This document shows, in pieces, positions 1 to 64,000 of a DNA stretch of 64,000 bases. The stretch is taken from positions 1-64,000 of the forward strand of contig SXXW01000004.1 in NCBI GenBank assembly GCA_005791165.1, written 5' to 3'. How positions within the stretch are numbered: position 1 is the first letter of the stretch; every line of letters starts with the position of its first letter. This DNA comes from Cytophagaceae bacterium. GTDB lineage: Bacteria > Bacteroidota > Bacteroidia > Cytophagales > Spirosomataceae. The position numbers were made by a program, and so were the translations under genes. The notes beneath the pieces were generated by a model. It did no database searches and had not been told where the DNA came from. It worked only from the letters and a program-made list of their open reading frames with translations.

Positions 1-357
1 GCAGGAATTAAAACGTGGAAAAGAACTTTGCAATTGAATAAAGTGAAAGGCCAAGTAGAAATCAAAGATCAGTTTGAGCTTTCTGAAAATAAGCAAGGGG
101 TCCAACAAGCCTTCATGACTTTGTGTACGATTGATTCTTCTGTACCCGGGAAATTAAATTTGACGACGAGTACAGGAGACAAACATATACTGACGTATGA
201 TGCTAAAAAATGGACTATGGCGGTAGATCTTCCATCCACCGATGGACCCGAGTATAAAAGTTTTAAAACTAAGTGGACAAATAGACCTGTTCAAAGAATC
301 ATTTTTACATCAAAAGAAAAAGGATTACGAGGGAATTACCAGTTTACTATTCAATAA
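1..357 (+). CDS. Heparinase II/III-like polysaccharide lyase, C-terminal part (5' end outside window)
   Basis: The reading frame is open from the first base, so only the last 118 residues of a longer protein are visible. The pattern is that of the C-terminal beta-sandwich of heparinase II/III-type lyases: a W-x-R-x-L strand, then G-x-V-E-I-K-D-x-F-x-L, a short F-M-T-L-C strand and a final beta-rich segment. In this family the catalytic residues lie in the upstream alpha-helical toroid, which is not in the window. The internal TTG at position 28 is not a start, because the conserved sequence runs through it. It is followed by an intrinsic terminator and then by a susC/susD pair, so it probably belongs to the same polysaccharide locus. 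Family assignment rests on the tail only. Confidence 0.62.
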   Translation, partial: AGIKTWKRTLQLNKVKGQVEIKDQFELSENKQGVQQAFMTLCTIDSSVPGKLNLTTSTGDKHILTYDAKKWTMAVDLPSTDGPEYKSFKTKWTNRPVQRIIFTSKEKGLRGNYQFTIQ

Positions 358-382
358 ATTTAAAAAAGATGATACGAAAAAA

Positions 383-415
383 GGTGTTGCGTTTAAAATC
401 GTAACACCTTTTTTT
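383..415 (+). terminator. Intrinsic terminator after the heparinase-like gene
   Basis: Arms GGTGTTGCG (383-391) and CGTAACACC (400-408) form a 9-bp stem with one G-U pair around an 8-base loop, followed by seven T. An A-run precedes the stem, so it could also act in the other direction. Confidence 0.82.
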
Positions 416-518
416 ATTGGAATAATTCAATTTTCAATTAAAATAAATCCACGTTTCATAAAATGAATTTATTTTGGTGATTAAAGAATTAAATTACCTC
501 AAACTAATTTATTTTAGG

Positions 519-540
519 TAGCCGTAAACGTTTACGGCTA
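519..540. promoter_or_regulatory. Perfect 22-bp palindrome, LacI-family-type operator upstream of susC
   Basis: The core GCCGTAAACGTTTACGGC is flanked by TA on both sides, giving a perfect 22-bp inverted repeat with a central CG. Even-length palindromes centred on AACGTT, such as GTAAACGTTTAC, are typical of LacI/GalR-family operators. It lies about 120 bp before the susC start, in a gap of about 300 bases (358-661) that otherwise holds only the terminator and AT-rich sequence with no convincing ORF. No LacI-type regulator is encoded in this window, so the cognate protein would be elsewhere. There is no T-tract after it, which argues against a terminator. Confidence 0.65.
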
Positions 541-661
541 AAATATCAGCCATTATTTTTGGGATTTGGACTACAATTCAGTATCATTATTTATGGATAA
601 TTATTAATTAAATCAATTATTAAATATCCAATATTAGTTAAATCCTAAAATATATTTTTTG

Positions 662-3655
662 ATGAAAAAAACTTACCCCATGAAACACAGGGTAGCTCGT
701 TGGAGCATCCTATTCACGATGGCATTTGCAATGCCGTTGTTTTACACCCTTGGTTCGACGAACCTCAAAGTAGTTGCAGCTACCAAACTAACCGGAACTG
801 TAACTGATGAAAATGGAGCTGGAATGCCCGGAGTTACGATTGCCAAAAAAGGCACATCCTCTGGAGCGAATTCAGATGTAAATGGAAAATATTCGATTGA
901 CGTAAATCCTGGAGACGTCTTAGTTTTCTCATTTGTAGGTTACAAGTCTCAGGAAGTTAAAATTGCCAATCAATCTGTTCTAAATATCCAATTAGCTGTA
1001 GACGCTAAGTCCTTAGAAGAAATTGTCGTTACGGGTTACGGAAATCAAAAAAAGAAGGACTTCTTAGGTTCATCTTCTTCCATTAAATCAGCAACGATTC
1101 AAGAAATGCCAGTTGTCAGTGTAGAATCTGCTATGCAGGGAAGAATGACAGGGGTTCAGGTTCAACAAAGTTCTGGTCAACCCGGTGCAGGTATTTCCAT
1201 TCGTGTACGTGGAGTAACTTCCATCGCGGGTGGTAATGAGCCACTTTTTGTGATTGACGGAGTACCTCAATACAACAATGATAACAGAGCTATGAACGGA
1301 ATGTCCTCATTTAATGCAAGTGATATCGAAAGTATTGAAGTATTAAAAGATGCATCTGCCACTGCGATTTATGGTTCAAGAGGAGCGAATGGTGTGGTTC
1401 AAATCACGACTAAAAGTGGTAAAGCAGGTGTGAGTCGCGTTACGTATGAATCCACTTATACCAATCAAATCATCCAAAGAAAATTGAACTTAATGAATGG
1501 AGTTCAAATGCTTGATTTTATCAAGCAATATTATACCAATTCAAATCTTGCACTTCCTGCTGAAGTAACTAAAGCTACGAATGCAGAAACGGATTGGCAA
1601 GATCAAGTATTGCGTTCAGCCTTACAGCAAAATCATACGTTGAGTTTTTCAGGTGGTAATGATAAAACACAGTACTATGTTTCTGGAAACTACTTAGACC
1701 AACCAGGAATTATCAAAGGGTCTGATTTCAATAGAGGATCTATGCGTTTCAATTTAACTTCTCAGTTGAATTCAAGAATTAGCTTAAGAACTTATATGAC
1801 TGCATCTAGAACTGTTTCAAATGGTTTCTCTGCGTCAGATAACTCGCCAACTCGATATACAGGTAAAAATGGAGTAGGTGCTATGGTTTTAGCATCTCCT
1901 ACAGTACCTGTTTATAATGCAGATGGTACATATGGAAATCCAAGACCATTTTCTTTCAGTGGTATCGACGTTGAAAATCCATTAGCATTTACGAAGGAAT
2001 CATTAGATCGCAATACTGTGGTTCGTTTCCAAGGAGGCATGGATTTCAATGTTAAATTAGCTGAGGGATTAGTCAATACCACGCGAATAGGTGGTGATTA
2101 TTTTTCTGCACGTGCGGATTTATATTTCCCAATTGTGTTAGCCCAATTAAGTTCTGGGGTGGGTATAGGCCAACTAACCACAACAAGTTCATTAAATGTG
2201 GTGGCTGAAGATTATTTGGAATACAAAAAGAAGTTTGGTGATTTGGAGTTTGAAGGTATTGTTGGGGGTTCTATCCAATCGGCCCAACAAGACATCATCA
2301 ATTTGTTAGGATCAAAATACATTTCAGATGATTTGAAAAATTATAGCTTTGCGGCAGCAGGGTCTGTTTCAAAACCAGTTACTGATATTATCACAAACCG
2401 TTTAGTTTCAGGTTTTTCAAGGGTACGATTAAACTTCAAAGATCGCTATTTATTTACGGCTAGTATTCGTCGAGATGGTGCTTCTGTATTTAGCAAGAAT
2501 AAGAAATATGGTGTTTTCCCTTCATTGGGTTTAGCTTGGAAGGCGTCTGAAGAGCCCTTTATGAAAAATGTTACAGCTATTTCAAACCTTAAATTACGTG
2601 CTACTTGGGGACAATCTGGTAACCCTGCCATTCAACCCTATCAATCATTATTGATTGGAAACGTAATTAATACAGCACAGGGAGCTGGATCTGGTTTAGC
2701 GGTAGGATTATCTCCTACGTTGCCAAATGACAATTTGACTTGGGAAACAACAACTCAGACAAATGCTGGTTTGGATTTTGGATTCTTAAATGACAAATAC
2801 CGCGTTACTTTAGATTATTATGTAAAGAACACAACTTCTTTATTAGCAACGGTCCAACTACCTCCATCGTCTGGATATAACACGATTATTGACAACGTGG
2901 GTGAAGTAGAAAATAAAGGATTTGAATTGGAAATTGGAACTGATCTAATTGCGACCAAGGATCTTCGTTGGTCTATCGACGCCAACCTTTCCATCAACAA
3001 GAACAAGGTAGTTGCTACTAAAAACAATTTGCCATTTAGTTCTGGTAACTCTAGAATTACTCCGGGTGATCCATTATCATCTTTTTACGGTCCTAAATTC
3101 AATGGCTACGCAGCAGATGGAGAAATGGCCTTTGTGGATGTAAATGCAGATGGAATTATTGATGGACGTGACAACCAGTACATTGGAAATCCTTATCCAT
3201 CAACCATCATAGGTTTAAATACGAGCTTAAAATATAAGCGCTTGAATTTTATGATGACTTGGTCGAGTGTTCAAGGCAATAGCATTGATAATCAAATGTT
3301 ATTTACAGCGGCTACTCCTACGCCAATTTACAATCGCTCAGCGGAAATTTATACCTACTATCCAAAGCCAAGAGCTTCAAGTATTCACAGAAGATCTGAT
3401 TTGTTTATTGAGGATGGATCTTATATTCGTCTACGTAATATCCGTATCGATTACGCGTTGCCTTTGGGAGATACTAAGTTTATCAAGTCTGCCAATATTT
3501 ATTTATCAGGTAATAATTTAATTACCATAACCAATTACAAAGGATATGATCCTGAGGTAAATGCATTTAGTGGAAACTCACTCCAACAAGGGGTTGACAA
3601 TGGTGCATATCCAGGTTCTAAAACGGTTACTTTAGGTTTAACCGTCAACTTTTAA
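662..3655 (+). CDS. SusC/RagA-family TonB-linked outer-membrane transporter (first PUL)
   Basis: About 997 residues. A signal segment (roughly 12-40) is followed by a carboxypeptidase-D-like regulatory domain (about 43-120, with the V-T-D-E-N-G-A-G-M-P-G and F-S-F-V-G-Y signatures). The plug domain follows (V-T-G-Y-G, Q-G-R-M-T-G-V-Q-V, G-N-E-P-L-F-V-I-D-G-V-P, L-K-D-A-S-A-T-A-I-Y-G-S-R-G-A-N-G-V) and then a 22-strand-type barrel ending in an aromatic residue. SusC proteins import oligosaccharides through the outer membrane with a SusD lid, energised by TonB. I chose the ATG at 662 over the adjacent in-frame TTG at 659. It is followed by susD after 28 bases and preceded by a LacI-type palindrome. 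Confidence 0.96.
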   Translation: MKKTYPMKHRVARWSILFTMAFAMPLFYTLGSTNLKVVAATKLTGTVTDENGAGMPGVTIAKKGTSSGANSDVNGKYSIDVNPGDVLVFSFVGYKSQEVKIANQSVLNIQLAVDAKSLEEIVVTGYGNQKKKDFLGSSSSIKSATIQEMPVVSVESAMQGRMTGVQVQQSSGQPGAGISIRVRGVTSIAGGNEPLFVIDGVPQYNNDNRAMNGMSSFNASDIESIEVLKDASATAIYGSRGANGVVQITTKSGKAGVSRVTYESTYTNQIIQRKLNLMNGVQMLDFIKQYYTNSNLALPAEVTKATNAETDWQDQVLRSALQQNHTLSFSGGNDKTQYYVSGNYLDQPGIIKGSDFNRGSMRFNLTSQLNSRISLRTYMTASRTVSNGFSASDNSPTRYTGKNGVGAMVLASPTVPVYNADGTYGNPRPFSFSGIDVENPLAFTKESLDRNTVVRFQGGMDFNVKLAEGLVNTTRIGGDYFSARADLYFPIVLAQLSSGVGIGQLTTTSSLNVVAEDYLEYKKKFGDLEFEGIVGGSIQSAQQDIINLLGSKYISDDLKNYSFAAAGSVSKPVTDIITNRLVSGFSRVRLNFKDRYLFTASIRRDGASVFSKNKKYGVFPSLGLAWKASEEPFMKNVTAISNLKLRATWGQSGNPAIQPYQSLLIGNVINTAQGAGSGLAVGLSPTLPNDNLTWETTTQTNAGLDFGFLNDKYRVTLDYYVKNTTSLLATVQLPPSSGYNTIIDNVGEVENKGFELEIGTDLIATKDLRWSIDANLSINKNKVVATKNNLPFSSGNSRITPGDPLSSFYGPKFNGYAADGEMAFVDVNADGIIDGRDNQYIGNPYPSTIIGLNTSLKYKRLNFMMTWSSVQGNSIDNQMLFTAATPTPIYNRSAEIYTYYPKPRASSIHRRSDLFIEDGSYIRLRNIRIDYALPLGDTKFIKSANIYLSGNNLITITNYKGYDPEVNAFSGNSLQQGVDNGAYPGSKTVTLGLTVNF

Positions 3656-3683
3656 TTCTTTAAAATTTTAAATTATTCAGGTT

Positions 3684-5162
3684 ATGAAAAAGATAAAAAA
3701 CATACAAATAATTCCCATTTTAATGATCTTCATGATGGGATCACTTTCAAGCTGCGAGAAATTTTTAGAAGAAATTCCTCCCGCTCGTTATCAAATTTCA
3801 ACATTAAGCAAGCCTCTTTTAGATGCGTTTGTCATCGGGGCCTATGAGCCACTTTCACGTTCTCGTGGTCGTCTCTGGGAATCTACTTTAACAAGGGATA
3901 TCGAAGGTTTAGCTGAGTATTGCCAATTGCCTGCTGGAGGTGGAACTAATTATATGAACTATAATTTTGAGCCTCAAAGAAATGATAATGCAGCAAGATG
4001 GACAACTTTCTATGAAGCCATCGGCAAATCAAATTTGATCATCAAAGCGATTGAAGATGATAAGTCACTTGCAGAAAACATCAAAGCACCTTACAAAGCA
4101 GAGGCTTATTTCGTTCGTTCCTTATGCTATTGGTGGTTGACCCGTATGCATGGAAATGTTCCTTTACGTTTGTCTCCGATCGAGAATTCTGATGGAACAG
4201 CCTTACCATTAACAAACTCTAGCATTATTATCGATCAAATCACTAAGGACTTAATCTTTTGTGAAGCTAATTTACCTAATAAAGTTCCTGAAGCTAATAC
4301 AGGTAGAGCGACGAAAGGTTCAGCCAAAATGATGCTTGCTGATATTTATTTATGGAAAAAAGATTATACCAATGCTCGTTTAAAAGCAAAAGAGGTAATC
4401 GACAACAAAGCAACGTATGGTTATGATTTAGTAAAATCATTAGAGACTTTATATTCGCCCTCTACGCCAACGAACTCTGAAGAAATTTTTGCGATCAAAT
4501 TTTCACAGCAAAAAGCATTAGGCTCATTCTTGCCAACCTATGCCTTTGAAGGTAGAGCATTAGATGCTGGCTTAGCTGCACGTGGAATTTCTGCATTAAT
4601 GATCCGTAATTCTCCATTAATTAAAGATTGGGATCGAAAAGATCTCCGTAGGAATTGGAATTTGATCGATACCATTACCATCAAAGGTGTTAAAGTTAGA
4701 GCCAATTTAATTCCACAAGCTTCCTTTATGTTCGGAAAATTCCGCGATGGAGCAGCCCCTGAGGAAACAGCTGCTGGAAATGATTATTATTTATATCGTT
4801 TTGCTGAAGCTTATTTGATTTTTGCTGAATGTGAAAACCAATTAAATGGTCCAACTCAAGCAGCTTATGATGCGGTAAACCAAGTTCGTAGAAGAGGATA
4901 TGGGGTAGACTTAGCTAAGTCTAGTACATTAGCTGACTTTCCTGCAGGATTATCCAAAACAGCTTTTGACGATTTGATTTTCCAAGAAAGAGGATATGAA
5001 TTCATCTATGAGTGTAAAAGATGGTGGGATATGGTGAGAACAGGACGTGCGGATGCAGTAGCGAAAGCAGCTGGAAAAACACCTACAGGTGGAAGCATCG
5101 CTAGATTTACCTTGTTTCTTCCAGATGTGGAATTAGTTAATAACCCATCTATCGTCAAGTAA
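3684..5162 (+). CDS. SusD/RagB-family surface glycan-binding lipoprotein (first PUL)
   Basis: This 492-residue protein starts with a lipoprotein signal peptide whose lipobox ends L-S-S-C (Cys24), so it should be lipidated and exposed at the outer membrane. The body has SusD features: the early A-E-A-Y-F-V-R-S-L-C-Y-W-W-L helix, TPR-like helices (K-G-S-A-K-M-M-L-A-D-I-Y-L) and the C-terminal F-Q-E-R-G-Y-E-F-I-Y-E-C-K-R-W-W-D-M-V-R-T-G motif. It caps the SusC barrel and binds the oligosaccharide. It lies 28 bases after susC and is followed by a strong terminator, so susC-susD can be its own transcript, with the enzyme genes reached by readthrough or a separate promoter. Confidence 0.96.
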   Translation: MKKIKNIQIIPILMIFMMGSLSSCEKFLEEIPPARYQISTLSKPLLDAFVIGAYEPLSRSRGRLWESTLTRDIEGLAEYCQLPAGGGTNYMNYNFEPQRNDNAARWTTFYEAIGKSNLIIKAIEDDKSLAENIKAPYKAEAYFVRSLCYWWLTRMHGNVPLRLSPIENSDGTALPLTNSSIIIDQITKDLIFCEANLPNKVPEANTGRATKGSAKMMLADIYLWKKDYTNARLKAKEVIDNKATYGYDLVKSLETLYSPSTPTNSEEIFAIKFSQQKALGSFLPTYAFEGRALDAGLAARGISALMIRNSPLIKDWDRKDLRRNWNLIDTITIKGVKVRANLIPQASFMFGKFRDGAAPEETAAGNDYYLYRFAEAYLIFAECENQLNGPTQAAYDAVNQVRRRGYGVDLAKSSTLADFPAGLSKTAFDDLIFQERGYEFIYECKRWWDMVRTGRADAVAKAAGKTPTGGSIARFTLFLPDVELVNNPSIVK

Positions 5163-5189
5163 TGTGTGAACCAATCGGGTGAACTTTTT

Positions 5190-5225
5190 AAAAATAACTC
5201 TCCACTTATGGGGAGTTATTTTTAA
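5190..5225 (+). terminator. Intrinsic terminator after susD
   Basis: A 14-bp stem (5190-5203 with 5210-5223, one G-U pair) and the loop ACTTAT contain an A-rich 5' arm and a T-rich 3' arm. It separates susCD from the enzyme cassette and may set their expression ratio. Confidence 0.83.
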
Positions 5226-5258
5226 TTTACACCCTATATCATTGCATTCTCCAAACCT

Positions 5259-6827
5259 ATGAAAACAGCAAAATACCTTTTTGCGATTCTACAGTTGATG
5301 ACTCTCTGTGCGTTTGCACAAAATAAATCAAGGCCTAACGTACTTTTTATTGCTATCGACGACCTTAAGCCCATGCTAGGTTGTTATGGAGAAACTCAAG
5401 TACACTCACCTAATATTGACAAATTAGCCGCATCAGGCACAGTCTTTTTGTCAAATTATTGCCAACAAGCAGTTTGTGCACCCACAAGAGCTAGTTTACT
5501 TACAGGACAGCGGCCAGATTACACACAGGTTTGGGATTTAAAAACACTGATACGGGATAAAGTTCCTAACATATTGACATTGCCTCAGTATTTCCACCAA
5601 CAAGGTTACACCACCTCTGGGATTGGTAAAGTATTTGACTCAAGGTCAGTAGATAAAAATTCAGATGAGGCCTCCTGGTCTATCCCCTACCTAAAACTTG
5701 ATAAAGATGATTTTGCCAAAGGTTTTAATAAACCTTTCAACAATTATTATCAGTCACAGGAACTTATTCGATTGATCGGCAGCTTCCGAGAGGAAGGAAT
5801 AAAAAATGGACTAAAAGGAAAAGAATTAGAGGACTTTGTCGAAAATGGTCGCCGACCACTATACGAAGCCATCGATGTTCCTGATGACGCTTACATAGAT
5901 GGGGCAAATACCTTAAAAGCAATCCAACAAATTAAAAAATTAAAAACAGAGGGAAATCCATTTTTCATGGCCGTGGGTCTTACTAAACCCCATTTACCCT
6001 TTGTTGCCCCGAAAAAATATTGGGACCGCTACGAAAGATCCACGCTTAAATTAGCCGAGTTTCAGTCCTTATCTGCAGGAACACCTGAATTTGCTTTTCA
6101 AGCATCTAATGAGCTGGTCAATCAATATATTTTACCTTCTGGCGAGCGTATGCCAACTGGATATTCGCCTAAATCAGATGAATTACAGCGATTACTACTT
6201 CATGGTTATTATGCGAGTGTTAGTTATACGGATGCCCAAGTAGGCTTGCTTATTGCTGCCCTAAAAGAACAAGGCCTAGATAAAAACACCATTATCGTAC
6301 TCTGGGGAGATCACGGCTGGCATTTAGGTGACCATACGATGTGGGCGAAACATAGCAATTTTGAACAGGCCACAAGAGCTCCTTTAATTTTCTCTGCGCC
6401 AGGTTTCAAAGGGGGCCAACAAGCAAAGGGAATTTCTGAGTTTGTTGACGTATTTCCCACACTGACTGAGTTGGCAGGGCTTCAAACCCCAAATGGTTTA
6501 GCAGGAAAAAGTTTAGTTCCTGCCATGAAAAAACCCAGCCTACAAGTGAAAAAATTTGCTCAAAGTCAATATCCACGCATGAACGATAAAGCGATGGGAT
6601 ATGCGATTAGGACTAACCAATTTAGAATGGTCACTTGGTTTAAAGGAGAGTTCCATACCTCTAAAATCAGTTCAGATAATCCCGTGATCGGCATAGAACT
6701 TTATGATTATAAAAAAGATCCCCTCGAAAAAGAAAACTTGGCCTTAAAAGCTGAATATGCTAGCGTTTTAAAACAACACCAGGAAATGTTGACCAACTTC
6801 TTAAAAACTCAAAATCAATCCAGATAA
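5259..6827 (+). CDS. Secreted S1 sulfatase, iduronate-2-sulfatase-like (S1_7 type)
   Basis: A 522-residue alkaline-phosphatase-fold sulfatase with a Sec signal peptide (1-20, ending A-F-A-Q). The formylglycine motif is C73-A-P-T-R followed by A-S-L-L-T-G. Metal-binding Asp34-Asp35 lie in A-I-D-D-L, and the W-G-D-H-G-W-H-L-G-D-H segment supplies the C-terminal metal and sulfate ligands. The L-K-P-M-L-G-C-Y-G and Q-Q-A-V-C-A-P-T-R context closely resembles human iduronate-2-sulfatase, pointing to 2-O-sulfate removal from a uronic acid; the exact regiospecificity is inference. Activity needs Cys-to-formylglycine conversion, and no maturase is encoded in this window. First gene of a tightly packed five-gene cassette; the next start is one base after its stop. 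Confidence 0.92.
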   Translation: MKTAKYLFAILQLMTLCAFAQNKSRPNVLFIAIDDLKPMLGCYGETQVHSPNIDKLAASGTVFLSNYCQQAVCAPTRASLLTGQRPDYTQVWDLKTLIRDKVPNILTLPQYFHQQGYTTSGIGKVFDSRSVDKNSDEASWSIPYLKLDKDDFAKGFNKPFNNYYQSQELIRLIGSFREEGIKNGLKGKELEDFVENGRRPLYEAIDVPDDAYIDGANTLKAIQQIKKLKTEGNPFFMAVGLTKPHLPFVAPKKYWDRYERSTLKLAEFQSLSAGTPEFAFQASNELVNQYILPSGERMPTGYSPKSDELQRLLLHGYYASVSYTDAQVGLLIAALKEQGLDKNTIIVLWGDHGWHLGDHTMWAKHSNFEQATRAPLIFSAPGFKGGQQAKGISEFVDVFPTLTELAGLQTPNGLAGKSLVPAMKKPSLQVKKFAQSQYPRMNDKAMGYAIRTNQFRMVTWFKGEFHTSKISSDNPVIGIELYDYKKDPLEKENLALKAEYASVLKQHQEMLTNFLKTQNQSR

Positions 6828-6828
6828 T

Positions 6829-7998
6829 ATGAAAAAATACATCATTTTTTTCTCACTGTTGTGTTTTTCCGGCGCGGCGCAACAAGCCAGCCTAATCACA
6901 AAAATAGAATCTCAAATGGATTATGCACTGAGGGAGTCGGCCCGAGTTGCTTCAAGAAACAGCGATAAGGTGAGTCCAAGAACCGTGCGCAACGATTCAT
7001 TGATTTTAGTTGCCTCAAAAGACTGGTGTTCAGGATTTTTTCCTGGGGGCTTGTGGTATTTATATGAATTAACTGGAAATAAAAAGTGGGCTGCCCAAGC
7101 AGATAACTACACCCTTCCATTAGAGAAAGAGAAAATGAATGCTGGAACCCATGACATGGGATTTAAGATGTTCACAAGTTTTGGAAATGGGCTTCGTTTA
7201 ACTAACAATGCTACCTATCGCGATATCTTAATCCAATCGGCCAGAACCAATATAAAAAGATTCAACCCCATCACAGGTGTCATTCGTTCTTGGGATCATA
7301 GTCGGGACAAATGGGCTAACCCAGTGATCATCGACAATATGATGAACCTAGAATTATTGTTTTGGGCCTTTAAGGAAACAAAAGACTCTGCTTTTTACAA
7401 GGTTGCTGTTTCACATGCCAATACGACCATGAAAAATCATTTTAGGCCTGATTTTAGTTCCTACCATGTATTAGATTACGATGTTAAAACGGGTACCGTG
7501 GTTAAGAAAAATACGCATCAAGGCTATGCGCACGCATCTGCATGGGCGCGAGGCCAAGCATGGGCATTGTATGGATACACAGTATGTTATCGAGAAACAG
7601 GAAAAAAGGAATATTTGAATTTAGCCGAAAACATTGCTCAATACATCTTAAATCATCCACGATTACCTTCTGACCTTGTTCCTTATTGGGATTTTGATGA
7701 CCCTAAAATCCCTCATGTACCCAGAGATGCCTCCGCCGCGGCTATAACTGCTTCCGCTTTGTATGATTTGGCAAACCTTCAACCCTACAAAAAAAACTAT
7801 TACCAAGGATTTGCAGACAAGATCTTAGCAAGCCTTAGTTCTTCAGATTACCTAGCCCCTGTGGCATCTTCTACCCATGGATTTCTTTTAAATCATAGCA
7901 CGGGTGGTTTGCCAAATGGATTTGAAGTAGATGCGCCCATCGTGTATGCTGATTACTATTTTTTAGAAGCATTAGTTCGTCAAAAAAATAAAAAATGA
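6829..7998 (+). CDS. GH88 unsaturated glucuronyl hydrolase, exported
   Basis: 389 residues with a short Sec signal peptide. The (alpha/alpha)6-barrel motifs of GH88 are present: T-H-D-M-G-F (Asp109) and I-I-D-N-M-M-N-L-E-L-L (Asp169), which match the two essential aspartates of characterised GH88 enzymes in context and spacing, plus H-Q-G-Y-A-H-A-S-A-W-A-R-G-Q-A-W and P-R-D-A-S-A-A-A. GH88 enzymes remove the 4,5-unsaturated uronic acid left at the non-reducing end by polysaccharide lyases, so this enzyme would act after the lyases of the locus. One base separates it from the sulfatase, and its stop overlaps the next start as ATGA. Confidence 0.93.
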   Translation: MKKYIIFFSLLCFSGAAQQASLITKIESQMDYALRESARVASRNSDKVSPRTVRNDSLILVASKDWCSGFFPGGLWYLYELTGNKKWAAQADNYTLPLEKEKMNAGTHDMGFKMFTSFGNGLRLTNNATYRDILIQSARTNIKRFNPITGVIRSWDHSRDKWANPVIIDNMMNLELLFWAFKETKDSAFYKVAVSHANTTMKNHFRPDFSSYHVLDYDVKTGTVVKKNTHQGYAHASAWARGQAWALYGYTVCYRETGKKEYLNLAENIAQYILNHPRLPSDLVPYWDFDDPKIPHVPRDASAAAITASALYDLANLQPYKKNYYQGFADKILASLSSSDYLAPVASSTHGFLLNHSTGGLPNGFEVDAPIVYADYYFLEALVRQKNKK

Positions 7999-9827
7999 GA
8001 TTTATATTCATCAGTTTATTCCTATTGTCCTCAAAAATATTGTTTGCGCAAGCGAATCAACATGAGATTTCTTGGGGTCAAGATGGAGCCGGAATTACGC
8101 TTCATGCGAGCTTAGGGGCTAACGTTCACGACGTAAAAATTCAAATAAGAAGTGATCGAAATACTCGAATAACGAAGATTACTGATGTTTCAAACGAACA
8201 TCCTGAGCCACAAACGGTATTGCCTAATCCTATGCCCAACAAGCAAATTTGGTATCCCGTGGTTGATTTTGTTCGAAATCCAGGCATGAAAGGGTATATT
8301 ATTCTTGACTCAATGGCCACGGTTTCCGCTTGGAACCAGCATTTTTTCAAAAAATCCGAACAAAATAAAAAGAAAATAAACCTTGAGGCAGATCGTTTGG
8401 AAGACTGGGAAAACTCGCTGTACATAGAGCCGCGCGCACGTCAAATTAAAGATTTTTATATTCAACAAACTGTGCAGCCATTAAATGGTGCATTAAACTA
8501 TCATTTTACTCCTTTAAGTGAGGATTGGAAAGGTACAATTACGTTGCATTACAAGGAAAATGGAATATCAAAAACAATCAAACATCAAATAAATTGGTCT
8601 AAAAATACCCTAGGAAGGTCGGAGCTCACAAATAGTGGTTTAACTCAAAAGAACTTAAAAATAGCACTTTCAAAATCCATCGATTATATCCTTAGATCTC
8701 AAAACAACAATACCAGCAGTCTAACTTACGGGGGGCTCAACTTATTTTATGATTTAGATGCACAGAGTTACCGATCAAATCATTGGATTTGGGGTTCAGG
8801 TCCCGCGGTAAAAGTACTTTTAAACGCCCGAAAAATACCAGCATTAACTATTTCCACATCCGCAGCAGGGCTTTTGTCTGCAGCAGAAAAAATAGGTCAG
8901 TCGGCCATCAACACGCGAATCATGGAGGTAACTCATCCCATGTTTGGTGTACCACTTTCCCGTTGGAGAAGAGATATTATTTTACCAGATTTTGGGTACC
9001 AACAATGCTACAGCACTTCAGATGCAAATTTCTTCTCTGGTTGGGCTTGGATTCCCCTTTACACGGAAACAGGAAATAAAAAATATTTAGATGCGGCAAA
9101 ATTATTAGCTGAAACGACGGATCGTTTAATGACCCAATATGGGCTTATCCCACAAGATTATTATGTGGATGAACAAAAATTTTCAGAGCATACCATTGAT
9201 GAATCGGGTTTTGGAGCTGAAGGAATTGCTAATTTATATGCCATAACCAAAGATCCTAAGTATTTCAACATGGCCGAACAATATATACAAGAGCATTTGA
9301 AAAAACTCAGTAGGCCCGACGGATTATGGGAGCGAGGATGGCATCAAAAAACAGGGGTTCAGCCGACCATAAAAATGACTCGGGGACTTGGATGGGCGAT
9401 GGAAGGATTATTGGCCGCACACCGCAACAACCCTAAAGGACCTTACCTTGCATTAGCTAAAAAAATGGCCGATCGCATGCAAGCCTGGCAAAAACCTGAT
9501 GGCCATTGGAACTTTATCACGGATGAGCCTGTCGAGAAAGTTGGGATTAGCGAAAAAGGCACAGCCTTGTGGAGTTATTTATTGTACCAATTATACGCGG
9601 CTAGCGGAGAGAAAAAATATGTCGTGATGGCTCGAAAATCATTAACTTGGTGTATGAAAAATCAATACCAAGGACCTGACCGACAAGCATATGGGGGGAT
9701 TATTGGGAAAACAATTCATTCGGCCGTCGGCGCCGCATTTAGACCTTGGTTTCCAATCACTTGCGCATATACTTCAGCCTTTTTCTCATTGGCCCTCATG
9801 GAAGAACTTAAACTGACTAAGCAATGA
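7995..9827 (+). CDS. Secreted six-hairpin glycosidase, GH88/GH105-like, with N-terminal beta domain
   Basis: A 610-residue exported protein (signal peptide ending L-F-A-Q). Residues about 20-215 look beta-rich and resemble an accessory domain. From about 225 to the end there is an (alpha/alpha)6 repeat pattern with N-F-F-S-G-W-A-W-I-P-L-Y, D-E-S-G-F-G-A-E-G-I-A-N-L-Y, R-P-D-G-L-W-E-R-G-W and M-T-R-G-L-G-W-A-M-E-G-L-L, like enzymes that hydrolyse unsaturated uronosyl residues. It is longer than ordinary GH88 or GH105 proteins (about 370-400 residues), and a different uronidase family with the same fold is possible. Both junctions are 4-base ATGA overlaps, implying translational coupling with GH88 before it and the sulfatase after it. 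Confidence 0.72.
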   Translation: MRFIFISLFLLSSKILFAQANQHEISWGQDGAGITLHASLGANVHDVKIQIRSDRNTRITKITDVSNEHPEPQTVLPNPMPNKQIWYPVVDFVRNPGMKGYIILDSMATVSAWNQHFFKKSEQNKKKINLEADRLEDWENSLYIEPRARQIKDFYIQQTVQPLNGALNYHFTPLSEDWKGTITLHYKENGISKTIKHQINWSKNTLGRSELTNSGLTQKNLKIALSKSIDYILRSQNNNTSSLTYGGLNLFYDLDAQSYRSNHWIWGSGPAVKVLLNARKIPALTISTSAAGLLSAAEKIGQSAINTRIMEVTHPMFGVPLSRWRRDIILPDFGYQQCYSTSDANFFSGWAWIPLYTETGNKKYLDAAKLLAETTDRLMTQYGLIPQDYYVDEQKFSEHTIDESGFGAEGIANLYAITKDPKYFNMAEQYIQEHLKKLSRPDGLWERGWHQKTGVQPTIKMTRGLGWAMEGLLAAHRNNPKGPYLALAKKMADRMQAWQKPDGHWNFITDEPVEKVGISEKGTALWSYLLYQLYAASGEKKYVVMARKSLTWCMKNQYQGPDRQAYGGIIGKTIHSAVGAAFRPWFPITCAYTSAFFSLALMEELKLTKQ

Positions 9828-11365
9828 AAAATCACTTCCTAATTTGCTTATTGTTAATAGGCATTCAACCCATTTTATTGGCGCAAAAAACGCCTCCTAA
9901 TGTCATCGTGATTTTGGTGGACGACATGGGTTATAGTGATATCGGAATATTTGGATCAGAAATCAAAACGCCCAACATCGATTTACTCGGTAAAAAGGGA
10001 GCCATTTTTACCCAATTTTACAATGCAGGACGCTGTTGTCCGAGTAGAGCTTCCTTACTCACAGGCATGTATCCGCACCAAGCAGGGATGGGAGGAATGG
10101 TGGTTACAAGTGATTATGATCGAAATAAAACGGGATCTTACCAAGGTTTTTTAAACGTAAATACCCCGACAATTGCCGAAGAATTAAAAAAGAATGGGTA
10201 CAATACCTACATGACGGGCAAATGGCATGTGGGCGAAAAAAAGCCCGATTGGCCTAACCAAAGAGGTTTTGATCACTTTTACGGATTAATTTCAGGGGCC
10301 AATAGTTATTATGAATTATTGCCTAAACGCCAGCTCGTTGAAGATAACGAGCCTTTTGCACCCAAGGGGAATTATTATTTTACAGATGCCATTTCAGATA
10401 AATCCGTTTCCTATTTACGGAAAAATCATTCTACGGGAAAACCGTTTTTTCTATATGTGGCCTACACGGCGCCACACTGGCCGATACACGCGCCCCAAGA
10501 ATTGATTGATTCCTATAAATCTACATATACTCAGGGATGGGAAGCTCTGCGGAAGCAGCGATTTGACCAACAAAATAAAGTTAAATTAAACCCCAATATT
10601 GACCATTTACCTGGATCGGATCCAATGATTGTAGATTTTGAAAAAGAAGCCGACAAGACCATTTGGATCGAAAAAATGGCCACTTATGCGGCCATGGTCG
10701 ACAAGATGGATCAAGGAATCGGGAAAATTATACAAGAATTAAAAGCCACTGGAACCTTTGACAATACCGTTATTTTCTTCCTTTCAGATAATGGCGCTTG
10801 CCACGAGGTATTAAATGAACGTTCATCCAAAGATTTAGGACAAGAGAAATACAATGCTTCATTAACAACGAGAATTGGCGCCCCAGGAAGTTATACAACC
10901 TATGGAAAAGAATGGGCCTATGCTAGCAATACTCCATTCCGGATGTACAAACATTGGATGCATGAAGGTGGGATTTCGACGCCATTAATTATTTCATACC
11001 CAACCGGAATTAAAAAAAGCTTTCAAAGTGACCAAGTAGGACATATCATGGATATTTTCCCAACCATCATGGACTTAACAAAAACAAAAACAACAAAGGC
11101 TGTCGAGGGAAAAAGCTTGGTCCCCATATTTAAACAAAGTAAAAGGGAATCCCAACCTTATATTGCTTGGGAACATTTTGGGAATAAAGCGATTCGGGAA
11201 GGGGATTGGAAACTAGTTTGGGACGATGAAGTGAAAGAATGGGAATTGTATAATGTTCGATTAGATCGAATTGAATCAAATAATTTAATCAAAAAAAATC
11301 CCGAAAAATTTAAAAATCTTTTAGCTAAATACTCGGAGTGGGCCTCAAAAATGCAAGTCAAATGA
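9824..11365 (+). CDS. Secreted S1 sulfatase, arylsulfatase type (possibly S1_4)
   Basis: 513 residues with a Sec signal peptide ending L-L-A-Q. The sulfatase signature is C71-C-P-S-R-A-S-L-L-T-G, in which Cys71 would become formylglycine; the metal pair is in V-D-D-M-G-Y. Downstream are M-T-G-K-W-H-V-G, P-F-F-L-Y-V-A-Y-T-A-P-H-W-P, a Q-G-W-E-A-L-R-K-Q-R segment and F-L-S-D-N-G-A, typical of the larger arylsulfatase subgroup. It is clearly a different subfamily from the other sulfatase of the cassette, so it probably removes a sulfate at another position or sugar. It overlaps both neighbours by ATGA. The exact substrate cannot be read from sequence. Confidence 0.92.
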   Translation: MKNHFLICLLLIGIQPILLAQKTPPNVIVILVDDMGYSDIGIFGSEIKTPNIDLLGKKGAIFTQFYNAGRCCPSRASLLTGMYPHQAGMGGMVVTSDYDRNKTGSYQGFLNVNTPTIAEELKKNGYNTYMTGKWHVGEKKPDWPNQRGFDHFYGLISGANSYYELLPKRQLVEDNEPFAPKGNYYFTDAISDKSVSYLRKNHSTGKPFFLYVAYTAPHWPIHAPQELIDSYKSTYTQGWEALRKQRFDQQNKVKLNPNIDHLPGSDPMIVDFEKEADKTIWIEKMATYAAMVDKMDQGIGKIIQELKATGTFDNTVIFFLSDNGACHEVLNERSSKDLGQEKYNASLTTRIGAPGSYTTYGKEWAYASNTPFRMYKHWMHEGGISTPLIISYPTGIKKSFQSDQVGHIMDIFPTIMDLTKTKTTKAVEGKSLVPIFKQSKRESQPYIAWEHFGNKAIREGDWKLVWDDEVKEWELYNVRLDRIESNNLIKKNPEKFKNLLAKYSEWASKMQVK

Positions 11366-12510
11366 AATTGAAAATTTCTTTCTTATTTCTCTTTTTAGTA
11401 AGCAATATCCCAGGTTTTTCTGTAGCTCCTAGGGAGATTTATTCCAAAGAACGTATTGCAAAAACTATAGCCATAGCAGATAAAAATTTAGCTCAAAAAC
11501 CCATTACGGTTACCGCCACTCAATGTCCTCGATCAGCTGGAGGCCTTAATGATTTTTATTCAGAAGGCGATTATTGGTGGCCAGACCCTGCAAATCCAAA
11601 TGGTCCTTATATTCAAAGAGACGGAGAGACTAATCCAGAAAATTTTGTGGCACACCGATTAGCCATGATACGTTTCAGTGAGATTGTCGGTTCACTCGCC
11701 TCTGCCTATACATTCACAAAAAAAGCTCAATATGCCAAAGCAGCTATTCCACATTTTAAGGCTTGGTTTGTGGACCCATCCACGCGCATGAACCCTTCTC
11801 TATTATATGCTCAGGCAATTAAAGGAAAAGCAACGGGTCGCGGCATTGGAATTATTGATACCATCCATTTTTTAGAAGTGGTCAAAGCCATGGAAGCCTT
11901 AAAAAGCCAAATTGCTCCAGAGGACTATGCTGCATTTGTCGCCTGGTTTAAGGAATATGTACTTTGGATGACGACGCATCCCTATGGAATAGCTGAAAGA
12001 GATGCCTTGAATAATCATGGAACTTGTTGGGCACTCCAAGTGGCCGTATTTGCATCTTTTACAGGCAACGCCTCTTTGATTGATTTTTGCAGAAAACGCT
12101 TTCGAACAAATTTTATTCCGGACCAAATGGCGGCTGATGGATCATTTCCACTTGAATTAAAACGGACAAAGCCCTACGGTTATTCCATATTTAATCTAGA
12201 TATCATGAGTACGCTAGCCCATGTGTTGAATATGTGGGACTGGCAAATGCCTGATGGACGGTCGATTAAAAAAGGGGTATCCTATCTATTTCCATTCATC
12301 AAAGATAAAAGTCGGTGGACCTATCCGGCTGATGTCATGTATTTCGATCAGTGGCCTATCGCGCAAAGTTTTCTGTATTTTTCTGCGATTCATGGCGATG
12401 ATAAAAGTTTGGCTCTTTGGAAAAAACTAGATAATTTCCCTACTAACCAAGAAGTCATCCGAAATTTCCCGATTCGAAATCCCATTTTATGGAACCAAAA
12501 ACCCTTTTAA
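11362..12510 (+). CDS. Alginate-lyase-fold polysaccharide lyase (PL5/PL38-like), secreted
   Basis: 382 residues from the ATG that overlaps the upstream stop as ATGA; this start is preferred to an in-frame codon 24 bases earlier because a clean signal peptide (about 1-22) begins here. The body is an alginate_lyase-type alpha-helical domain: G-D-Y-W-W-P-D-P, G-R-G-I-G-I-I-D-T, L-N-N-H-G-T (residues 216-221, His219) and R-T-K-P-Y-G-Y-S (268-275). In PL5 lyases the N-N-H histidine and a downstream tyrosine are catalytic, and both have counterparts here. The substrate could be mannuronate, glucuronate or a related uronan. It ends one base from the convergent small gene with no terminator between them. 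The N-terminal third of the facing PL-GH92 fusion is its paralogue. Confidence 0.84.
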   Translation: MKLKISFLFLFLVSNIPGFSVAPREIYSKERIAKTIAIADKNLAQKPITVTATQCPRSAGGLNDFYSEGDYWWPDPANPNGPYIQRDGETNPENFVAHRLAMIRFSEIVGSLASAYTFTKKAQYAKAAIPHFKAWFVDPSTRMNPSLLYAQAIKGKATGRGIGIIDTIHFLEVVKAMEALKSQIAPEDYAAFVAWFKEYVLWMTTHPYGIAERDALNNHGTCWALQVAVFASFTGNASLIDFCRKRFRTNFIPDQMAADGSFPLELKRTKPYGYSIFNLDIMSTLAHVLNMWDWQMPDGRSIKKGVSYLFPFIKDKSRWTYPADVMYFDQWPIAQSFLYFSAIHGDDKSLALWKKLDNFPTNQEVIRNFPIRNPILWNQKPF

Positions 12511-12511
12511 T

Positions 12512-12907
12512 TTAGGGTAAAATAAGGTGAATTTCGTATTTGATTCCACGATCCGCAAGAATGATCACATTGCCGGAATCATCGATGTCTGTTGGCTTAA
12601 AACTAGCCACCAATTCCTTATCTATTTTGTCAAAATCAATGTGAATAACTTGGCAACCTTGAATTTCCACATAAGTTGAAAACTCAAGGTTGTTTTTAGG
12701 TTGTTGGCCTTTTTGCTCAACCTTGATTATCGCCTTAAAGGGACCATCTTCAAACGTGCAGCCAAAATTCGGAGTTTTATACTCGATGTTTTTTTTTGTT
12801 TGTGCAGATGTCTCTGCACAAACACCCATAAAAAAAATGATACATAAGCACTTGATCAAATAATTTGATAGGTAAATCAGTGGGGCTATTTTTACATTAA
12901 TGTGCAT
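12512..12907 (-). CDS. Small secreted protein of unknown function, coupled to the PL-GH92 gene
   Basis: 131 residues; I do not recognise a family. The start overlaps the stop of the upstream PL-GH92 gene as TAATG, a usual sign of translational coupling, which supports this start even though it gives a long hydrophilic stretch before the hydrophobic segment (about 17-34, ending T-S-A-Q). The mature part is about 95 residues, beta-rich, with two cysteines (in N-F-G-C-T-F and I-Q-G-C-Q-V) that could form a disulfide. It could be a small carbohydrate-binding or inhibitor-like partner of the fusion enzyme, but that is speculation. Confidence 0.68.
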   Translation of the reverse strand: MHINVKIAPLIYLSNYLIKCLCIIFFMGVCAETSAQTKKNIEYKTPNFGCTFEDGPFKAIIKVEQKGQQPKNNLEFSTYVEIQGCQVIHIDFDKIDKELVASFKPTDIDDSGNVIILADRGIKYEIHLILP

Positions 12908-15900
12908 TATTGGCCAAAGTTCTTGTTCGGATTAGCACCTAAAACATACCTAATTTTTCCCCCTTTAATTAGGTCAGGATGTGAAATCCAAGATTTTATC
13001 GGCTTGCCATTGAAACTTGCCTGCTGGATATACATATTGTCCTGAGAATTATTTTTTGTCTCTATGGAAATTGTTTTTCCTGGATAAAAATCAGGATTTA
13101 ATTTAATTTCAATTTTATCAAAAATAGGGCTGCTTAAATCGTAATAGGGCGTTTGAGCGACACCACCATCCATACTAAATAGGCCTATTTTCATTAATAC
13201 GGCTAATGATCCCATGAGTCCCTGGTCCTCATCACCACTATATCCATAATCGGACGACAGGCCTGAATAAACTTTTTCGATGACCTTACGGGTCCATTTT
13301 TGGGTCAACCAAGGAGCACCGATTTGATTGAAAATATAGCTCGTTTGGATGGAAGGCTGGTTCCCAAAGTTTAAATAAACTCGGCGATTTTCCTCCTGAG
13401 TTTCCTTATCATGAGATTTACCACTAACAAAATCATGTGCAGAAGCCTTTTCAAAAGACTCATTTAATTTTGCCACCGCTTTATCTTTTCCTCCCATCAA
13501 GTTGGCCAATCCTTTTATATCATGTGGTACAAACCAAGTCCATTGGGCTGCATTTCCTTCTTCCCAACCATGGTCATAACGTAAAATATCCACTGATTTC
13601 TCCCAGTTTCCATCAAGATTTTTGATCCACATCCAACCTAATTCTGGGTTCCATATATTTTTAAAGTTCTGCGAGCGCTTCATAAACAATTGATAATCCT
13701 CTGTTTTCCCTAAGGCCTTTGACATTTGGGCTAAAGAGAAATCCTGATAAGCATATTCAAGCGTTTGCGCAGATCCATCCATGTGAAAACCATATCGAAT
13801 ATTACTGATGGGATGAGGCACATAGCCGCGCTCCATGTAATACTCAATTCCACCACCCTTAAAAGTTTTGTGTTCATAACCCGCCTTGCTCATCATACCT
13901 CCCGGAAAATGATTTTTACGCATACCTTCATATGCCTTTTGTATATCAAAACCACGAATCCCTTTTTGGTATGCACTTACAATAAATGGAGTCGAAGATG
14001 CTCCCGTCATCACATAGGTGTAATTTCCACCCGCGGGACCTCTCGGAATTAAGCCTCCGTCATCATACATCATCAGCATCGAATTGATGAACGATTCGGT
14101 CACCTCAGGATAAACCAAATGCCACAGGGTATTGATCGTCCATTGCGCTCCCCACATGGCATCAAAATTATGGTGATTAAATTTCGGTTGGCCATTCGCC
14201 TTCAACGGAATTTGACCCGTGCGTGGCTTTTCACCTGTCATGTCCAAATATTTTCCATTCACATCGCTGACAATCCTTCTCCCTTGCAAAGCATGAAACA
14301 AGTCGGTGTAAAATCTTTTCTTCGCCACTTCATCCTTGCCTTCCACCTGAATACGGCCTAGCCATTCATTCCATTCAGATTTACTTTCTTCCACGACACG
14401 GTCAAAATCCCAGTGAGGAATTTCCGTTTTCAGGTTTAAACCTGCCTGCTCTGTGCTCACATAGGAGATGGCAACTTTCATCAAACGCTCTTCATTTTTG
14501 TCCGTTGGGAAGCTCACGTAAACCCCTATTTTCTCCCCTTCAATCTCATTTGAAAAAGCTTCTAATTTACCTTTTCTCCATGCGGCAATTTTAGTAAATG
14601 GCTTATCAAATTCGACAACAAAATAAACGGGCAGAATTTTTGGTCGGCGTACCGCCGGCGACATGATGGCATAGCCTTCAATTCGACGATCACCGACTTG
14701 CTTAACATACGCACTTTGGGTATCAGATGGTCCTAAAAAAGTAGCAAAATCGAATAATATTTGACTTTGATCCGCCTTTGGATAGGTGTATTTGTGAAAT
14801 CCTACACGGGTCGTGGCCGTCAACTGCGCTTTAATCTTATACGATTCCAAATAGACTTCATGGTATCCAGGTTTGGCTATTTCCTTGGCATGCGAAAAAG
14901 TGGATCCATATTGACCTGAACCTAATTGGCCTTTAAATTCCCCCGTGGTAGGTAACACAGGGACCCCAGATAATTGCCAACCGTGAATGTGGCTAAAGCA
15001 TTTAATGCTATCTGATTTATATCGATATCCCGCTCCCCAGTCACTTTGAACACCATTATCAGGACTTAGATTGACCATACCAAAAGGCCTACTGGTCGAG
15101 TTAAAGAAAAACCAGCGAGAATTAGATGAATCTAAAAATGGATCCACCAAATCAGATGGAGAGAATTTATCATGATTAGCAACACTTACTTTTTTCGCTA
15201 AATCGGAATAAGAAATGTCTTTAAAAGCTTTAAAACCCTCTATCAAGATTTCTTCTGAATCGGCCCAATGAATTTCAGCAATTTGCTGGTATGGCCACAC
15301 CTTATCTTTTTTGATGTAAGGGATTAAAAAATCCAAGCATTTCTTAATTGACGCACCCTCAGGTGTTTGATAATGCCATAGATCAACATTCAATTTTTGC
15401 GCAAATTCGGCTAAATAAAAGAAGCCTCGGAGATTCATTAATGAATAACCAAAAGACTTAGTTCTGGCCAATTCATGGGGTTGTGATCCGTCGGGCTTCA
15501 ACTGCGAAGCCATCCGAGATTTGGTGATTTCCAATTGGCGCCTGGCCAACTCATTTTCGCCCAAAAACATAGCAAAATTGACAATTTGAACATCATAATA
15601 AGTGCCATGGTTGTTATGCTCATCAGCTTCATCCTTACCTATGGGACTTTCAATAAGCCAAGTCAAAAAGTCTTTAAACCAAATTTTTAATGCTTGATGA
15701 TCGGATTTACGCCAATGCGTAGATGCTTGCAATTTCTCTGCAGCATCCGTGATTTTAATCAGAAATCGGGTTTCAATGATGCCAATTCCCCGACCTGTAT
15801 TTATGCCAGGAATACCTTGGCTAAAATTCAAATTTGGATTCTGTTTTGTTTTTGGATCTATAAACCAAGTCTTAATTAATTGAGAGGCAAAGGCCGCATA

Positions 15901-16248
15901 TTTTTCATTTTTGGTTTTTTGAAATGCTTGTGTCAATAATTCCACATCGTCAATCAGTTCATCCATTTCATCCGAATCAGTGATTCCCTTTATTTCAGGA
16001 TTTTTAACACCATCTTTCCGGATGTACGGTTTCCCATCGGGTTTGCTTGGATCTGGCCACCAATAAGGTCCTTGGCTCATATAATCATGCTTGTCTCCAC
16101 TAGGTGGAATTTGAGTTTTATGCATGACCGTATAAAGCTTATGTAAAGCAATGATACGATCAGCCTTTTTAATCAGCCCGGGATTATCTTTTGCACTAAG
16201 AGAAATAAACGATAGAGTAAAGAATAAGAGTAGTAAATAATTTTTCAT
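12907..16248 (-). CDS. Secreted fusion: alginate-lyase-like domain plus GH92-like alpha-mannosidase domain
   Basis: 1113 residues with a Sec signal peptide (1-19). Residues about 23-355 are an alginate_lyase-type domain with Y-M-S-Q-G-P-Y-W-W-P-D-P, G-R-G-I-G-I-I-E-T, H-N-N-H-G-T (211-216) and G-Y-S (Tyr268). Residues about 365-1110 are GH92-like: D-P-F-L-D-S, R-P-F-G-M-V-N-L-S-P-D-N (about 387-398), E-E-G-N-A-A-Q-W-T-W-F-V-P-H-D (896-910) and G-D-E-D-Q-G (1005-1010). GH92 enzymes are calcium-dependent exo-alpha-mannosidases. The usual N-E-P-S-H segment is N-Q-P-S-I here (963-967), so one expected acidic residue and a histidine are changed, which may alter metal or substrate binding. Nothing suggests a frameshift: both halves are intact and joined in frame. 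A small secreted protein is translated from its stop. Confidence 0.86.
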   Translation of the reverse strand: MKNYLLLLFFTLSFISLSAKDNPGLIKKADRIIALHKLYTVMHKTQIPPSGDKHDYMSQGPYWWPDPSKPDGKPYIRKDGVKNPEIKGITDSDEMDELIDDVELLTQAFQKTKNEKYAAFASQLIKTWFIDPKTKQNPNLNFSQGIPGINTGRGIGIIETRFLIKITDAAEKLQASTHWRKSDHQALKIWFKDFLTWLIESPIGKDEADEHNNHGTYYDVQIVNFAMFLGENELARRQLEITKSRMASQLKPDGSQPHELARTKSFGYSLMNLRGFFYLAEFAQKLNVDLWHYQTPEGASIKKCLDFLIPYIKKDKVWPYQQIAEIHWADSEEILIEGFKAFKDISYSDLAKKVSVANHDKFSPSDLVDPFLDSSNSRWFFFNSTSRPFGMVNLSPDNGVQSDWGAGYRYKSDSIKCFSHIHGWQLSGVPVLPTTGEFKGQLGSGQYGSTFSHAKEIAKPGYHEVYLESYKIKAQLTATTRVGFHKYTYPKADQSQILFDFATFLGPSDTQSAYVKQVGDRRIEGYAIMSPAVRRPKILPVYFVVEFDKPFTKIAAWRKGKLEAFSNEIEGEKIGVYVSFPTDKNEERLMKVAISYVSTEQAGLNLKTEIPHWDFDRVVEESKSEWNEWLGRIQVEGKDEVAKKRFYTDLFHALQGRRIVSDVNGKYLDMTGEKPRTGQIPLKANGQPKFNHHNFDAMWGAQWTINTLWHLVYPEVTESFINSMLMMYDDGGLIPRGPAGGNYTYVMTGASSTPFIVSAYQKGIRGFDIQKAYEGMRKNHFPGGMMSKAGYEHKTFKGGGIEYYMERGYVPHPISNIRYGFHMDGSAQTLEYAYQDFSLAQMSKALGKTEDYQLFMKRSQNFKNIWNPELGWMWIKNLDGNWEKSVDILRYDHGWEEGNAAQWTWFVPHDIKGLANLMGGKDKAVAKLNESFEKASAHDFVSGKSHDKETQEENRRVYLNFGNQPSIQTSYIFNQIGAPWLTQKWTRKVIEKVYSGLSSDYGYSGDEDQGLMGSLAVLMKIGLFSMDGGVAQTPYYDLSSPIFDKIEIKLNPDFYPGKTISIETKNNSQDNMYIQQASFNGKPIKSWISHPDLIKGGKIRYVLGANPNKNFGQ

Positions 16249-16419
16249 ACAAGTAAATTGGGTAAACTTGAAAGCAAATTAGCGATGATTTATAGTGAAT
16301 TAAAATAATTCTGTAATTAATTCAAAAAACAGTAAATATTTAAAATCAATCATAAAAATTGAAACACAATCTTTATATTTAAATTCAAAAAACACCTCTT
16401 TTCCCATAAAACTAGCTCC
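16249..16419. other. Divergent intergenic region between the PL-GH92 fusion and the epimerase
   Basis: 171 bases of AT-rich sequence that must carry the promoters of both divergent genes. I found no good TAnnTTTG box, no copy of the LacI-type palindrome found upstream of the first susC, and no convincing small ORF. Confidence 0.5.
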
Positions 16420-17649
16420 ATGAAAATCTTTAAAATTCTTATTTTTTTAATGTGTGCACAGTCCATTGCTGCACAGAGCCCAAATGCTTTTAAAAAGGAA
16501 ATAAAATTAGAACTGAATGAGATTTTGTCCTACTGGGAAAAGAATAGTGTGGATGTCGAGAAAGACGGATTCTATGGAGCTGTTGACGTGAATAATGTAC
16601 CTAATACGCAGGCCGATAAAGGTCTAATATTGAACAGCAGGATTCTTTGGACATTCTCAGCTGCCTATCAAATGGACCCCAAACCAGGCTATAAAAAATT
16701 GGCCGACCGAGCATTTAATTACCTGAATACCTATTTTTGGGACGCTAAAAACAAAGGTGCTTATTGGTCCGTGAAATCAAACGGCACACCATCCGACACC
16801 CACAAACAAGTATATGCAGAGGGATTTATGTTGTATGCCTTTGCTGAATATTATAAAATTTCGAAAAACCCTCAAGCCTTAGAAAAAGCAAAAAGCATCT
16901 ATCAGATCTTACAAACCAAATGCAAGGACCTGAAAAACGGGGGATATTATGAGGCTTATAATGAGGCTTGGATGCCGATTGAAGACAAGACGATTACCGA
17001 AGGAAAAGCAGATCAAAAAAAATCCATGAATACACATCTGCATCTGATTGAAGCCTTTGCGAATTTTTATCAGGTGTATCCCGACAAAAACCTAAAAAAA
17101 GAAATTGAAAACATGCTTTCTATTTTTCACGAAAAAATTATTGCCAATGGCAAGACGCAAACTTTATTTTTCACAGATGATTGGTCCCCAAGGTCGGAGG
17201 CCGTTTCTTTTGGTCATGATATTGAATCTGCTTGGCTTTTATTAGAAACTGCAGAAACTATAAAAAACCCTAGTTGGATCCAAAAAATGAAAACGCTGGC
17301 GGTCAATATGGCCATTGAAGCAGAAAAAGGAATTGATCCAAAAGATGGGGGCATGTGGAATGAGAAAAACCAAGGACATATTAATACTCAAAAACATTGG
17401 TGGCCACAAGCAGAAGCTATGATCGGATATTACAATGCCTATCAGATCACTGGAAATAAAAAATTCTACGCATTGAGTCTAGGAAGTTGGTCTTTTATTA
17501 AAGCCAACTTAAAATCCACATCAGGCGAATGGCTTTGGGGGATCGATGAAAAACAAGAGCCTATGATTCGCAATGGAAAAATAGGCCCTTGGAAAGGCCC
17601 TTACCACAATGGAAGAGCCTGTTTGGAAATATTAAAACGAATCCATTAA
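16420..17649 (+). CDS. AGE-family sugar 2-epimerase (cellobiose/mannobiose 2-epimerase-like) with signal peptide
   Basis: 409 residues of (alpha/alpha)6-barrel type. The motifs match cellobiose 2-epimerases: N-S-R-I-L-W (Arg74), M-N-T-H-L-H-L-I-E (His206), F-G-H-D-I-E-S-A-W (His266), W-W-P-Q-A-E-A and W-K-G-P-Y-H-N-G-R (His396). These correspond in context to the substrate-binding arginine and the essential histidines of that group. Such enzymes convert glucose to mannose (or the reverse) at the reducing end of a disaccharide, normally in the cytoplasm. Here the N-terminus is a Sec-type signal peptide (about 1-19, ending I-A-A-Q), so the protein should be exported, consistent with the secreted GH92 domain next door. 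It ends in a 4-base overlap with the convergent MR/MLE gene. Confidence 0.85.
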   Translation: MKIFKILIFLMCAQSIAAQSPNAFKKEIKLELNEILSYWEKNSVDVEKDGFYGAVDVNNVPNTQADKGLILNSRILWTFSAAYQMDPKPGYKKLADRAFNYLNTYFWDAKNKGAYWSVKSNGTPSDTHKQVYAEGFMLYAFAEYYKISKNPQALEKAKSIYQILQTKCKDLKNGGYYEAYNEAWMPIEDKTITEGKADQKKSMNTHLHLIEAFANFYQVYPDKNLKKEIENMLSIFHEKIIANGKTQTLFFTDDWSPRSEAVSFGHDIESAWLLLETAETIKNPSWIQKMKTLAVNMAIEAEKGIDPKDGGMWNEKNQGHINTQKHWWPQAEAMIGYYNAYQITGNKKFYALSLGSWSFIKANLKSTSGEWLWGIDEKQEPMIRNGKIGPWKGPYHNGRACLEILKRIH

Positions 17650-18932
17650 TCAAAAAATGGCACTCCTTTAACCGCGTATTTGCGCATCGCTTCAATATTG
17701 ATGTCAACGCCTACACCTGGTTCATTCGACAATGGAATAAATCCTTTATCTAACCATTCTCCTTTGTGAATCACAATCTCTTTATACATAGGATCTGTAT
17801 GGAAATACGCTTGCCATTCCAAGATTAAGAAATTCGGTACAGAAGCACATACGTGACAAGCAGCCATCGCGCCTAAAAATGAGGACACCATATGCGGAGC
17901 AAAAGGCACATAATACAAGTTTGATAAATTGGCAATGCGCTGACCTTCACCCAAACCACCCGCTTTTTGTAAGTCTGGCATGATGATGTCAACTGCACCT
18001 ATTTCCAACATCTCCCTAAATCCATAAGCTAGATACTGGTTTTCACCCGCACAAATAGGTGTGGAAGTGGAGTCGGTGATTTTTTTATAGGCCTGTATAT
18101 TCTCGGCTGGAACAGGTTCCTCAAGCCACATTAGATTTAATGGCTCCATCATTTTGGCTACTTTCTCACCTGTAGGTGCATCGTATTTTCCATGCATGTC
18201 GACACATATGTCGATATCGGGGCCCACTTGCTTTCGGGCAGCGGCGATTTGTTCATACATACGTCTTAATTCAGCCGGACTTGCTGTCCAATTGTATGCA
18301 TCATATTTATTCGGATCATTCGCTTGATCTATGTCAAATTTAATTGCATTAAATCCCATATCCACCGCCTTCTGAGCCGCATCCGCAAAGTCAGAAGGTT
18401 TAGGTAATTTGGTTTGATATAAGGCCGTGTCCATATAGACACGGATTTTATCTCTGAATTTTCCACCGAGTAACTGGTATACCGGCAAACCCAAAGCTTT
18501 CCCAGCCAAGTCCCAAAGGGCACTTTCCACAGCCGTCAGAACAGCTACATACATGCCCGACTGAGCACCTGCAAAAAATCCACTTTTGCGTATATCCTCA
18601 AATAAACGATGGACATTTAAAGGGCTTTTGCCAATGATCCTTTGGCCCATCATTTTAACTAAATGATAGGTTCCGGGAGTGGCATCTGCGCCTTCTCCTA
18701 CTCCATAAATACCTTGATTAGTAAAAATTTTAACATATAAGTGGTAGCCTCCACGGATATACCCACATTTAACATCCGTGATTTTCAAGTCGGCCGGGGC
18801 CGACATTTTTGGATTGTCACTAATGGCCTCCTCATACCGACCACCCCAGTGAAACATGGATCCGGACATTAAGGCCGTTGCAGCCAAAGATCCATTTTTA
18901 AAAAACTCTCTTCTATCTGATTTATTTTTCAT
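17646..18932 (-). CDS. MR/MLE enolase-superfamily sugar-acid dehydratase-like protein with Tat signal (copy 1)
   Basis: 428 residues. The N-terminus carries D-R-R-E-F-F-K before a hydrophobic stretch, a twin-arginine export signal. The enolase-superfamily capping domain and barrel follow. Metal ligands are Asp245 (V-D-M-H-G), Glu271 (W-L-E-E-P) and Glu297 (A-G-E-N-Q). A K-F-D-I-D strand carries Lys198, and His247 and His347 (A-P-H-M-V) are placed like the acid/base histidines of galactonate- and mannonate-type dehydratases. The likely reaction is dehydration of an aldonic acid to a 2-keto-3-deoxy acid; racemase or cycloisomerase activity cannot be excluded. Last gene of the minus-strand operon, 12 bases after the RraA-like gene. 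Confidence 0.88.
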   Translation of the reverse strand: MKNKSDRREFFKNGSLAATALMSGSMFHWGGRYEEAISDNPKMSAPADLKITDVKCGYIRGGYHLYVKIFTNQGIYGVGEGADATPGTYHLVKMMGQRIIGKSPLNVHRLFEDIRKSGFFAGAQSGMYVAVLTAVESALWDLAGKALGLPVYQLLGGKFRDKIRVYMDTALYQTKLPKPSDFADAAQKAVDMGFNAIKFDIDQANDPNKYDAYNWTASPAELRRMYEQIAAARKQVGPDIDICVDMHGKYDAPTGEKVAKMMEPLNLMWLEEPVPAENIQAYKKITDSTSTPICAGENQYLAYGFREMLEIGAVDIIMPDLQKAGGLGEGQRIANLSNLYYVPFAPHMVSSFLGAMAACHVCASVPNFLILEWQAYFHTDPMYKEIVIHKGEWLDKGFIPLSNEPGVGVDINIEAMRKYAVKGVPFFD

Positions 18933-18944
18933 TTTCTTACATTT

Positions 18945-19886
18945 TTACCAAGTCCTACCTTTCAAAAATTCTTGTATTTGAGCCTTAGGGACTGGCAGTT
19001 TGTCTATTTTGTCATTTAACCATTTGGAGAAATCTTTTTCGATTTCCTCGCTCCAGCGATTGTCAATTTGACCCGGAGTATATTTTTGCTCGCGTAAACG
19101 CTGATGCCCAAACATATCCCTCAAACGAACAATCTCGGAGGTCTTTACCACTTTTTCCAATAAATGTGGGGGGATAAAAATCACTCCGCCATCTCGACCT
19201 AAAACCACATCACCTGGAAGAACCGTTGCTTTTCCAATACGTGTGGGGGTGTTTATCCCCACCAAAGTCGTGTTCAACTCTCCGTCAGGATTGTTTAAAT
19301 GATGAGAAGGATGATAAGTCCGAAAAAAGGAGGTGAATCTGCCTAATTCCTTCAAGCCATTGATGTCACGAACAGCGCCATTATACACAATGCCATTGCC
19401 CGTTTTAGCATATATGGAATTTCCCAAATTATCGCCAATCGTCGGACCATCTTCGTGTGCCCCAAATTGGTCCACCACATAAACATCGCCTTTAACTAGC
19501 ATGTCAATGGGCCAGGAATTTTGTGACTTAATTCTTCCGTCTTTGGTATGACCACGGTCGTCGATCACTCGTTGGATATCAGGACGACCCGGCATAAAAG
19601 TAGCGGTTAGCGCACGACCGACTAACACACTGTCGGGGTTTATGGTTTGCCAACCGTCTTCATAGTTATGCTTAAAGTTTGCATTTTTCAATACAGCCCA
19701 GGCCTCCTCTAATGTGACGGATTTAAGCCTTTGCAATAGAGCATCCGAAACTTTTGGTCGACCATCAGCAAAACGTTCCCCATTCCATAAAGGAGTTAAA
19801 AAGAGCATTTCCTCCTTGGAAATTTGTTGGCCCCACGCGAACGTCGACACCAAGACCATTGCGAAAATTCCGATTATTTTTTTCAT
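18945..19886 (-). CDS. RraA/HMG-aldolase-family protein with Sec signal peptide (copy 1)
   Basis: 313 residues from the ATG at 19886; an in-frame TTG 12 bases upstream would overlap the preceding gene and is less likely. A signal peptide (about 1-19, ending A-W-G-Q) precedes an RraA-like fold: I-G-D-N-L-G-N-S-I-Y-A and Y-N-G-A-V-R-D-I-N-G. G-x-x-R-D is the signature whose arginine and aspartate serve pyruvate and metal binding in HMG/CHA aldolases. P-G-D-V-V-L-G-R-D-G-G-V-I-F-I-P closes the domain. Family members are metal-dependent aldolases or decarboxylases for 2-keto acids, so cleavage of the product of the adjacent MR/MLE enzymes is plausible. Only 5 bases separate it from the upstream paralogue. 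Confidence 0.87.
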   Translation of the reverse strand: MKKIIGIFAMVLVSTFAWGQQISKEEMLFLTPLWNGERFADGRPKVSDALLQRLKSVTLEEAWAVLKNANFKHNYEDGWQTINPDSVLVGRALTATFMPGRPDIQRVIDDRGHTKDGRIKSQNSWPIDMLVKGDVYVVDQFGAHEDGPTIGDNLGNSIYAKTGNGIVYNGAVRDINGLKELGRFTSFFRTYHPSHHLNNPDGELNTTLVGINTPTRIGKATVLPGDVVLGRDGGVIFIPPHLLEKVVKTSEIVRLRDMFGHQRLREQKYTPGQIDNRWSEEIEKDFSKWLNDKIDKLPVPKAQIQEFLKGRTW

Positions 19887-19891
19887 CCGGA

Positions 19892-20821
19892 TTACCAATT
19901 TTTATCTTTCAAAATCTTGGCTAATTCCGCTTTAGACATCGGACGCTTGTCGGGATTTTCATCAGCCCATTTAACAAAATCAGCCTTGATATCATCCGTC
20001 CATTTTTGATCTATTTGCCCTGGAGTATATTTTCCTTGCTTCAAACGTAAATGTCCGAATGCATCTGTCATGCCTATAAACTCAGCGGTCGAAATTACCT
20101 TTTCGGCTAAATGAGCAGGAATAAAAATAACACCTTCTTTTTTGCCTAAGATCAAATCCCCTGGCATCACCGTGACACGACCAATGCGAATAGGGTAATT
20201 AATTCCCGTCAGCATTTCATTTTTAATAAATGAAGGATCCACCCCACGTACAAAACCTACAAAACCATCAATGGCCTCAAGTCCTTCTAAATCGCGGATA
20301 CCGGCGTCAAATACAACACCCGTTTTTGATTTTACATAAATCGAGTTTCCTAAATTATCCCCGATCAACGTACCGTCGATAATCTTGCCGTAGCCATCCG
20401 CTACATACACATCATTCTCTTGTAATAAATCGATAGGCCAGGAATTAGAAGCACCTTTCCGATTTTCTGATTTACCCTTTTCCATGATTGGCGTATTAAC
20501 ATCTGGGCGCATGGGCATGTATTGCGCCGTAAGGACACGGCCAGCTAAGGGCTTATTGGGATTAATAATATGCCAGTTTCCTTCGAATTGACTTTCATAC
20601 CCTTCGCCGCGCATCACGCCCCAGGCTTCCTCAATCGAAATATTGGCTAATCTTTTCACTAAATCATCTGAAACTTTTGGACGACCATCCGGGAAACGCT
20701 CCCCCTTCCATTGTTGGGAGTAAGTCATAATCATCTCTTTAGGCATTTGTATATTTTGACCCAAAGAAATAAACGACAAGCTGCAAGCCAAGCAGCTCAA
20801 TACAATTGCTTTAATTTTCAT
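19892..20821 (-). CDS. RraA/HMG-aldolase-family protein with Sec signal peptide (copy 2)
   Basis: 309 residues, a diverged paralogue of the next gene in the operon; both share the P-L/Q-W-x-G-E-R-F-x-D-G-R-P-K-V-S-D segment near the N-terminus. The signal peptide is about 1-21 (ending S-L-G-Q). Family motifs are L-I-G-D-N-L-G-N-S-I-Y, D-A-G-I-R-D-L-E-G and P-G-D-L-I-L-G-K-K-E-G-V-I-F-I-P. The G-I-R-D signature is intact, so aldolase-type chemistry is possible. Two diverged copies in series suggest that they form a hetero-oligomer or act on two different keto acids. A terminator-like hairpin lies between this gene and the upstream MR/MLE gene. Confidence 0.87.
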   Translation of the reverse strand: MKIKAIVLSCLACSLSFISLGQNIQMPKEMIMTYSQQWKGERFPDGRPKVSDDLVKRLANISIEEAWGVMRGEGYESQFEGNWHIINPNKPLAGRVLTAQYMPMRPDVNTPIMEKGKSENRKGASNSWPIDLLQENDVYVADGYGKIIDGTLIGDNLGNSIYVKSKTGVVFDAGIRDLEGLEAIDGFVGFVRGVDPSFIKNEMLTGINYPIRIGRVTVMPGDLILGKKEGVIFIPAHLAEKVISTAEFIGMTDAFGHLRLKQGKYTPGQIDQKWTDDIKADFVKWADENPDKRPMSKAELAKILKDKNW

Positions 20822-20844
20822 GATATAAATAGGTTTATGTGTAG

Positions 20845-20874
20845 ATAAAAAAGGGTGATGCGAACATCACCCTT
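20845..20874 (-). terminator. Intrinsic terminator or attenuator within the MR/MLE-RraA operon
   Basis: Perfect 10-bp arms (20851-20860 and 20865-20874) enclose CGAA, which reads UUCG in the minus-strand RNA, followed by a run of U. It sits just after the MR/MLE stop and about 30 bases before the RraA-like start. As all flanking genes are co-directional it could lower rather than stop expression of the three downstream genes. Confidence 0.78.
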
Positions 20875-20881
20875 GTAAAAT

Positions 20882-22327
20882 TTAAGACCATTCGCGATCC
20901 CATGAATCAATCTTGGTCCAATCATCGGTAGGTGCAAAGAACATTTCACCTGATTTCAAGTGGGCTTTGACAACCTCTTCATTTAATTCGACGCCTAATC
21001 CTGGCTTGTTTGGAACTTTGACAAAACCTTTATTGAAAATTGGCTTTTCGATTCCAGTCACTAAATCCTCCCACCAAGGAACATCGAATGAATGATGTTC
21101 AAGCGCAACAAAATTCTCCGTTGCCGCAGCACAATGAATATTAGCCATAAAACAAATCGGAGAACCCGCAAAGTGCATTGCCATAGGAACTCCATTTTCT
21201 TCGGCATAATCACCTATTTTCTTCGTCTCCAAAATACCGCCTGAACTAGCTAAATCTGGTTGAATCATATCCACCGCGCGTCCGTCGATCAACTTAATAA
21301 ACTCTTCTTTCAAGTAAATATCCTCACCGGTTAACGTTGGCGTATTGATTGCCTCCGTAATTTGACGCCATTGATCCGTATACTGCCAAGGTATCATATC
21401 TTCTAGCCAAGCTAATTGATATTTCTCTAGTGCATTTCCTAAACGAATCGCAGTATTTACATCAAAATGACCAAAATGATCCGCTGCAAGTGGGGTATCA
21501 TACCCAATCACACTTCGAACTGTACCCACATAATCCGCTAAATACTGAATGCCTTTATCGGTTACTTGGATGCGTGTGAATGGATGCTTAGTCCAGCTAT
21601 ATGAACGAGCATTTCCCTTCGCAGATGGATTATTCCCCCATTGCTTCTTTACATCCCAATTTTTTCCTCCCACTAAAGCCCCAGGAATATCAGCTAATAA
21701 TTGAATACCAAAATCCATTTTCAAAAATGTCAAACCTAAATTTTGACGTTCTTTCATTTTCTTAGCAAATTCGGCTGGATCTGCGACCTCAGGAGTATCT
21801 CCATAAATACGGATATCATCACGGTACTTACCTCCTAGCATTTGATATACGGGAACACCAAAAGCCTTTCCAGCTAAATCCCACAACGCCATTTCCACTC
21901 CGCAAACACCTCCTGCAGCTCTACCTTGGCCTCCGAATTGCTTGATGATTTTGAAAATCTTCTCAACATTACACGGATTTTGACCCATCAATCTGCTTTT
22001 CAGCATCATGGCATATTTAGGACTTGCACCATCGCGCACCTCACCCCAGCCAACTAATCCTTGGTTTGTATCAATACGAATCAAGGGACAAGTCATAGGA
22101 GCCTTATCAATGACAGCAATACGAATGTCTGTAATTTTAAGTTCAGAGGGATTACTCGATTTGTTAACTTTCTGAGTAATATACTCCATTTCCTTTTCAG
22201 GATCATGATCAAAAATCATCCCCAATGACAATCCACCCAAGGCAGAATTACGAAGGAAATTTCTTCTTGAGTTTTCTTGAGCTTTGGCCTTATCCTCCGC
22301 TCTAAAACAATTTACAAAATCTTTCAT
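20882..22327 (-). CDS. MR/MLE enolase-superfamily sugar-acid dehydratase-like protein with Tat signal (copy 2)
   Basis: 481 residues. A long N-terminal region holds N-S-R-R-N-F-L-R (19-26) followed by a hydrophobic run, a clear twin-arginine signal. The catalytic barrel shows Lys203 in L-K-M-D, metal ligands Asp283 (A-D-H-F-G-H), Glu309 (W-L-E-D) and Glu335 (G-E-D-I-Y), and His395 in M-H-F-A-G-S-P-I. This ligand set fits a galactonate/gluconate-type sugar-acid dehydratase. It differs from copy 1 by an insertion of about 40 residues after K-M-D and a longer C-terminal tail, so the two are not recent duplicates and probably act on different acids. It follows susD by 24 bases and is the first enzyme of the operon. 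Confidence 0.88.
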   Translation of the reverse strand: MKDFVNCFRAEDKAKAQENSRRNFLRNSALGGLSLGMIFDHDPEKEMEYITQKVNKSSNPSELKITDIRIAVIDKAPMTCPLIRIDTNQGLVGWGEVRDGASPKYAMMLKSRLMGQNPCNVEKIFKIIKQFGGQGRAAGGVCGVEMALWDLAGKAFGVPVYQMLGGKYRDDIRIYGDTPEVADPAEFAKKMKERQNLGLTFLKMDFGIQLLADIPGALVGGKNWDVKKQWGNNPSAKGNARSYSWTKHPFTRIQVTDKGIQYLADYVGTVRSVIGYDTPLAADHFGHFDVNTAIRLGNALEKYQLAWLEDMIPWQYTDQWRQITEAINTPTLTGEDIYLKEEFIKLIDGRAVDMIQPDLASSGGILETKKIGDYAEENGVPMAMHFAGSPICFMANIHCAAATENFVALEHHSFDVPWWEDLVTGIEKPIFNKGFVKVPNKPGLGVELNEEVVKAHLKSGEMFFAPTDDWTKIDSWDREWS

Positions 22328-22351
22328 ATATGTTATAGGTTTAAGGTATTC

Positions 22352-23869
22352 TTATTTATGCCACCAAACTTTAGTATCTAAATCGTCTGCGCCTTGATTT
22401 GCAATGGCCGCTTTTACATTCACTGAATTCACTGAAATTTCAGAGTTTGGATACGTCATGCGATTGATGAAATCTCCTTTGATAGCCTTACCTGAGAAAG
22501 GATTAGGCGTCAATTTAGGAAAACCCGTACGACGGAAATTAGCAAATGCCTCAGGTCCATTTAAGAAACATGAAATCCAATATTGCGTATTGATTTGCTC
22601 CAAGGCCGTTGTGGTGCTAAATGGATTTGCAGCTAAATATGCATCAACAGCAGCAGATGGAACCGATGAGTTAACATCCATATCTCCTAATTGGCTCATG
22701 TGCGCTTTCACGCCCGCCTCATAATAATCTTTGGCACTTCCTGTAACCCAACCTCTTGATACTGCCTCAGCTATCAATAAATTAGTTTGAGAAGCTGTAA
22801 CAAGAAAAGCAAGAGCTGTTGTTTTATTCATACGAGTTCTATCCGCTTGACTAAAATCATAAAAACTTGCGAGACCTAAAGTCTTCACAGGTCCGCTGAT
22901 CGAAGAGTTGTCATATCCAAAAGGCATTCCAATTTGAACCGCAGGATCAATTACACCCCTAGCAGCTGTTTGTTGAGTTCCTGAAGTAGCACCCACATAC
23001 CTTACTGCAATTGACCTTAATCTCGGATCATTTGTTTTCTTTAAATGGTCAACGAATGGAGCAGCTAGGTAAAAATTGTTCGCTTCAGTAGCGTTTAACA
23101 ATTGGCCAATGCTATTTAAATAATTAGCATCATGGCGAATAACCACATTATCCGCATTGGTCGTGATAACACCTCCGGCAACGGCTTTAGCAACCAATGA
23201 TTGCGCTTGAGTTGCATCCACTTTAGCTAAGCGAAATCCGATGCGAAGCAAAAGTGAATTTCCAAATTTCTTCCATTTGGCCACATCACCCCCAAAAAGA
23301 ACATCAGCTGTTTCTCTAGTTTTAGCCGCATCTAAGGCAGCCACTGCATCAGAAATATCTTTGATAATTCCAGCATAAATAGCTTGTTGTTTATCGTATT
23401 TAGGATAAACTTTTTGATCGGTATACCCTTTTCCAGCTTCTGTGTATGGAATATCCCCATAAGTATCCGTTAACACTAAAAAGGCATAGGATTGTAAAAT
23501 CTTAGCCATGTTAACCAAATTAGTTCTGGCAGGATCTTTGGTTGTAGCGATCACATCATAGGTATTTCGAATCACTGAACGGTAATAACGCTGCCATATT
23601 GCTTGCGTATAATCACGGTTATCTTGATTAAAATTAGCCCCGGCTAAAACCCCAGAGTTTGGAGAAATCATTTGTTGGACTATCCCCATTTCATATTGAA
23701 CGGTTGGCGATGGAGGAGTCGTATTAATTACGGCATTATTTAATGCAAAAACAGGGTTAATGGCTACTGCCGCTGTTTTGTTCACATTCAACTCGTCGAA
23801 ACCCGCATCACAAGCATTGAGTCCTAATAACCCACATGCTGAAAATAAAATTATTGCTATCTTTTTCAT
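22352..23869 (-). CDS. SusD-like outer-membrane lipoprotein (SusD-like_2 type, second PUL)
   Basis: 505 residues with a lipoprotein signal peptide; the lipobox ends L-N-A-C at Cys20. The sequence fits the second SusD group (SusD/RagB lipoproteins with D-E-L-N-V-N near the N-terminus, L-x-D-x-Y-G-D-I-P-Y at about 135-145 and W-K-K-F-G-N-S-L-L-L-R-I-G-F-R-L), which differs from the SusD of the first pair. It should bind glycan or another ligand at the cell surface as the lid of the upstream SusC, with 22 bases between the genes. The following MR/MLE gene is on the same transcript. Confidence 0.95.
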   Translation of the reverse strand: MKKIAIILFSACGLLGLNACDAGFDELNVNKTAAVAINPVFALNNAVINTTPPSPTVQYEMGIVQQMISPNSGVLAGANFNQDNRDYTQAIWQRYYRSVIRNTYDVIATTKDPARTNLVNMAKILQSYAFLVLTDTYGDIPYTEAGKGYTDQKVYPKYDKQQAIYAGIIKDISDAVAALDAAKTRETADVLFGGDVAKWKKFGNSLLLRIGFRLAKVDATQAQSLVAKAVAGGVITTNADNVVIRHDANYLNSIGQLLNATEANNFYLAAPFVDHLKKTNDPRLRSIAVRYVGATSGTQQTAARGVIDPAVQIGMPFGYDNSSISGPVKTLGLASFYDFSQADRTRMNKTTALAFLVTASQTNLLIAEAVSRGWVTGSAKDYYEAGVKAHMSQLGDMDVNSSVPSAAVDAYLAANPFSTTTALEQINTQYWISCFLNGPEAFANFRRTGFPKLTPNPFSGKAIKGDFINRMTYPNSEISVNSVNVKAAIANQGADDLDTKVWWHK

Positions 23870-23891
23870 ATTATTTTTCGTTTAAAGCGAA

Positions 23892-26800
23892 CTAAAATTT
23901 AACATTCAAATTAAATCCTAAACTTCTAGTCGTTGGCAATCCAGTTGATTCCATACCCACTAAGTTATCTGAAGAATATCCAAATGACTCAGGATCAATA
24001 TTATCCACCCATTTTTTAAGGATTAATACGTTGTTAGCAACAAAACTTAATTTAACCCCCTTAATTGGTGATTTAGGGTTTAAGTGCTTGGTGAAATCGT
24101 ATCCAGCTGTAATTTGACGTAATTTCCAATAACCACCATCATATATAACAGGCTCAATTAATGCTTGGGAACGAACTACTTCCCAGAATGGTTGAACACC
24201 TGCCTTAGCTGTATTTTGTCCACCCTGTGCATTCACTCCGTCCGCCACTACACCACCTTCTCTACCTTCTAAGGTCATTTTATGCAATCCGTGACGTACT
24301 GCATTGAAATTTGTTCCCGAAAGCATCATGTTTCCTAATTTGAAATCAATTAAGGCTGATAATGAAATTCCCTTATAATTAAACGTGTTTGTAATACCAC
24401 CCACATACTTAGGAATAGCACTTCCAAAAGAAATCAAATCAGGAGTTCTTAAAGCGATACCGTTAGCCCCAAAAACTCTTTTCCCATTAGCATCACGTCT
24501 GTATCCAAAGCCATAAATTTGGCCCATTTCTTGGCCTACTACCTGACGTAGTTCACCATTAAACACGTGAGTACCCACTGTAATTCTTTCTCCAGGCTTA
24601 TCGGTCAATAAACTTAATACCTTCGTGGTATTATAAGAACCGTTTAAGGTTAAATCCCATTGGAAATCAGCCGTTTTGATAGGCACCAAATTCAATAACA
24701 TTTCAACTCCTTTGTTCTCACTTTTTCCACTATTGATTAGGGAGTTGGTGAAGCCTGACGCATCGGAAATTTGAGCAGAAACGATTTGGTCGCTGGTCAA
24801 CTTCTGATAGACGGCCATATCTAAGGTTACGCGGCTATTGAACATTTTTAATTCTAAACCGATTTCAGATTCACGCGTTCTCATCGGTTTCAAACCTGCG
24901 TTAGGCACCACGTTTCCTTGTCCACCTCCAACGGGTTGCAAAGCACCAGCAGGATTAGCAAATAAGTTAGGGTTGATACCATAAAACAAATTGTTTGAAT
25001 AAGGAGCCACATCCGTATCTGATCCCACTTCTGCCACAGCAGCTCTTAATTTACCAAAGGTCAACCAAGAAGGCATGTTGTCAAACGCTTGCGAGAATAC
25101 ATAACTACCTGAAACGGAAGGATAGAAAATGCTTCTATTCGCTGGAGAAAGAGTAGAGAACCAGTCGTTACGTGCCGTTACATTTAAAAATAAATAATTT
25201 CTAAATGAGATTTCACCTGATCCATACACTGAATTAACAGATCTTTCACTTAATCCATAAACTGGATCTTTCACCCGACCATTCATGACAGTGTATAAAT
25301 CTCTAACCACGAAATCCACTACTTGCGTACTATTCAAGTCGGAGCGACGATACATTTGATTACCACCGGCAGTTAAATTGAAATCAAAATCACCAAAGGA
25401 CTTAGTAGCTGAAATCAAAATATCGGTATTGGTTTCTCTAAATCTTCTTGATTCTTGTGTAAATGTTCCATTCACAAATCCTGCAGGAGCAGGGCCAATA
25501 GATGCATGTCCAGTAGGGAAGTTGTTATAATCTTGGTCACGAGACCAATAATCTTGACCAACACGACCTTGAACGAATAACCAAGGTAGGATGTTGTATT
25601 TAGCAGATATATTTCCGAAAATACGATCCCTTCTAATGTTTTGAAATTGCTTCTTTAAAGTGAAATAAGGGTTCGTTCTATTTCTAAAACGAGAATACAC
25701 AAACTCATCCCCGTTGGCATCTGTCGCTTTTTGCTCTAACAAATCAAAAGGCATCGAGTTAGCCATGTTATAAACGGCCGTTGGGATCGAGTTATCTTGA
25801 TTCGCAATGTTAGGTGGGTTCTTGTTATACTCATTAGAATAGTTGACATTTCCCGCTACTGAAAGCTTAGATGAAAGATCATAAGCAAATCCTAAATTGA
25901 TCGTTTTTCTATTAAACGTATTGTTTGAAACAATACCATTGTTATCCATATTGGAAATAGACATATTAAATCCTCCTTTATCGCTATTGCTAGCAATACT
26001 TACTGTATTTGTTAAGTTCATTCCTTTTACAAAGAACTTATTAATGCGGTCATAAACAGGCGCATAAGGAACACTAACCCCATCAAATAACACTTGGGTC
26101 ATTCCTGGTTGAAATTTCTCACCAAAAGACCACTGACCTGAAGTCGGGTTAGCCGTTGTAGGGCGCAAACCACTTTCTCCTTGGCCATATTCGTATTGAT
26201 AATCTGTGAAATCCAAAGGTGTTTCATTCGTATAGTTCATATTATATGAAACTCCGATACCATTCGTTTTACCCCTAGATTTAGTTGTAATCATTAAAAC
26301 CCCATCCTTAGCACGAGAACCGTATAAAGCAGCTGCCGTTGCACCTTTCAATACCGTCATTGACTCAATATCATCTGGATTTATACTGGACAAACCATCA
26401 CCTCCATCAGAGGTATTTCCTCCTCCACGAACTCCAATTGAGTTATCTGAAGCATTATTACCTGGATTAGTTCCAAAGTTGGTATTATCGATAGGCACCC
26501 CATTAATAACAATCAAAGGTGAGTTTTGACCGGAAAAAGAAGATTGACCCCTGATACGAATTTTAGACGTACCTGCAGGTCCAGTTCCTAAAGATGAAAT
26601 GTTTACACCGGCAATTTTACCTTGTAAAGCATTCATGAAGTTAGGAGATCTATTCTCTGTAATAGCTTCAGGAGTGATCGTCGTGGTTGCATAACCTAAT
26701 TTTTTCGACTCCTTTTTAATACCCAAAGCAGTAACGACTACTTCATCTAAGGCTGTGGTTTCTTCAGAAAGAGAAACATTAATCACAGACTGAGCACCTA

Positions 26801-27065
26801 CGCTTACTTCTTTTTTCACAAAACCAACAAATGAAAAAACTAAGGTTGCATTAGAGGGTGCATTAATGGAATACTTACCATTTGCATCCGTAGATGTACC
26901 TTGTGAGGTACCTTTTACTGCAACTGAAACACCTGCAATAGCTTCATTTCCTTTTGCAGAACTGACCATTCCAGTAATTCTGGATTGGGCAAAAATCAAA
27001 TTTGGCAACATAATGGCCAAACCTAACAATAGCCTTGTTAGTTTCTTTTTGTAATTTTTTATCAT
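23892..27065 (-). CDS. SusC/RagA-family TonB-linked outer-membrane transporter (second PUL)
   Basis: 1057 residues. Signal peptide (about 1-26, ending I-F-A-Q); carboxypeptidase-D-like regulatory domain (about 28-105, I-T-G-M-V-S ... A-G-V-S-V-A-V-K-G-T and F-S-F-V-G-F); plug with V-V-T-A-L-G-I, L-Q-G-K-I-A-G-V-N-I, R-I-R-G-Q-S-S-F, P-L-I-V-I-N-G-V-P and L-K-G-A-T-A-A-A-L-Y-G-S-R-A-K-D-G-V; then a beta-barrel ending F-N-L-N-V-K-F. It is not a close copy of the first SusC. First gene of the minus-strand operon, divergent from an AraC-type regulator across about 210 bases, so that regulator probably controls it. Confidence 0.97.
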   Translation of the reverse strand: MIKNYKKKLTRLLLGLAIMLPNLIFAQSRITGMVSSAKGNEAIAGVSVAVKGTSQGTSTDANGKYSINAPSNATLVFSFVGFVKKEVSVGAQSVINVSLSEETTALDEVVVTALGIKKESKKLGYATTTITPEAITENRSPNFMNALQGKIAGVNISSLGTGPAGTSKIRIRGQSSFSGQNSPLIVINGVPIDNTNFGTNPGNNASDNSIGVRGGGNTSDGGDGLSSINPDDIESMTVLKGATAAALYGSRAKDGVLMITTKSRGKTNGIGVSYNMNYTNETPLDFTDYQYEYGQGESGLRPTTANPTSGQWSFGEKFQPGMTQVLFDGVSVPYAPVYDRINKFFVKGMNLTNTVSIASNSDKGGFNMSISNMDNNGIVSNNTFNRKTINLGFAYDLSSKLSVAGNVNYSNEYNKNPPNIANQDNSIPTAVYNMANSMPFDLLEQKATDANGDEFVYSRFRNRTNPYFTLKKQFQNIRRDRIFGNISAKYNILPWLFVQGRVGQDYWSRDQDYNNFPTGHASIGPAPAGFVNGTFTQESRRFRETNTDILISATKSFGDFDFNLTAGGNQMYRRSDLNSTQVVDFVVRDLYTVMNGRVKDPVYGLSERSVNSVYGSGEISFRNYLFLNVTARNDWFSTLSPANRSIFYPSVSGSYVFSQAFDNMPSWLTFGKLRAAVAEVGSDTDVAPYSNNLFYGINPNLFANPAGALQPVGGGQGNVVPNAGLKPMRTRESEIGLELKMFNSRVTLDMAVYQKLTSDQIVSAQISDASGFTNSLINSGKSENKGVEMLLNLVPIKTADFQWDLTLNGSYNTTKVLSLLTDKPGERITVGTHVFNGELRQVVGQEMGQIYGFGYRRDANGKRVFGANGIALRTPDLISFGSAIPKYVGGITNTFNYKGISLSALIDFKLGNMMLSGTNFNAVRHGLHKMTLEGREGGVVADGVNAQGGQNTAKAGVQPFWEVVRSQALIEPVIYDGGYWKLRQITAGYDFTKHLNPKSPIKGVKLSFVANNVLILKKWVDNIDPESFGYSSDNLVGMESTGLPTTRSLGFNLNVKF

Positions 27066-27276
27066 AATTGTTTAAGTTTAGAATGCTAATATTCTGAATT
27101 ATCTTGAGAAAAAATTATATATTTCCCCGTTGGCGATTTTTATAATTTTTTTTTATAAATTTTCGGTTGTATTGTGTTATGATTTAATTTGAAGTTATAA
27201 ACTACCTTGTTCTATTAAAATTTTAGACTATTTAGAGCTAGAATTGATTTGCCGAATGCATTGATCTTAATTTAAT
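27066..27276. promoter_or_regulatory. Divergent control region between susC (second PUL) and the AraC-type regulator
   Basis: 211 bases, very AT-rich, without an ORF. Both promoters must lie here, but no exact TAnnTTTG box was found on either strand. A short inverted repeat, AGAAT (27080-27084) and ATTCT (27091-27095), lies just upstream of susC and is a weak candidate operator. Confidence 0.4.
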
Positions 27277-28164
27277 ATGAAAAATTTTGCGTTGACATTT
27301 CCATTTAATGATTGTAGTGCTCACTTCCCTTTTATTGAGCATTTTAGCTTTCAGACCGTTGATTCAAACAAGTCCAACCCGGTCTATTTACCTCAAGGAA
27401 TAGGTATTCGTATGTTCTATTTTAAAGATGGGATTTTCGAAATTAGCGTTGATGGAAATAGGCAAACCATGCTTCCGGGCGACTGCTTAGTTGTATGTCC
27501 TTGGGAAAATGTTGAAATTATTCCCAATCGAATCAGACGTTCATCCTTCTTTCACCTCATTATACGGACTAAATTTTTTGATGCAGATCAAGATTTAGAG
27601 TTTGGATATTGGTCTAAAATTTCCAAATATGACCAAATGGAAATTGGCGAAATTTTCAAAAATTACCATAAATTCAAAATCAATAAATCAGATTTCTTGG
27701 CCAAATTATTTGTACAATTGACCAATGAAATATTTGTGCACGAAATGAGTCAAAATGAAATGGTCATTCATATAATCGACCAAATCATGATTTTGTATGC
27801 ACGCGAAGCTCAAAAGTCTAGTTTAAAAACGTCAGAAAATACAACTGTGAGTCAAATTATTGAACAAAATATAACGAAAGATCCATTGCATCATTGGTCT
27901 GTGCCTGAGATGGCTCAGATAGCCCAACTAGGAATTACGGCATTTAGTGAGCGCATGAAAATGGAAACGGGATTAAGTCCGATCAACTTTTTAATCAAAA
28001 TACGCATTAATATTGCCATGAATTTAATGGCAACTTATAATTATAAAATAGGCGATATTGCCTATGAAACTGGCTTCTATTCTCCACAACACTTTTCGTT
28101 AACGTTTAAAAAAATGACGGGTGTCAGTCCGCACAAATACCGCAAAACCTATTATGAAAAATAA
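27277..28164 (+). CDS. AraC-family transcriptional regulator
   Basis: 295 residues. The N-terminal half is a cupin-like sensing domain (M-L-P-G-D-C-L-V-V-C-P-W). The C-terminal 100 residues form the double helix-turn-helix of AraC proteins: W-S-V-P-E-M-A-Q-I-A-Q-L-G-I-T-A-F-S-E-R-M-K, then the second motif I-G-D-I-A-Y-E-T-G-F-Y-S-P-Q-H-F-S-L-T-F-K-K-M-T-G-V-S-P-H-K-Y-R. It is cytoplasmic. Transcribed away from the second susC and overlapping the carboxylate transporter gene, it most likely responds to a breakdown product of that locus and activates it; the ligand is unknown. Confidence 0.94.
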   Translation: MKNFALTFPFNDCSAHFPFIEHFSFQTVDSNKSNPVYLPQGIGIRMFYFKDGIFEISVDGNRQTMLPGDCLVVCPWENVEIIPNRIRRSSFFHLIIRTKFFDADQDLEFGYWSKISKYDQMEIGEIFKNYHKFKINKSDFLAKLFVQLTNEIFVHEMSQNEMVIHIIDQIMILYAREAQKSSLKTSENTTVSQIIEQNITKDPLHHWSVPEMAQIAQLGITAFSERMKMETGLSPINFLIKIRINIAMNLMATYNYKIGDIAYETGFYSPQHFSLTFKKMTGVSPHKYRKTYYEK

Positions 28165-29209
28165 CTTTAAATTATTATCCATTTCTGGGGCGACCATTAT
28201 ACTCGTCGGACTTATTTTTTCAGATACTCCCTGGGCTGGAATTTTATGGATTATTGGCGTTGCGCTAATTGCCATCTCCACCCATACCAAAGAGTCACTG
28301 AAAGGCTTCTCATTTACCTTATGGATCGTTGCAGCTGTGGTTTTGACACTACAATTCCCTACCCCGTTCGTTGGATATGGAGATATAAAATTTAAAATAT
28401 TGATTATCCCATTGCTCCAATTAATCATGTTTGGGATGGGATCTACCATGCAGATTTCAGATTTCCAAGAAGTTTTGAAGTCTCCAAAAGCTGTGGCTTT
28501 AGGTGTATTTTTCCAATTTTCTATTATGCCACTTGTGGGATGGGGCCTTACAAAAGTCTTTACTTTCCCATCAGAAATATCAGCTGGCATCATTTTAGTA
28601 GGTTGCATGCCTTGCGGATTAGCATCAAACGTCATGTCGTATTTAGCTAAGGCCAATGTAGCTCTTTCACTCACGCTAACGTCCATCGCCACCTTCATTG
28701 CGCCCCTTTTAACTCCCTTGTTGATGAAAAATCTAGCCGGCCAATTAATTGAAATTGATCTAATAGCGATGATTTGGGAAATAAGTAAATTGATCTTAAT
28801 CCCCATTGTTTTAGGGGTTATTTACAACCGAATCATTGGAAATAAATGGGCTTGGTTTCAAGAGCAATTACCGCTCATCTCCATGATCAGTATTGGATTG
28901 ATCATCATTATTATCACCGCTAATGGCAGAGATGCTCTTATTTCAGTTGGTCCACTGCTTGTTTTGGCTTGTTTTTTACATAACATCATCGGCTTTATTT
29001 TAGGATATTGGGGAGGTAGACTCACCAAACTTCCAGAAAAAGATTGTCGAACAATCGCCATTGAAGTAGGATTACAAAATGCAGGCCTTGCCTCTGGCTT
29101 AGCTATGGCGATGGGAAAAGTGGCGACGGTTGGCCTACCTGCAGCTATTTTTGGTCCTGTGATGAACATCAATGGATCCAGCTTGGCCAATTATTGGAAA
29201 AATAAATAA
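28154..29209 (+). CDS. BASS-family (SBF-like) sodium-dependent carboxylate transporter
   Basis: 351 residues from the ATG at 28154, which overlaps the regulator gene by 11 bases; a GTG 33 bases earlier is the alternative. Most of the protein is hydrophobic, with 9 to 10 predicted membrane helices. Family segments include F-G-M-G-S-T-M-Q-I-S-D-F, V-G-C-M-P-C-G-L-A-S-N-V-M-S-Y-L-A and E-V-G-L-Q-N-A-G-L-A-S-G-L-A. BASS proteins (bile acid/pantoate/pyruvate type) move organic anions with sodium. In this context the cargo may be pyruvate or a 2-keto-3-deoxy acid from the locus; this is inference. Probably co-transcribed with the AraC gene. Confidence 0.88.
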   Translation: MKNNFKLLSISGATIILVGLIFSDTPWAGILWIIGVALIAISTHTKESLKGFSFTLWIVAAVVLTLQFPTPFVGYGDIKFKILIIPLLQLIMFGMGSTMQISDFQEVLKSPKAVALGVFFQFSIMPLVGWGLTKVFTFPSEISAGIILVGCMPCGLASNVMSYLAKANVALSLTLTSIATFIAPLLTPLLMKNLAGQLIEIDLIAMIWEISKLILIPIVLGVIYNRIIGNKWAWFQEQLPLISMISIGLIIIIITANGRDALISVGPLLVLACFLHNIIGFILGYWGGRLTKLPEKDCRTIAIEVGLQNAGLASGLAMAMGKVATVGLPAAIFGPVMNINGSSLANYWKNK

Positions 29210-29234
29210 GGATTCATTAGGAATCTTTACATAA

Positions 29235-29272
29235 AAAAAGCCTGTCAACTCATTCGAATGGGCAGGCTTTTT
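29235..29272. terminator. Bidirectional terminator between the transporter and prfC
   Basis: 12-bp arms (29235-29246 and 29261-29272, one G-U pair) with A-rich and T-rich ends around a 14-base loop. It lies between two convergent genes and can serve both. Confidence 0.88.
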
Positions 29273-29286
29273 AATTTAGGTATCCG

Positions 29287-30879
29287 TTAGGCCAATTTAA
29301 ATTCAGAAGTAAAATGGAATTCAATTTCAGGATTATTCGTCTGATTCATACGTAAAATCCAATCTGATTCGGCTAAAAAGACGTAGTTTCCATCTTTGTC
29401 TTGCGCAATGTTTTGCCCTTTTAAACGAACGAATTCTTGTAGTTTTTTGGGGTCCTCGGAGGTAATCCAACAAGCTTTTGTAACCGACATGCCATCAAAG
29501 CGACATTTAGCGCCATATTCGTGTTCGAGACGGTATTGAATTACTTCATATTGAAGTTCACCCACCGTTCCCACAATCTTACGATTTCCTAACTGGGGTT
29601 GTGTGAATAGTTGGGCTACACCCTCATCGGTCAACTGGTCAATGCCCTTTTCCAATTGTTTTGATTTCATCGGATCTAGATTCATTAATTCCTTAAATAT
29701 CTCTGGTGAAAAACTTGGAATTCCTTGGTAATTCAGGATTTCTCCTTCGGTCAAGGTATCGCCAATTTTAAAATTCCCAGTATCGTATAAACCGATTACA
29801 TCGCCAGGAAATCCCTCTTCCACCACCTCTTTATCCTGCGCCATGAAATTATATGGATTGGCAAAGCGCACATTTTTCTTCAATCGAATATGTTGGTAAA
29901 AGGTATTCCGATGAAATACCCCTGAGCAAACGCGTAAAAAAGCAATTCGATCCCTATGCTTAGGATCTAAATTTGCGTGGATTTTAAACACAAAACCTGT
30001 GAATTTTTTCTCTTGAGGTTCTACAATCCGGATATCAGTTCCACGCGCTTGGGTAGACGGAGCAATTTTAGTGAACGTGTCAAGCAATTCTTGGATTCCA
30101 AAATTATTCACCGCGGAACCAAAAAACACAGGAGCTAAATCCCCAGATAGATAATCAGCCCGATCAAAAGGCTCGTAAACCCCTTCGATTAATTCTACAT
30201 CATCACGCAATTGAACCGCATCTCGGTCGCCCACTCGGGTGTCTAACTCGGCCGTAGAAATATCCACAGAAACCACATTCTTTTCAATCTTAGTTTTATT
30301 GGCCGAGAATAAATTTAAAGAACGATCCAATAAATGATAAACCCCTTTGAAATTTTGACCCATATTGATCGGCCATGTCAACGGTCGAACCGATATCCCT
30401 AATTTTTGCTCTAACTCGTCCAATAAATCAAATGGATTTCGACCTTCGCGGTCCATTTTATTGATAAAAATTATCACCGGCGTTTTACGCATGCGACATA
30501 CTTCCATCAATCTTTCCGTTTGTTCCTCTACCCCTTTTACGCAGTCGATCACAAGAATTACTGAGTCCACCGCCGTGAGTGTCCGATAGGTATCCTCTGC
30601 AAAATCCTTGTGACCCGGAGTATCTAAGATATTTATTTTAACCTGATTGTATTCAAAAGTCATGACCGAAGTAGCCACAGAAATACCTCTTTGTCGCTCA
30701 ATTTCCATAAAGTCGGACGTAGCGCCTTTCTTAATTTTATTCGACTTCACCGCTCCAGCCGTTTGAATCGCTCCTCCAAAGAGAAGCAATTTCTCCGTCA
30801 ATGTGGTCTTGCCCGCATCGGGGTGAGAAATAATCCCAAAGGTTCTCCGTTTCGCTATTTCAGTTTCAATCTGACTCAT
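29287..30879 (-). CDS. prfC: Peptide chain release factor 3 (RF3)
   Basis: 530 residues, the usual length. The GTPase domain has the P-loop H-P-D-A-G-K-T-T (about 19-26), the switch segment [20 protein letters not shown] and N-K-M-D-R. RF3-specific sequences follow, including [25 protein letters not shown] and [14 protein letters not shown]3 releases class-I release factors from the ribosome after termination. Single gene facing a terminator; a TATTTTTG promoter box lies 26 bases before the start. Confidence 0.98.
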
Positions 30880-30905
30880 TCGATATACATTATAAAATCA
30901 AGGTG

Positions 30906-30913
30906 CAAAAATA
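30906..30913 (-). promoter_or_regulatory. Candidate -7 box (TAnnTTTG) of prfC
   Basis: TATTTTTG on the minus strand, 26 bases from the start codon, matches the Bacteroidota -7 consensus. No clear -33 TTTG was found. Confidence 0.45.
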
Positions 30914-31006
30914 CGCCAAAATCCATTGGATTAAAAATGCGAAGCCAACATGTATTTACGCATTTTTTAAAATGAATCAACAAACCGATCATTGAAAATA
31001 TACGTT

Positions 31007-31035
31007 AAAAAAAGAGGCGCAATTTCTTGCGCCTC
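31007..31035 (-). terminator. Terminator of the amino-acid permease gene
   Basis: Perfect 9-bp stem GAGGCGCAA/TTGCGCCTC around a 4-base loop, directly after the permease stop, followed on the minus strand by seven U. Confidence 0.88.
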
Positions 31036-31040
31036 CTATT

Positions 31041-32519
31041 CTAAGATTTCTTGTTCAGATTACTATGCCCTCGACTATATGCGAAGTAAACAATTATACC
31101 TAAAGTACCCCATATCAAAAACGAAAGCTTCGTTTCTGTACGCAAACCCCACATTAAATATAAATTACACAAAATACCAGCGGTCGCAACAAAAGGCAAA
31201 AACTTCACTTTAAATGGACGCTCGATGTTTGGCTCACGAACTCGCAACAACCAAACCGCTCCACATATCATCGCAAAGGCTAGTAGGGTTCCAGAACTAC
31301 ACATTTCGGAAACTTTGTCAATAGGTGTTAACGCAGAAACAACCGACACGATACCACCGACAAAAATAGTCGACTTCCAAGGCGTCTTAAACTTAGGGTG
31401 AATAGCCGCAAATAAACCTTTTGGCAATAATCCGTCCTTAGCCATACCTAAGAAGATACGTGTTTGAGATAACATCATCACAAGCATTACTGAAGTCAGT
31501 CCAGCTGTAGCGGCAATCGTTACAATGTACATCGCGATTGGCAATCCAGCGCCCTCAAAAGCAGAAGCAACCGGTGCTTTTAAATCCAAGGTATCATACT
31601 TAACCATCCCAGTTAATACCAATGAAACCAAAATGTACAACACCGTACAAATCAGTAAAGAGGCAATAATAGCAAACGGAACGTCCTTGGTAGGATTAAT
31701 GGCCTCACCTGCCTGTGTAGACACGGCATCAAAACCAATATAAGCAAAGAAAATAATAGAGGCGGCCGTAACCACTCCGTCAAAACCAAAGTGCGTTGCA
31801 CCCTTAGCATCCACAACTGGATCTGGAATGAAGGGATGCCAATTAGCAGTATCCACGTAAAATGCACCCACAACAATAACAAAAATCACCGCGGCAACTT
31901 TCATAATTACGATCAAGTTATTAGTACTTGCCGCTTCTTTAATTCCTTTCACCAAAACCCAGGTAACCAACCATACAATAATAAAAGCAGGTAAATTAAA
32001 GGCAAAAGCAAATTCTGGAACCGCCTGACCCGCTGCACGCAGTTTTTCAACCTTTTCAGCCGCAGTCACGGGATCATTGGTCAAATAAAGTGGCAAGTTT
32101 ATATTGAAAAGGTGTAAAAGTTTTTCAAAATACCCACTCCAAGCAACGGCTACCGTTGTGGCGCCCATCATGTATTCTAAGATTAAATTCCAACCTATGA
32201 ACCAGGCAAAAAATTCTCCTACCGTACCGTAAGAATATGCATAAGCACTTCCCTCAACAGGTAAAATGGATGCAAATTCAGCATAGCAAAGTGCGGCAAA
32301 TGTACAAGCAGTACCCGCCAAAACAAAGGCTAAAGCTAAGGCAGGACCCGCCCAATCATGCGCGGCAATACCTGTCAATGTAAAAATTCCTCCGCCAATA
32401 ACGGCTCCGATTCCCAAAGATGTTAGCGCCCATTTACCAAGGACACGCTTGAGTTGGCTGTTCTTAACATCCTCAGCGTAGGCCTCTAAAGGCTTTTTTC
32501 TCCAAATACTATTGTTCAT
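31041..32519 (-). CDS. APC-superfamily amino-acid permease (cationic amino-acid transporter type)
   Basis: 492 residues with about 12 to 14 membrane helices. The first helix region has L-G-I-G-A-V-I-G-G-G-I-F-T-L-T-G, the unwound substrate-binding segment of APC transporters. Further on are S-A-Y-A-Y-S-Y-G-T-V-G-E and F-F-A-Y-I-G-F-D-A-V-S-T-Q-A-G-E-A-I-N-P, typical of the bacterial CAT/YfnA group. It should take up amino acids at the inner membrane; substrate preference is not evident. It follows secDF with a hairpin between the two genes and ends at a strong terminator. Confidence 0.92.
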   Translation of the reverse strand: MNNSIWRKKPLEAYAEDVKNSQLKRVLGKWALTSLGIGAVIGGGIFTLTGIAAHDWAGPALALAFVLAGTACTFAALCYAEFASILPVEGSAYAYSYGTVGEFFAWFIGWNLILEYMMGATTVAVAWSGYFEKLLHLFNINLPLYLTNDPVTAAEKVEKLRAAGQAVPEFAFAFNLPAFIIVWLVTWVLVKGIKEAASTNNLIVIMKVAAVIFVIVVGAFYVDTANWHPFIPDPVVDAKGATHFGFDGVVTAASIIFFAYIGFDAVSTQAGEAINPTKDVPFAIIASLLICTVLYILVSLVLTGMVKYDTLDLKAPVASAFEGAGLPIAMYIVTIAATAGLTSVMLVMMLSQTRIFLGMAKDGLLPKGLFAAIHPKFKTPWKSTIFVGGIVSVVSALTPIDKVSEMCSSGTLLAFAMICGAVWLLRVREPNIERPFKVKFLPFVATAGILCNLYLMWGLRTETKLSFLIWGTLGIIVYFAYSRGHSNLNKKS

Positions 32520-32545
32520 ATTATTAAATTAGGTTGATGTAAATA

Positions 32546-32569
32546 CTGGCAATCCTCTCAGATTGCCAG
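32546..32569 (-). terminator. Hairpin between secDF and the permease
   Basis: Perfect 9-bp stem CTGGCAATC/GATTGCCAG with a 6-base loop just after the secDF stop. The following RNA is not U-rich (UAUUUACAUC), so it may be a weak terminator or a processing/stability element. Confidence 0.55.
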
Positions 32570-32575
32570 CATCAT

Positions 32576-35503
32576 TTATTTTTTTGGTTTAGATGAGGTC
32601 CCAAGGTCAATCACGATAGGAGCCGCTACAAAAATAGAAGAATAAGCTCCAAAAACAACGCCTATAAACATCGCGAAAGAGAATCCTCTTAATACATCGC
32701 CACCAAAGATTAACAATACGGTAACCACCAAAAATACCGTGGTCGCAGTCATCACCGTACGTGACATGGTATGGTTGATGGATTCATTAATGGTTTTGAT
32801 CATTAAAGCCTTATTCCCTAAATCAGGATTCACCCCAATCTCCTCACGGATACGATCAAATACAACCACGGTATCGTTAATTGAATAACCAATAACGGTC
32901 AAAATCGCCGCAATAAATACTTGGTCTACTTCTAATTCAAATCCAAATAAACGTGTAATTCCAACCATACCTAATACAACTAAAGCATCATGCACCAAGG
33001 CCACAATTCCACCCAATGAGTATTGCCATTTGCGGAAACGAATCAATATATAAATAAAGATCGCTACCAAAGCATATAAAATGGAAAGGAAAGATTGCTT
33101 TAAAATATCATCCGCGACGGTAGCACCTACCTTCGCTTCAGATACAATCACCGGTGAATTAGCAGCGAAATCTTTTAAACCAGTTTCCAAAGCAGTTTTA
33201 ACGGTATTGTTGGCCGTGATCGATTCATCCTCCACTAAATAGGAAGTAGTCACTTTCAATTTGCTAGCGCCATTAAATGTTTTTACCTCGACCCCTTTTC
33301 CTCCAAAATTATCCGATAAGGCTTCTTTAACTTTACCCGCTTCTACCGGTTGAGCAAATTCAACTACGTATGAACGACCTCCTTTAAAGTCAACGCCCAA
33401 ATTAAATCCTCCTTGCATGAATAATACAATGGCACCTGTGGCAATTAATCCCCAAGAGAACCAATATGAATATTTACGTTTGCCAATAAAATCGAAATTC
33501 ATTCCTTTGAATAAATCACGCGATATAAATGTTTCAAACGTCATATTCTTCTCTCTTCCAGCTTTAATCGCACGATTAGCCATCCACAAAATCAAGATAT
33601 GAGATATGTAAACCGCCGTAAATACCGAAGTAATCAAACCAATACAAAGCGTTACTCCAAATCCTTTAACAGATCCAGAACCGAATATAATCAAGATCAC
33701 CCCGATCAATACCGTAGTAATGTTACCATCCAAAATCGCACTTAATGCTTTCTCGTAACCGACATTAATCGCATCCAATAAACCTTTTCCTTTGTGCAAT
33801 TCTTCACGAATACGCTCATTAATCAATACGTTTGCATCCACAGCCATACCTAAGGTTAACACGATACCCGCGATACCTGGCAAAGTCAGCGCTGCTTGGA
33901 TTTGTACCAACACACCCGCAATGAAAAATACGTTGAAAAATAAGGCCAAATTTGCCATCCAACCAGGATTTCCATAATATCCAATCATGAATACGATGAC
34001 CAATAGTAAGCCTAAAAGCATCGACATATACCCTTGGTTAATGGACTCAACTCCCAAAGAAGGACCAATAAATGCATCCTCAACAATACGTGTTGGCGCC
34101 GGTAATTTACCCGCTTTTAATACATTAGCTAAATCTTTAGCCTCTTCCACCGTGAAACTTCCTGATATGGAAGAACGTCCACCTGGAATTTCACCATTAA
34201 TCACCGGTGCTGAATATACGTAGCCATCTAATACAATGGCAATTCGGCGACCTACATTAGCCCCCGTTAAATTTTTCCAAATTCGAGCACCCGTTCCGTT
34301 CATGGACATCGTCACTTCAGCACGACCCGTTTGATCGAAATCTTGAGCCGCATCAGTAATCACATCCCCTTCTAATGGGGCCGATTGGCCTTCTGCCTTT
34401 TTCAAAGCTTCTAACGTCAAAATCTCATCCCCATTGGTCGCTGGAATGCCTTTCGCAGCCCAAGCAAATGTTAGGTTTGCTGGAAAAAATGCACGCACAT
34501 CTGCCCGGCGAAATAAAGAATTTACACGAGCAGTATCTTTGCGATAAACTCCAATTCCATTTCCCATAGGCAAGAATAATTTAGTTAATGCACTTCCTGC
34601 ACTTGTATCCGTCTTAGCTTTTCCTGAATCCTTAACGGCAGGCTTAGATAATTGAGATGCCAATGCGTTGCTCGCAGTATCTTTTACAGATGGAGCTGGA
34701 GCCGATGAAGCTACCGCAGGTTGCTTAGACTCCTGATCTAACAAAGCTCCTAATGCATTTAAACCCGATCCATATTCGTTTACTTCATAGCACTCGATAA
34801 ACTCTAATTTTGCAGCACCTGATAATAATTTACGTGCACGCTCTGGATTATCCACACCTGGTAATTCAACTTGGATTCTGTTAGAACCTGGAAGTTTTTG
34901 AATGTTTGGATTCGCCACACCAAACTTATCGATACGTGCTTGAATAATTTTGTATACCCGATCAACAGCTCCATCAATTTCAGCGTCAATAACTTTTTTA
35001 ACCTCTGAATCAGAAGATGAAGAACTGATTTTTCCACGATTCACTGAATTAGCAAAAACAGATGCTAAGGTTTGATTCGGTGCCACTTTGGCAAAGGCAT
35101 CATAAAACAAATCATTAAATGACTTAGATGAATTTGCTTGAGCCGCATTTGCTTCAGCCAAAGCCTTTTCAAAATTGGGATCATTACTCTTTCCAGACAA
35201 TGCACGAAGAATTTCTACCGGAGAAACCTCTAAAACTGCATGTAAACCTCCTTCTAAGTCCAATCCTTTGTGAAGGGCATATTGGGTAACTTCTTGGAAG
35301 GTATATCCAATATATACGGGTTGCTTCCATAATGAATCAATGAAACGAAGTCTTTTTGCCGGGTCAAATTTCCCATCTTTGGAGGTAGCATAAATATTTG
35401 CTTGATCTCTTAACTGTCCCGCTTTCCATGTAAAGGAAAGGAAGAAAATACATAAAGCTGAAATAATTGTAGACAGCCAAATAATAGCACTTTTGTAACG
35501 CAT
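32576..35503 (-). CDS. secDF: Protein translocase subunit SecDF (fused)
   Basis: 975 residues carrying SecD (about 1-640) and SecF (about 670-975) in one chain, as is common in Bacteroidota. SecD signatures are Y-A-L-H-K-G-L-D-L-E-G-G-L-H-A-V-L-E-V and L-G-M-A-V-D-A-N-V-L-I-N-E-R-I-R-E-E. The SecF part begins near M-N-F-D-F-I-G-K-R-K with F-N-L-G-V-D-F-K-G-G and ends with V-I-G-Y-S-I-N-D-T-V-V-V-F-D-R-I-R-E. The complex uses the proton motive force to drive late steps of protein export. A low-complexity segment rich in A, S, K and P (about 265-310) lies in the periplasmic domain. Confidence 0.98.
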   Translation of the reverse strand: MRYKSAIIWLSTIISALCIFFLSFTWKAGQLRDQANIYATSKDGKFDPAKRLRFIDSLWKQPVYIGYTFQEVTQYALHKGLDLEGGLHAVLEVSPVEILRALSGKSNDPNFEKALAEANAAQANSSKSFNDLFYDAFAKVAPNQTLASVFANSVNRGKISSSSSDSEVKKVIDAEIDGAVDRVYKIIQARIDKFGVANPNIQKLPGSNRIQVELPGVDNPERARKLLSGAAKLEFIECYEVNEYGSGLNALGALLDQESKQPAVASSAPAPSVKDTASNALASQLSKPAVKDSGKAKTDTSAGSALTKLFLPMGNGIGVYRKDTARVNSLFRRADVRAFFPANLTFAWAAKGIPATNGDEILTLEALKKAEGQSAPLEGDVITDAAQDFDQTGRAEVTMSMNGTGARIWKNLTGANVGRRIAIVLDGYVYSAPVINGEIPGGRSSISGSFTVEEAKDLANVLKAGKLPAPTRIVEDAFIGPSLGVESINQGYMSMLLGLLLVIVFMIGYYGNPGWMANLALFFNVFFIAGVLVQIQAALTLPGIAGIVLTLGMAVDANVLINERIREELHKGKGLLDAINVGYEKALSAILDGNITTVLIGVILIIFGSGSVKGFGVTLCIGLITSVFTAVYISHILILWMANRAIKAGREKNMTFETFISRDLFKGMNFDFIGKRKYSYWFSWGLIATGAIVLFMQGGFNLGVDFKGGRSYVVEFAQPVEAGKVKEALSDNFGGKGVEVKTFNGASKLKVTTSYLVEDESITANNTVKTALETGLKDFAANSPVIVSEAKVGATVADDILKQSFLSILYALVAIFIYILIRFRKWQYSLGGIVALVHDALVVLGMVGITRLFGFELEVDQVFIAAILTVIGYSINDTVVVFDRIREEIGVNPDLGNKALMIKTINESINHTMSRTVMTATTVFLVVTVLLIFGGDVLRGFSFAMFIGVVFGAYSSIFVAAPIVIDLGTSSKPKK

Positions 35504-35562
35504 GATATAAAAATTAAAAATTTGTAAATTAAAAATTAAATAAACCTATTAAATAAGGTTCA

Positions 35563-35916
35563 TCAGGGAGCCAGAGTGGCGATAAATTGAGTTAATAAAA
35601 TTCGCATGAATTGCGTGCGATGTATAATCGTAGGCAGTTTAAAATCATTGAGAGGTTGTATGCTGAAAAATTCGATCGGCGAAACAAAATTCCAATTAGA
35701 AGGAAAATCAAACTGTAGATTTGCAGCAGCCTGATAAACATGCTGTACCGCATAAACTTGGGATTGCTTCGAGTCCGTTGGACGTTTTGAATGCGCATTT
35801 TTCTCAGTCTTGAAATCAACTTTCTCAGCCGAAGTTAAGGAAATTGGCTTTGCCACGAGCCAAAAAAGCACGGGGATGAAAAGAATTAATTGAAATATTT
35901 TGACTTTATTTTGCAT
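35563..35916 (-). CDS. Small membrane-anchored or secreted protein of unknown function upstream of secDF
   Basis: 117 residues from the ATG at 35916; an upstream in-frame start at 35955 would precede the predicted promoter box and is less likely. One hydrophobic segment (about 6-24) acts as a signal peptide or anchor; the rest is polar and then mixed, with no motif I recognise. About 60 AT-rich bases separate it from secDF, so both may be on one transcript. Codon use looks like that of its neighbours. The reading frame is probably real but the function is unknown. Confidence 0.55.
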   Translation of the reverse strand: MQNKVKIFQLILFIPVLFWLVAKPISLTSAEKVDFKTEKNAHSKRPTDSKQSQVYAVQHVYQAAANLQFDFPSNWNFVSPIEFFSIQPLNDFKLPTIIHRTQFMRILLTQFIATLAP

Positions 35917-35925
35917 ACTAAGAGG

Positions 35926-35933
35926 CAAAAATA
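35926..35933 (-). promoter_or_regulatory. Candidate -7 box upstream of the small gene and secDF
   Basis: TATTTTTG on the minus strand, 9 bases before the ATG at 35916. This would give a very short leader and supports the later start codon. Confidence 0.42.
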
Positions 35934-35983
35934 GGACATTTTTTTTAGAATTCAATTTCTAATGCCTATAAGATTATAATTCG

Positions 35984-35991
35984 TAAATTTG
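35984..35991 (+). promoter_or_regulatory. Candidate -7 box of nadC-nadA
   Basis: TAAATTTG matches TAnnTTTG, 19 bases before the nadC ATG. No good -33 element was seen. Confidence 0.45.
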
Positions 35992-36010
35992 TCGCTACAA
36001 AAATGCTAAC

Positions 36011-36865
36011 ATGTTCGAATATCAAGCACCTGAGTATATTCAGCACTTTATAAAAGAAGCCTTTCATGAGGATTTAGGGGATGGAGATCATACTTCATTA
36101 GCGACTGTGCCTGCCTCTGTCACGGGTTCAGCTTCCTTATTAGTCAAAGATACGGGAGTGCTTGCTGGTGTGGAATTAGCGAAAGCCATTTTCCATTATG
36201 TTGACCCCAACTTAAACCTTACGTTTTTCAAACAAGATGGCGACTGGATCGAACCCGGAATGACGGTGTTGGAAGTTAACGGCCTCTCACAATCCATCTT
36301 GAAAGCGGAGCGTTTAGTCTTAAACTGCATGCAACGCATGTCTGGAATTGCCACTTATACAAGGTCATTGGTTCAAATTATTCATGGAACTAAAGCCAAA
36401 TTACTCGATACGAGGAAAACGACACCCAATTTCAGGTTAGCAGAAAAATGGGCCTGTAAAATTGGAGGTGCCACGAACCATCGATACGGTTTATTTGACA
36501 TGATTTTAATTAAAGACAATCACGTAGATTTTGCCGGAGGAATATCAGCCGCTTTAGAAAAAGCATTTGCCTATAACCTCTCACGTGACAATAAATTAGC
36601 GATTGAAATCGAAGTACGAAACGAAAAGGAATTAGATGAGGTGTTGAAAATCGGCGGAATCCAACGCATTATGTTGGATAATTTCAGTCCGAGCCAATTA
36701 CGAGATGCCGTCCGAAAAATTAACGGTCGGTTTATCACCGAAGCATCGGGAGGAATTAATGAAACGACCTTGCGTGCCTATGCCGAAACAGGGGTCGATT
36801 TTATTTCAGTCGGAGCATTAACGCATCATATTAAAAGTTTAGACTTAAGCTTAAAAGCAAAATGA
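36011..36865 (+). CDS. nadC: Nicotinate-nucleotide pyrophosphorylase (carboxylating)
   Basis: 284 residues, normal for the family. It converts quinolinate and PRPP to nicotinate mononucleotide in de novo NAD synthesis. Signatures are E-D-L-G-D-G-D-H-T, A-E-R-L-V-L-N-C-M-Q-R-M-S-G-I-A-T, L-D-T-R-K-T-T-P-N-F-R, G-G-A-T-N-H-R-Y-G-L-F-D-M-I-L-I-K-D-N-H and the C-terminal E-A-S-G-G-I-N. Its stop overlaps the nadA start by 4 bases, so the two are translationally coupled. nadB lies about 14 kb away on the other strand. Confidence 0.98.
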   Translation: MFEYQAPEYIQHFIKEAFHEDLGDGDHTSLATVPASVTGSASLLVKDTGVLAGVELAKAIFHYVDPNLNLTFFKQDGDWIEPGMTVLEVNGLSQSILKAERLVLNCMQRMSGIATYTRSLVQIIHGTKAKLLDTRKTTPNFRLAEKWACKIGGATNHRYGLFDMILIKDNHVDFAGGISAALEKAFAYNLSRDNKLAIEIEVRNEKELDEVLKIGGIQRIMLDNFSPSQLRDAVRKINGRFITEASGGINETTLRAYAETGVDFISVGALTHHIKSLDLSLKAK

Positions 36866-37848
36866 ATTTAATTGACGAAGCAAATCAGGTAGGCTATATC
36901 GCACGTTCAACCCCAAAGGGCCAAGATCTGATCGACGCAATAAAAGCCTTAAAAAAGGAAAAAAATGCAGTCATTCTCGCTCATTACTATGTAGATGGGG
37001 CCATTCAAGAGCTTGCTGATTACGTGGGCGACTCTTTGGGTCTTTCCCAAGCCGCAGAAAAAACAGAGGCTGATTTAATTATATTTTGTGGTGTCCACTT
37101 TATGGGTGAAACAGCCAAAATTCTGAATCCTACCAAAAAAGTCATCGTACCCGATTTTAATGCCGGCTGCTCATTGGCTGACTCCGTTCCTGTGGAGGAA
37201 TTTGCCGCCTTAAAAGCAGCGAATCCCAAAGCGGTAGTCGTTTCCTACATCAATTGCTCAGCCGATATCAAAGCGATGACGGATATCATTTGTACTTCAT
37301 CTAATGCAGTCCAAATCGTCGAATCTATTCCCGCAGACCAAGAAATTATCTTTGCTCCTGATGCGAATTTGGGTCGATATGTGGCGCATAAAACTGAACG
37401 TAACCTAATTCTTTGGGAAGGTGCTTGCATGGTTCACATCGATATTTCGCTTGAAAAACTAGCAAAATTAAAGAAAGAATTCCCAGATGCTTTGTTGATC
37501 GCTCACCCAGAATGCAAAGAAGTTATTTTAAAAGAAGCGGATTATGTAGGGTCGACAACTGCCTTGTTGAAGTTCGTAGAAACCTCCCCTAATTCCACAT
37601 TTATTGTGGCCACCGAAGCAGGAATACTACACAAAATGAAACAAGCCGTGCCTAATAAGCACTTGATTCCCGCGCCGGCCAACGAGCAAAATACGTGTGC
37701 ATGTGCAGAATGTCCCTACATGAAAATGAACACCTTGGAGAAATTGTATAATGCACTTTATTATGAATTGCCTGAAATTCAGCTGTCAGAAAAAGTGAGA
37801 GTTCCTGCTTATAAAGCGTTGAAGGCTATGCTAGAGTTATCCAAATAG
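36862..37848 (+). CDS. nadA: Quinolinate synthase
   Basis: 328 residues. NadA condenses iminoaspartate with dihydroxyacetone phosphate on a [4Fe-4S] cluster. Visible are A-H-Y-Y-V-D-G-A-I-Q-E-L-A-D-Y-V-G-D-S-L, F-C-G-V-H-F-M-G-E-T-A-K-I-L-N-P, F-N-A-G-C-S-L-A-D, the second-domain W-E-G-A-C-M-V-H and the C-terminal N-T-C-A-C-A-E-C-P-Y-M-K-M-N. The cluster cysteines fit the G-C-S, G-A-C and C-terminal C-x-x-C-P positions. Second gene of the nadC-nadA pair; it runs toward a minus-strand gene with no terminator hairpin seen. Confidence 0.98.
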   Translation: MNLIDEANQVGYIARSTPKGQDLIDAIKALKKEKNAVILAHYYVDGAIQELADYVGDSLGLSQAAEKTEADLIIFCGVHFMGETAKILNPTKKVIVPDFNAGCSLADSVPVEEFAALKAANPKAVVVSYINCSADIKAMTDIICTSSNAVQIVESIPADQEIIFAPDANLGRYVAHKTERNLILWEGACMVHIDISLEKLAKLKKEFPDALLIAHPECKEVILKEADYVGSTTALLKFVETSPNSTFIVATEAGILHKMKQAVPNKHLIPAPANEQNTCACAECPYMKMNTLEKLYNALYYELPEIQLSEKVRVPAYKALKAMLELSK

Positions 37849-37879
37849 GTAAGAGGTATTAGGTAATTTTACTTAATTT

Positions 37880-38365
37880 TCACGCTAATTCAAAAATCAC
37901 CTCAATCTCCACGGGGATGTTGCCGGGGAGCGTTCCCATCCCAACGGCCGAGCGCACTCCAATTCCATTTTCTTCCCCCCAAACTTTAGCAAATAATTCC
38001 GAGCAACCATTGATGACATAAGGATGGCGCTCAAAATCGGCCGTACAATTCACCATGCCCAACACTTTTATCACCCGCTTGATTTTATTTAAACTCCCTA
38101 ATTGGGATTTCAAGGTAGACAATATCGTCAGACCCACTTGCTGAGCCGCCAACTTCCCTTCCTCCATATCCATCGCATCGCCTACTCGGCCCACGATTAA
38201 AGAACCATCATTAAGGACTGGCCCATGTCCCGAAACATAATAGAAATGATCTACTTTTAATCCCGGTTTATATACGCCCATCGGCTTTGGTGCCGGGGGC
38301 AAATCCAATCCTAATGCCTTGAAATTTTCTTCTGGTGTTCCCATAAACTCATTTTTATTTTCCAT
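37880..38365 (-). CDS. RidA/YjgF-family enamine deaminase-like protein
   Basis: 161 residues, slightly longer than the standard 125 to 130-residue RidA, matching the YjgF-like subgroup with an N-terminal extension (G-L-D-L-P-P-A-P-K-P-M-G-V-Y-K-P). Family segments are Y-V-S-G-H-G-P-V, G-K-L-A-A-Q-Q-V-G-L-T-I-L and P-V-E-I-E-V-I-F-E-L-A at the end. Members of the Rid superfamily deaminate reactive enamines or imines; it is cytoplasmic. The active-site arginine of classical RidA is not obvious, so function is uncertain. It overlaps the end of the upstream GH63-like gene by 11 bases. Confidence 0.82.
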   Translation of the reverse strand: MENKNEFMGTPEENFKALGLDLPPAPKPMGVYKPGLKVDHFYYVSGHGPVLNDGSLIVGRVGDAMDMEEGKLAAQQVGLTILSTLKSQLGSLNKIKRVIKVLGMVNCTADFERHPYVINGCSELFAKVWGEENGIGVRSAVGMGTLPGNIPVEIEVIFELA

Positions 38366-40997
38366 ACAATTGTCTAATAATTTCTGAAATTAAACCGGTC
38401 CAACCCGTTTGATGACTCGCCCCTAAACCTTTCCCTGTGTCACCGTCAAAATACTCAAAAAATAAATGATTATCCTTGAAATTTAGATCAGATTGCATTT
38501 TTTCATATTCCCCATACATCGGTATTTTACCATCCTTCCCAGGCACAAACATGGCTAATAAACGTTTTGAGACCCCCGATGCGGCATCTTTTATATTCAT
38601 CATTTGGCCTGAATTCGTTGGATATTCCACCTCATAATCGCTTCCATAATAATCCGAAAACTTGGACAAAGAATCCAAAATTAAATAATTCATCGGAAAC
38701 CAAATGGGACCACGCCAATTTGAATTTCCACCAAACATATCCCCAGTGGACTCTGCCGGTGTATAATCAACTTGCATGGAACCTCCATCAAACGCAAACT
38801 TATACGGATTCTCCTGATGGTATTTTGATAAAGACCTAATTCCAAAATCTGATAAAAACTCCGATTCGTCAAACATACGTTTCAAAATCATTTTCATCCG
38901 ATGCCCCCTCAAGATAGAAAGCAGGCGACTTTCGCCCTTACCTGGTTCATACCAACGAGATATCAAGGAGGCTAAATCGGGGCGATTGTTTAAAACCCAC
39001 TCAACCCGACGCTTAAATGCAGGTAATTTGTCTAGCATATCGGATGTCAACACCTCAACGGCAAATAATGGAATTAAACCGACCATCGACCGAACTTTTA
39101 AAAGCATCGCACTTCCATCCTCTTTATGCAACATGTCATAATAAAACTGATCGTCCTCATCCCACAAATTCAATTTCTCTCCGCCAATGGATTGCATTGC
39201 CCCCGCGATATGAAGAAAATGTTCGAAAAACTTAGAAGCCATATCTTGATACACCGGATTTTCAATGGCAATTTCACAAGCAATTCGTAACATATTTAAA
39301 CTGTACATCGCCATCCATCCCGTTCCATCCGCTTGCTCTAAATGACCGCCCGTCGGCAAAGTAGACGATCGATCAAAAACCCCAATATTATCCATTCCCA
39401 AAAATCCTCCCCCAAAAATATTGTCTCCCCCAGCATCTTTTAAGTTGACCCACCAAGTAAAATTCAACAACAACTTATGAAATATCTGCTCTAAAAAAAC
39501 GATATCACCCTTTCCACCATTCATCTCCTTGTCTATTTCATATACTTTCCAAGTGGCCCAAGCGTGGACCGGTGGATTAACATCCGAAAATGACCACTCG
39601 TAGGCCGGAATTTGGCCGTTGGGATGCATGTAATATTCGCGGAGGATGACGGCCAACTGCCTTTTCGCGAAATCAGGGTCAAGTCTTGCCAAAGGAATCG
39701 TATGGAATGCTAAATCCCAAGCCGCAAACCATGGATATTCCCACTTGTCCGGCATAGACAAAATATTAGCCGTGTATAAATGGCGCCAAGCATTATTGCG
39801 ACCAAACTTCCGGCTATCATCTGGTTTAGGCATGGCAGGATCGCCCTTAATCCACTCAAAAACATTGTAATAATACCACTGCTTGGTCCATAACATTCCC
39901 GCATAGGATTGGCGTTGCAACAATTTTAAAGCCGGATCGTCTACCCCCTTTTGAATCGAATCATAAAATTCATCCGCCTCCTTAATTCTTGTCTCAAAAA
40001 TTGAATCAAAATCTTCAAAGGGGGTTTTTAACGTATGATCGACTAATCTCAACCTGAAAACTTTTTTACCCCCAGGAGGGATTTTCGTGGAATATCGAAC
40101 CGCAGCTTTAGTCCCAATGTGATTTTGATTGATCGAATTTTTACTTTTATTAACGATGTAATCATTGATCCCATCCTTAGTAAAATGCGATAAATTAGGT
40201 GATTGATGCAAGCGCTCAAAATTCGTTTCATTGTCACAAAACAAAAATTCATCCGCCTCCTCTGCATATAATTTAAACCGACCCACCACTCGGTGATCAA
40301 CCTCAATAAATGAATTTCCAACTCCGGTTAAAAGCGGTTTATATTTGTAATTTTCATATCCCCAGCACCATGTATTTCGATACCAAATGGTAGGCAAAAC
40401 CGTAATGGGCGCGGCCACTTTCGACCTATTTTCAACCGTCACTTTAATCAAAATATCTTGTTCATCCCCTTTGGCATATTCCATAGAAATATCAAAATAT
40501 TCGTTTTTATCAAAAATGCCTGTGTCTAAAAGCTCGTATTCAGGCTCTAATCGGCTACGTTTTTTACTCTCGTCGATTAAATTATCATACGGAAAAGTTT
40601 GTTGGGGATACTTATAGAGCATCTTTTGATAGGAGTGGGTAGGCGTTGAATCTTGGTAATAATACAACTCCTTCACGTCCTCCCCATGATTTGATTCCGC
40701 TCCGGTCAAGCCAAAAAAACGCTCTTTAATAATATGATCCCTGTGATTCCAAAAAGAAAAAGCAAAACACACATGCTGCTTATTATCTGAAATACCTCCA
40801 ATTCCTTCTTCCCCCCAACGATACGCTTTCGAACGCGCCATGTCATGGGTAATACTTCCCCAGGCATTTCCATGCGCACTATAATCCTCACGGACCGTTC
40901 CCCACTGGCGCTCAGTCAGGTAAGGACCCCACTTTTTCCAACCTTTATTATCGTTCCTTAATGAAAGTCTCCCGCGTTCAGCGCCAATTTCAGACAT
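38355..40997 (-). CDS. GH63-like (MGH1-type) glycoside hydrolase, cytoplasmic
   Basis: 880 residues from the ATG at 40997; a TTG start 42 bases upstream would overlap the promoter box. It matches a large GH63-like group: W-G-P-Y-L-T-E-R-Q-W-G-T-V-R-E-D-Y-S at about 25-42, N-H-G-E-D-V-K-E-L-Y-Y-Y, T-H-S-Y-Q-K-M-L-Y-K-Y-P, then an (alpha/alpha)6 barrel with F-A-A-W-D-L-A-F-H, Y-E-W-S-F-S-D-V-N-P-P, S-N-W-R-G-P-I-W-F-P-M-N-Y and T-G-W-T-G-L-I. There is no signal peptide. Related enzymes hydrolyse alpha-glucosides or mannosyl/glucosylglycerate-type compatible solutes; the exact substrate is not known. Overlaps the RidA-like gene. Confidence 0.85.
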   Translation of the reverse strand: MSEIGAERGRLSLRNDNKGWKKWGPYLTERQWGTVREDYSAHGNAWGSITHDMARSKAYRWGEEGIGGISDNKQHVCFAFSFWNHRDHIIKERFFGLTGAESNHGEDVKELYYYQDSTPTHSYQKMLYKYPQQTFPYDNLIDESKKRSRLEPEYELLDTGIFDKNEYFDISMEYAKGDEQDILIKVTVENRSKVAAPITVLPTIWYRNTWCWGYENYKYKPLLTGVGNSFIEVDHRVVGRFKLYAEEADEFLFCDNETNFERLHQSPNLSHFTKDGINDYIVNKSKNSINQNHIGTKAAVRYSTKIPPGGKKVFRLRLVDHTLKTPFEDFDSIFETRIKEADEFYDSIQKGVDDPALKLLQRQSYAGMLWTKQWYYYNVFEWIKGDPAMPKPDDSRKFGRNNAWRHLYTANILSMPDKWEYPWFAAWDLAFHTIPLARLDPDFAKRQLAVILREYYMHPNGQIPAYEWSFSDVNPPVHAWATWKVYEIDKEMNGGKGDIVFLEQIFHKLLLNFTWWVNLKDAGGDNIFGGGFLGMDNIGVFDRSSTLPTGGHLEQADGTGWMAMYSLNMLRIACEIAIENPVYQDMASKFFEHFLHIAGAMQSIGGEKLNLWDEDDQFYYDMLHKEDGSAMLLKVRSMVGLIPLFAVEVLTSDMLDKLPAFKRRVEWVLNNRPDLASLISRWYEPGKGESRLLSILRGHRMKMILKRMFDESEFLSDFGIRSLSKYHQENPYKFAFDGGSMQVDYTPAESTGDMFGGNSNWRGPIWFPMNYLILDSLSKFSDYYGSDYEVEYPTNSGQMMNIKDAASGVSKRLLAMFVPGKDGKIPMYGEYEKMQSDLNFKDNHLFFEYFDGDTGKGLGASHQTGWTGLISEIIRQLYGK

Positions 40998-41036
40998 ATG
41001 AATATGATTAATAAATGGATCTATAAATGCTTGATA

Positions 41037-41044
41037 CAAATATA
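41037..41044 (-). promoter_or_regulatory. Candidate -7 box of the GH63-like gene
   Basis: TATATTTG on the minus strand, 39 bases before the chosen ATG. It overlaps the alternative TTG start, which argues for the ATG. Confidence 0.42.
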
Positions 41045-41229
41045 TTGAATTTGTCCAAATATGAACATGAAGGCCTTTTTAATTACACAGATTCCCAAAA
41101 TTTTGCTAATTTTACTGTGTTCGAATAAATTGCCAACAGGAATACATTTCCTAACGAATGATTGCCATAAAATCTATTCAAATAATTTAATTCGCGACAA
41201 ATAAATAGATCTATAAATCAACTCATCTA

Positions 41230-42996
41230 ATGAAAAAACTTATTCTATTCATCAGCATCATTTCATTTTTATCATGCCAAAAAGAGAAAAATACAGCACA
41301 GAAAAACCCTCAGCTTGATAAAATTATTGCAGATTATTATGAGGACCAATTAAAATTAAGTCCTCTCTCTGCGACATTTAATGGGGACAATCGATACAAT
41401 GACTTATTAAATATTGACTTCACGGACAGCCACCGCGCTTTAGTCAAAAGCATGTTAGAAAAATACCAAAAATCAATACAAGAAATTGACCGTGAAAGCT
41501 TAAATACCAATGACCAATTAACCTACGATTTGATCGTAAGAGATGTGAATTTGGGAATGGAAGGACTAAGCTTCCCCGAAAACCTCATCCCATTAAATCA
41601 ATTTTATGGCTTTCATTTGACATTCGCACAATTGGGAAGTGGCTCTGTCATCCAACCCTTTGCAACCGTCAAAGATTATGATAACTGGTCTAAAAGAATG
41701 CTTAAAGGTGCGGCATATTTAGATAGCTCGCTCGTTTATTTCAGAAAAGGAATGGCCGCTGGCCATGTATTACCTAAGGCATTGATTGTTAAAATCATCC
41801 CTCAGCTAGACGCATTTAATGTGAAAGATTTAAAGGAAAGTACATTTTATGGACCTATAAAAAATTTACCAAAAAGCTTTAGCGAAGCAGACAAGAAAAG
41901 GATTACCGAATTATACACCCATAACATTCAGCAAATTATTCTCCCTGCGTATAGCCGTTTGGCTACTTTCATGAAAGAAGAATACTTGCCAAAAGGAAGG
42001 CTAAGTTCAGGGATCAGCGACATCCCAAATGGCAAAGCTTATTATCAATATTTAATTCGCACGATGACCACAACGGATAAATCGGCTGATGAGATTTATC
42101 AAACTGGCCTTTCTGAAGTCAAGCGAATTAAAACCGAGATGGAGAAAACAAAAGATGCGGTTGGTTTTAAAGGTGACTTGAAAGCCTTTTTCGAACACAT
42201 GCGGACGGATCCAAAATTCTTTCCTTTTAAAACCCCTGCAGAAGTACTTGCGGCCTTTGAAACGATTCATAAAAAAATGGAGCCTGCACTTAAAACAATG
42301 TTTGGACGCGTTCCTAAATCACCATTTGAAATTCGTCAAACTGAAGCTTTTCGGGCCGCCTCAGCCTCAGCTGAATATTTTGCTGGCTCTGAAGATGGAA
42401 AAAGACCCGGTATCTTTTATGTGCCGATCACCAATGCAAAGACATTTAACTTGACGAGTGGCATGGAAAGTCTTTTTTTACATGAAGCGATCCCAGGACA
42501 TCATTATCAAATTAGTTTGCAACAAGAAAATGGAGATTTACCTAAATTTAGACGTTTTGGTGGAAACTCAGCTTATGCGGAAGGATGGGCTTTATACACC
42601 GAAAGCTTAGGGAAGGAATTGGGATTATACACAGATCCATATCAATACATGGGAGCTTTGGGGGATGAAATGCACCGTGCCATTCGCTTAGTAGTAGATG
42701 CCGGAATGCACTCCAAAAATATGACTCGAGAAGAGGCCATTAAATTTATGATGGACAATGAACCTCTGAACGAAGAAGGAACGGTCGCTGAAATAGAAAG
42801 ATACATGGCCATCCCAGCACAAGCTTTAAGTTATAAAATAGGGGCGCTCAAAATCAAAGAAATTAGAGAACTTTTGACGAAGCAATTAGGGGCCAAGTTT
42901 AAAATCGCTGACTTCCATGATGAACTTTTAAAGGATGGAAATATGCCATTAGAGGTTTTGGAGAAGAAAATGGACCAATGGGCTAATGGCTTATAA
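41230..42996 (+). CDS. DUF885-family putative metallopeptidase lipoprotein
   Basis: 588 residues. The N-terminus is a lipoprotein signal peptide with lipobox F-L-S-C (Cys16). The DUF885 body is all-alpha and contains the zinc-peptidase-like motif L-H-E-A-I-P-G-H-H (about 417-425) with a possible third ligand in Y-A-E-G-W-A-L-Y-T-E-S-L about 25 residues later. The arrangement recalls M3/M32-type HExxH peptidases, with H-E-x-x-x-G-H-H instead. It should be membrane-anchored in the periplasm or at the surface. Substrate unknown. The 190 or so bases upstream contain no other gene. Confidence 0.88.
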   Translation: MKKLILFISIISFLSCQKEKNTAQKNPQLDKIIADYYEDQLKLSPLSATFNGDNRYNDLLNIDFTDSHRALVKSMLEKYQKSIQEIDRESLNTNDQLTYDLIVRDVNLGMEGLSFPENLIPLNQFYGFHLTFAQLGSGSVIQPFATVKDYDNWSKRMLKGAAYLDSSLVYFRKGMAAGHVLPKALIVKIIPQLDAFNVKDLKESTFYGPIKNLPKSFSEADKKRITELYTHNIQQIILPAYSRLATFMKEEYLPKGRLSSGISDIPNGKAYYQYLIRTMTTTDKSADEIYQTGLSEVKRIKTEMEKTKDAVGFKGDLKAFFEHMRTDPKFFPFKTPAEVLAAFETIHKKMEPALKTMFGRVPKSPFEIRQTEAFRAASASAEYFAGSEDGKRPGIFYVPITNAKTFNLTSGMESLFLHEAIPGHHYQISLQQENGDLPKFRRFGGNSAYAEGWALYTESLGKELGLYTDPYQYMGALGDEMHRAIRLVVDAGMHSKNMTREEAIKFMMDNEPLNEEGTVAEIERYMAIPAQALSYKIGALKIKEIRELLTKQLGAKFKIADFHDELLKDGNMPLEVLEKKMDQWANGL

Positions 42997-43030
42997 AATA
43001 AAACTCAAATATTGTTAAAAAAAATAAGGC

Positions 43031-44011
43031 TTGAAACTCAGCACTGATTTTCCTATTCCCGTAGCTACCCATAAGCTAACAACCACTAGTCGGGTATTGT
43101 GTATGGGCTCCTGTTTTGCAGAAAATATGGGGAAAAGGTTGGATGATTTATCTTTGACATTGCTCAATCAGCCTTTCGGTACACAATTTAATCCCGTTCG
43201 GATTTTAAAAGGCTTAGCGTTTGAAACGCTCAAAGCCACAGATGTATATACCGAAGGAGATTTTTTTTTACATCCTGATTTTCATTCGGATTTCATCAGT
43301 CAAAATCCGGAAAGTTTATTAGCCGAAATTCAGGTAAAACATAAAGAAACCCAGTCATTTTTGAACCAGGCAGATACCCTGTTATTGACCTTCGGAACTG
43401 CCTATTTTTATCACGACAAAATACTCAACAGACCGATCGCAAATTGCCATAAGCAAGCGAGTCAGCGATTTGAGAAACACATGAATCAGGTTTCTGAAAT
43501 CACTGAGGCCTATCGTACATTTATAAAGAGTCATCCCAACATACACCTCATCTTGACCGTTTCGCCCGTGAGGCATACTCGTGATGGCATGATGGAAAAT
43601 TCTGTATCCAAAGCAACACTGCGGTTAGCAGCCCATGAAATTGCCCAGGAATTTCCGGGCCAAGTCACTTATTTCCCAGCTTTTGAGATCATGATGGATG
43701 AGCTGAGGGATTATCGTTTTTATGAAAAAGATTTAATTCATCCCAATGAAATGGCCGTGGATTATATTTGGGGGAAATTCAAAGAGACTTATTTTTCAAG
43801 CGAGTTAGTAGCATTAGAAATTGCATGGGAACGTATAATGGCCACGCTATCTCACCGGCCACATCCCACAAAAAAACATTTACATTTAGCTGCCTTAGAA
43901 AAAATAAAGGGGGAGTTGCCCAGCCTATTCCCTCATGTCGATTATTCGAAGTTAGCTAAAAAATTAGCTGCTGAAATTTTATCATTAAAAGCATCATTTG
44001 GCTCAAAATAA
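43031..44011 (+). CDS. GSCFA-domain protein with a likely TTG start
   Basis: 326 residues containing the G-S-C-F-A-E-N motif (about 26-32) that names the domain, with further family segments T-F-G-T-A-Y-F-Y, L-T-V-S-P-V-R-H-T-R-D-G and the C-terminal D-L-I-H-P-N-E-M-A-V-D-Y-I-W. The fold appears SGNH-hydrolase-like, with Ser27 as nucleophile and the D-x-x-H-P segment as Asp-His pair; the biochemical role is unknown. The only in-frame start that keeps the conserved N-terminal segment (D-F-P-I-P) is the TTG at 43031; the first ATG lies just before the motif and would truncate it. Confidence 0.87.
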   Translation: MKLSTDFPIPVATHKLTTTSRVLCMGSCFAENMGKRLDDLSLTLLNQPFGTQFNPVRILKGLAFETLKATDVYTEGDFFLHPDFHSDFISQNPESLLAEIQVKHKETQSFLNQADTLLLTFGTAYFYHDKILNRPIANCHKQASQRFEKHMNQVSEITEAYRTFIKSHPNIHLILTVSPVRHTRDGMMENSVSKATLRLAAHEIAQEFPGQVTYFPAFEIMMDELRDYRFYEKDLIHPNEMAVDYIWGKFKETYFSSELVALEIAWERIMATLSHRPHPTKKHLHLAALEKIKGELPSLFPHVDYSKLAKKLAAEILSLKASFGSK

Positions 44012-44025
44012 ACAGCAAAAACCTG

Positions 44026-44033
44026 TATATTTG
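44026..44033 (+). promoter_or_regulatory. Candidate -7 box of mrp
   Basis: TATATTTG, 23 bases before the mrp ATG, matches TAnnTTTG. A TTTG at 43997-44000 lies 25 bases upstream, more than the usual spacing. Confidence 0.45.
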
Positions 44034-44056
44034 AGGTTTGAATATTAAAATCGAAC

Positions 44057-45136
44057 ATGGGAGAATTAAGTGTAAGTAAAGAACTGATTATAGGCGCCTT
44101 AAGTACCGTCCAAGAACCTGACTTGAAAAAAGATTTGGTCACCTTAGGAATGATTAAGGATGTCGAATTGGGAGTTGGCGAAGTTCGATTTACCGTGGTT
44201 TTAACCACGCCGGCATGCCCTTTAAAGGAAAAAATCCGTAAAGATTGCGAGGATGCCATTCACAATTTAGTCCATCCTGACCTAAAGGTTGTGATTCAAA
44301 TGACTGCTGAAGTAACTAGTTTATCAGCGGCTGATCCATTAATTCCCGGAGTCAAAAATGTGATTGCCATTGCCTCGGGTAAAGGGGGTGTGGGTAAGTC
44401 GACGGTGACGGCCAACCTAGCCATGGCGCTTAAAAATCTGGGAGCTAAAGTAGGTATTTTAGATGCTGATATTTCAGGTCCATCCATACCTGTGATGTTT
44501 GGTGCGGAGGATTTACAGCCTTTGGTGGAAGAAATAAATGGCAAGAATCGCATTCAACCCATCATGCAATATGGGATAAAAATGATCTCAATGGGGTTTT
44601 TGGCCCCATCAGACAGTCCTGTGCCATGGCGAGGTCCTATGATGACGCAGGCATTACGCCAATTTTTTGGAGATACGAATTGGGGTGAGTTGGATTACTT
44701 ATTGATCGATCTTCCTCCAGGAACCTCTGACATTCATTTAACGCTGGTCCAATTGATCAAATTGACAGGAGCAGTGATTGTAACCACCCCTCAAAAAGTA
44801 GCCTTATCAGATGCAACCAAAGGTTTGCAATTTTTTAACCAGGCGGGAATTAATGTTCCCTTGTTGGGTTTAGTCGAAAATATGGCTTATTTTACACCCG
44901 AAGAATTGCCTGAAAATAAATATTATTTGTTTGGCAAAGACGGAGGTAAAATGTTAGCTGAAAAATATAAAGTGCCATTTTTGGGCGAATTGCCCTTAAT
45001 ACAAGCGATCCGAGAAGCGGGCGACGAGGGAAAACCTATAGCATCCACGGACGGGCTTAGCGCAAATGCTTTTATACACATTGCTACCAATTTAGCCCAA
45101 CAAATTGCAATTAGTAACGCACAATCAAACGCTTAA
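44057..45136 (+). CDS. Mrp/ApbC-family iron-sulfur cluster carrier P-loop ATPase
   Basis: 359 residues. An N-terminal MIP18/DUF59 domain (about 5-85, with T-T-P-A-C-P-L) precedes the ParA/MinD-like ATPase: G-K-G-G-V-G-K-S-T (108-116), D-A-D-I-S-G-P-S-I-P and L-L-I-D-L-P-P-G-T-S-D. It should transfer Fe-S clusters to apo-proteins in the cytoplasm. The C-terminal CxxC that binds the cluster at the dimer interface in many Mrp proteins is missing; the place after E-N-M-A-Y-F reads T-P-E-E-L-P. I believe this variant is common in Bacteroidota. An NFU-type scaffold gene follows after 3 bases, which supports the role. Confidence 0.93.
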   Translation: MGELSVSKELIIGALSTVQEPDLKKDLVTLGMIKDVELGVGEVRFTVVLTTPACPLKEKIRKDCEDAIHNLVHPDLKVVIQMTAEVTSLSAADPLIPGVKNVIAIASGKGGVGKSTVTANLAMALKNLGAKVGILDADISGPSIPVMFGAEDLQPLVEEINGKNRIQPIMQYGIKMISMGFLAPSDSPVPWRGPMMTQALRQFFGDTNWGELDYLLIDLPPGTSDIHLTLVQLIKLTGAVIVTTPQKVALSDATKGLQFFNQAGINVPLLGLVENMAYFTPEELPENKYYLFGKDGGKMLAEKYKVPFLGELPLIQAIREAGDEGKPIASTDGLSANAFIHIATNLAQQIAISNAQSNA

Positions 45137-45139
45137 CCT

Positions 45140-45394
45140 ATGGAAAATCATCCACTTTATGCTCGAATTCAATCAGCACTTGACAGCATTCGTCCTTACT
45201 TGATTGCAGATGGAGGCAATGTGGAAATCGTGGAAATTTCAGAAGAAAATGAGCTCAAATTGTCTTTAGTTGGCAATTGCAAATCCTGTAATATGTCGGC
45301 AATGACCTTCAGAGCCGGTGTAGAGGAAGCGGTAAAAAGGGAAGTTCCCGAAGTTAAGTCGGTGGTAGAAATCAGCCAAATTATCCCCCAGTAA
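45140..45394 (+). CDS. NFU-type (NifU C-terminal domain) iron-sulfur scaffold protein
   Basis: 84 residues, a single NifU C-terminal domain. The motif G-N-C-K-S-C-N-M-S places cysteines at 47 and 50, the CxxC that holds a cluster between two monomers. P-Y-L-I-A-D-G-G-N-V-E-I-V near the N-terminus is also typical. Its position between mrp and a Ddl-like gene, with gaps of only 3 bases on each side, indicates one transcript and cooperation with Mrp in Fe-S delivery. Confidence 0.95.
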   Translation: MENHPLYARIQSALDSIRPYLIADGGNVEIVEISEENELKLSLVGNCKSCNMSAMTFRAGVEEAVKREVPEVKSVVEISQIIPQ

Positions 45395-45397
45395 TTT

Positions 45398-47107
45398 ATG
45401 ATGCGCATTGGAATTTTATTTGGTGGCCAAGCAAGAGAACGTGAAATTAGTTTTGCCGGCGGAAAGACGGCCATGGCGCATATCAACAAATCATTATTCA
45501 AACCCGTGCTTATATTTGTAGACAGTTTGGGTCATTTTATTTTGATTAAAGAATCGCTCATTTTTGAAGAGTCGATCCGTGATTTTTTCCCTCCCAAACG
45601 ATATCAAACAGCACCATTTTCCGTTTACATTGAATCTTTAGAAAATCAAAATCCTGAGGCTTATGCTCAAATTATTCAGGAGATTGGTGTTCAGATTTTT
45701 CCTGAAAACTTTAAAGATCATTTCGATTTTGCATTTATTGCCATGCATGGCCCTGGCGCGGAAGATGGAAGTATTCAAGGATTATTAGAATGGTTTAACA
45801 TCCCCTATTCCGGCCCTGGTTTATTAGGATCAGCGATCGGAATAGATAAGTCGAAGCAAAATGAATGGCTTCAAAAAAGCGTAGGACTAGATAAAAAATT
45901 CTTCACGTTAAAGAGGGATGATTACGAGAAATATGGCCGAGAAATATTATTTGAGCAAGTTAAAAAAGAAATAGGTGTGCCATTTGTGGCCAAAGCTCCT
46001 CATCAAGGATCGTCGATTGGCTTAGCATTTGTCAAAAAAGATTCCTTAGAGGATTTTGACCAGGCAATCAAAAAATGCCTGTTCATCTCCGAGATTTACC
46101 GGGAAGATTGGATTAAATTAACCGAGGAAGATCAAATCGATTTACTTCAAAAAATGGTCAATTTAGACGAGGGAATAGGCTTTCCAGTGATATTCCAACA
46201 TCAAATTTTCCAGCATCCTAGTGGACTTTTAACCGAGTTACAATCGTATTTTTTACAAGGAGTAACTAAGGCGGTTATTCATTCCATTCATTCGGAAGAT
46301 TCCATTTTATTGGAATCGTTTGTGAATGGAGCGGAATTTAGTTGCGGGGTCATTCAGACACCCGATGGTGAGTCGGTTGCCCTACCGCCGACTGAAATTG
46401 TTATTGACGATTCCGTGGAAGTTTTCGATTTTAATGCCAAATACAAGTCTAAGGCCACACGAAAAAGAATTCCAATGGATGCTAGTTTAGCCCATTTGAA
46501 AATGATTCAGGAGCAAGTTAAAAAAGCTTTTGACGACTTGGGTTTTGGGGTTTGCACGCGAATAGACGGATTTTTAAGCCCTGAGGGAATGGTCATTTTA
46601 CATGATCCAAATACCATTCCTGGCATGTCGCCTAGCTCGCTGATCTTTAAACAAACGGCTGAAATTGGATTAACTGTGACGGATACCATTACTTATTTCA
46701 TTAGGCAATCGATTCGCGAACGGATGTCGACGGGTAAAAATTACCATGCCCTTAGAAAACAATTAAACCTGTTAGATAACGAGATCAAAGAATTGTTGGC
46801 CTTAAAATCTAGCCAGACAGCAGTCCAACTAGAAATTTCGGGAAATACGGAAGAAAGTTTTGAAGAGAGTTTCCAGAAAACGAAGTTGGAATTAATTAAA
46901 ATCGCCTCGGCGGGCAACATCGCTTTTCAAGTGACTACGCCTATGGAGGTTGAAGAAGGTGAAATTTTGATGCCCTTGCACATTTCCCATTTAAGTAAAG
47001 ATTCAGGAAAAGAAATGCTCGAGTTGATACATCGTGGGGTGCATCCCTTGATTGCCCATACTAGGGAAGCCGCCAAAGACATTACTTCTTTTTTTACCAA
47101 CATATAA
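45398..47107 (+). CDS. D-alanine-D-alanine ligase-like ATP-grasp protein, enlarged
   Basis: 569 residues against about 310-370 for ordinary Ddl. The start I-G-I-L-F-G-G-Q-A-R-E-R-E-I-S-F-A-G-G fits Ddl (G-G-x-S-x-E-x-x-V-S), as do M-H-G-P-G-A-E-D-G-S-I-Q-G (about 116-128), Y-S-G-P-G-L-L-G-S-A-I-G-I-D-K, V-A-K-A-P-H-Q-G-S-S-I-G and D-P-N-T-I-P-G-M-S-P-S-S (403-414). An insertion of about 75 residues (about 225-302) interrupts the ATP-grasp domain, and about 130 residues are added after 440. The glutamate normally before the N-T-x-P-G-M motif is replaced by Asp403. It could be a divergent Ddl or a ligase for another dipeptide or carboxylate. Confidence 0.78.
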   Translation: MMRIGILFGGQAREREISFAGGKTAMAHINKSLFKPVLIFVDSLGHFILIKESLIFEESIRDFFPPKRYQTAPFSVYIESLENQNPEAYAQIIQEIGVQIFPENFKDHFDFAFIAMHGPGAEDGSIQGLLEWFNIPYSGPGLLGSAIGIDKSKQNEWLQKSVGLDKKFFTLKRDDYEKYGREILFEQVKKEIGVPFVAKAPHQGSSIGLAFVKKDSLEDFDQAIKKCLFISEIYREDWIKLTEEDQIDLLQKMVNLDEGIGFPVIFQHQIFQHPSGLLTELQSYFLQGVTKAVIHSIHSEDSILLESFVNGAEFSCGVIQTPDGESVALPPTEIVIDDSVEVFDFNAKYKSKATRKRIPMDASLAHLKMIQEQVKKAFDDLGFGVCTRIDGFLSPEGMVILHDPNTIPGMSPSSLIFKQTAEIGLTVTDTITYFIRQSIRERMSTGKNYHALRKQLNLLDNEIKELLALKSSQTAVQLEISGNTEESFEESFQKTKLELIKIASAGNIAFQVTTPMEVEEGEILMPLHISHLSKDSGKEMLELIHRGVHPLIAHTREAAKDITSFFTNI

Positions 47108-47111
47108 TCGC

Positions 47112-47630
47112 ATGGAATTAAATCCACTTCAATATCCCATTGGGAAATTTGCTGCTCCAGAAATTATCACCCCTGAAATCAGAAAAAACTGGATTAAGAC
47201 AATTGATGAATTTCCTGATTTATTAGCCATAGCAGCTTCAAAACATTCGGAAGCTACCTTGAAAAAAGCATACCGACCAGGGGGCTGGACGGCTCGCCAA
47301 GTGATTCATCACATGTTTGATAGCCACATGAATTGCTATATACGATTTAAAAAAGCATTAAATGAGGATAATCCAACCATCATGCCCTATTCAGAAAATG
47401 ACTGGGCCCACATGCCGGATGGCGACGAAGCTCCTATTGATTGGTCCATCACAGGCGTCAAATCCGTGCATCAGCGCTGGGTTTATTTAATGAATACCTT
47501 GCAAGAATCAGATTGGACGAAAACATATTTTCACCCAGAGCGAGGAATTACTTATCCTTTAGACCGAGTATTAGGTATTTATGCTTGGCATTGTACCCAT
47601 CATCTAAAACATATCGAGTCCGTTTTATAG
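47112..47630 (+). CDS. DinB/YfiT-family protein, bacillithiol S-transferase (BstA)-like
   Basis: 172 residues from the ATG at 47112, which follows the upstream stop by 4 bases; a longer ORF starting inside the ligase gene lacks support. It has the four-helix DinB-like fold with three metal-binding histidines at expected places: Q-V-I-H-H-M-F-D-S-H-M-N in the middle and W-H-C-T-H-H-L-K-H-I near the end. The N-terminal Y-P-I-G-K-F ... I-x-x-L-P/F-D-L pattern is that of the YfiT/BstA group, which conjugates bacillithiol to electrophiles. Cytoplasmic. Whether this organism makes bacillithiol is not visible here. Confidence 0.85.
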   Translation: MELNPLQYPIGKFAAPEIITPEIRKNWIKTIDEFPDLLAIAASKHSEATLKKAYRPGGWTARQVIHHMFDSHMNCYIRFKKALNEDNPTIMPYSENDWAHMPDGDEAPIDWSITGVKSVHQRWVYLMNTLQESDWTKTYFHPERGITYPLDRVLGIYAWHCTHHLKHIESVL

Positions 47631-47668
47631 CCTTCGATTTTTGAAATAAATAGTTAAATAAAACGGCG

Positions 47669-47797
47669 CTACTTTGTTTTTGCTTTGTTTTTATTCCAAG
47701 GAGCTGTCGTATTTCGAGCCATATCGACAGCGAGCGCAATCATAAGTAGGGTAAATAAGATAAAAATCCAACGAAAAATTAGGCGATTTTTTTGCAT
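47669..47797 (-). CDS. 42-residue single-pass membrane protein
   Basis: A short ORF not overlapped by any other convincing gene. It begins M-Q-K-N-R-L-I-F-R-W, has a hydrophobic helix (about 11-24, ending L-A-V-D), and a conserved-looking tail M-A-R-N-T-T-A-P-W-N-K-N-K followed by lysines. The start is 4 bases after the stop of the SixA-like gene, so it would be the third gene of that operon. Positive charges on both sides of the helix leave topology open. I do not know the function. It was found by direct reading of the gap between genes; its size leaves some doubt. Confidence 0.62.
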   Translation of the reverse strand: MQKNRLIFRWIFILFTLLMIALAVDMARNTTAPWNKNKAKTK

Positions 47798-47801
47798 AGC
47801 G

Positions 47802-48260
47802 TTAATGTATAAAATTGACCATGGCGCTTCCTTTTATTATTTCATCCCATGTATTAGCCAAAGGCCAATGCAAATGTACACACGAAGATGTTTCCATTTG
47901 AATCATTTCTCCAGAAAAATAGGATGCGGCATATGAAATAGATGGATTGTGGGCTACTAAATAAATAATATCGTGGGAGCTGCTCACTATTTTTTCCACA
48001 TATTGGGGACCAGTGGCATGGTACCAATACTCATCAAAAGATTCTCCTGATTTTGGGACGTTTGCCATCAATATTTCAGCCGTTTCAATCGTTCTATTCG
48101 TATTAGAGATGTACCAAAAACCGTCAGGAAAATTATTATTCATAAAAATACTTTTCAATTCCTGCGCTTCTTCTAAGCCCCTAATAGACAACTTACGGCT
48201 TTCGTCGGGAAGTAAATAGGGCCCAGCATGCGCATGTCGAATCAAAAAGAGATCTTTCAT
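47802..48260 (-). CDS. SixA-like histidine phosphatase
   Basis: 152 residues of the small histidine-phosphatase (phosphoglycerate-mutase-like) fold. The catalytic R-H-A is in F-L-I-R-H-A-H-A (His9), and a second motif V-A-H-N-P-S-I-S carries the other histidine. S-N-T-N-R-T-I-E-T-A-E-I-L corresponds to the usual S-P-A-x-R-T-x-Q-T-A segment. SixA removes phosphate from histidine-phosphorylated proteins in some bacteria; here the substrate is not known. The start overlaps the end of the gamma-carbonic-anhydrase gene by 4 bases. Confidence 0.87.
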   Translation of the reverse strand: MKDLFLIRHAHAGPYLLPDESRKLSIRGLEEAQELKSIFMNNNFPDGFWYISNTNRTIETAEILMANVPKSGESFDEYWYHATGPQYVEKIVSSSHDIIYLVAHNPSISYAASYFSGEMIQMETSSCVHLHWPLANTWDEIIKGSAMVNFIH

Positions 48261-48760
48261 TCCCTAAAATCAGCTTGTGTTAGCAAGGGAAATTCGCCCG
48301 CAGCGTGTCTTTCTCCCATCATAATGTAATGATCTGCCCCTTCTTTTAAACGGCTTATTTGATCCTCAGAAAGTATTTTTACGACCTTAGCCGGCATACC
48401 CAACACCAGAGAAAAATCAGGAATAATCATTCCTTCGGTAACTAATGCATGAGCGCCAATTAAACAAAACCGGCCAATCTGAGCTCGATTTAGAATCGTA
48501 GCATGCATCCCAATAAGAGATCCTTCGCCTACCGTAGCACCATGAACAATCGCAGAATGGCCAACCGTAACCCTAGGACCTATAATTGTTTTATCTCCTT
48601 CGTCGGCATGCAAGACCGCATTGTCTTGAATATTACAGCCCTCCCCTAAAATAATTTCTTCCACATCTGCGCGAATAACAGCTCCATGCCAGACAGAAAC
48701 ATCTTTCGAAATAAGTACTCTGCCCATTACTGAGGCCGTAGGTGCGATATAAATTGCCAT
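48257..48760 (-). CDS. Gamma-carbonic-anhydrase-like hexapeptide-repeat protein
   Basis: 167 residues from the ATG at 48760; a start 36 bases earlier would lie upstream of the predicted promoter box. Left-handed beta-helix repeats run through most of the protein, such as I-x-L-G-E-G-C-N-I-Q-D-N-A-V-L-H. Histidines in V-G-H-S-A-I-V-H-G and G-M-H-A sit where gamma-class carbonic anhydrases bind zinc or iron. Family members form trimers in the cytoplasm; activity varies. First gene of an apparent operon with the SixA-like and 42-residue genes, divergent from a methyltransferase. Confidence 0.92.
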   Translation of the reverse strand: MAIYIAPTASVMGRVLISKDVSVWHGAVIRADVEEIILGEGCNIQDNAVLHADEGDKTIIGPRVTVGHSAIVHGATVGEGSLIGMHATILNRAQIGRFCLIGAHALVTEGMIIPDFSLVLGMPAKVVKILSEDQISRLKEGADHYIMMGERHAAGEFPLLTQADFRE

Positions 48761-48777
48761 TTTAAAATAATTATTTT

Positions 48778-48785
48778 CAAATATA
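48778..48785 (-). promoter_or_regulatory. Candidate -7 box of the gamma-carbonic-anhydrase operon
   Basis: TATATTTG on the minus strand, 17 bases before the ATG at 48760. It matches TAnnTTTG and supports the shorter start. Confidence 0.45.
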
Positions 48786-48794
48786 CCATGCTTC

Positions 48795-49355
48795 ATGATT
48801 TATCCATTAATTTATACCCAAATGAAAGAACTTTTAAAATTTACGCCCTGGAAAAATACCGATACCCTCGTTTCTTTAGGTTGTGGATCTGGTTGGTGGG
48901 AAATAAATTGTGTGATTCATCAGCCTGCTGGCCAATTAATTTTAGTCGATCATGATTTTCAGGCTCTGACGAATGAGGAAGTTGGCGAATCCATTTCCTA
49001 TTTCGAAAACACAACAAACAAAAAAAACACAACACCCATTTTCGTAAAAAACGAAGACGTTCACGCATTAACGTTAGAAAAAGAAATGGCTGATTGGGTA
49101 TTCATTTTCAATGCCTTGCATGAATTCAATCAAATCGATTTAGTACTTCAAGAGGCTTTCCGAATAGTAAAAAAAGGGGGGAGATTATTCATTGAAGAAG
49201 AAATATCAATTTCAATTCCACTCATTCATGAGGGTTGTGGAAAAAAATTATTCTTCACTGAAGAGTTGATTACCCTCGTAGCCGAAGCTGGTTTTAACAT
49301 GATAGACCAAAAGCGAAAAGACGAAAAAGCTATTTATCTATTATTCGAAAAATGA
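48795..49355 (+). CDS. Class I SAM-dependent methyltransferase
   Basis: 186 residues. The SAM-binding motif is L-V-S-L-G-C-G-S-G-W-W-E-I (about 26-38), followed by the acidic end of strand 2 (L-I-L-V-D-H-D), motif F-N-A-L-H-E-F and I-V-K-K-G-G-R-L-F-I-E-E-E, as in the UbiE/Methyltransf_11 type. The acceptor is unknown. It starts divergently from the carbonic-anhydrase operon; an internal ATG (residue 10) is an alternative start that would leave the SAM site intact. Cytoplasmic. Confidence 0.85.
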   Translation: MIYPLIYTQMKELLKFTPWKNTDTLVSLGCGSGWWEINCVIHQPAGQLILVDHDFQALTNEEVGESISYFENTTNKKNTTPIFVKNEDVHALTLEKEMADWVFIFNALHEFNQIDLVLQEAFRIVKKGGRLFIEEEISISIPLIHEGCGKKLFFTEELITLVAEAGFNMIDQKRKDEKAIYLLFEK

Positions 49356-49416
49356 AAATTTTGATTTAGTTTAATTTAAATCATTTTCGCAAATTTGCAT
49401 TTGAATCTATTTCATT

Positions 49417-50040
49417 ATGTCGACCAACAACCGTCCATTCATCATTGGGATTACCGGAGGAAGTGCCTCAGGAAAAACCCTATTTTTAACACGCTTAATG
49501 GAGCAATTCGACACAGATGACATTTGTTTATTATCTCAGGACAATTACTATCGCCCAAAGGAACATCAAACCAAAGATGAAAATGGGATTGAAAATTTTG
49601 ACTTGCCTGGGGCCATTGATGATGTGGCCTTTGCAGCTGATGTAGAAAAATTAAGGTCAGGTGAAATAGTTACTCGTGAAGAATATACCTTCAACAACTC
49701 AGATAAGATTCCCAACTTATTACATTTCTATCCGAAAAAAATATTGGTTGTAGAGGGCATTTTTGTTTTTCATTTTCCCGAAGTTGCCAAGCTCTTAGAT
49801 TTAAAAATATTCATTGACGCCCAAGATAAAATTAAATTGAAGCGCCGCATTAAGCGCGATAATGAAGAAAGGGGCTATGATTTACAGGATGTCATGTATC
49901 GTTGGAAATACCATGTCAAACCTACATACGAAGAATTTATCAGGCCTCACAAAAGAAGTTGCGATATCGTAATACCTAACAATCAACACTTTGAAAAAGG
50001 CTTACAAGTCATTGTATCCTACTTGAAAAGTCATGCTTAA
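49417..50040 (+). CDS. udk: Uridine kinase
   Basis: 207 residues with the P-loop G-G-S-A-S-G-K-T (14-21), the L-S-Q-D-N-Y-Y-R-P substrate segment, F-D-L-P-G-A-I-D, V-V-E-G-I-F-V-F and the lid K-R-R-I-K-R-D. It phosphorylates uridine and cytidine for pyrimidine salvage in the cytoplasm. The length and motifs fit the family; a related phosphoribulokinase/uridine-kinase-family activity is possible. The stop overlaps the end of a convergent Crp-like gene by 4 bases. Confidence 0.93.
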   Translation: MSTNNRPFIIGITGGSASGKTLFLTRLMEQFDTDDICLLSQDNYYRPKEHQTKDENGIENFDLPGAIDDVAFAADVEKLRSGEIVTREEYTFNNSDKIPNLLHFYPKKILVVEGIFVFHFPEVAKLLDLKIFIDAQDKIKLKRRIKRDNEERGYDLQDVMYRWKYHVKPTYEEFIRPHKRSCDIVIPNNQHFEKGLQVIVSYLKSHA

Positions 50041-50630
50041 AAGGTACTACCTAAACTTATTTTTTTTCTGATTCTAGATAGCTCCGAGGTTGGGATTTGT
50101 AGAAAATGTGCCAACTGGCCTTCGGGTAATTGGGCAGCGAGTAAAGCAAAATTTCGTTGGAAATGCTCATACCGTTTTTGAGGGGATTGGATCTTAATTA
50201 GATTCATAAGCATCTCCTGCTTTTCTAATTTATCCTGAGTTAATTGGCGCAAAACGGCCACAAATCCTGGAATGCTCTCATAAATTCCGTCCAATTCATC
50301 TAGAGTTATGACTAAAATTTCCGAATCTATTAAGGCATGAATGGAAAGAGGAAATAGTTGATAAGTTAAAATACTGCCACCTGAAAATAAAAAATTGCCC
50401 TCAAAAGTAAAGTCTTTCGTTTGGGAAACATCCGAATCTTCATCCTGGTTTGAACCGCTCTTTAAGATTCCTTTTTTCAAAAAAACCAAAGAATTTAAAT
50501 GCCCTCCCGCGTGAATCAAATAATCATCCTTCTTGATTTGAACACTTTTGAAACTTTTACTTACGTTCAGAATTTCAGATTTAGAAAGAATATTTAAAGG
50601 AGAGATTACATCTCGAATCGATTGTGACAT
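50037..50630 (-). CDS. Crp/Fnr-family regulator-like cyclic-nucleotide-binding protein
   Basis: 197 residues. An N-terminal cyclic-nucleotide-binding-like beta roll (about 25-115, I-K-K-D-D-Y-L-I-H-A-G-G and L-K-K-G-I-L-K-S) is joined to a helical C-terminal part with R-Y-E-H-F-Q-R-N and the likely recognition region Q-L-A-H-F-L-Q-I-P-T-S-E-L-S-R-I-R-K-K-I (about 172-191). This is the usual plan of the short Bacteroidota Crp-like proteins. No iron-sulfur cysteines of the FNR type are seen, and the phosphate-binding cassette is degenerate, so the effector may not be cAMP. A single gene, convergent with udk. Confidence 0.88.
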   Translation of the reverse strand: MSQSIRDVISPLNILSKSEILNVSKSFKSVQIKKDDYLIHAGGHLNSLVFLKKGILKSGSNQDEDSDVSQTKDFTFEGNFLFSGGSILTYQLFPLSIHALIDSEILVITLDELDGIYESIPGFVAVLRQLTQDKLEKQEMLMNLIKIQSPQKRYEHFQRNFALLAAQLPEGQLAHFLQIPTSELSRIRKKISLGSTF

Positions 50631-50686
50631 AGAAAGAATGGCGGATAGAACCGATTAAATGTAGTCCTTAAAATTGACAAGTCAAG

Positions 50687-52264
50687 CTATATCAAATCTA
50701 AATTGTAATGAAGACCTCTATTTTCTCTTTGGGCTCGAGCATGCTTAATGATCAAATAAGCAACATTAATCATGTTTCTCAATTCGCACAAAGGAACCGT
50801 AATTCTAGACTGTTTATATAGCTCTTCATGTTCTAAATAAATCAATTCAAGTCGATCGTAAGCCCGTTTCAATCGGCGATCAGTGCGAACAATGCCCACA
50901 TAATTGGACATAATAGATTCCAATTCACGCGCCATTTCCGTAACTAAAACTAATTCTTCGGGGTGTTTGGTGCCTTCGTCATTCCAGGCTGGAATTAATT
51001 CAGGTAAGGATTGAGTGCTGAATTCTTCAATCGATTTTTGGAACGCCCGATGAGCAAAAACAATAGCTTCTAATAAACTATTGGAAGCCAAACGGTTTGC
51101 TCCATGAAGGCCCGTATAGGAACACTCCCCCGCGGCATATAAATGTTGAATATTGGTCCTGCTAAATTCATCCACGATAATACCCCCACAAAGGTAATGC
51201 TGAGCGGGTACCACTGGAATCATTTCCGTCGACATATCGATTCCCAATTCATCTAAACAATGCTGATAGATCATTGGGAAATGTTGCAAAATTTCATCTT
51301 TAGGAATGTGTCTTGTATCCAAAAATACATGGTCACTACCTTGCTTTTTCATTTCCGAATCGATGGCACGGGCAACAATATCGCGGGGTGCCAATGACAA
51401 ACGATCGTCATAACGCTCCATAAACGTAGAGCCATCCAAATTTTTCAGAATTCCTCCATGGCCTCTCACCGCTTCTGAAATCAAAAACGATGGCTTCTTT
51501 CCTGGATTATATAATGCCGTAGGATGAAATTGAATAAATTCCATTCCTTGAACAAAAGCCTTTGCTCGGTAGGCCATCGCAATTCCATCTCCCGTGGCAA
51601 TTTTAGGATTCGTCGTGGATTGATAAACTTGGCCGATTCCCCCAGTGGCCAACAAAGTAGTTTTGCCTAAAAAAGTCTCTACTTTTTTGGTTTTTAAATT
51701 AAGCACATATACCCCAAAACATTTTTTGTCAGGGGTATCCTTCGTTACTTTTTCGCCTAAATGGTGCTGGGTGATTAAATCAACGGCAAAATAATGCGTG
51801 AAAAAATCTACGGATTGAAAAGCCTTCACTTTAGCTAAAAGTGCGCGCTCAATTTCATTGCCCGTTGAGTCCTTATAATGTAAAATTCGTTTATCTGAAT
51901 GCCCCCCTTCTTTGACTAGATCAAATGTTCCATCTGCTCTGCGATCAAAGTCGGTGCCATAAGAGATTAATTCCTTTAAGCGCTCAGGGGCTTCCTTTAC
52001 AACTAATTCAACTACCTTTTGATTACTTATAAAATCACCTGCGATCATGGTGTCTTGGATATGTTTATCAAAAGAATCATCCTGATCCCACACTGCAGCA
52101 ATTCCACCTTGCGCATATTTGGTATTGGTTTCCTCTGCAATGGTTTTTGTAATGACCGCTATTTTAACAGATTGATTTAAATCCTGAAAGTGCTGCGCAA
52201 TTTTTGCGGTATACGATAAACCCGCAATACCGGACCCAATTACAATAAAATCATAGGTGAGCAT
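50687..52264 (-). CDS. nadB: L-aspartate oxidase
   Basis: 525 residues. The FAD-binding motif G-S-G-I-A-G-L-S-Y-T is at the N-terminus, followed by T-K-Y-A-Q-G-G-I-A-A-V, the R-R-A-D-G-T-F-D-L-V-K-E-G-G-H-S segment, H-P-T-A-L-Y, R-D-I-V-A-R-A-I and Q-H-Y-L-C-G-G-I, then Y-A-A-G-E-C-S-Y-T-G-L-H-G-A-N-R-L-A-S-N-S-L-L-E-A. These distinguish NadB from succinate dehydrogenase flavoproteins, together with the R-H-A-R-x-x-x-x-S/N-R-G-L-H-Y end. It makes iminoaspartate for NadA. Not in an operon with nadC-nadA. Confidence 0.97.
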   Translation of the reverse strand: MLTYDFIVIGSGIAGLSYTAKIAQHFQDLNQSVKIAVITKTIAEETNTKYAQGGIAAVWDQDDSFDKHIQDTMIAGDFISNQKVVELVVKEAPERLKELISYGTDFDRRADGTFDLVKEGGHSDKRILHYKDSTGNEIERALLAKVKAFQSVDFFTHYFAVDLITQHHLGEKVTKDTPDKKCFGVYVLNLKTKKVETFLGKTTLLATGGIGQVYQSTTNPKIATGDGIAMAYRAKAFVQGMEFIQFHPTALYNPGKKPSFLISEAVRGHGGILKNLDGSTFMERYDDRLSLAPRDIVARAIDSEMKKQGSDHVFLDTRHIPKDEILQHFPMIYQHCLDELGIDMSTEMIPVVPAQHYLCGGIIVDEFSRTNIQHLYAAGECSYTGLHGANRLASNSLLEAIVFAHRAFQKSIEEFSTQSLPELIPAWNDEGTKHPEELVLVTEMARELESIMSNYVGIVRTDRRLKRAYDRLELIYLEHEELYKQSRITVPLCELRNMINVAYLIIKHARAQRENRGLHYNLDLI

Positions 52265-52331
52265 AATCCATTATTTATTCACGCAAATTAACCAAAAAGG
52301 CACATAGAAATAAATTTAAATTTAATTATTG

Positions 52332-52339
52332 TACCTTTG
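52332..52339 (+). promoter_or_regulatory. Candidate -7 box of the coiled-coil protein gene
   Basis: TACCTTTG followed by C is an exact match to the TAnnTTTG element, 41 bases before the ATG. No -33 TTTG is evident at the usual distance. Confidence 0.5.
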
Positions 52340-52380
52340 CGATAAATTAAACAAACCCTTTAATAAATAAAACAAACATA

Positions 52381-53322
52381 ATGGAATCAAATAACAATAC
52401 TTCTAAGATTGCACTCATCGTCCTTGCTGTATTAACGGCAGTATTTGGAGTCTTGTATTTCAGGTCGAACCAACTGACCAAAGAGCAAGCGACTAGTATC
52501 GAAGAAAAAGCAACTGAATTAGCTAATACACGCGTTAAATTAGATTCTATTTCGACTCAGTTAGATAGTAAAATAGCTGAAATTAAAGCATTAGGAGGTC
52601 AAGTGGCTGACCTAGAAGCGTTGAAATTACAATTAGAACAAGATAAAGCTTCGCTAAAAAAAGCAAATCATGCGACTGTAGCTTCTTATTTAGCTAAAAT
52701 AAAAGAATATGATGTTATTCTAGCGCAAAAGGATGGCGATATTGTTGAACTGAAAAAACAAAATGGAGTTTTAACAGAAAACAACCAAGCGTTAAGCACT
52801 CAAAATCAGACGTTAAATACTGAAAATACGGGCTTAAAAACGGTTAACAAAAACTTAAGTGATACTTTATCTGAGGTAGCAGCTAAGAACAAAGAATTAG
52901 CTCGCAAGGTAAGTATCGGTGCGGCTTTGAAAGCTCAGAACATTCGTGTGCTAGCTGTTAATGCAAAAGGGAAAGAAACTGAGAAGGCTAAATTAGGTGG
53001 AAAAAGAATTGACAAATTGAAAATTGTATTCAATTTAGCTCCTAATCCAATCACTAAATTAGAGAACAAAACCATTTATGTACGTATTTTAGATGGCGAA
53101 GGAAGCACATTGTCAGACGAGGCAGTAGGCTCAGGTAAAATAAATCAAGGAGGTAAAGATATTCCTTTCACAACTTCTCAAGTAGTTACCTACTCAAATG
53201 ATAACCAAGAAGTTGCCGTACTTTATTCCCGTGGCGGAGTTGTTTACAAGCCTGGAAAATATTCAATCGAGATGTATTCAGAAGGATTTACGATTGGAAA
53301 TGGCACCTTCGTCGTTAGGTAA
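52381..53322 (+). CDS. Membrane-anchored coiled-coil protein of unknown function
   Basis: 313 residues. An N-terminal transmembrane helix (about 9-27) is followed by a long predicted coiled coil (about 30-180) built of heptads rich in L, K, E, Q and N. A globular C-terminal domain (about 185-313) is beta-rich and ends with Y-S-I-E-M-Y-S-E-G-F-T-I-G-N-G-T-F-V-V-R. The N-terminus lacks a signal-peptidase site, so the protein should be anchored in the inner membrane with the coil in the periplasm. I do not know the function; similar anchored coils act as spacers in cell-envelope complexes. Flanked by a good promoter box and a perfect terminator. Confidence 0.85.
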   Translation: MESNNNTSKIALIVLAVLTAVFGVLYFRSNQLTKEQATSIEEKATELANTRVKLDSISTQLDSKIAEIKALGGQVADLEALKLQLEQDKASLKKANHATVASYLAKIKEYDVILAQKDGDIVELKKQNGVLTENNQALSTQNQTLNTENTGLKTVNKNLSDTLSEVAAKNKELARKVSIGAALKAQNIRVLAVNAKGKETEKAKLGGKRIDKLKIVFNLAPNPITKLENKTIYVRILDGEGSTLSDEAVGSGKINQGGKDIPFTTSQVVTYSNDNQEVAVLYSRGGVVYKPGKYSIEMYSEGFTIGNGTFVVR

Positions 53323-53343
53323 ATTATTGAAATTCATAAATTT

Positions 53344-53369
53344 AAAAAGCCGCAATTGCGGCTTTTTTT
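53344..53369. terminator. Bidirectional terminator between the coiled-coil gene and tamB
   Basis: Perfect 10-bp stem AAAAAGCCGC/GCGGCTTTTT around AATT, followed by more T, between two convergent genes. Confidence 0.93.
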
Positions 53370-53387
53370 ATGACTAGTCTACAAGCA

Positions 53388-56300
53388 TTATTTCGTGCCA
53401 AAGAACGAATTAAAGCTCTTATTGTAAAGGATACTTGCGCCTAAAGTTTGATTGATTTGATAGGAGTTCAGGGATCCTAAAAGAGTCGTTTGTACATTTC
53501 GATTGTACATTTTTGTACGCAGGCTACCATCCTTTTTAATAAAATATTCCAAAGCCCAATCGCCCAATAAAATTTGAGGACTCGTCTGATTTCTGGCATC
53601 CGTAAATCCTCCACTACGCGTAATTCTTAATCGATCATTCACGTTATAAGAGGCACGCAATTGCAGGTTAGTCAAAATATCCTGGGTCAAATTACCGCCG
53701 CCCAAGTATACATCTATGTTCAAATCCTTATTGATTTCAGATGCTAAATTGCTTAACTGATTCGATAACATCTCCGTAAAATTTCCCATGATATTCCCAA
53801 GCACCAATCCACTCGCACCAAAAGGAGAAACTAATTGGCCAAAAAGCAACACGTTACTGACCTGTCGGGTCAACTCCTGTTCATCGGTTTTTATGCGATT
53901 CGCGAAGGCAGTTACGGCGCTATTCAGGGTGACATCTTTCGGAAAATCACGAATGCCAATATCAAAAGAGACATTAGGAGACAATAGTCTATCCTGTAAA
54001 TTAATCACCACGTCGACTGGGTACCGACGTTTAAATTCAGGTAAATTCCCTTTGTTAGTCGTATCCAAAAGGATAGGAAACAAACTAGCATATTGTGTAT
54101 AGATTGCCTTCATGTTGATGTTGGCATTCAAAGGACTACCTGTCCATGAAATTTTGGAGCCACGCTGAATAGCAAATTTTTTATTAATAATGTTTTGAAG
54201 GGAAAATGTATAATCTCCTTGATCGATCGCATAGTCCCCCAACATCTTAAAATCGCCTTTTTTGTCCATCGTCATCCGAATGCCTCCCGTGCCATAGCCG
54301 CGCATGATATCTCCTTTTTTGCTATCTAATTGGACTTCCCCATAAGCCTCAGGTGTCAGATTTAACATCAAATCTAAACGTATGTCATTGTCTTTTGATT
54401 GGGTTTGAATAAGCTTTTCGTTGGCCGTTTCAGTTATTAATGCCTGACTTAAAAACTCAAAATCATCATCCGCCTGCGCTTCTGATTCTCGATCTAAGGG
54501 AATAAATAATCGAGTACCTTTTTCACTTTTTAAATTGCCTGAAATGAGTAGGTTATCCAGAGTCCCATCCAATTGAAATAAGCCGCTCGCATAACCAGTA
54601 CCATAATAAAAAGAACTAGGACTTTTCTGCGTATTTAAAATTTTATATCGAGTTAGATCAGCTGTTAAAGACATTTCTAAAGGCTTATCTTTGGGGAAAT
54701 TGAGTTGGCCATTTAACTTGGCCACATTCCCATCATTGTCCTTAAGTTGCCAATTTTTGGCTAAAATTTGACGCCCTTGAAACGAAACCGTGTCACTCAC
54801 AAAAATGGCTGTATTCAAATAATCAAAATTGACTTTAGCTTTCTGAACGACAACTTTTCCACTAAAATTAGGATCGTTAAACTGACCCCTAATTTTTAAT
54901 TCGCCAGAAGCTTCACCGGCTAATCCTGAAAAAATACCTCGAGTAAATGGCTCTAAAATTTCCAGATTCGTGCGGTTCAATTCTGTTTTGAGGGCTAATT
55001 GGTCCACCTCTGCATAGGGTCTATACTGGCCACTAATGGATAAAACGGGTTCCCCCAAACGGTTTAAGGTATAGTTTAAATCCATTCGTTGGGATTCCGC
55101 CAAATAGGTCCCAACACCTTGAAAGTTGCCCATATAAAACTTATCCAATCGAAGTGAGTCAACAATCATCCAGGAGTCAACCCTTGTATTTTGATACCAG
55201 TTTTGAACACTAATTTCAGCATTCAGTTCCCCATTAGCCTTAATGGCAAGTATAGGTTCTAGGGTTGCTAATTGGAATTTATTTGCTCGGAATCTCAATG
55301 TTTGCGTAGAATCTAATGACAAGCTTCCTTGCAAGGCAATCGATTGTTTTTTGTTGGAAATCAAAACATGTTCGGCCTTCCATTCTTGGCCTTTTAGGGT
55401 AATCATATTTTCAGGATCAAAAGCCCAATCTTGTCCTAAAATTTTCAAATAGGAATCTTTAAATCTTAAGGACAAACCATCTTTTTCAAATCGCCAATTG
55501 CCTCCAAAATGTGCCGTATTATCCTCCCCAGCTTGTTTGAAATCAACATCAAAATTAATTCGGTCCTGATCCCAAAGCGCATTTAATTTAAAGTTTTCGG
55601 TTGGAGTCAAGAAATTCAACTGCTGCCTTCTTGATTGAAAAACAAGGCTAGAAGACACCTCGGGACCCCCTAAAAACTTAGAACTTTGAAGAGAAAAAAC
55701 AGATTGATAAAATTTATATCCACCAAAAACGAGTGTGTCCGGATAAGACTCCAAACTGACCGAATAGGTTCTACCTTTGGAAACGTTTCCAGTAAAAATG
55801 GTATTTCGGCCGATGCCGATCGACGGATAAAATCTCGATAAAATAGGTTGTGCTTGATGGCAAATGATGGTGAAATCTGCAAAATATTTATCGTTGATGT
55901 CATATTTTCTCTTGTTATAATATGCGGTCCTTTCGTCTTCTTTTTTGTTAAAATACAAGAGATATTCATCGGCTAATTGACCTAATTCCGATTTCATTTT
56001 AGTAGGCTTAAATTCTCCATTCATTTCCACCGAAATCAAATCAGAGTTTAATCGGTACTGCCTGAATCCAACCTTATTTTCATTGGCCGTAAAGGAAATT
56101 AAGCCCATGGACAGATCATCCATTTTTGGCTTTTTAATGACTATATCAGTGAAAACTGCCTTGCCAAACAAGTCATCGATATCCGTAAATTTAATGTTCA
56201 AATCAAAACCCGTTTTAATCTGAACATCCTCGCTACCCCAATGTAATTTAGCTAAGTCGGCATGCCCAATTTTACCCTCTAATAAATACGCGGCTTTGGG

Positions 56301-57857
56301 TTGTTGCAAATTGATTTCCCCCGACATTTCAGCCACAAAATGGGTATCTTTCACAGCCACATTTCCTTTAAATAATTGACGCTGGAAATTCCCTTTTACA
56401 CTCACATTTTTATAGGCATAAGTGTTAAAAGTGATTTCAGAAAGCTTGCCATCAAAATCAACATGAGCTGATTTTTTCGAAAATCCTGTCCCCTTTATTT
56501 TGCCTATAAGATCAATATTGCCAATGTAAGGTTCAACATCCAACAGTTTCCCTAATTTAAATTTGGCTAATTTTACAATCCCATCATAGGATGAAAGTGC
56601 CATGGAATCTTTAAGCTTTAGTTTAAAGTCGCCTTCCATATAGCCTAAACCGGTGTTCAATTGGCCTGATGTTTGGAAGTTGTCATAGGTGCCATTAAAT
56701 TTTCCATCAAAAGCAACGGAGCCCAATATTTTCATTTTTTCAGAAGCACCTTGCGTGATAAAAACAGCTAAATCATTGGGGAAAAAAATGGACTTATTCA
56801 TTGAAAATTCCATTTGTGTCGTCGTTACATTGGGCAAACCTTTAAAGCTGAAATCACCTTTCAACTTAGATTTCTGGCCAAATCCTATTTCAAAATTCTT
56901 CAATGCCAAATTGTCCACCGAGCCATTCAGTATACCATTCAATTGGTAATACCCCTTATAATCATACATAGCAGTAACGAATCGCCCTAAATCCTCTCCT
57001 TTAACTTTGCTATTTTTTAGGTTACCGACCATTTGAACTTTGGTAATCCACTTGGTCAAGTCATTGATTTTTTTATAATTCATGTGGACGTGGTCGCCCA
57101 CATATGAGTCATTAAAAAATAAACTCAAGTCATCAAATCGCATTTGTCGATCTGAAATCATGAACTTGGTGTCCAACTTTTTAACCTGAAATTTACTCAA
57201 TGGATCGATCGTCCGAAAACCAATCGTCTGAAGTCCTATGGTGTCCCCATGAACATAAAAATCGGCTACTTGAGCATTAATTTTAACAAAACTGAAATGT
57301 GATAAATCAAAGTGTGTGGGCGTAGCAAGGTTTTTTTCTTGCTCGTCATCGAGTAAAAAAGTACCGTCAACTACCTGGGCCGAATGAATTTTAAACAAAC
57401 TGGATTCCGTACTGGTGGAGGTTGAATTTTTATTCACATAAGCAACAATTCGATCAATAAACTCATTCAGATTTATCTTCCCCGACTTTTTTTCCAAAAT
57501 TAAATGCACTCGGGGGCGAATCAATTGAGCATGTTCCATTGATGGCTTTGAACCATGCAAAAACAAATCGGAAATACTGAAATTAATGTCTAATTTTTCA
57601 ATGTAAATCATGTCCTTGCCCCAAGGATCTTTAACACGCAATCCCCAAAAGCTTATTTCGTCAAAAAACTTAAGCTGGATTCCGTCTAAGGTTAGCGGAT
57701 ACCCAATGGCTTTTTCGATTTTGGGAGTAAAGTAATTCGCTAATCGGATTTGATTAGAGGGTACGCGCAGAAGTAATATGATCGAAAAAAATAGCAAAAA
57801 AATCCCAACCAATCCATATAGGACTGATTTTGCGAGGATCTTTAGGTATTTGACCAT
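53388..57857 (-). CDS. TamB/AsmA-like translocation and assembly module protein (DUF490)
   Basis: 1489 residues. One N-terminal membrane helix (about 13-31) is followed by a very long periplasmic beta-helix-like region and the conserved C-terminal TamB domain, whose signatures include L-N-A-N-I-N-M-K-A-I-Y, V-V-I-N-L-Q-D-R-L and P-N-V-S-F-D-I and L-L-F-G-Q-L-V-S-P-F. TamB-like proteins bridge inner and outer membranes and support phospholipid transport or outer-membrane protein assembly. Divergent from tsaD, an arrangement I believe recurs in Bacteroidota. No TamA-like gene is next to it. Confidence 0.92.
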   Translation of the reverse strand: MVKYLKILAKSVLYGLVGIFLLFFSIILLLRVPSNQIRLANYFTPKIEKAIGYPLTLDGIQLKFFDEISFWGLRVKDPWGKDMIYIEKLDINFSISDLFLHGSKPSMEHAQLIRPRVHLILEKKSGKINLNEFIDRIVAYVNKNSTSTSTESSLFKIHSAQVVDGTFLLDDEQEKNLATPTHFDLSHFSFVKINAQVADFYVHGDTIGLQTIGFRTIDPLSKFQVKKLDTKFMISDRQMRFDDLSLFFNDSYVGDHVHMNYKKINDLTKWITKVQMVGNLKNSKVKGEDLGRFVTAMYDYKGYYQLNGILNGSVDNLALKNFEIGFGQKSKLKGDFSFKGLPNVTTTQMEFSMNKSIFFPNDLAVFITQGASEKMKILGSVAFDGKFNGTYDNFQTSGQLNTGLGYMEGDFKLKLKDSMALSSYDGIVKLAKFKLGKLLDVEPYIGNIDLIGKIKGTGFSKKSAHVDFDGKLSEITFNTYAYKNVSVKGNFQRQLFKGNVAVKDTHFVAEMSGEINLQQPKAAYLLEGKIGHADLAKLHWGSEDVQIKTGFDLNIKFTDIDDLFGKAVFTDIVIKKPKMDDLSMGLISFTANENKVGFRQYRLNSDLISVEMNGEFKPTKMKSELGQLADEYLLYFNKKEDERTAYYNKRKYDINDKYFADFTIICHQAQPILSRFYPSIGIGRNTIFTGNVSKGRTYSVSLESYPDTLVFGGYKFYQSVFSLQSSKFLGGPEVSSSLVFQSRRQQLNFLTPTENFKLNALWDQDRINFDVDFKQAGEDNTAHFGGNWRFEKDGLSLRFKDSYLKILGQDWAFDPENMITLKGQEWKAEHVLISNKKQSIALQGSLSLDSTQTLRFRANKFQLATLEPILAIKANGELNAEISVQNWYQNTRVDSWMIVDSLRLDKFYMGNFQGVGTYLAESQRMDLNYTLNRLGEPVLSISGQYRPYAEVDQLALKTELNRTNLEILEPFTRGIFSGLAGEASGELKIRGQFNDPNFSGKVVVQKAKVNFDYLNTAIFVSDTVSFQGRQILAKNWQLKDNDGNVAKLNGQLNFPKDKPLEMSLTADLTRYKILNTQKSPSSFYYGTGYASGLFQLDGTLDNLLISGNLKSEKGTRLFIPLDRESEAQADDDFEFLSQALITETANEKLIQTQSKDNDIRLDLMLNLTPEAYGEVQLDSKKGDIMRGYGTGGIRMTMDKKGDFKMLGDYAIDQGDYTFSLQNIINKKFAIQRGSKISWTGSPLNANINMKAIYTQYASLFPILLDTTNKGNLPEFKRRYPVDVVINLQDRLLSPNVSFDIGIRDFPKDVTLNSAVTAFANRIKTDEQELTRQVSNVLLFGQLVSPFGASGLVLGNIMGNFTEMLSNQLSNLASEINKDLNIDVYLGGGNLTQDILTNLQLRASYNVNDRLRITRSGGFTDARNQTSPQILLGDWALEYFIKKDGSLRTKMYNRNVQTTLLGSLNSYQINQTLGASILYNKSFNSFFGTK

Positions 57858-57901
57858 ATTTTTCTTTTAGTGAAAAAAAACAATTTATGTTTTAATTACC
57901 T

Positions 57902-57909
57902 TATTTTTG
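57902..57909 (+). promoter_or_regulatory. Candidate -7 box of tsaD
   Basis: TATTTTTG followed by C, 13 bases before the tsaD ATG, in the 65-base gap to the divergent tamB. Confidence 0.45.
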
Positions 57910-57922
57910 CAGACGAATTTTT

Positions 57923-58921
57923 ATGATTTTACTAGCGATTGAATCTTCTTGTGATGAAACCTCTGCGGCGATAATGGTCGACGGAGAGTTAAAATCAAAC
58001 GTCATTTCCACTCAATTAATTCACAGCGAGTGGGGTGGCGTCGTTCCCGAATTAGCTAGCAGGGCACATCAAAAATCAATTATTCCTGTTGTACAGGAAG
58101 CTCTGCAAAAGGCAAATATAAACAAAAATGACTTGAATGCCATCGCATTTACACGAGGCCCCGGTTTGCTTGGAGCCCTCATGGTAGGAACGTCATTCGC
58201 AAAGTCATTAGCACTAAGTTTGGACATTCCATTGATTGAGGTAAATCACATGCAAGCGCATGTGTTGGCGCATTTTATCGAAGAACCCAGACCCAAATTT
58301 CCCTTTTTGTGCTTAACCGTAAGTGGCGGACATACACAGTTGGTCTGGGTGGAAGGCCCACTCAACATGCAAATCATAGGGGAAACCCAGGATGATGCCG
58401 TTGGCGAAGCCTTTGACAAAACAGCTAAATTAATTGGACTTCCTTACCCAGGAGGGCCATTGATCGATAAGCTCGCCAAAGAGGGAAATCCCGACAAATA
58501 CCCATTTCCCATGGGAGAAATGCCCGGCTTAGATTTTTCATTTTCAGGAATCAAAACCGCAATCCTGTATTTTCTCCAAAAAGAAGTAAAATTAAATCCC
58601 AATTTCATCGAGGAAAATAAGGCTGATATTTGTGCTTCAGTACAAAAAACACTGATTGAAATTTTATTGCGTAAAGTCAAAAAAGCTATGCGCGAAAAAA
58701 AATGTTCTTCCATCGCGATAGCTGGTGGAGTATCTGCCAATTCAGGCTTGAGGAAAAGGTTACAGGAATTAGGTGAAGAGAATCATTGGGAGGTTTTTAT
58801 CCCAGCTTTTTCCTATTGCACCGATAACGCAGGGATGATCGCCATGGCTGGTCATTTCAAATGCGAAGCGGGTGAGTTTTGTGGACAAGATGTGAGTCCA
58901 TTAGCCAGATATGCCTGGTAA
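57923..58921 (+). CDS. tsaD: tRNA N6-adenosine threonylcarbamoyltransferase
   Basis: 332 residues of ASKHA fold, the expected length. I-E-S-S-C-D-E-T-S-A-A is at the start, G-P-G-L-L-G-A-L-M-V-G, the metal-binding N-H-M-Q-A-H-V-L-A-H, T-V-S-G-G-H-T-Q-L-V, D-D-A-V-G-E-A-F-D-K and G-G-V-S-A-N-S-G-L-R are all present. With its partners TsaB, TsaC and TsaE it makes the t6A modification of tRNAs decoding ANN codons. It ends 11 bases from the convergent psi-like gene. Confidence 0.98.
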   Translation: MILLAIESSCDETSAAIMVDGELKSNVISTQLIHSEWGGVVPELASRAHQKSIIPVVQEALQKANINKNDLNAIAFTRGPGLLGALMVGTSFAKSLALSLDIPLIEVNHMQAHVLAHFIEEPRPKFPFLCLTVSGGHTQLVWVEGPLNMQIIGETQDDAVGEAFDKTAKLIGLPYPGGPLIDKLAKEGNPDKYPFPMGEMPGLDFSFSGIKTAILYFLQKEVKLNPNFIEENKADICASVQKTLIEILLRKVKKAMREKKCSSIAIAGGVSANSGLRKRLQELGEENHWEVFIPAFSYCTDNAGMIAMAGHFKCEAGEFCGQDVSPLARYAW

Positions 58922-58932
58922 ACTCGCGTTTA

Positions 58933-59541
58933 TTAAATCATTGATTTCAGCGCATTCCAAAAAACCAATTTTAATGACTTTTCAGTATCCGTTAATGTGG
59001 ATATCAAGCGAGGGAAGAAATAAACCGATTTGCCTTCCAATGGCACGAGTTCTGTCACGTGAAAATCAGATTGCCAAACAGCGGGTTGTTGGCCTAAAAA
59101 TATAAATTTATTAGCCCCAGCATTTTTAACAAATTCAGAAAGTATGGGCTCGTCATCCTTGGGCTCATAAATACTCCAATCTTTGGCCGACAATAACATG
59201 GGGGGAGCTGAAAAAATCAAGGTCAACCGCGCTTTTTCTAGCTCATATATATGGCCTATGACAACCCAAGGAGTAGAAATTCGAACATTAATTTGGGAAG
59301 ATTCCCCGTCTAAAGAGGGCTCTGACTCAAATGAATTCTCAATAGATGCAGGTTGATTGGTGGCCACTCGGCCAGCCACATTTTCTTTGGGCGATGAAGA
59401 ATTATCCTGAACCTGATTTGATGAATCAATCATTTGAGTGGAGCTCGCCAACTGAATCTCATTCGATCCACGATCTGCAGGCACCCAATAAATCTCATCG
59501 TATTGAAACAAATCAGCCAAATGATTTTCTTCTGCTTTCAT
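58933..59541 (-). CDS. Uncharacterised protein with a possible HolD-like (DNA polymerase III psi) C-terminal domain
   Basis: 202 residues. Residues 1-80 are polar and low-complexity (S, N, Q, E). The C-terminal 110 residues look alpha/beta: A-R-L-T-L-I-F-S-A-P-P, E-P-I-L-S-E-F-V-K-N-A, N-K-F-I-F-L-G, then P-L-E-G-K-S-V-Y-F-F-P-R-L-I-S-T-L-T-D-T-E-K and L-V-F-W-N-A-L. The order and several residues recall E. coli HolD (strand, helix, strand, P-L-x-L-E-G, a conserved proline, then a final helix with a tryptophan). The match was made by eye from memory and is tentative. It follows purA by 3 bases. Confidence 0.6.
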   Translation of the reverse strand: MKAEENHLADLFQYDEIYWVPADRGSNEIQLASSTQMIDSSNQVQDNSSSPKENVAGRVATNQPASIENSFESEPSLDGESSQINVRISTPWVVIGHIYELEKARLTLIFSAPPMLLSAKDWSIYEPKDDEPILSEFVKNAGANKFIFLGQQPAVWQSDFHVTELVPLEGKSVYFFPRLISTLTDTEKSLKLVFWNALKSMI

Positions 59542-59544
59542 TTC

Positions 59545-60825
59545 TTAAGCTAAAGAACCACGTAAAACACATGCCTCGCGATCTGGTCCCGTCGAAATAA
59601 AATTGATCGGCAAATTTAAATGAGACTCTAAAAACGCGATATAAGCGGTTAACTCGGCAGGCAATTGGTCGAAATTTCTCATTCCTTCCAAAGAACAGTG
59701 CCAGCCCTTCAAACTTGCATACACGGGTTTCACCTTAATGTCCGTAATTTCAAATGGGATTTGATCCGTCAGCGAACCATCCGGCATTTCATAGCCCGTA
59801 CACACCAAAATTTCTTCAAAAATGTTTAACACATCTGCTTTCATCATAATTAATTGGGTAACCCCATTAATCATCATGGCATATTTTAAAGCGGGTAGAT
59901 CGATCCAGCCACAACGGCGTGGTCGGCCCGTCGTTGAACCAAATTCTCTTCCCTCCTGACGCATACGTTCTCCTACCTCATCTTCTAATTCTGTTGGGAA
60001 TGGTCCTGAACCCACCCGAGTAGCATAGGCCTTAAAGATTCCAAAAACCTCTCCGATATTCTTAGGTGCTACCCCTAAGCCAGTACAAGCACCTGCCGTA
60101 ATGGTATTTGAGGATGTAACAAATGGATATGATCCAAAGTCAACATCCAATAAAGAACCTTGGGCGCCTTCAGCTAAAATCGTCTTTCCGGCATTCAATG
60201 CGTGATTGACAACATACTCACTGTCCACCAACTGAAATTCTTTCATGAATTCGACCGCGGCAAAAAATTCCTTTTCAGCCTCCGCTAAATCATATTCAAA
60301 CTTATATACATCTAAAATAGCCTTGTGACGATCCACTAAAGCATTATATTTTTCAGGAAAATTAGGTGAAATCATATCCCCTACGCGCAAACCTTGTCTC
60401 GAGATTTTGTCGGTATACGTAGGTCCAATTCCCTTTAAAGTAGAACCAATCTTCGCATCCCCTTTCGCCTTTTCATACGCAGCATCTAACAAGCGATGCG
60501 TAGGTAAAATGATCGAAGCCTTTTTTGAAATTTCTAAATTCTTACGCAAATCTAAATTGAAATGAGCCAGTCCATCAATCTCTTTTTTGAAAATGATGGG
60601 ATCTAAAACAACTCCATTCCCAATAATATTTTGAACCTCTTGGCGGAAAATTCCAGAAGGTATTTGATGTAGTACGTGCTTAAATCCGTCAAATTCAAGC
60701 GTATGTCCCGCATTAGGACCTCCTTGAAAACGAGCAACTACCTGATAACGAGGAGCTAAAACATCCACGATTTTTCCTTTTCCCTCGTCTCCCCACTGTA
60801 ATCCTAATAATACATCAACTGCCAT
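59545..60825 (-). CDS. purA: Adenylosuccinate synthetase
   Basis: 426 residues. The N-terminal G-L-Q-W-G-D-E-G-K-G-K-I-V-D is the GTP-binding loop, with A-G-H-T-L, G-I-G-P-T-Y-T-D-K, A-E-G-A-Q-G-S-L-L-D-V-D-F-G-S-Y-P-F-V-T-S-S-N-T and the C-terminal S-T-G-P-D-R-E. It catalyses the first step from IMP to AMP. It lies between the fur-like gene (21 bases upstream) and the psi-like gene (3 bases downstream) and is probably in one transcript with both. Confidence 0.98.
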   Translation of the reverse strand: MAVDVLLGLQWGDEGKGKIVDVLAPRYQVVARFQGGPNAGHTLEFDGFKHVLHQIPSGIFRQEVQNIIGNGVVLDPIIFKKEIDGLAHFNLDLRKNLEISKKASIILPTHRLLDAAYEKAKGDAKIGSTLKGIGPTYTDKISRQGLRVGDMISPNFPEKYNALVDRHKAILDVYKFEYDLAEAEKEFFAAVEFMKEFQLVDSEYVVNHALNAGKTILAEGAQGSLLDVDFGSYPFVTSSNTITAGACTGLGVAPKNIGEVFGIFKAYATRVGSGPFPTELEDEVGERMRQEGREFGSTTGRPRRCGWIDLPALKYAMMINGVTQLIMMKADVLNIFEEILVCTGYEMPDGSLTDQIPFEITDIKVKPVYASLKGWHCSLEGMRNFDQLPAELTAYIAFLESHLNLPINFISTGPDREACVLRGSLA

Positions 60826-60846
60826 AATAAATTTTTAAAACGTAAA

Positions 60847-61332
60847 TTATTCTTGATTTTGAGCCCGATAAGCATCTCTGTGTTCGCAATTCTTTTTGGT
60901 ACATGAACCATAAAATATTAACGAATGGTGCATGACATTAAACTGAAGCATCTCCCCAACTAAACTCTGAATGGTTTGAACACGTGGATCACAAAACTCG
61001 GTGACTTTGTGGCAATCCGTACAAATTAAATGATCATGCTGGCGACGGCCATACGACTTCTCAAATTGAGCTTGATTTCTGCCAAACTGATGCTTTACGA
61101 CCAAGTCACATTCCACCAACACATCCAATGTATTATACACCGTGGCCCTAGATACTTGGTACTTTTTGTTTTTCATCGAGATGTATAACTCCTCCACATC
61201 AAAGTGATCATCTCGTAAATAAATCTCCTCCAAAATAGCAAAACGTTCCGGCGTCTTCCGCAATCCCTTGTTTTCCAAGTAGGCTGTGAAAATCTTTTTT
61301 ACCGAAACGAACTTCTCTATTTCTGCGGACAT
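60847..61332 (-). CDS. Fur-family metal-responsive transcriptional regulator
   Basis: 161 residues. The N-terminal winged helix (about 15-90) has the family pattern [11 protein letters not shown] and [13 protein letters not shown]. The metal-binding part has [11 protein letters not shown] and a second CxxxxC pair (C-T-K-K-N-C-E-H) that would hold structural zinc. It may be a true Fur (iron) or a PerR/Zur-like paralogue; sequence alone does not settle it. First gene of the apparent fur-purA unit, 47 bases after rel. Confidence 0.92.
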
Positions 61333-61379
61333 TTAATCAAAAAAAACGACGTAAAATAAGCTATAAATTATGAAAAAAA

Positions 61380-63641
61380 CTAAATTTCCTCCCGGGCAAC
61401 CTCGATTACTCCAGTGACTTGCTCTAACTCGGCTACCAGGGATTCCAAATGATTTGTGTCTTGTATCATCAAAGAAATCTTCCCTTCAAATAATCCCTCC
61501 TTCACCCCAATCGACAAGGCCGTAATATTTACTTGTAACTCATCCGAAATGACCCGAGTCACATCATTGACCAATCCCACCCGGTCGATTCCTCGAATCA
61601 CCAGCTCGACAATAAATGACATAGCTATCTGGCTGGTCCACTGTGCTTTAATCACACGATCGCCATGTCGGGACAATAACTCAGTGGAATTTGGACATCC
61701 AGTCCGATGAATTTTTATCCCTTCATTTATGGTGACAAAACCAAATACTTCATCCCCAGAAATTGGATTGCAACATTTGGCTAAGGTATAATCCACCTTG
61801 TCCATGTCCTCGCCGATCAACAAAATATCTGACTCCTTGCGATCCTTATTGTATTGCTGCATTTCCTTTCGGAAAGACTTGCTGTCTACAATGGGAGATT
61901 GAATCGCTTTTTCTGCCTGCTTTCGCTCATGCGACTCCTTATCCGACTTCCAGTGTTTCAACTGCTCAATGGGAATGTATGCTTTCCCAAACCGATAAAA
62001 AAGATCGTTTGCATCCTTCGCATTAAAGTAAGCCCGCAATTGGTTCGTTATTTCTAATGTCAAAACTGGATAACCCAAATGCTTCAGTCGGAGCTCAATC
62101 AAATCGCGCCCCTTAATCAAATGGGACTTATTTTCCTCTTTGATAAATTCTTTAATTCGCGCTTTTGCCTTGGTCGTAAACACAATTCTAAGCCAATCCT
62201 CAGAGGGTTTTTGCTTAGACGAAGTCAATATTTCAATCTGATCCCCATTCGCTAACTTATGAGATAAGGGAACTAATTTCCCTCCTACTTTAGCCCCAAT
62301 GCAGCGAGCACCCACTTCTGAATGTATCTCAAAAGCAAAATCCAAAGCCGTAGAACCGGATTGTAAAACGATTAATTTCCCTTTGGGGGTAAATACAAAT
62401 ACCTCCTCATGGTAGAGTGAATTTTTGATGTCATCCACTAACTCAACGGCAGATTTGGATTTATCATTTGATTCCAAGGCTTCTCTCACTTGCGATAACC
62501 AAGATTCAAAAGCCTGACTCGTCCTGGTGTCCGTTCCCTTATATTTGAAATGTGCTGCCACACCCTTTTCGGCAATTTCATCCATCCGATTCGTCCGGAT
62601 TTGTACTTCTACCCAGCGCCCCTCCTTATCATTCCCAAAGGGCATACTCATCACCGTGGTGTGCAGAGACTCATACCCATTCGATTTGGGAGTAGAAACC
62701 CAATCTTTTAATCGGCTTGGGTTAGGCCGATAATGATCCGTTACAATGCTATACACTTCCCAACAATCAGATTTCTCACGCTCCAATGGTACATCTAAAA
62801 CCACTCGGACCGCAAACAAATCATATATTTTATCAAAGGAAACATTTCCCTTTTTCAATTTATTGTAAATGGAATAAATGGATTTTGGTCGGCCGATGAT
62901 CGTATAATTCTTTTCTCGCGCATCCAACGATTTTTTGATGGGCCTAATAAAATGCTCCACAAAACTTTCTCTACTTCGCTTATTTTCCGACAATTTATGG
63001 GCAATCTCCTTATAAGCTTCAGGCTCCGTATACTTTAATCCTAAATCCTCTAATTCTGTTTTAATCGCATTTAGACCTAGTCGGTGCGCCAAAGGAGCAT
63101 ATAAATAAATGGTTTCTGAAGCAATTTTCAATTGCTTTTCCTTCGCCATACTCCCCAATGTGCGCATGTTATGTAAGCGATCTGCTAGCTTGATCAAGAT
63201 TACCCGAATGTCATCAGAAAGCGTCAATAACATCTTTCTGAAATTCTCGGCTTGTTGGGATGTCCCGTACTCAAAAGTCCCAGCAATCTTAGTCAAACCG
63301 TCGATGATCGACGTAATCTTAGGACCAAAGTCTTTATCTATTTCTTTTAAGGTCGTATTGGTGTCTTCAACCACATCATGCATTAATGCCGAGATAATCG
63401 AAGTAGTCCCAAGCCCAATCTCCTCTACACAAATTTGCGCCACCGCTAAAGGATGGTATATATAGGGTTCTCCGGATTTTCTGCGCATATCTTTATGCGC
63501 CTCTGCGGAGAGTAAAAAAGCTTTTTTTATTTGTTTGGCATCGTCATCTTTCAAAAAAGGCTTTGCCGTATGTAGCAATTTACGGTACCTTTTGAGTATC
63601 TCTAAACGTTCTTTTTCTATGTCGATGACAACGCTTTTCAT
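61380..63641 (-). CDS. Bifunctional (p)ppGpp synthetase/hydrolase, RelA/SpoT (Rel) family
   Basis: 753 residues. Domains in order are an HD hydrolase (about 45-195, with H-P-L-A-V-A and A-L-M-H-D-V-V-E-D-T, so the metal-binding HD pair is intact), the synthetase (about 245-365, with G-R-P-K-S-I-Y-S-I-Y-N-K-L), TGS (about 400-465, V-F-V-F-T-P-K-G) and a C-terminal ACT (about 680-753). Both catalytic halves look complete, so the cell can make and break down (p)ppGpp. Its ATG overlaps the ispF stop as TAATG, which suggests translational coupling. Confidence 0.97.
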   Translation of the reverse strand: MKSVVIDIEKERLEILKRYRKLLHTAKPFLKDDDAKQIKKAFLLSAEAHKDMRRKSGEPYIYHPLAVAQICVEEIGLGTTSIISALMHDVVEDTNTTLKEIDKDFGPKITSIIDGLTKIAGTFEYGTSQQAENFRKMLLTLSDDIRVILIKLADRLHNMRTLGSMAKEKQLKIASETIYLYAPLAHRLGLNAIKTELEDLGLKYTEPEAYKEIAHKLSENKRSRESFVEHFIRPIKKSLDAREKNYTIIGRPKSIYSIYNKLKKGNVSFDKIYDLFAVRVVLDVPLEREKSDCWEVYSIVTDHYRPNPSRLKDWVSTPKSNGYESLHTTVMSMPFGNDKEGRWVEVQIRTNRMDEIAEKGVAAHFKYKGTDTRTSQAFESWLSQVREALESNDKSKSAVELVDDIKNSLYHEEVFVFTPKGKLIVLQSGSTALDFAFEIHSEVGARCIGAKVGGKLVPLSHKLANGDQIEILTSSKQKPSEDWLRIVFTTKAKARIKEFIKEENKSHLIKGRDLIELRLKHLGYPVLTLEITNQLRAYFNAKDANDLFYRFGKAYIPIEQLKHWKSDKESHERKQAEKAIQSPIVDSKSFRKEMQQYNKDRKESDILLIGEDMDKVDYTLAKCCNPISGDEVFGFVTINEGIKIHRTGCPNSTELLSRHGDRVIKAQWTSQIAMSFIVELVIRGIDRVGLVNDVTRVISDELQVNITALSIGVKEGLFEGKISLMIQDTNHLESLVAELEQVTGVIEVAREEI

Positions 63642-64000
63642 TAGTCTTTTTGAATTAATGCGACAGCCATCGCGGATATTCCTTCCCCTCTTCCTACAAA
63701 GCCCATCCCCTCAGAAGTCGTGGCCTTAATCGAAATTTGGCTCTCCTCAATGCCCATCACAAGGGATAAATTCTCCTTCATCGCTGGAATATGTGCATTT
63801 AATTTGGGTTGATCTAAGATCACCGTCACATCTGCATTACCTAATTCCCATCCCGCCTCTCGAATCATTTCCATGACTTTTTGCAATAAAATCGTAGAGG
63901 CAACGCCCTTCCAAACAGGATCTTTATCCGAAAAATGAAAACCAATATTGCGCATATTGGCAGCACCTAATAAAGCATCGCACAATACATGACAGACGAT
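63641..64000 (-). CDS. ispF: 2-C-methyl-D-erythritol 2,4-cyclodiphosphate synthase, C-terminal part (5' end outside window)
   Basis: The reading frame is open to the last base of the window, so the N-terminal third is missing. The visible part contains C-D-A-L-L-G-A-A, I-G-F-H-F-S-D-K-D-P, D-V-T-V-I-L-D-Q-P-K-L and the C-terminal I-S-I-K-A-T-T-S-E-G-M-G-F-V-G-R-G-E-G-I, all typical of IspF. The enzyme acts in the non-mevalonate isoprenoid pathway. The metal-binding D-x-H near the N-terminus lies outside the window. It is followed by the rel gene in a TAATG overlap. Confidence 0.95.
   Translation of the reverse strand: MVCHVLCDALLGAANMRNIGFHFSDKDPVWKGVASTILLQKVMEMIREAGWELGNADVTVILDQPKLNAHIPAMKENLSLVMGIEESQISIKATTSEGMGFVGRGEGISAMAVALIQKD

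Follow-up and report, generated by a model that had tools for sequence, protein, structure and literature searches.

The window analyzed here, 64,000 nucleotides of contig SXXW01000004.1 from a Cytophagaceae bacterium, encodes two MR/MLE proteins of the enolase superfamily and two RraA/HMG-aldolase-like proteins, all four with predicted export signals. Sequence comparisons support the view that these signals are kept in relatives across Bacteroidota, that the MR/MLE genes are coupled to those for RraA, and that a gene for an SBF-family transporter often lies alongside. In many Bacteroidota, dehydratase-like and aldolase-like enzymes of kinds that usually work in the cytoplasm thus seem to be exported as a set, frequently next to a probable small-acid importer, suggesting that sugar acids are cut in the periplasm prior to uptake. 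Our literature searches found no paper on an exported MR/MLE-RraA module.

Operon organization and protein families

The genes are arranged in the order susC-susD-MR/MLE-1-RraA1-RraA2-MR/MLE-2 and form one unit. Its first gene encodes a SusC/RagA TonB-linked outer-membrane protein (23892..27065, minus strand; TIGR04056, 621.1 bits, above cut-off) and is followed by that of a SusD-like surface lipoprotein (22352..23869, minus strand; PF12771, 288.7 bits). The genes for MR/MLE-1 (20882..22327, minus strand; 481 aa) and the galactonate-dehydratase-like MR/MLE-2 (17646..18932, minus strand; 428 aa) enclose those for RraA1 (19892..20821, minus strand; 309 aa) and RraA2 (18945..19886, minus strand; 313 aa), two proteins sharing 45% identity. 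The likely start of RraA2, read from the sequence, is the ATG at 19886, as opposed to the TTG at 19898 given in the list of open reading frames. Divergent from the operon are genes for an AraC-family regulator (27277..28164, plus strand; PF12833) and an SBF/BASS-family inner-membrane transporter (28154..29209, plus strand; PF01758, 137.3 bits, cut-off 24.3), the latter starting with an ATG at 28154, just inside the 3' end of the AraC gene. The region 17646..22327 delimited in the sequence-only reading does hold the four enzyme genes on the minus strand, but the unit extends further and takes in susC and susD as well as the divergently oriented AraC and SBF genes.

The families originally proposed for the four proteins were confirmed by Pfam matches above cut-off, with both the N- and C-terminal MR_MLE domains recognized in the two MR/MLE proteins (PF02746 and PF13378 in MR/MLE-1) and the RraA-like domain (PF03737, cut-off 24.5) in RraA1 (61.7 bits) and RraA2 (63.5 bits). 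None of the four enzymes reached an NCBIfam cut-off. The best NCBIfam models for the MR/MLE proteins were aldonate dehydratases; against the D-galactonate dehydratase equivalog (cut-off 311), MR/MLE-2 and MR/MLE-1 scored 243.8 and 203.8 bits, respectively. The closest solved sequence to MR/MLE-2 is 2qq6.

Conserved export signals

The N-termini of MR/MLE-1 (from residue 19, NSRRNFLRNSALGGLSLG) and MR/MLE-2 (MKNKSDRREFFKNGSLAATALMSG) carry a twin-arginine motif followed by an uncharged stretch, as is typical of Tat substrates; in MR/MLE-1, the two occupy residues 20-39 (22211..22270, minus strand). RraA1 (MKIKAIVLSCLACSLSFISLGQ) and RraA2 (MKKIIGIFAMVLVSTFAWGQ) begin with Sec-type signals. This division into Tat and Sec signals, originally proposed from the window alone, is upheld by the N-terminal sequences together with their conservation in relatives. 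In particular, R21, R22 and F24 of MR/MLE-1 did not vary among 24 aligned MR/MLE members, indicating that the Tat motif of this protein goes beyond chance. Furthermore, TatA and TatC genes are present in the genome, and changes in the signal codons of both MR/MLE genes are mostly synonymous between close relatives. Support from hidden Markov models was partial: the NCBIfam Tat model TIGR01409 matched 16 of the 24 members at E<=1 and gave the window MR/MLE-1, with its weak Tat signal, 15.7 bits, just under the cut-off of 16.7, whereas the Pfam Tat model gave no match to any of them at the same E-value limit.

Signals in the relatives were called with a rough regex/hydropathy rule applied to proteins longer than 150 aa, the window's own included. 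By this rule, Tat signals were found in 61/62 MR/MLE-1 and 19/19 MR/MLE-2 proteins (80/81 in total), the sole miss being a 3' fragment. The more permissive Sec rule was fitted by 83/86 RraA1 and 17/18 RraA2 proteins (100/104), with the four misses comprising one open reading frame without the N-terminus and three with a long ORF start or n-region. The two rules overlapped to some extent, with 5 MR/MLE-1 and 6 MR/MLE-2 proteins also satisfying the Sec rule and 3 RraA1 proteins the Tat rule. How permissive the Sec rule is can be judged from the 753 unlabelled genes of the same loci, 317 of which fit it, and 34 the Tat rule. Neither rule was fitted by any of 50 cytosolic neighbors at these loci (12 AraC, 13 FGGY, 7 PfkB, 13 ADH and 5 IlvD proteins), and the Sec rule was fitted by 3 of 12 SDR neighbors. 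Moreover, signals were mostly absent from controls of the same Pfam families drawn from the phylum, and none was seen, by eye, on the glucarate-dehydratase-like MR/MLE protein of the same genome.

Judging from these sequences, in which signals recur in two protein families unrelated to each other, MR/MLE and RraA are very probably exported together. The further idea that the Tat/Sec split reflects metal loading of the MR/MLE enzymes before export found no support. RraA, of a metal-dependent aldolase family, has Sec signals, and among the amidohydrolases of variant operons (see below), metallo-enzymes by family, 10/12 fit the Sec rule and 0/12 the Tat rule. Conversely, RidA-like proteins, for which we know of no metal, fit the Tat rule in 5/6 cases, though also the Sec rule in 6/6.

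Coupling of MR/MLE, RraA and SBF genes

Trees of the MR/MLE and RraA proteins, proposed in the sequence-only reading as a check on the co-occurrence of signal-bearing clades, did recover such clades, with their genes coupled. The window-type RraA family formed one clade (support 100/100), and MR/MLE-1 and MR/MLE-2 each formed one clade, the two being sisters. MR/MLE-1 adjoins RraA1 in 51/60 cases and MR/MLE-2 adjoins RraA2 in 16/19. MR/MLE and RraA distances were correlated (Mantel r 0.634, 55 pairs; 0/999 permutations as high), a correlation to which shared species history contributes too. Overall, an MR/MLE gene was present in 67/90 related loci and an SBF/BASS transporter gene in 55/90, with none seen in 35/90. 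SusC, AraC and SBF matches were found at 38/89, 12/89 and 56/89 RraA loci, respectively, and FGGY genes in 11/90 loci.

Active sites and related enzymes

The metal ligands, initially described as intact in all four proteins, proved to be conserved among the MR/MLE members (D, 79/79; E, 79/79; E, 77/77 plus 2 gaps), as did the strand-7 His (77/77 plus 2 gaps); the corresponding residues of MR/MLE-1, D283, E309, E335 and H385, are invariant where present. In the galactonate-dehydratase-like subgroup, the catalytic roles fall to D-x-H on strand 3 and His on strand 7, and both are found in 19/19 MR/MLE-2 proteins. MR/MLE-1 has a non-standard base region, with D-H-[FYW]-G-H in place of the usual D-x-H. 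The D-X20-R-D motif, which we take to be the metal-binding/catalytic motif of RraA/HMG-CHA class II pyruvate aldolases, is present in 98/102 RraA proteins, including the window's two, and broken in 4/102. According to a published study, one or the other of two metal-binding motifs is retained in most RraA homologues, which likely act as class II pyruvate aldolases (PMC5065237).

The D-galactonate, D-gluconate and D-mannonate dehydratases of the MR/MLE group share domains, D/E/E ligands and the strand-7 His with both window proteins, and D-x-H with MR/MLE-2. By contrast, the window proteins bear Tat signals, fall under all NCBIfam cut-offs and are partnered by RraA rather than by a KDPG-type or HpaI-type aldolase, and MR/MLE-1 is without D-x-H. 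Similarly, HMG/CHA aldolase (3noj) and RraA-fold class II pyruvate aldolases have the RraA-like domain and D-X20-R-D in common with the window RraA, which differ from 3noj in their Sec signal, their length (~310 aa versus a 238-aa chain) and their low similarity to it.

Variant loci and genomic neighborhood

Eleven of the 90 loci are without MR/MLE but carry an amidohydrolase and/or a DgaE-like gene; SBF is present in 10 of these and a RidA-like gene in 6. By the regex/hydropathy rule, the replacement proteins mostly bear signals, although SelA-like (DgaE-like) genes occur in just 5/90 loci and 2 of the 6 SelA-like ORFs fit neither rule. At the one variant locus that we classified (L070), the amidohydrolase scored 445 bits against PRK09237 (cut-off 371), and the DgaE-like protein, the one of the six SelA-like ORFs compared, remained under the DgaE-family ammonia lyase cut-off (172.4 versus 385.3 bits), as did the Rid-like protein under its own (65 versus 106 bits). 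The variant loci would provide another path to a 2-keto-3-deoxy acid, which would then enter the same RraA-SBF core. Neither MR/MLE nor variant genes were seen in 12/90 loci, some on short contigs and others of 19-21 kb. In locus L051, PQQ-dehydrogenase-family and SMP-30/gluconolactonase-family genes lie in the same run, and the closest model to the L041 FGGY kinase is gluconokinase (406 bits, cut-off 649). The neighborhood of the window operon includes sulfatase, GH88-like and alginate-lyase-domain genes, and its alginate-lyase-domain/GH92 neighbors recur only in L036-L038.

A candidate periplasmic route and its alternatives

From the observed gene order, conserved signals, intact metal sites, MR/MLE-RraA-SBF coupling and variant front end, we infer reactions, substrates and transporter cargo for a route that we consider somewhat probable, in which sugar acids would be dehydrated in the periplasm and then cleaved by RraA, and a short acid imported. 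SusC/SusD would bring acidic sugars or oligosaccharides through the outer membrane. The Tat-exported MR/MLE would then remove water beside the carboxylate, yielding 2-keto-3-deoxy acids, which the Sec-exported RraA would split into pyruvate (or another short 2-keto acid) and an aldehyde. The short acid would enter the cell through the SBF/BASS symporter, whose gene accompanies that of the divergent AraC regulator, and the two MR/MLE-RraA pairs may serve two substrate ranges. Weighing against this route are the base region and weak Tat signal of MR/MLE-1, the chemistry of the RraA relative FlDet (see below), the broken motif in 4/102 RraA, the sub-cut-off NCBIfam scores of all four enzymes, the 12/90 loci without a front end, the 35/90 without SBF and, for the variant, the scarcity of SelA-like genes (5/90). 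Its benefit is also in doubt, because cytosolic hexuronate and glucarate-type routes of the ordinary kind are already encoded in the same genome.

More tentatively, the route may be one form of a widespread, ATP-free periplasmic pathway in Bacteroidota, with exported RraA as the aldolase, SBF as the acid importer and interchangeable exported front ends. Hydroxy acids would be handled by a Tat MR/MLE dehydratase, and amino-sugar acids by a deacetylase working with a DgaE-like ammonia lyase and a Rid protein; a PQQ dehydrogenase and lactonase would supply the substrate at some loci, and the short acid and aldehyde would be all that the cell has to take up. If so, part of sugar-acid catabolism would take place outside the cytoplasm in a major polymer-degrading phylum, which would change the reading of polysaccharide-utilization loci, of cross-feeding (through leakage of pyruvate and aldehyde) and of RraA-family annotation, and would give exported RraA and SBF proteins hitherto without an assigned function a directly testable role.

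FlDet, an RraA-family enzyme of the alginate-using Flavobacterium sp. UMI-01, converts 2-keto-3-deoxy-D-glucarate to alpha-ketoglutaric semialdehyde (PMC8563752). It resembles the window RraA in family, phylum and use of a 2-keto-3-deoxy sugar acid, and differs in the length (237 aa), native N-terminus without a signal and gene position beside an alginate lyase gene described for it in that paper. By analogy, MR/MLE could form a 2-keto-3-deoxy aldarate, which RraA would dehydrate and decarboxylate to a semialdehyde for import. This alternative, which we regard as unlikely, draws on FlDet, a dehydratase/decarboxylase, being the nearest characterized RraA relative found, and on the sulfatase, GH88-like and alginate-lyase-domain genes near the operon. 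The reported FlDet N-terminus resembles, by eye, those of a signal-less group (L122-L124, L127 and L128) that provides the controls most similar to RraA1 beyond its own family (24-26% identity, E 2e-15 to 6e-20). Yet this group is only weakly joined to the RraA family in the tree (77/83), which does not include FlDet itself, and neither the gluconokinase-like neighbor nor the DgaE-type variant hints at the second carboxylate that such a route requires. Given the separate 100/100 clade in this tree without FlDet, and the 24-26% identity of RraA1 to the FlDet-like group, we did not assign the window RraA to the FlDet-type KDGR dehydratase/decarboxylases.

The operon's susC/susD genes, the carbohydrate-active neighbors and the non-standard site of MR/MLE-1 could also accord with action on carbohydrate chains, in which a proton is abstracted next to a terminal uronate or aldonate and the adjacent sugar leaves by beta-elimination, a periplasmic lyase-like step, after which RraA takes the released acid. 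Enolase-superfamily chemistry might fit chain cleavage, but we know of no polysaccharide lyase in this superfamily, and the restriction of the alginate-lyase-domain/GH92 neighbors to the window and L036-L038 makes this explanation improbable. Slightly less probable still is a periplasmic hydroxy-diacid route, with a tartrate-type MR/MLE dehydratase forming oxaloacetate and RraA decarboxylating it to pyruvate for SBF import. Tartrate dehydratases do belong to MR/MLE, and 3noj and the weakly matching NCBIfam models carry the name aldolase/oxaloacetate decarboxylase; however, the aldonate dehydratase models of MR/MLE, the gluconokinase-like FGGY neighbor and the position behind susC/susD point to sugar acids. 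Finally, the sub-threshold TIGR01409 score of MR/MLE-1 and the 24/24 misses by the Pfam Tat model would agree with unused signals, the proteins being cytoplasmic or merely membrane-anchored and the pathway an ordinary cytosolic one. The invariant RR and F, the Sec-like signals of 100/104 RraA, the Tat genes and the mostly synonymous codon changes render this the least credible explanation, and a very improbable one.

Related pathways and transporters

The periplasmic route preferred here would parallel the non-phosphorylative Entner-Doudoroff pathway (De Ley-Doudoroff type), in which a sugar acid is dehydrated and the 2-keto-3-deoxy acid then cleaved. The known versions are, to our knowledge, cytosolic, whereas window-type enzymes have export signals and are often accompanied by an SBF transporter. 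The 3-keto-glycoside route (LacABC and DUF1080) likewise involves proposed periplasmic sugar chemistry and a signal-peptide protein in Bacteroidetes, but there glycosides are oxidized and hydrolyzed, and MR/MLE and RraA are not among the parts named in the excerpt available (PMC9007349). The window transporter belongs to the same SBF family as PanS, ASBT-NM and plant BASS1/2/5/6; PanS is its closest NCBIfam model, although identity as a PanS ketopantoate/pantoate transporter was rejected at 242.1 bits (cut-off 400). BASS members are reported to transport pantoate, pyruvate, glycolate and 2-keto acids, with ASBT-NM binding pantoate and not ketopantoate (PMC10645422).

Organization of the operon

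Four genes, encoding two enolase-superfamily, dehydratase-like proteins (MR/MLE-1, 22327-20882; MR/MLE-2, 18932-17646) and two RraA/HMG-aldolase-like proteins (RraA1, 20821-19892; RraA2, 19886-18945), follow susC (27065-23892) and susD (23869-22352) in the order susC, susD, MR/MLE-1, RraA1, RraA2, MR/MLE-2. All are consecutive on the minus strand with gaps of at most 60 bases, which bears out the sequence-only reading of a single set behind susC/susD. A hairpin followed by T's between MR/MLE-1 and RraA1 (20874-20851), recognized by consensus match only, might reduce read-through. Divergent from the operon are genes for an AraC regulator (27277-28164) and an inner-membrane SBF/BASS transporter (28154-29209), the end of the former overlapping the start of the latter. 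The genome (2.57 Mb, 42 contigs, 84% complete; the window lies on contig C17) is that of a MAG-rich neighbourhood only in this sense: among the matches listed, the nearest named relatives of RraA1 came from three MAGs, one of Cytophagaceae and two of Spirosoma fluviale.

Predicted export of both enzyme families

We scored N-termini of proteins longer than 150 aa with rules based on regular expressions and hydropathy. Among the window's proteins and their relatives, the Tat rule was passed by 61 of 62 MR/MLE-1 and all 19 MR/MLE-2 proteins, so that the twin-arginine signals proposed for both proteins recur in 80 of 81 family members. The Sec-type signals proposed for both RraA proteins likewise recurred in 100 of 104 members (RraA1, 83/86; RraA2, 17/18), under a rough, permissive rule that was also passed by 317 of 753 unlabelled genes and by 11 MR/MLE proteins. 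Same-locus AraC, FGGY, PfkB, ADH and IlvD proteins passed neither rule (0/50), SDR proteins passed the Sec rule in 3 of 12 cases, and all 37 SusD proteins passed the Sec rule.

Aligning 24 MR/MLE members showed no variation at R21, R22 and F24. The NCBIfam Tat model matched 16 of these 24 at E<=1, with the window's MR/MLE-1 lying 1 bit under the cut-off; the Pfam Tat model matched none of the 24, and matched another member, from locus L046, below its cut-off (19.9 vs 22.7 bits). Signal codons of MR/MLE-1 and MR/MLE-2 differed from those of close relatives mainly by synonymous changes (for MR/MLE-2 against L037, 11 synonymous and 1 non-synonymous), and those of RraA2 varied more (1 and 4, respectively, against L037). 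Signal peptides may vary in this way. TatA and TatC are encoded in the genome. Judging from these sequence features, all four proteins are very probably exported.

Export is not general to the MR/MLE and RraA Pfam families. Of 29 MR/MLE controls from the phylum, two passed the Tat rule (L151 and L146, the latter a member of the exported family) and four the Sec rule (L146, L150, L161 and L163), L150 appearing exported by eye. Three of 29 RraA controls (L142-L144) belong to the operon's RraA family; among the remaining 26, seven passed the Sec rule and one the Tat rule. The rules were also passed by likely cytosolic controls (Sec, L117, L161 and L163; Tat, L116), and the control ORFs of L136, L141, L149, L154 and L157 are possibly wrong. 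A second exported clade, separate from the operon's family, is made up of six of the seven Sec-passing RraA controls and of L138, whose signal was judged by eye. The members of this clade (L133-L135 and L137-L140) carry apparent Sec signals and have different neighbour genes.

Coupling of the two families

Whether signal-bearing MR/MLE and RraA clades co-occur was addressed with trees and gene adjacency. The operon's RraA family formed a single clade (57 rows, 100/100 support) containing RraA2 as a subclade (15 rows, 100/100), with bootstraps not fully settled, and MR/MLE-1 (30 rows) and MR/MLE-2 (14 rows) each formed one clade, the two being sisters in a quick tree (SH-aLRT 98). Rows were labelled exported by family rather than by rule, so the trees show family monophyly and not export row by row; they sampled 44 of 91 sources (the window and L026-L115) plus controls, omitting RraA controls L116, L136, L141 and L143 and MR/MLE controls L146, L149, L154 and L157. 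MR/MLE-1 adjoins RraA1 in 51 of 60 cases and MR/MLE-2 adjoins RraA2 in 16 of 19. Distances in the two families were correlated (Mantel r 0.634, 55 pairs; a value not reached in any of 999 permutations), as is also expected from common species history.

Across 90 related loci (L026-L115), tblastn detected RraA in 90, MR/MLE in 67, SBF in 55, SusC and SusD in 36 each, FGGY and amidohydrolase in 11 each, AGE in 10, RidA in 8, SelA-like genes in 5, and PQQ and SMP-30 in 4 each; MR/MLE, SelA-like and amidohydrolase genes were all absent from 12 loci. In 89 loci, same-strand runs with RraA included MR/MLE-1 in 46, MR/MLE-2 in 18 and SBF in 44. Since 80 of these loci are the best 80 of 565 confirmed matches, the counts are biased towards RraA1. 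A less biased search of 295 genomes yielded RraA1-like proteins in seven, counting the window's own, and 7 of 10 loci drawn from the other six contain MR/MLE. Neighbours were called with a mechanical ORF caller that kept the longer of overlapping frames and overlooked the L110 amidohydrolase gene and the L089 and L090 RraA genes, which tblastn recovered. The L041 FGGY kinase, the sole one classified, was nearest to gluconokinase, below the cut-off. An RraA-MR/MLE-1 pair of the operon's families lies on a Phycisphaerae (Planctomycetota) MAG contig (L115), where transfer or mis-binning may have placed it. MR/MLE-1 of L040 is split over two ORFs, and an RraA piece in genome G014 (L010/L016) has one in-frame TGA; both are apparently disrupted.

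Variant loci and the division between Tat and Sec

Eleven loci carry amidohydrolase and/or SelA-like (DgaE-like) genes without MR/MLE; by tblastn, 10 of them have SBF and six RidA-like genes. RidA-like, SelA-like, amidohydrolase, RraA and SBF genes form single runs in L070 and L082 (Dyadobacter) and L051 (Pseudoflavitalea), as they do, without RidA, in L027. Of six SelA-like ORFs, three passed the Tat rule, three the Sec rule and two neither, these being a fragment at a locus end and the L051 protein with RRxV. The sequence-only reading had tentatively attributed the Tat/Sec division to metal loading of MR/MLE enzymes before export. As the main reason, this was rejected: the variant-locus amidohydrolases passed the Sec rule in 10 of 12 cases and the Tat rule in none, RraA passes Sec, and RidA-like proteins passed Tat in 5 of 6 cases yet also Sec in 6 of 6.

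Candidate reactions and transport

Metal ligands and the strand-7 His were invariant across MR/MLE proteins in a motif tally of proteins longer than 290 aa (60 MR/MLE-1, 19 MR/MLE-2, 102 RraA), in agreement with the ligands read as intact in the window. MR/MLE-2 has a D-x-H pair, and MR/MLE-1 has D-H-[FYW]-G-H instead. The motif considered for RraA is D-X20-R-D. The closest solved sequence to both MR/MLE proteins was 2qq6 (328.8 and 199.8 bits), named just MR/MLE-like, and those closest to RraA were 5x15 (72.7 bits) and the HMG/CHA aldolase 3noj (44.5 bits). No full-length equivalog name exceeded its cut-off for any of the four proteins. A role of RraA as RNase E regulator was rejected, with RraA1 at 27.9 and RraA2 at 20.9 bits against a cut-off of 136 and Sec signals present.

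By analogy, RraA may catalyse either retro-aldol cleavage or dehydration/decarboxylation. The cytosolic enterococcal counterpart of the variant, DgaE-type pathway uses a KDPG-type aldolase as its third partner, a main reason for reading RraA as an aldolase. According to PMC5065237, one of two metal-binding motifs is retained in most RraA homologues, which are likely class II pyruvate aldolases. PMC8563752 identifies the RraA-family FlDet of Flavobacterium sp. UMI-01 as a 2-keto-3-deoxy-D-glucarate dehydratase/decarboxylase; hence the two candidates. The N-terminus of FlDet, as reported there, resembles by eye the signal-less control group nearest to the operon's RraA.

The window's SBF protein is nearest to PanS, below the cut-off. 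BASS substrates include pyruvate, glycolate, pantoate and 2-keto acids, and ASBT-NM binds pantoate, not ketopantoate (PMC10645422). The SBF protein would be a putative importer of the short acid product. Periplasmic dehydration by MR/MLE, followed by cleavage and acid import, is a slightly favoured reading.

Possible substrates and cytosolic routes

Neighbouring sulfatase, GH88-like, alginate-lyase-domain, GH92 and AGE epimerase genes hint at a sulfated uronic-acid glycan as candidate substrate source. Alginate-lyase and GH92 genes recurred only in the close relatives L036-L038. In the window they are fused in a 1113-aa protein (12907-16248, minus strand; alginate-lyase domain, residues 41-318; GH92 N-terminal and catalytic domains, 367-1104), and L036 encodes a family member of equal length, with further relatives found in L037-L038. 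An AGE/cellobiose-2-epimerase-like protein with a Sec-like N-terminus (16420-17649, plus strand) is convergent with MR/MLE-2; relatives occurred in 11 of 89 loci by ORF-based calls. Among the papers listed in searches of mainly freely readable literature, none described an exported MR/MLE-RraA set, which does not prove its absence; the accessible parts of PMC10444878, on MR/MLE-rich SAR202 genomes, and PMC12584681, listing a Dyadobacter RraA protein among benzoate-degradation candidates, do not describe one.

The exported set comes on top of ordinary sugar-acid routes, because the same genome has glucarate-type and hexuronate-type sets without obvious signals (L185, 5678-12747; L187, 8211-12778). 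A glucarate-dehydratase-like MR/MLE protein accompanies an HpaI/GarL-like aldolase, a tartronate-semialdehyde-reductase-like protein and a GntP-like transporter, all below cut-off. The uronate set comprises glucuronate isomerase, tagaturonate reductase, KDPG aldolase (over its cut-off) and a KDG-kinase-like protein. The genome also has two PQQ dehydrogenase genes.
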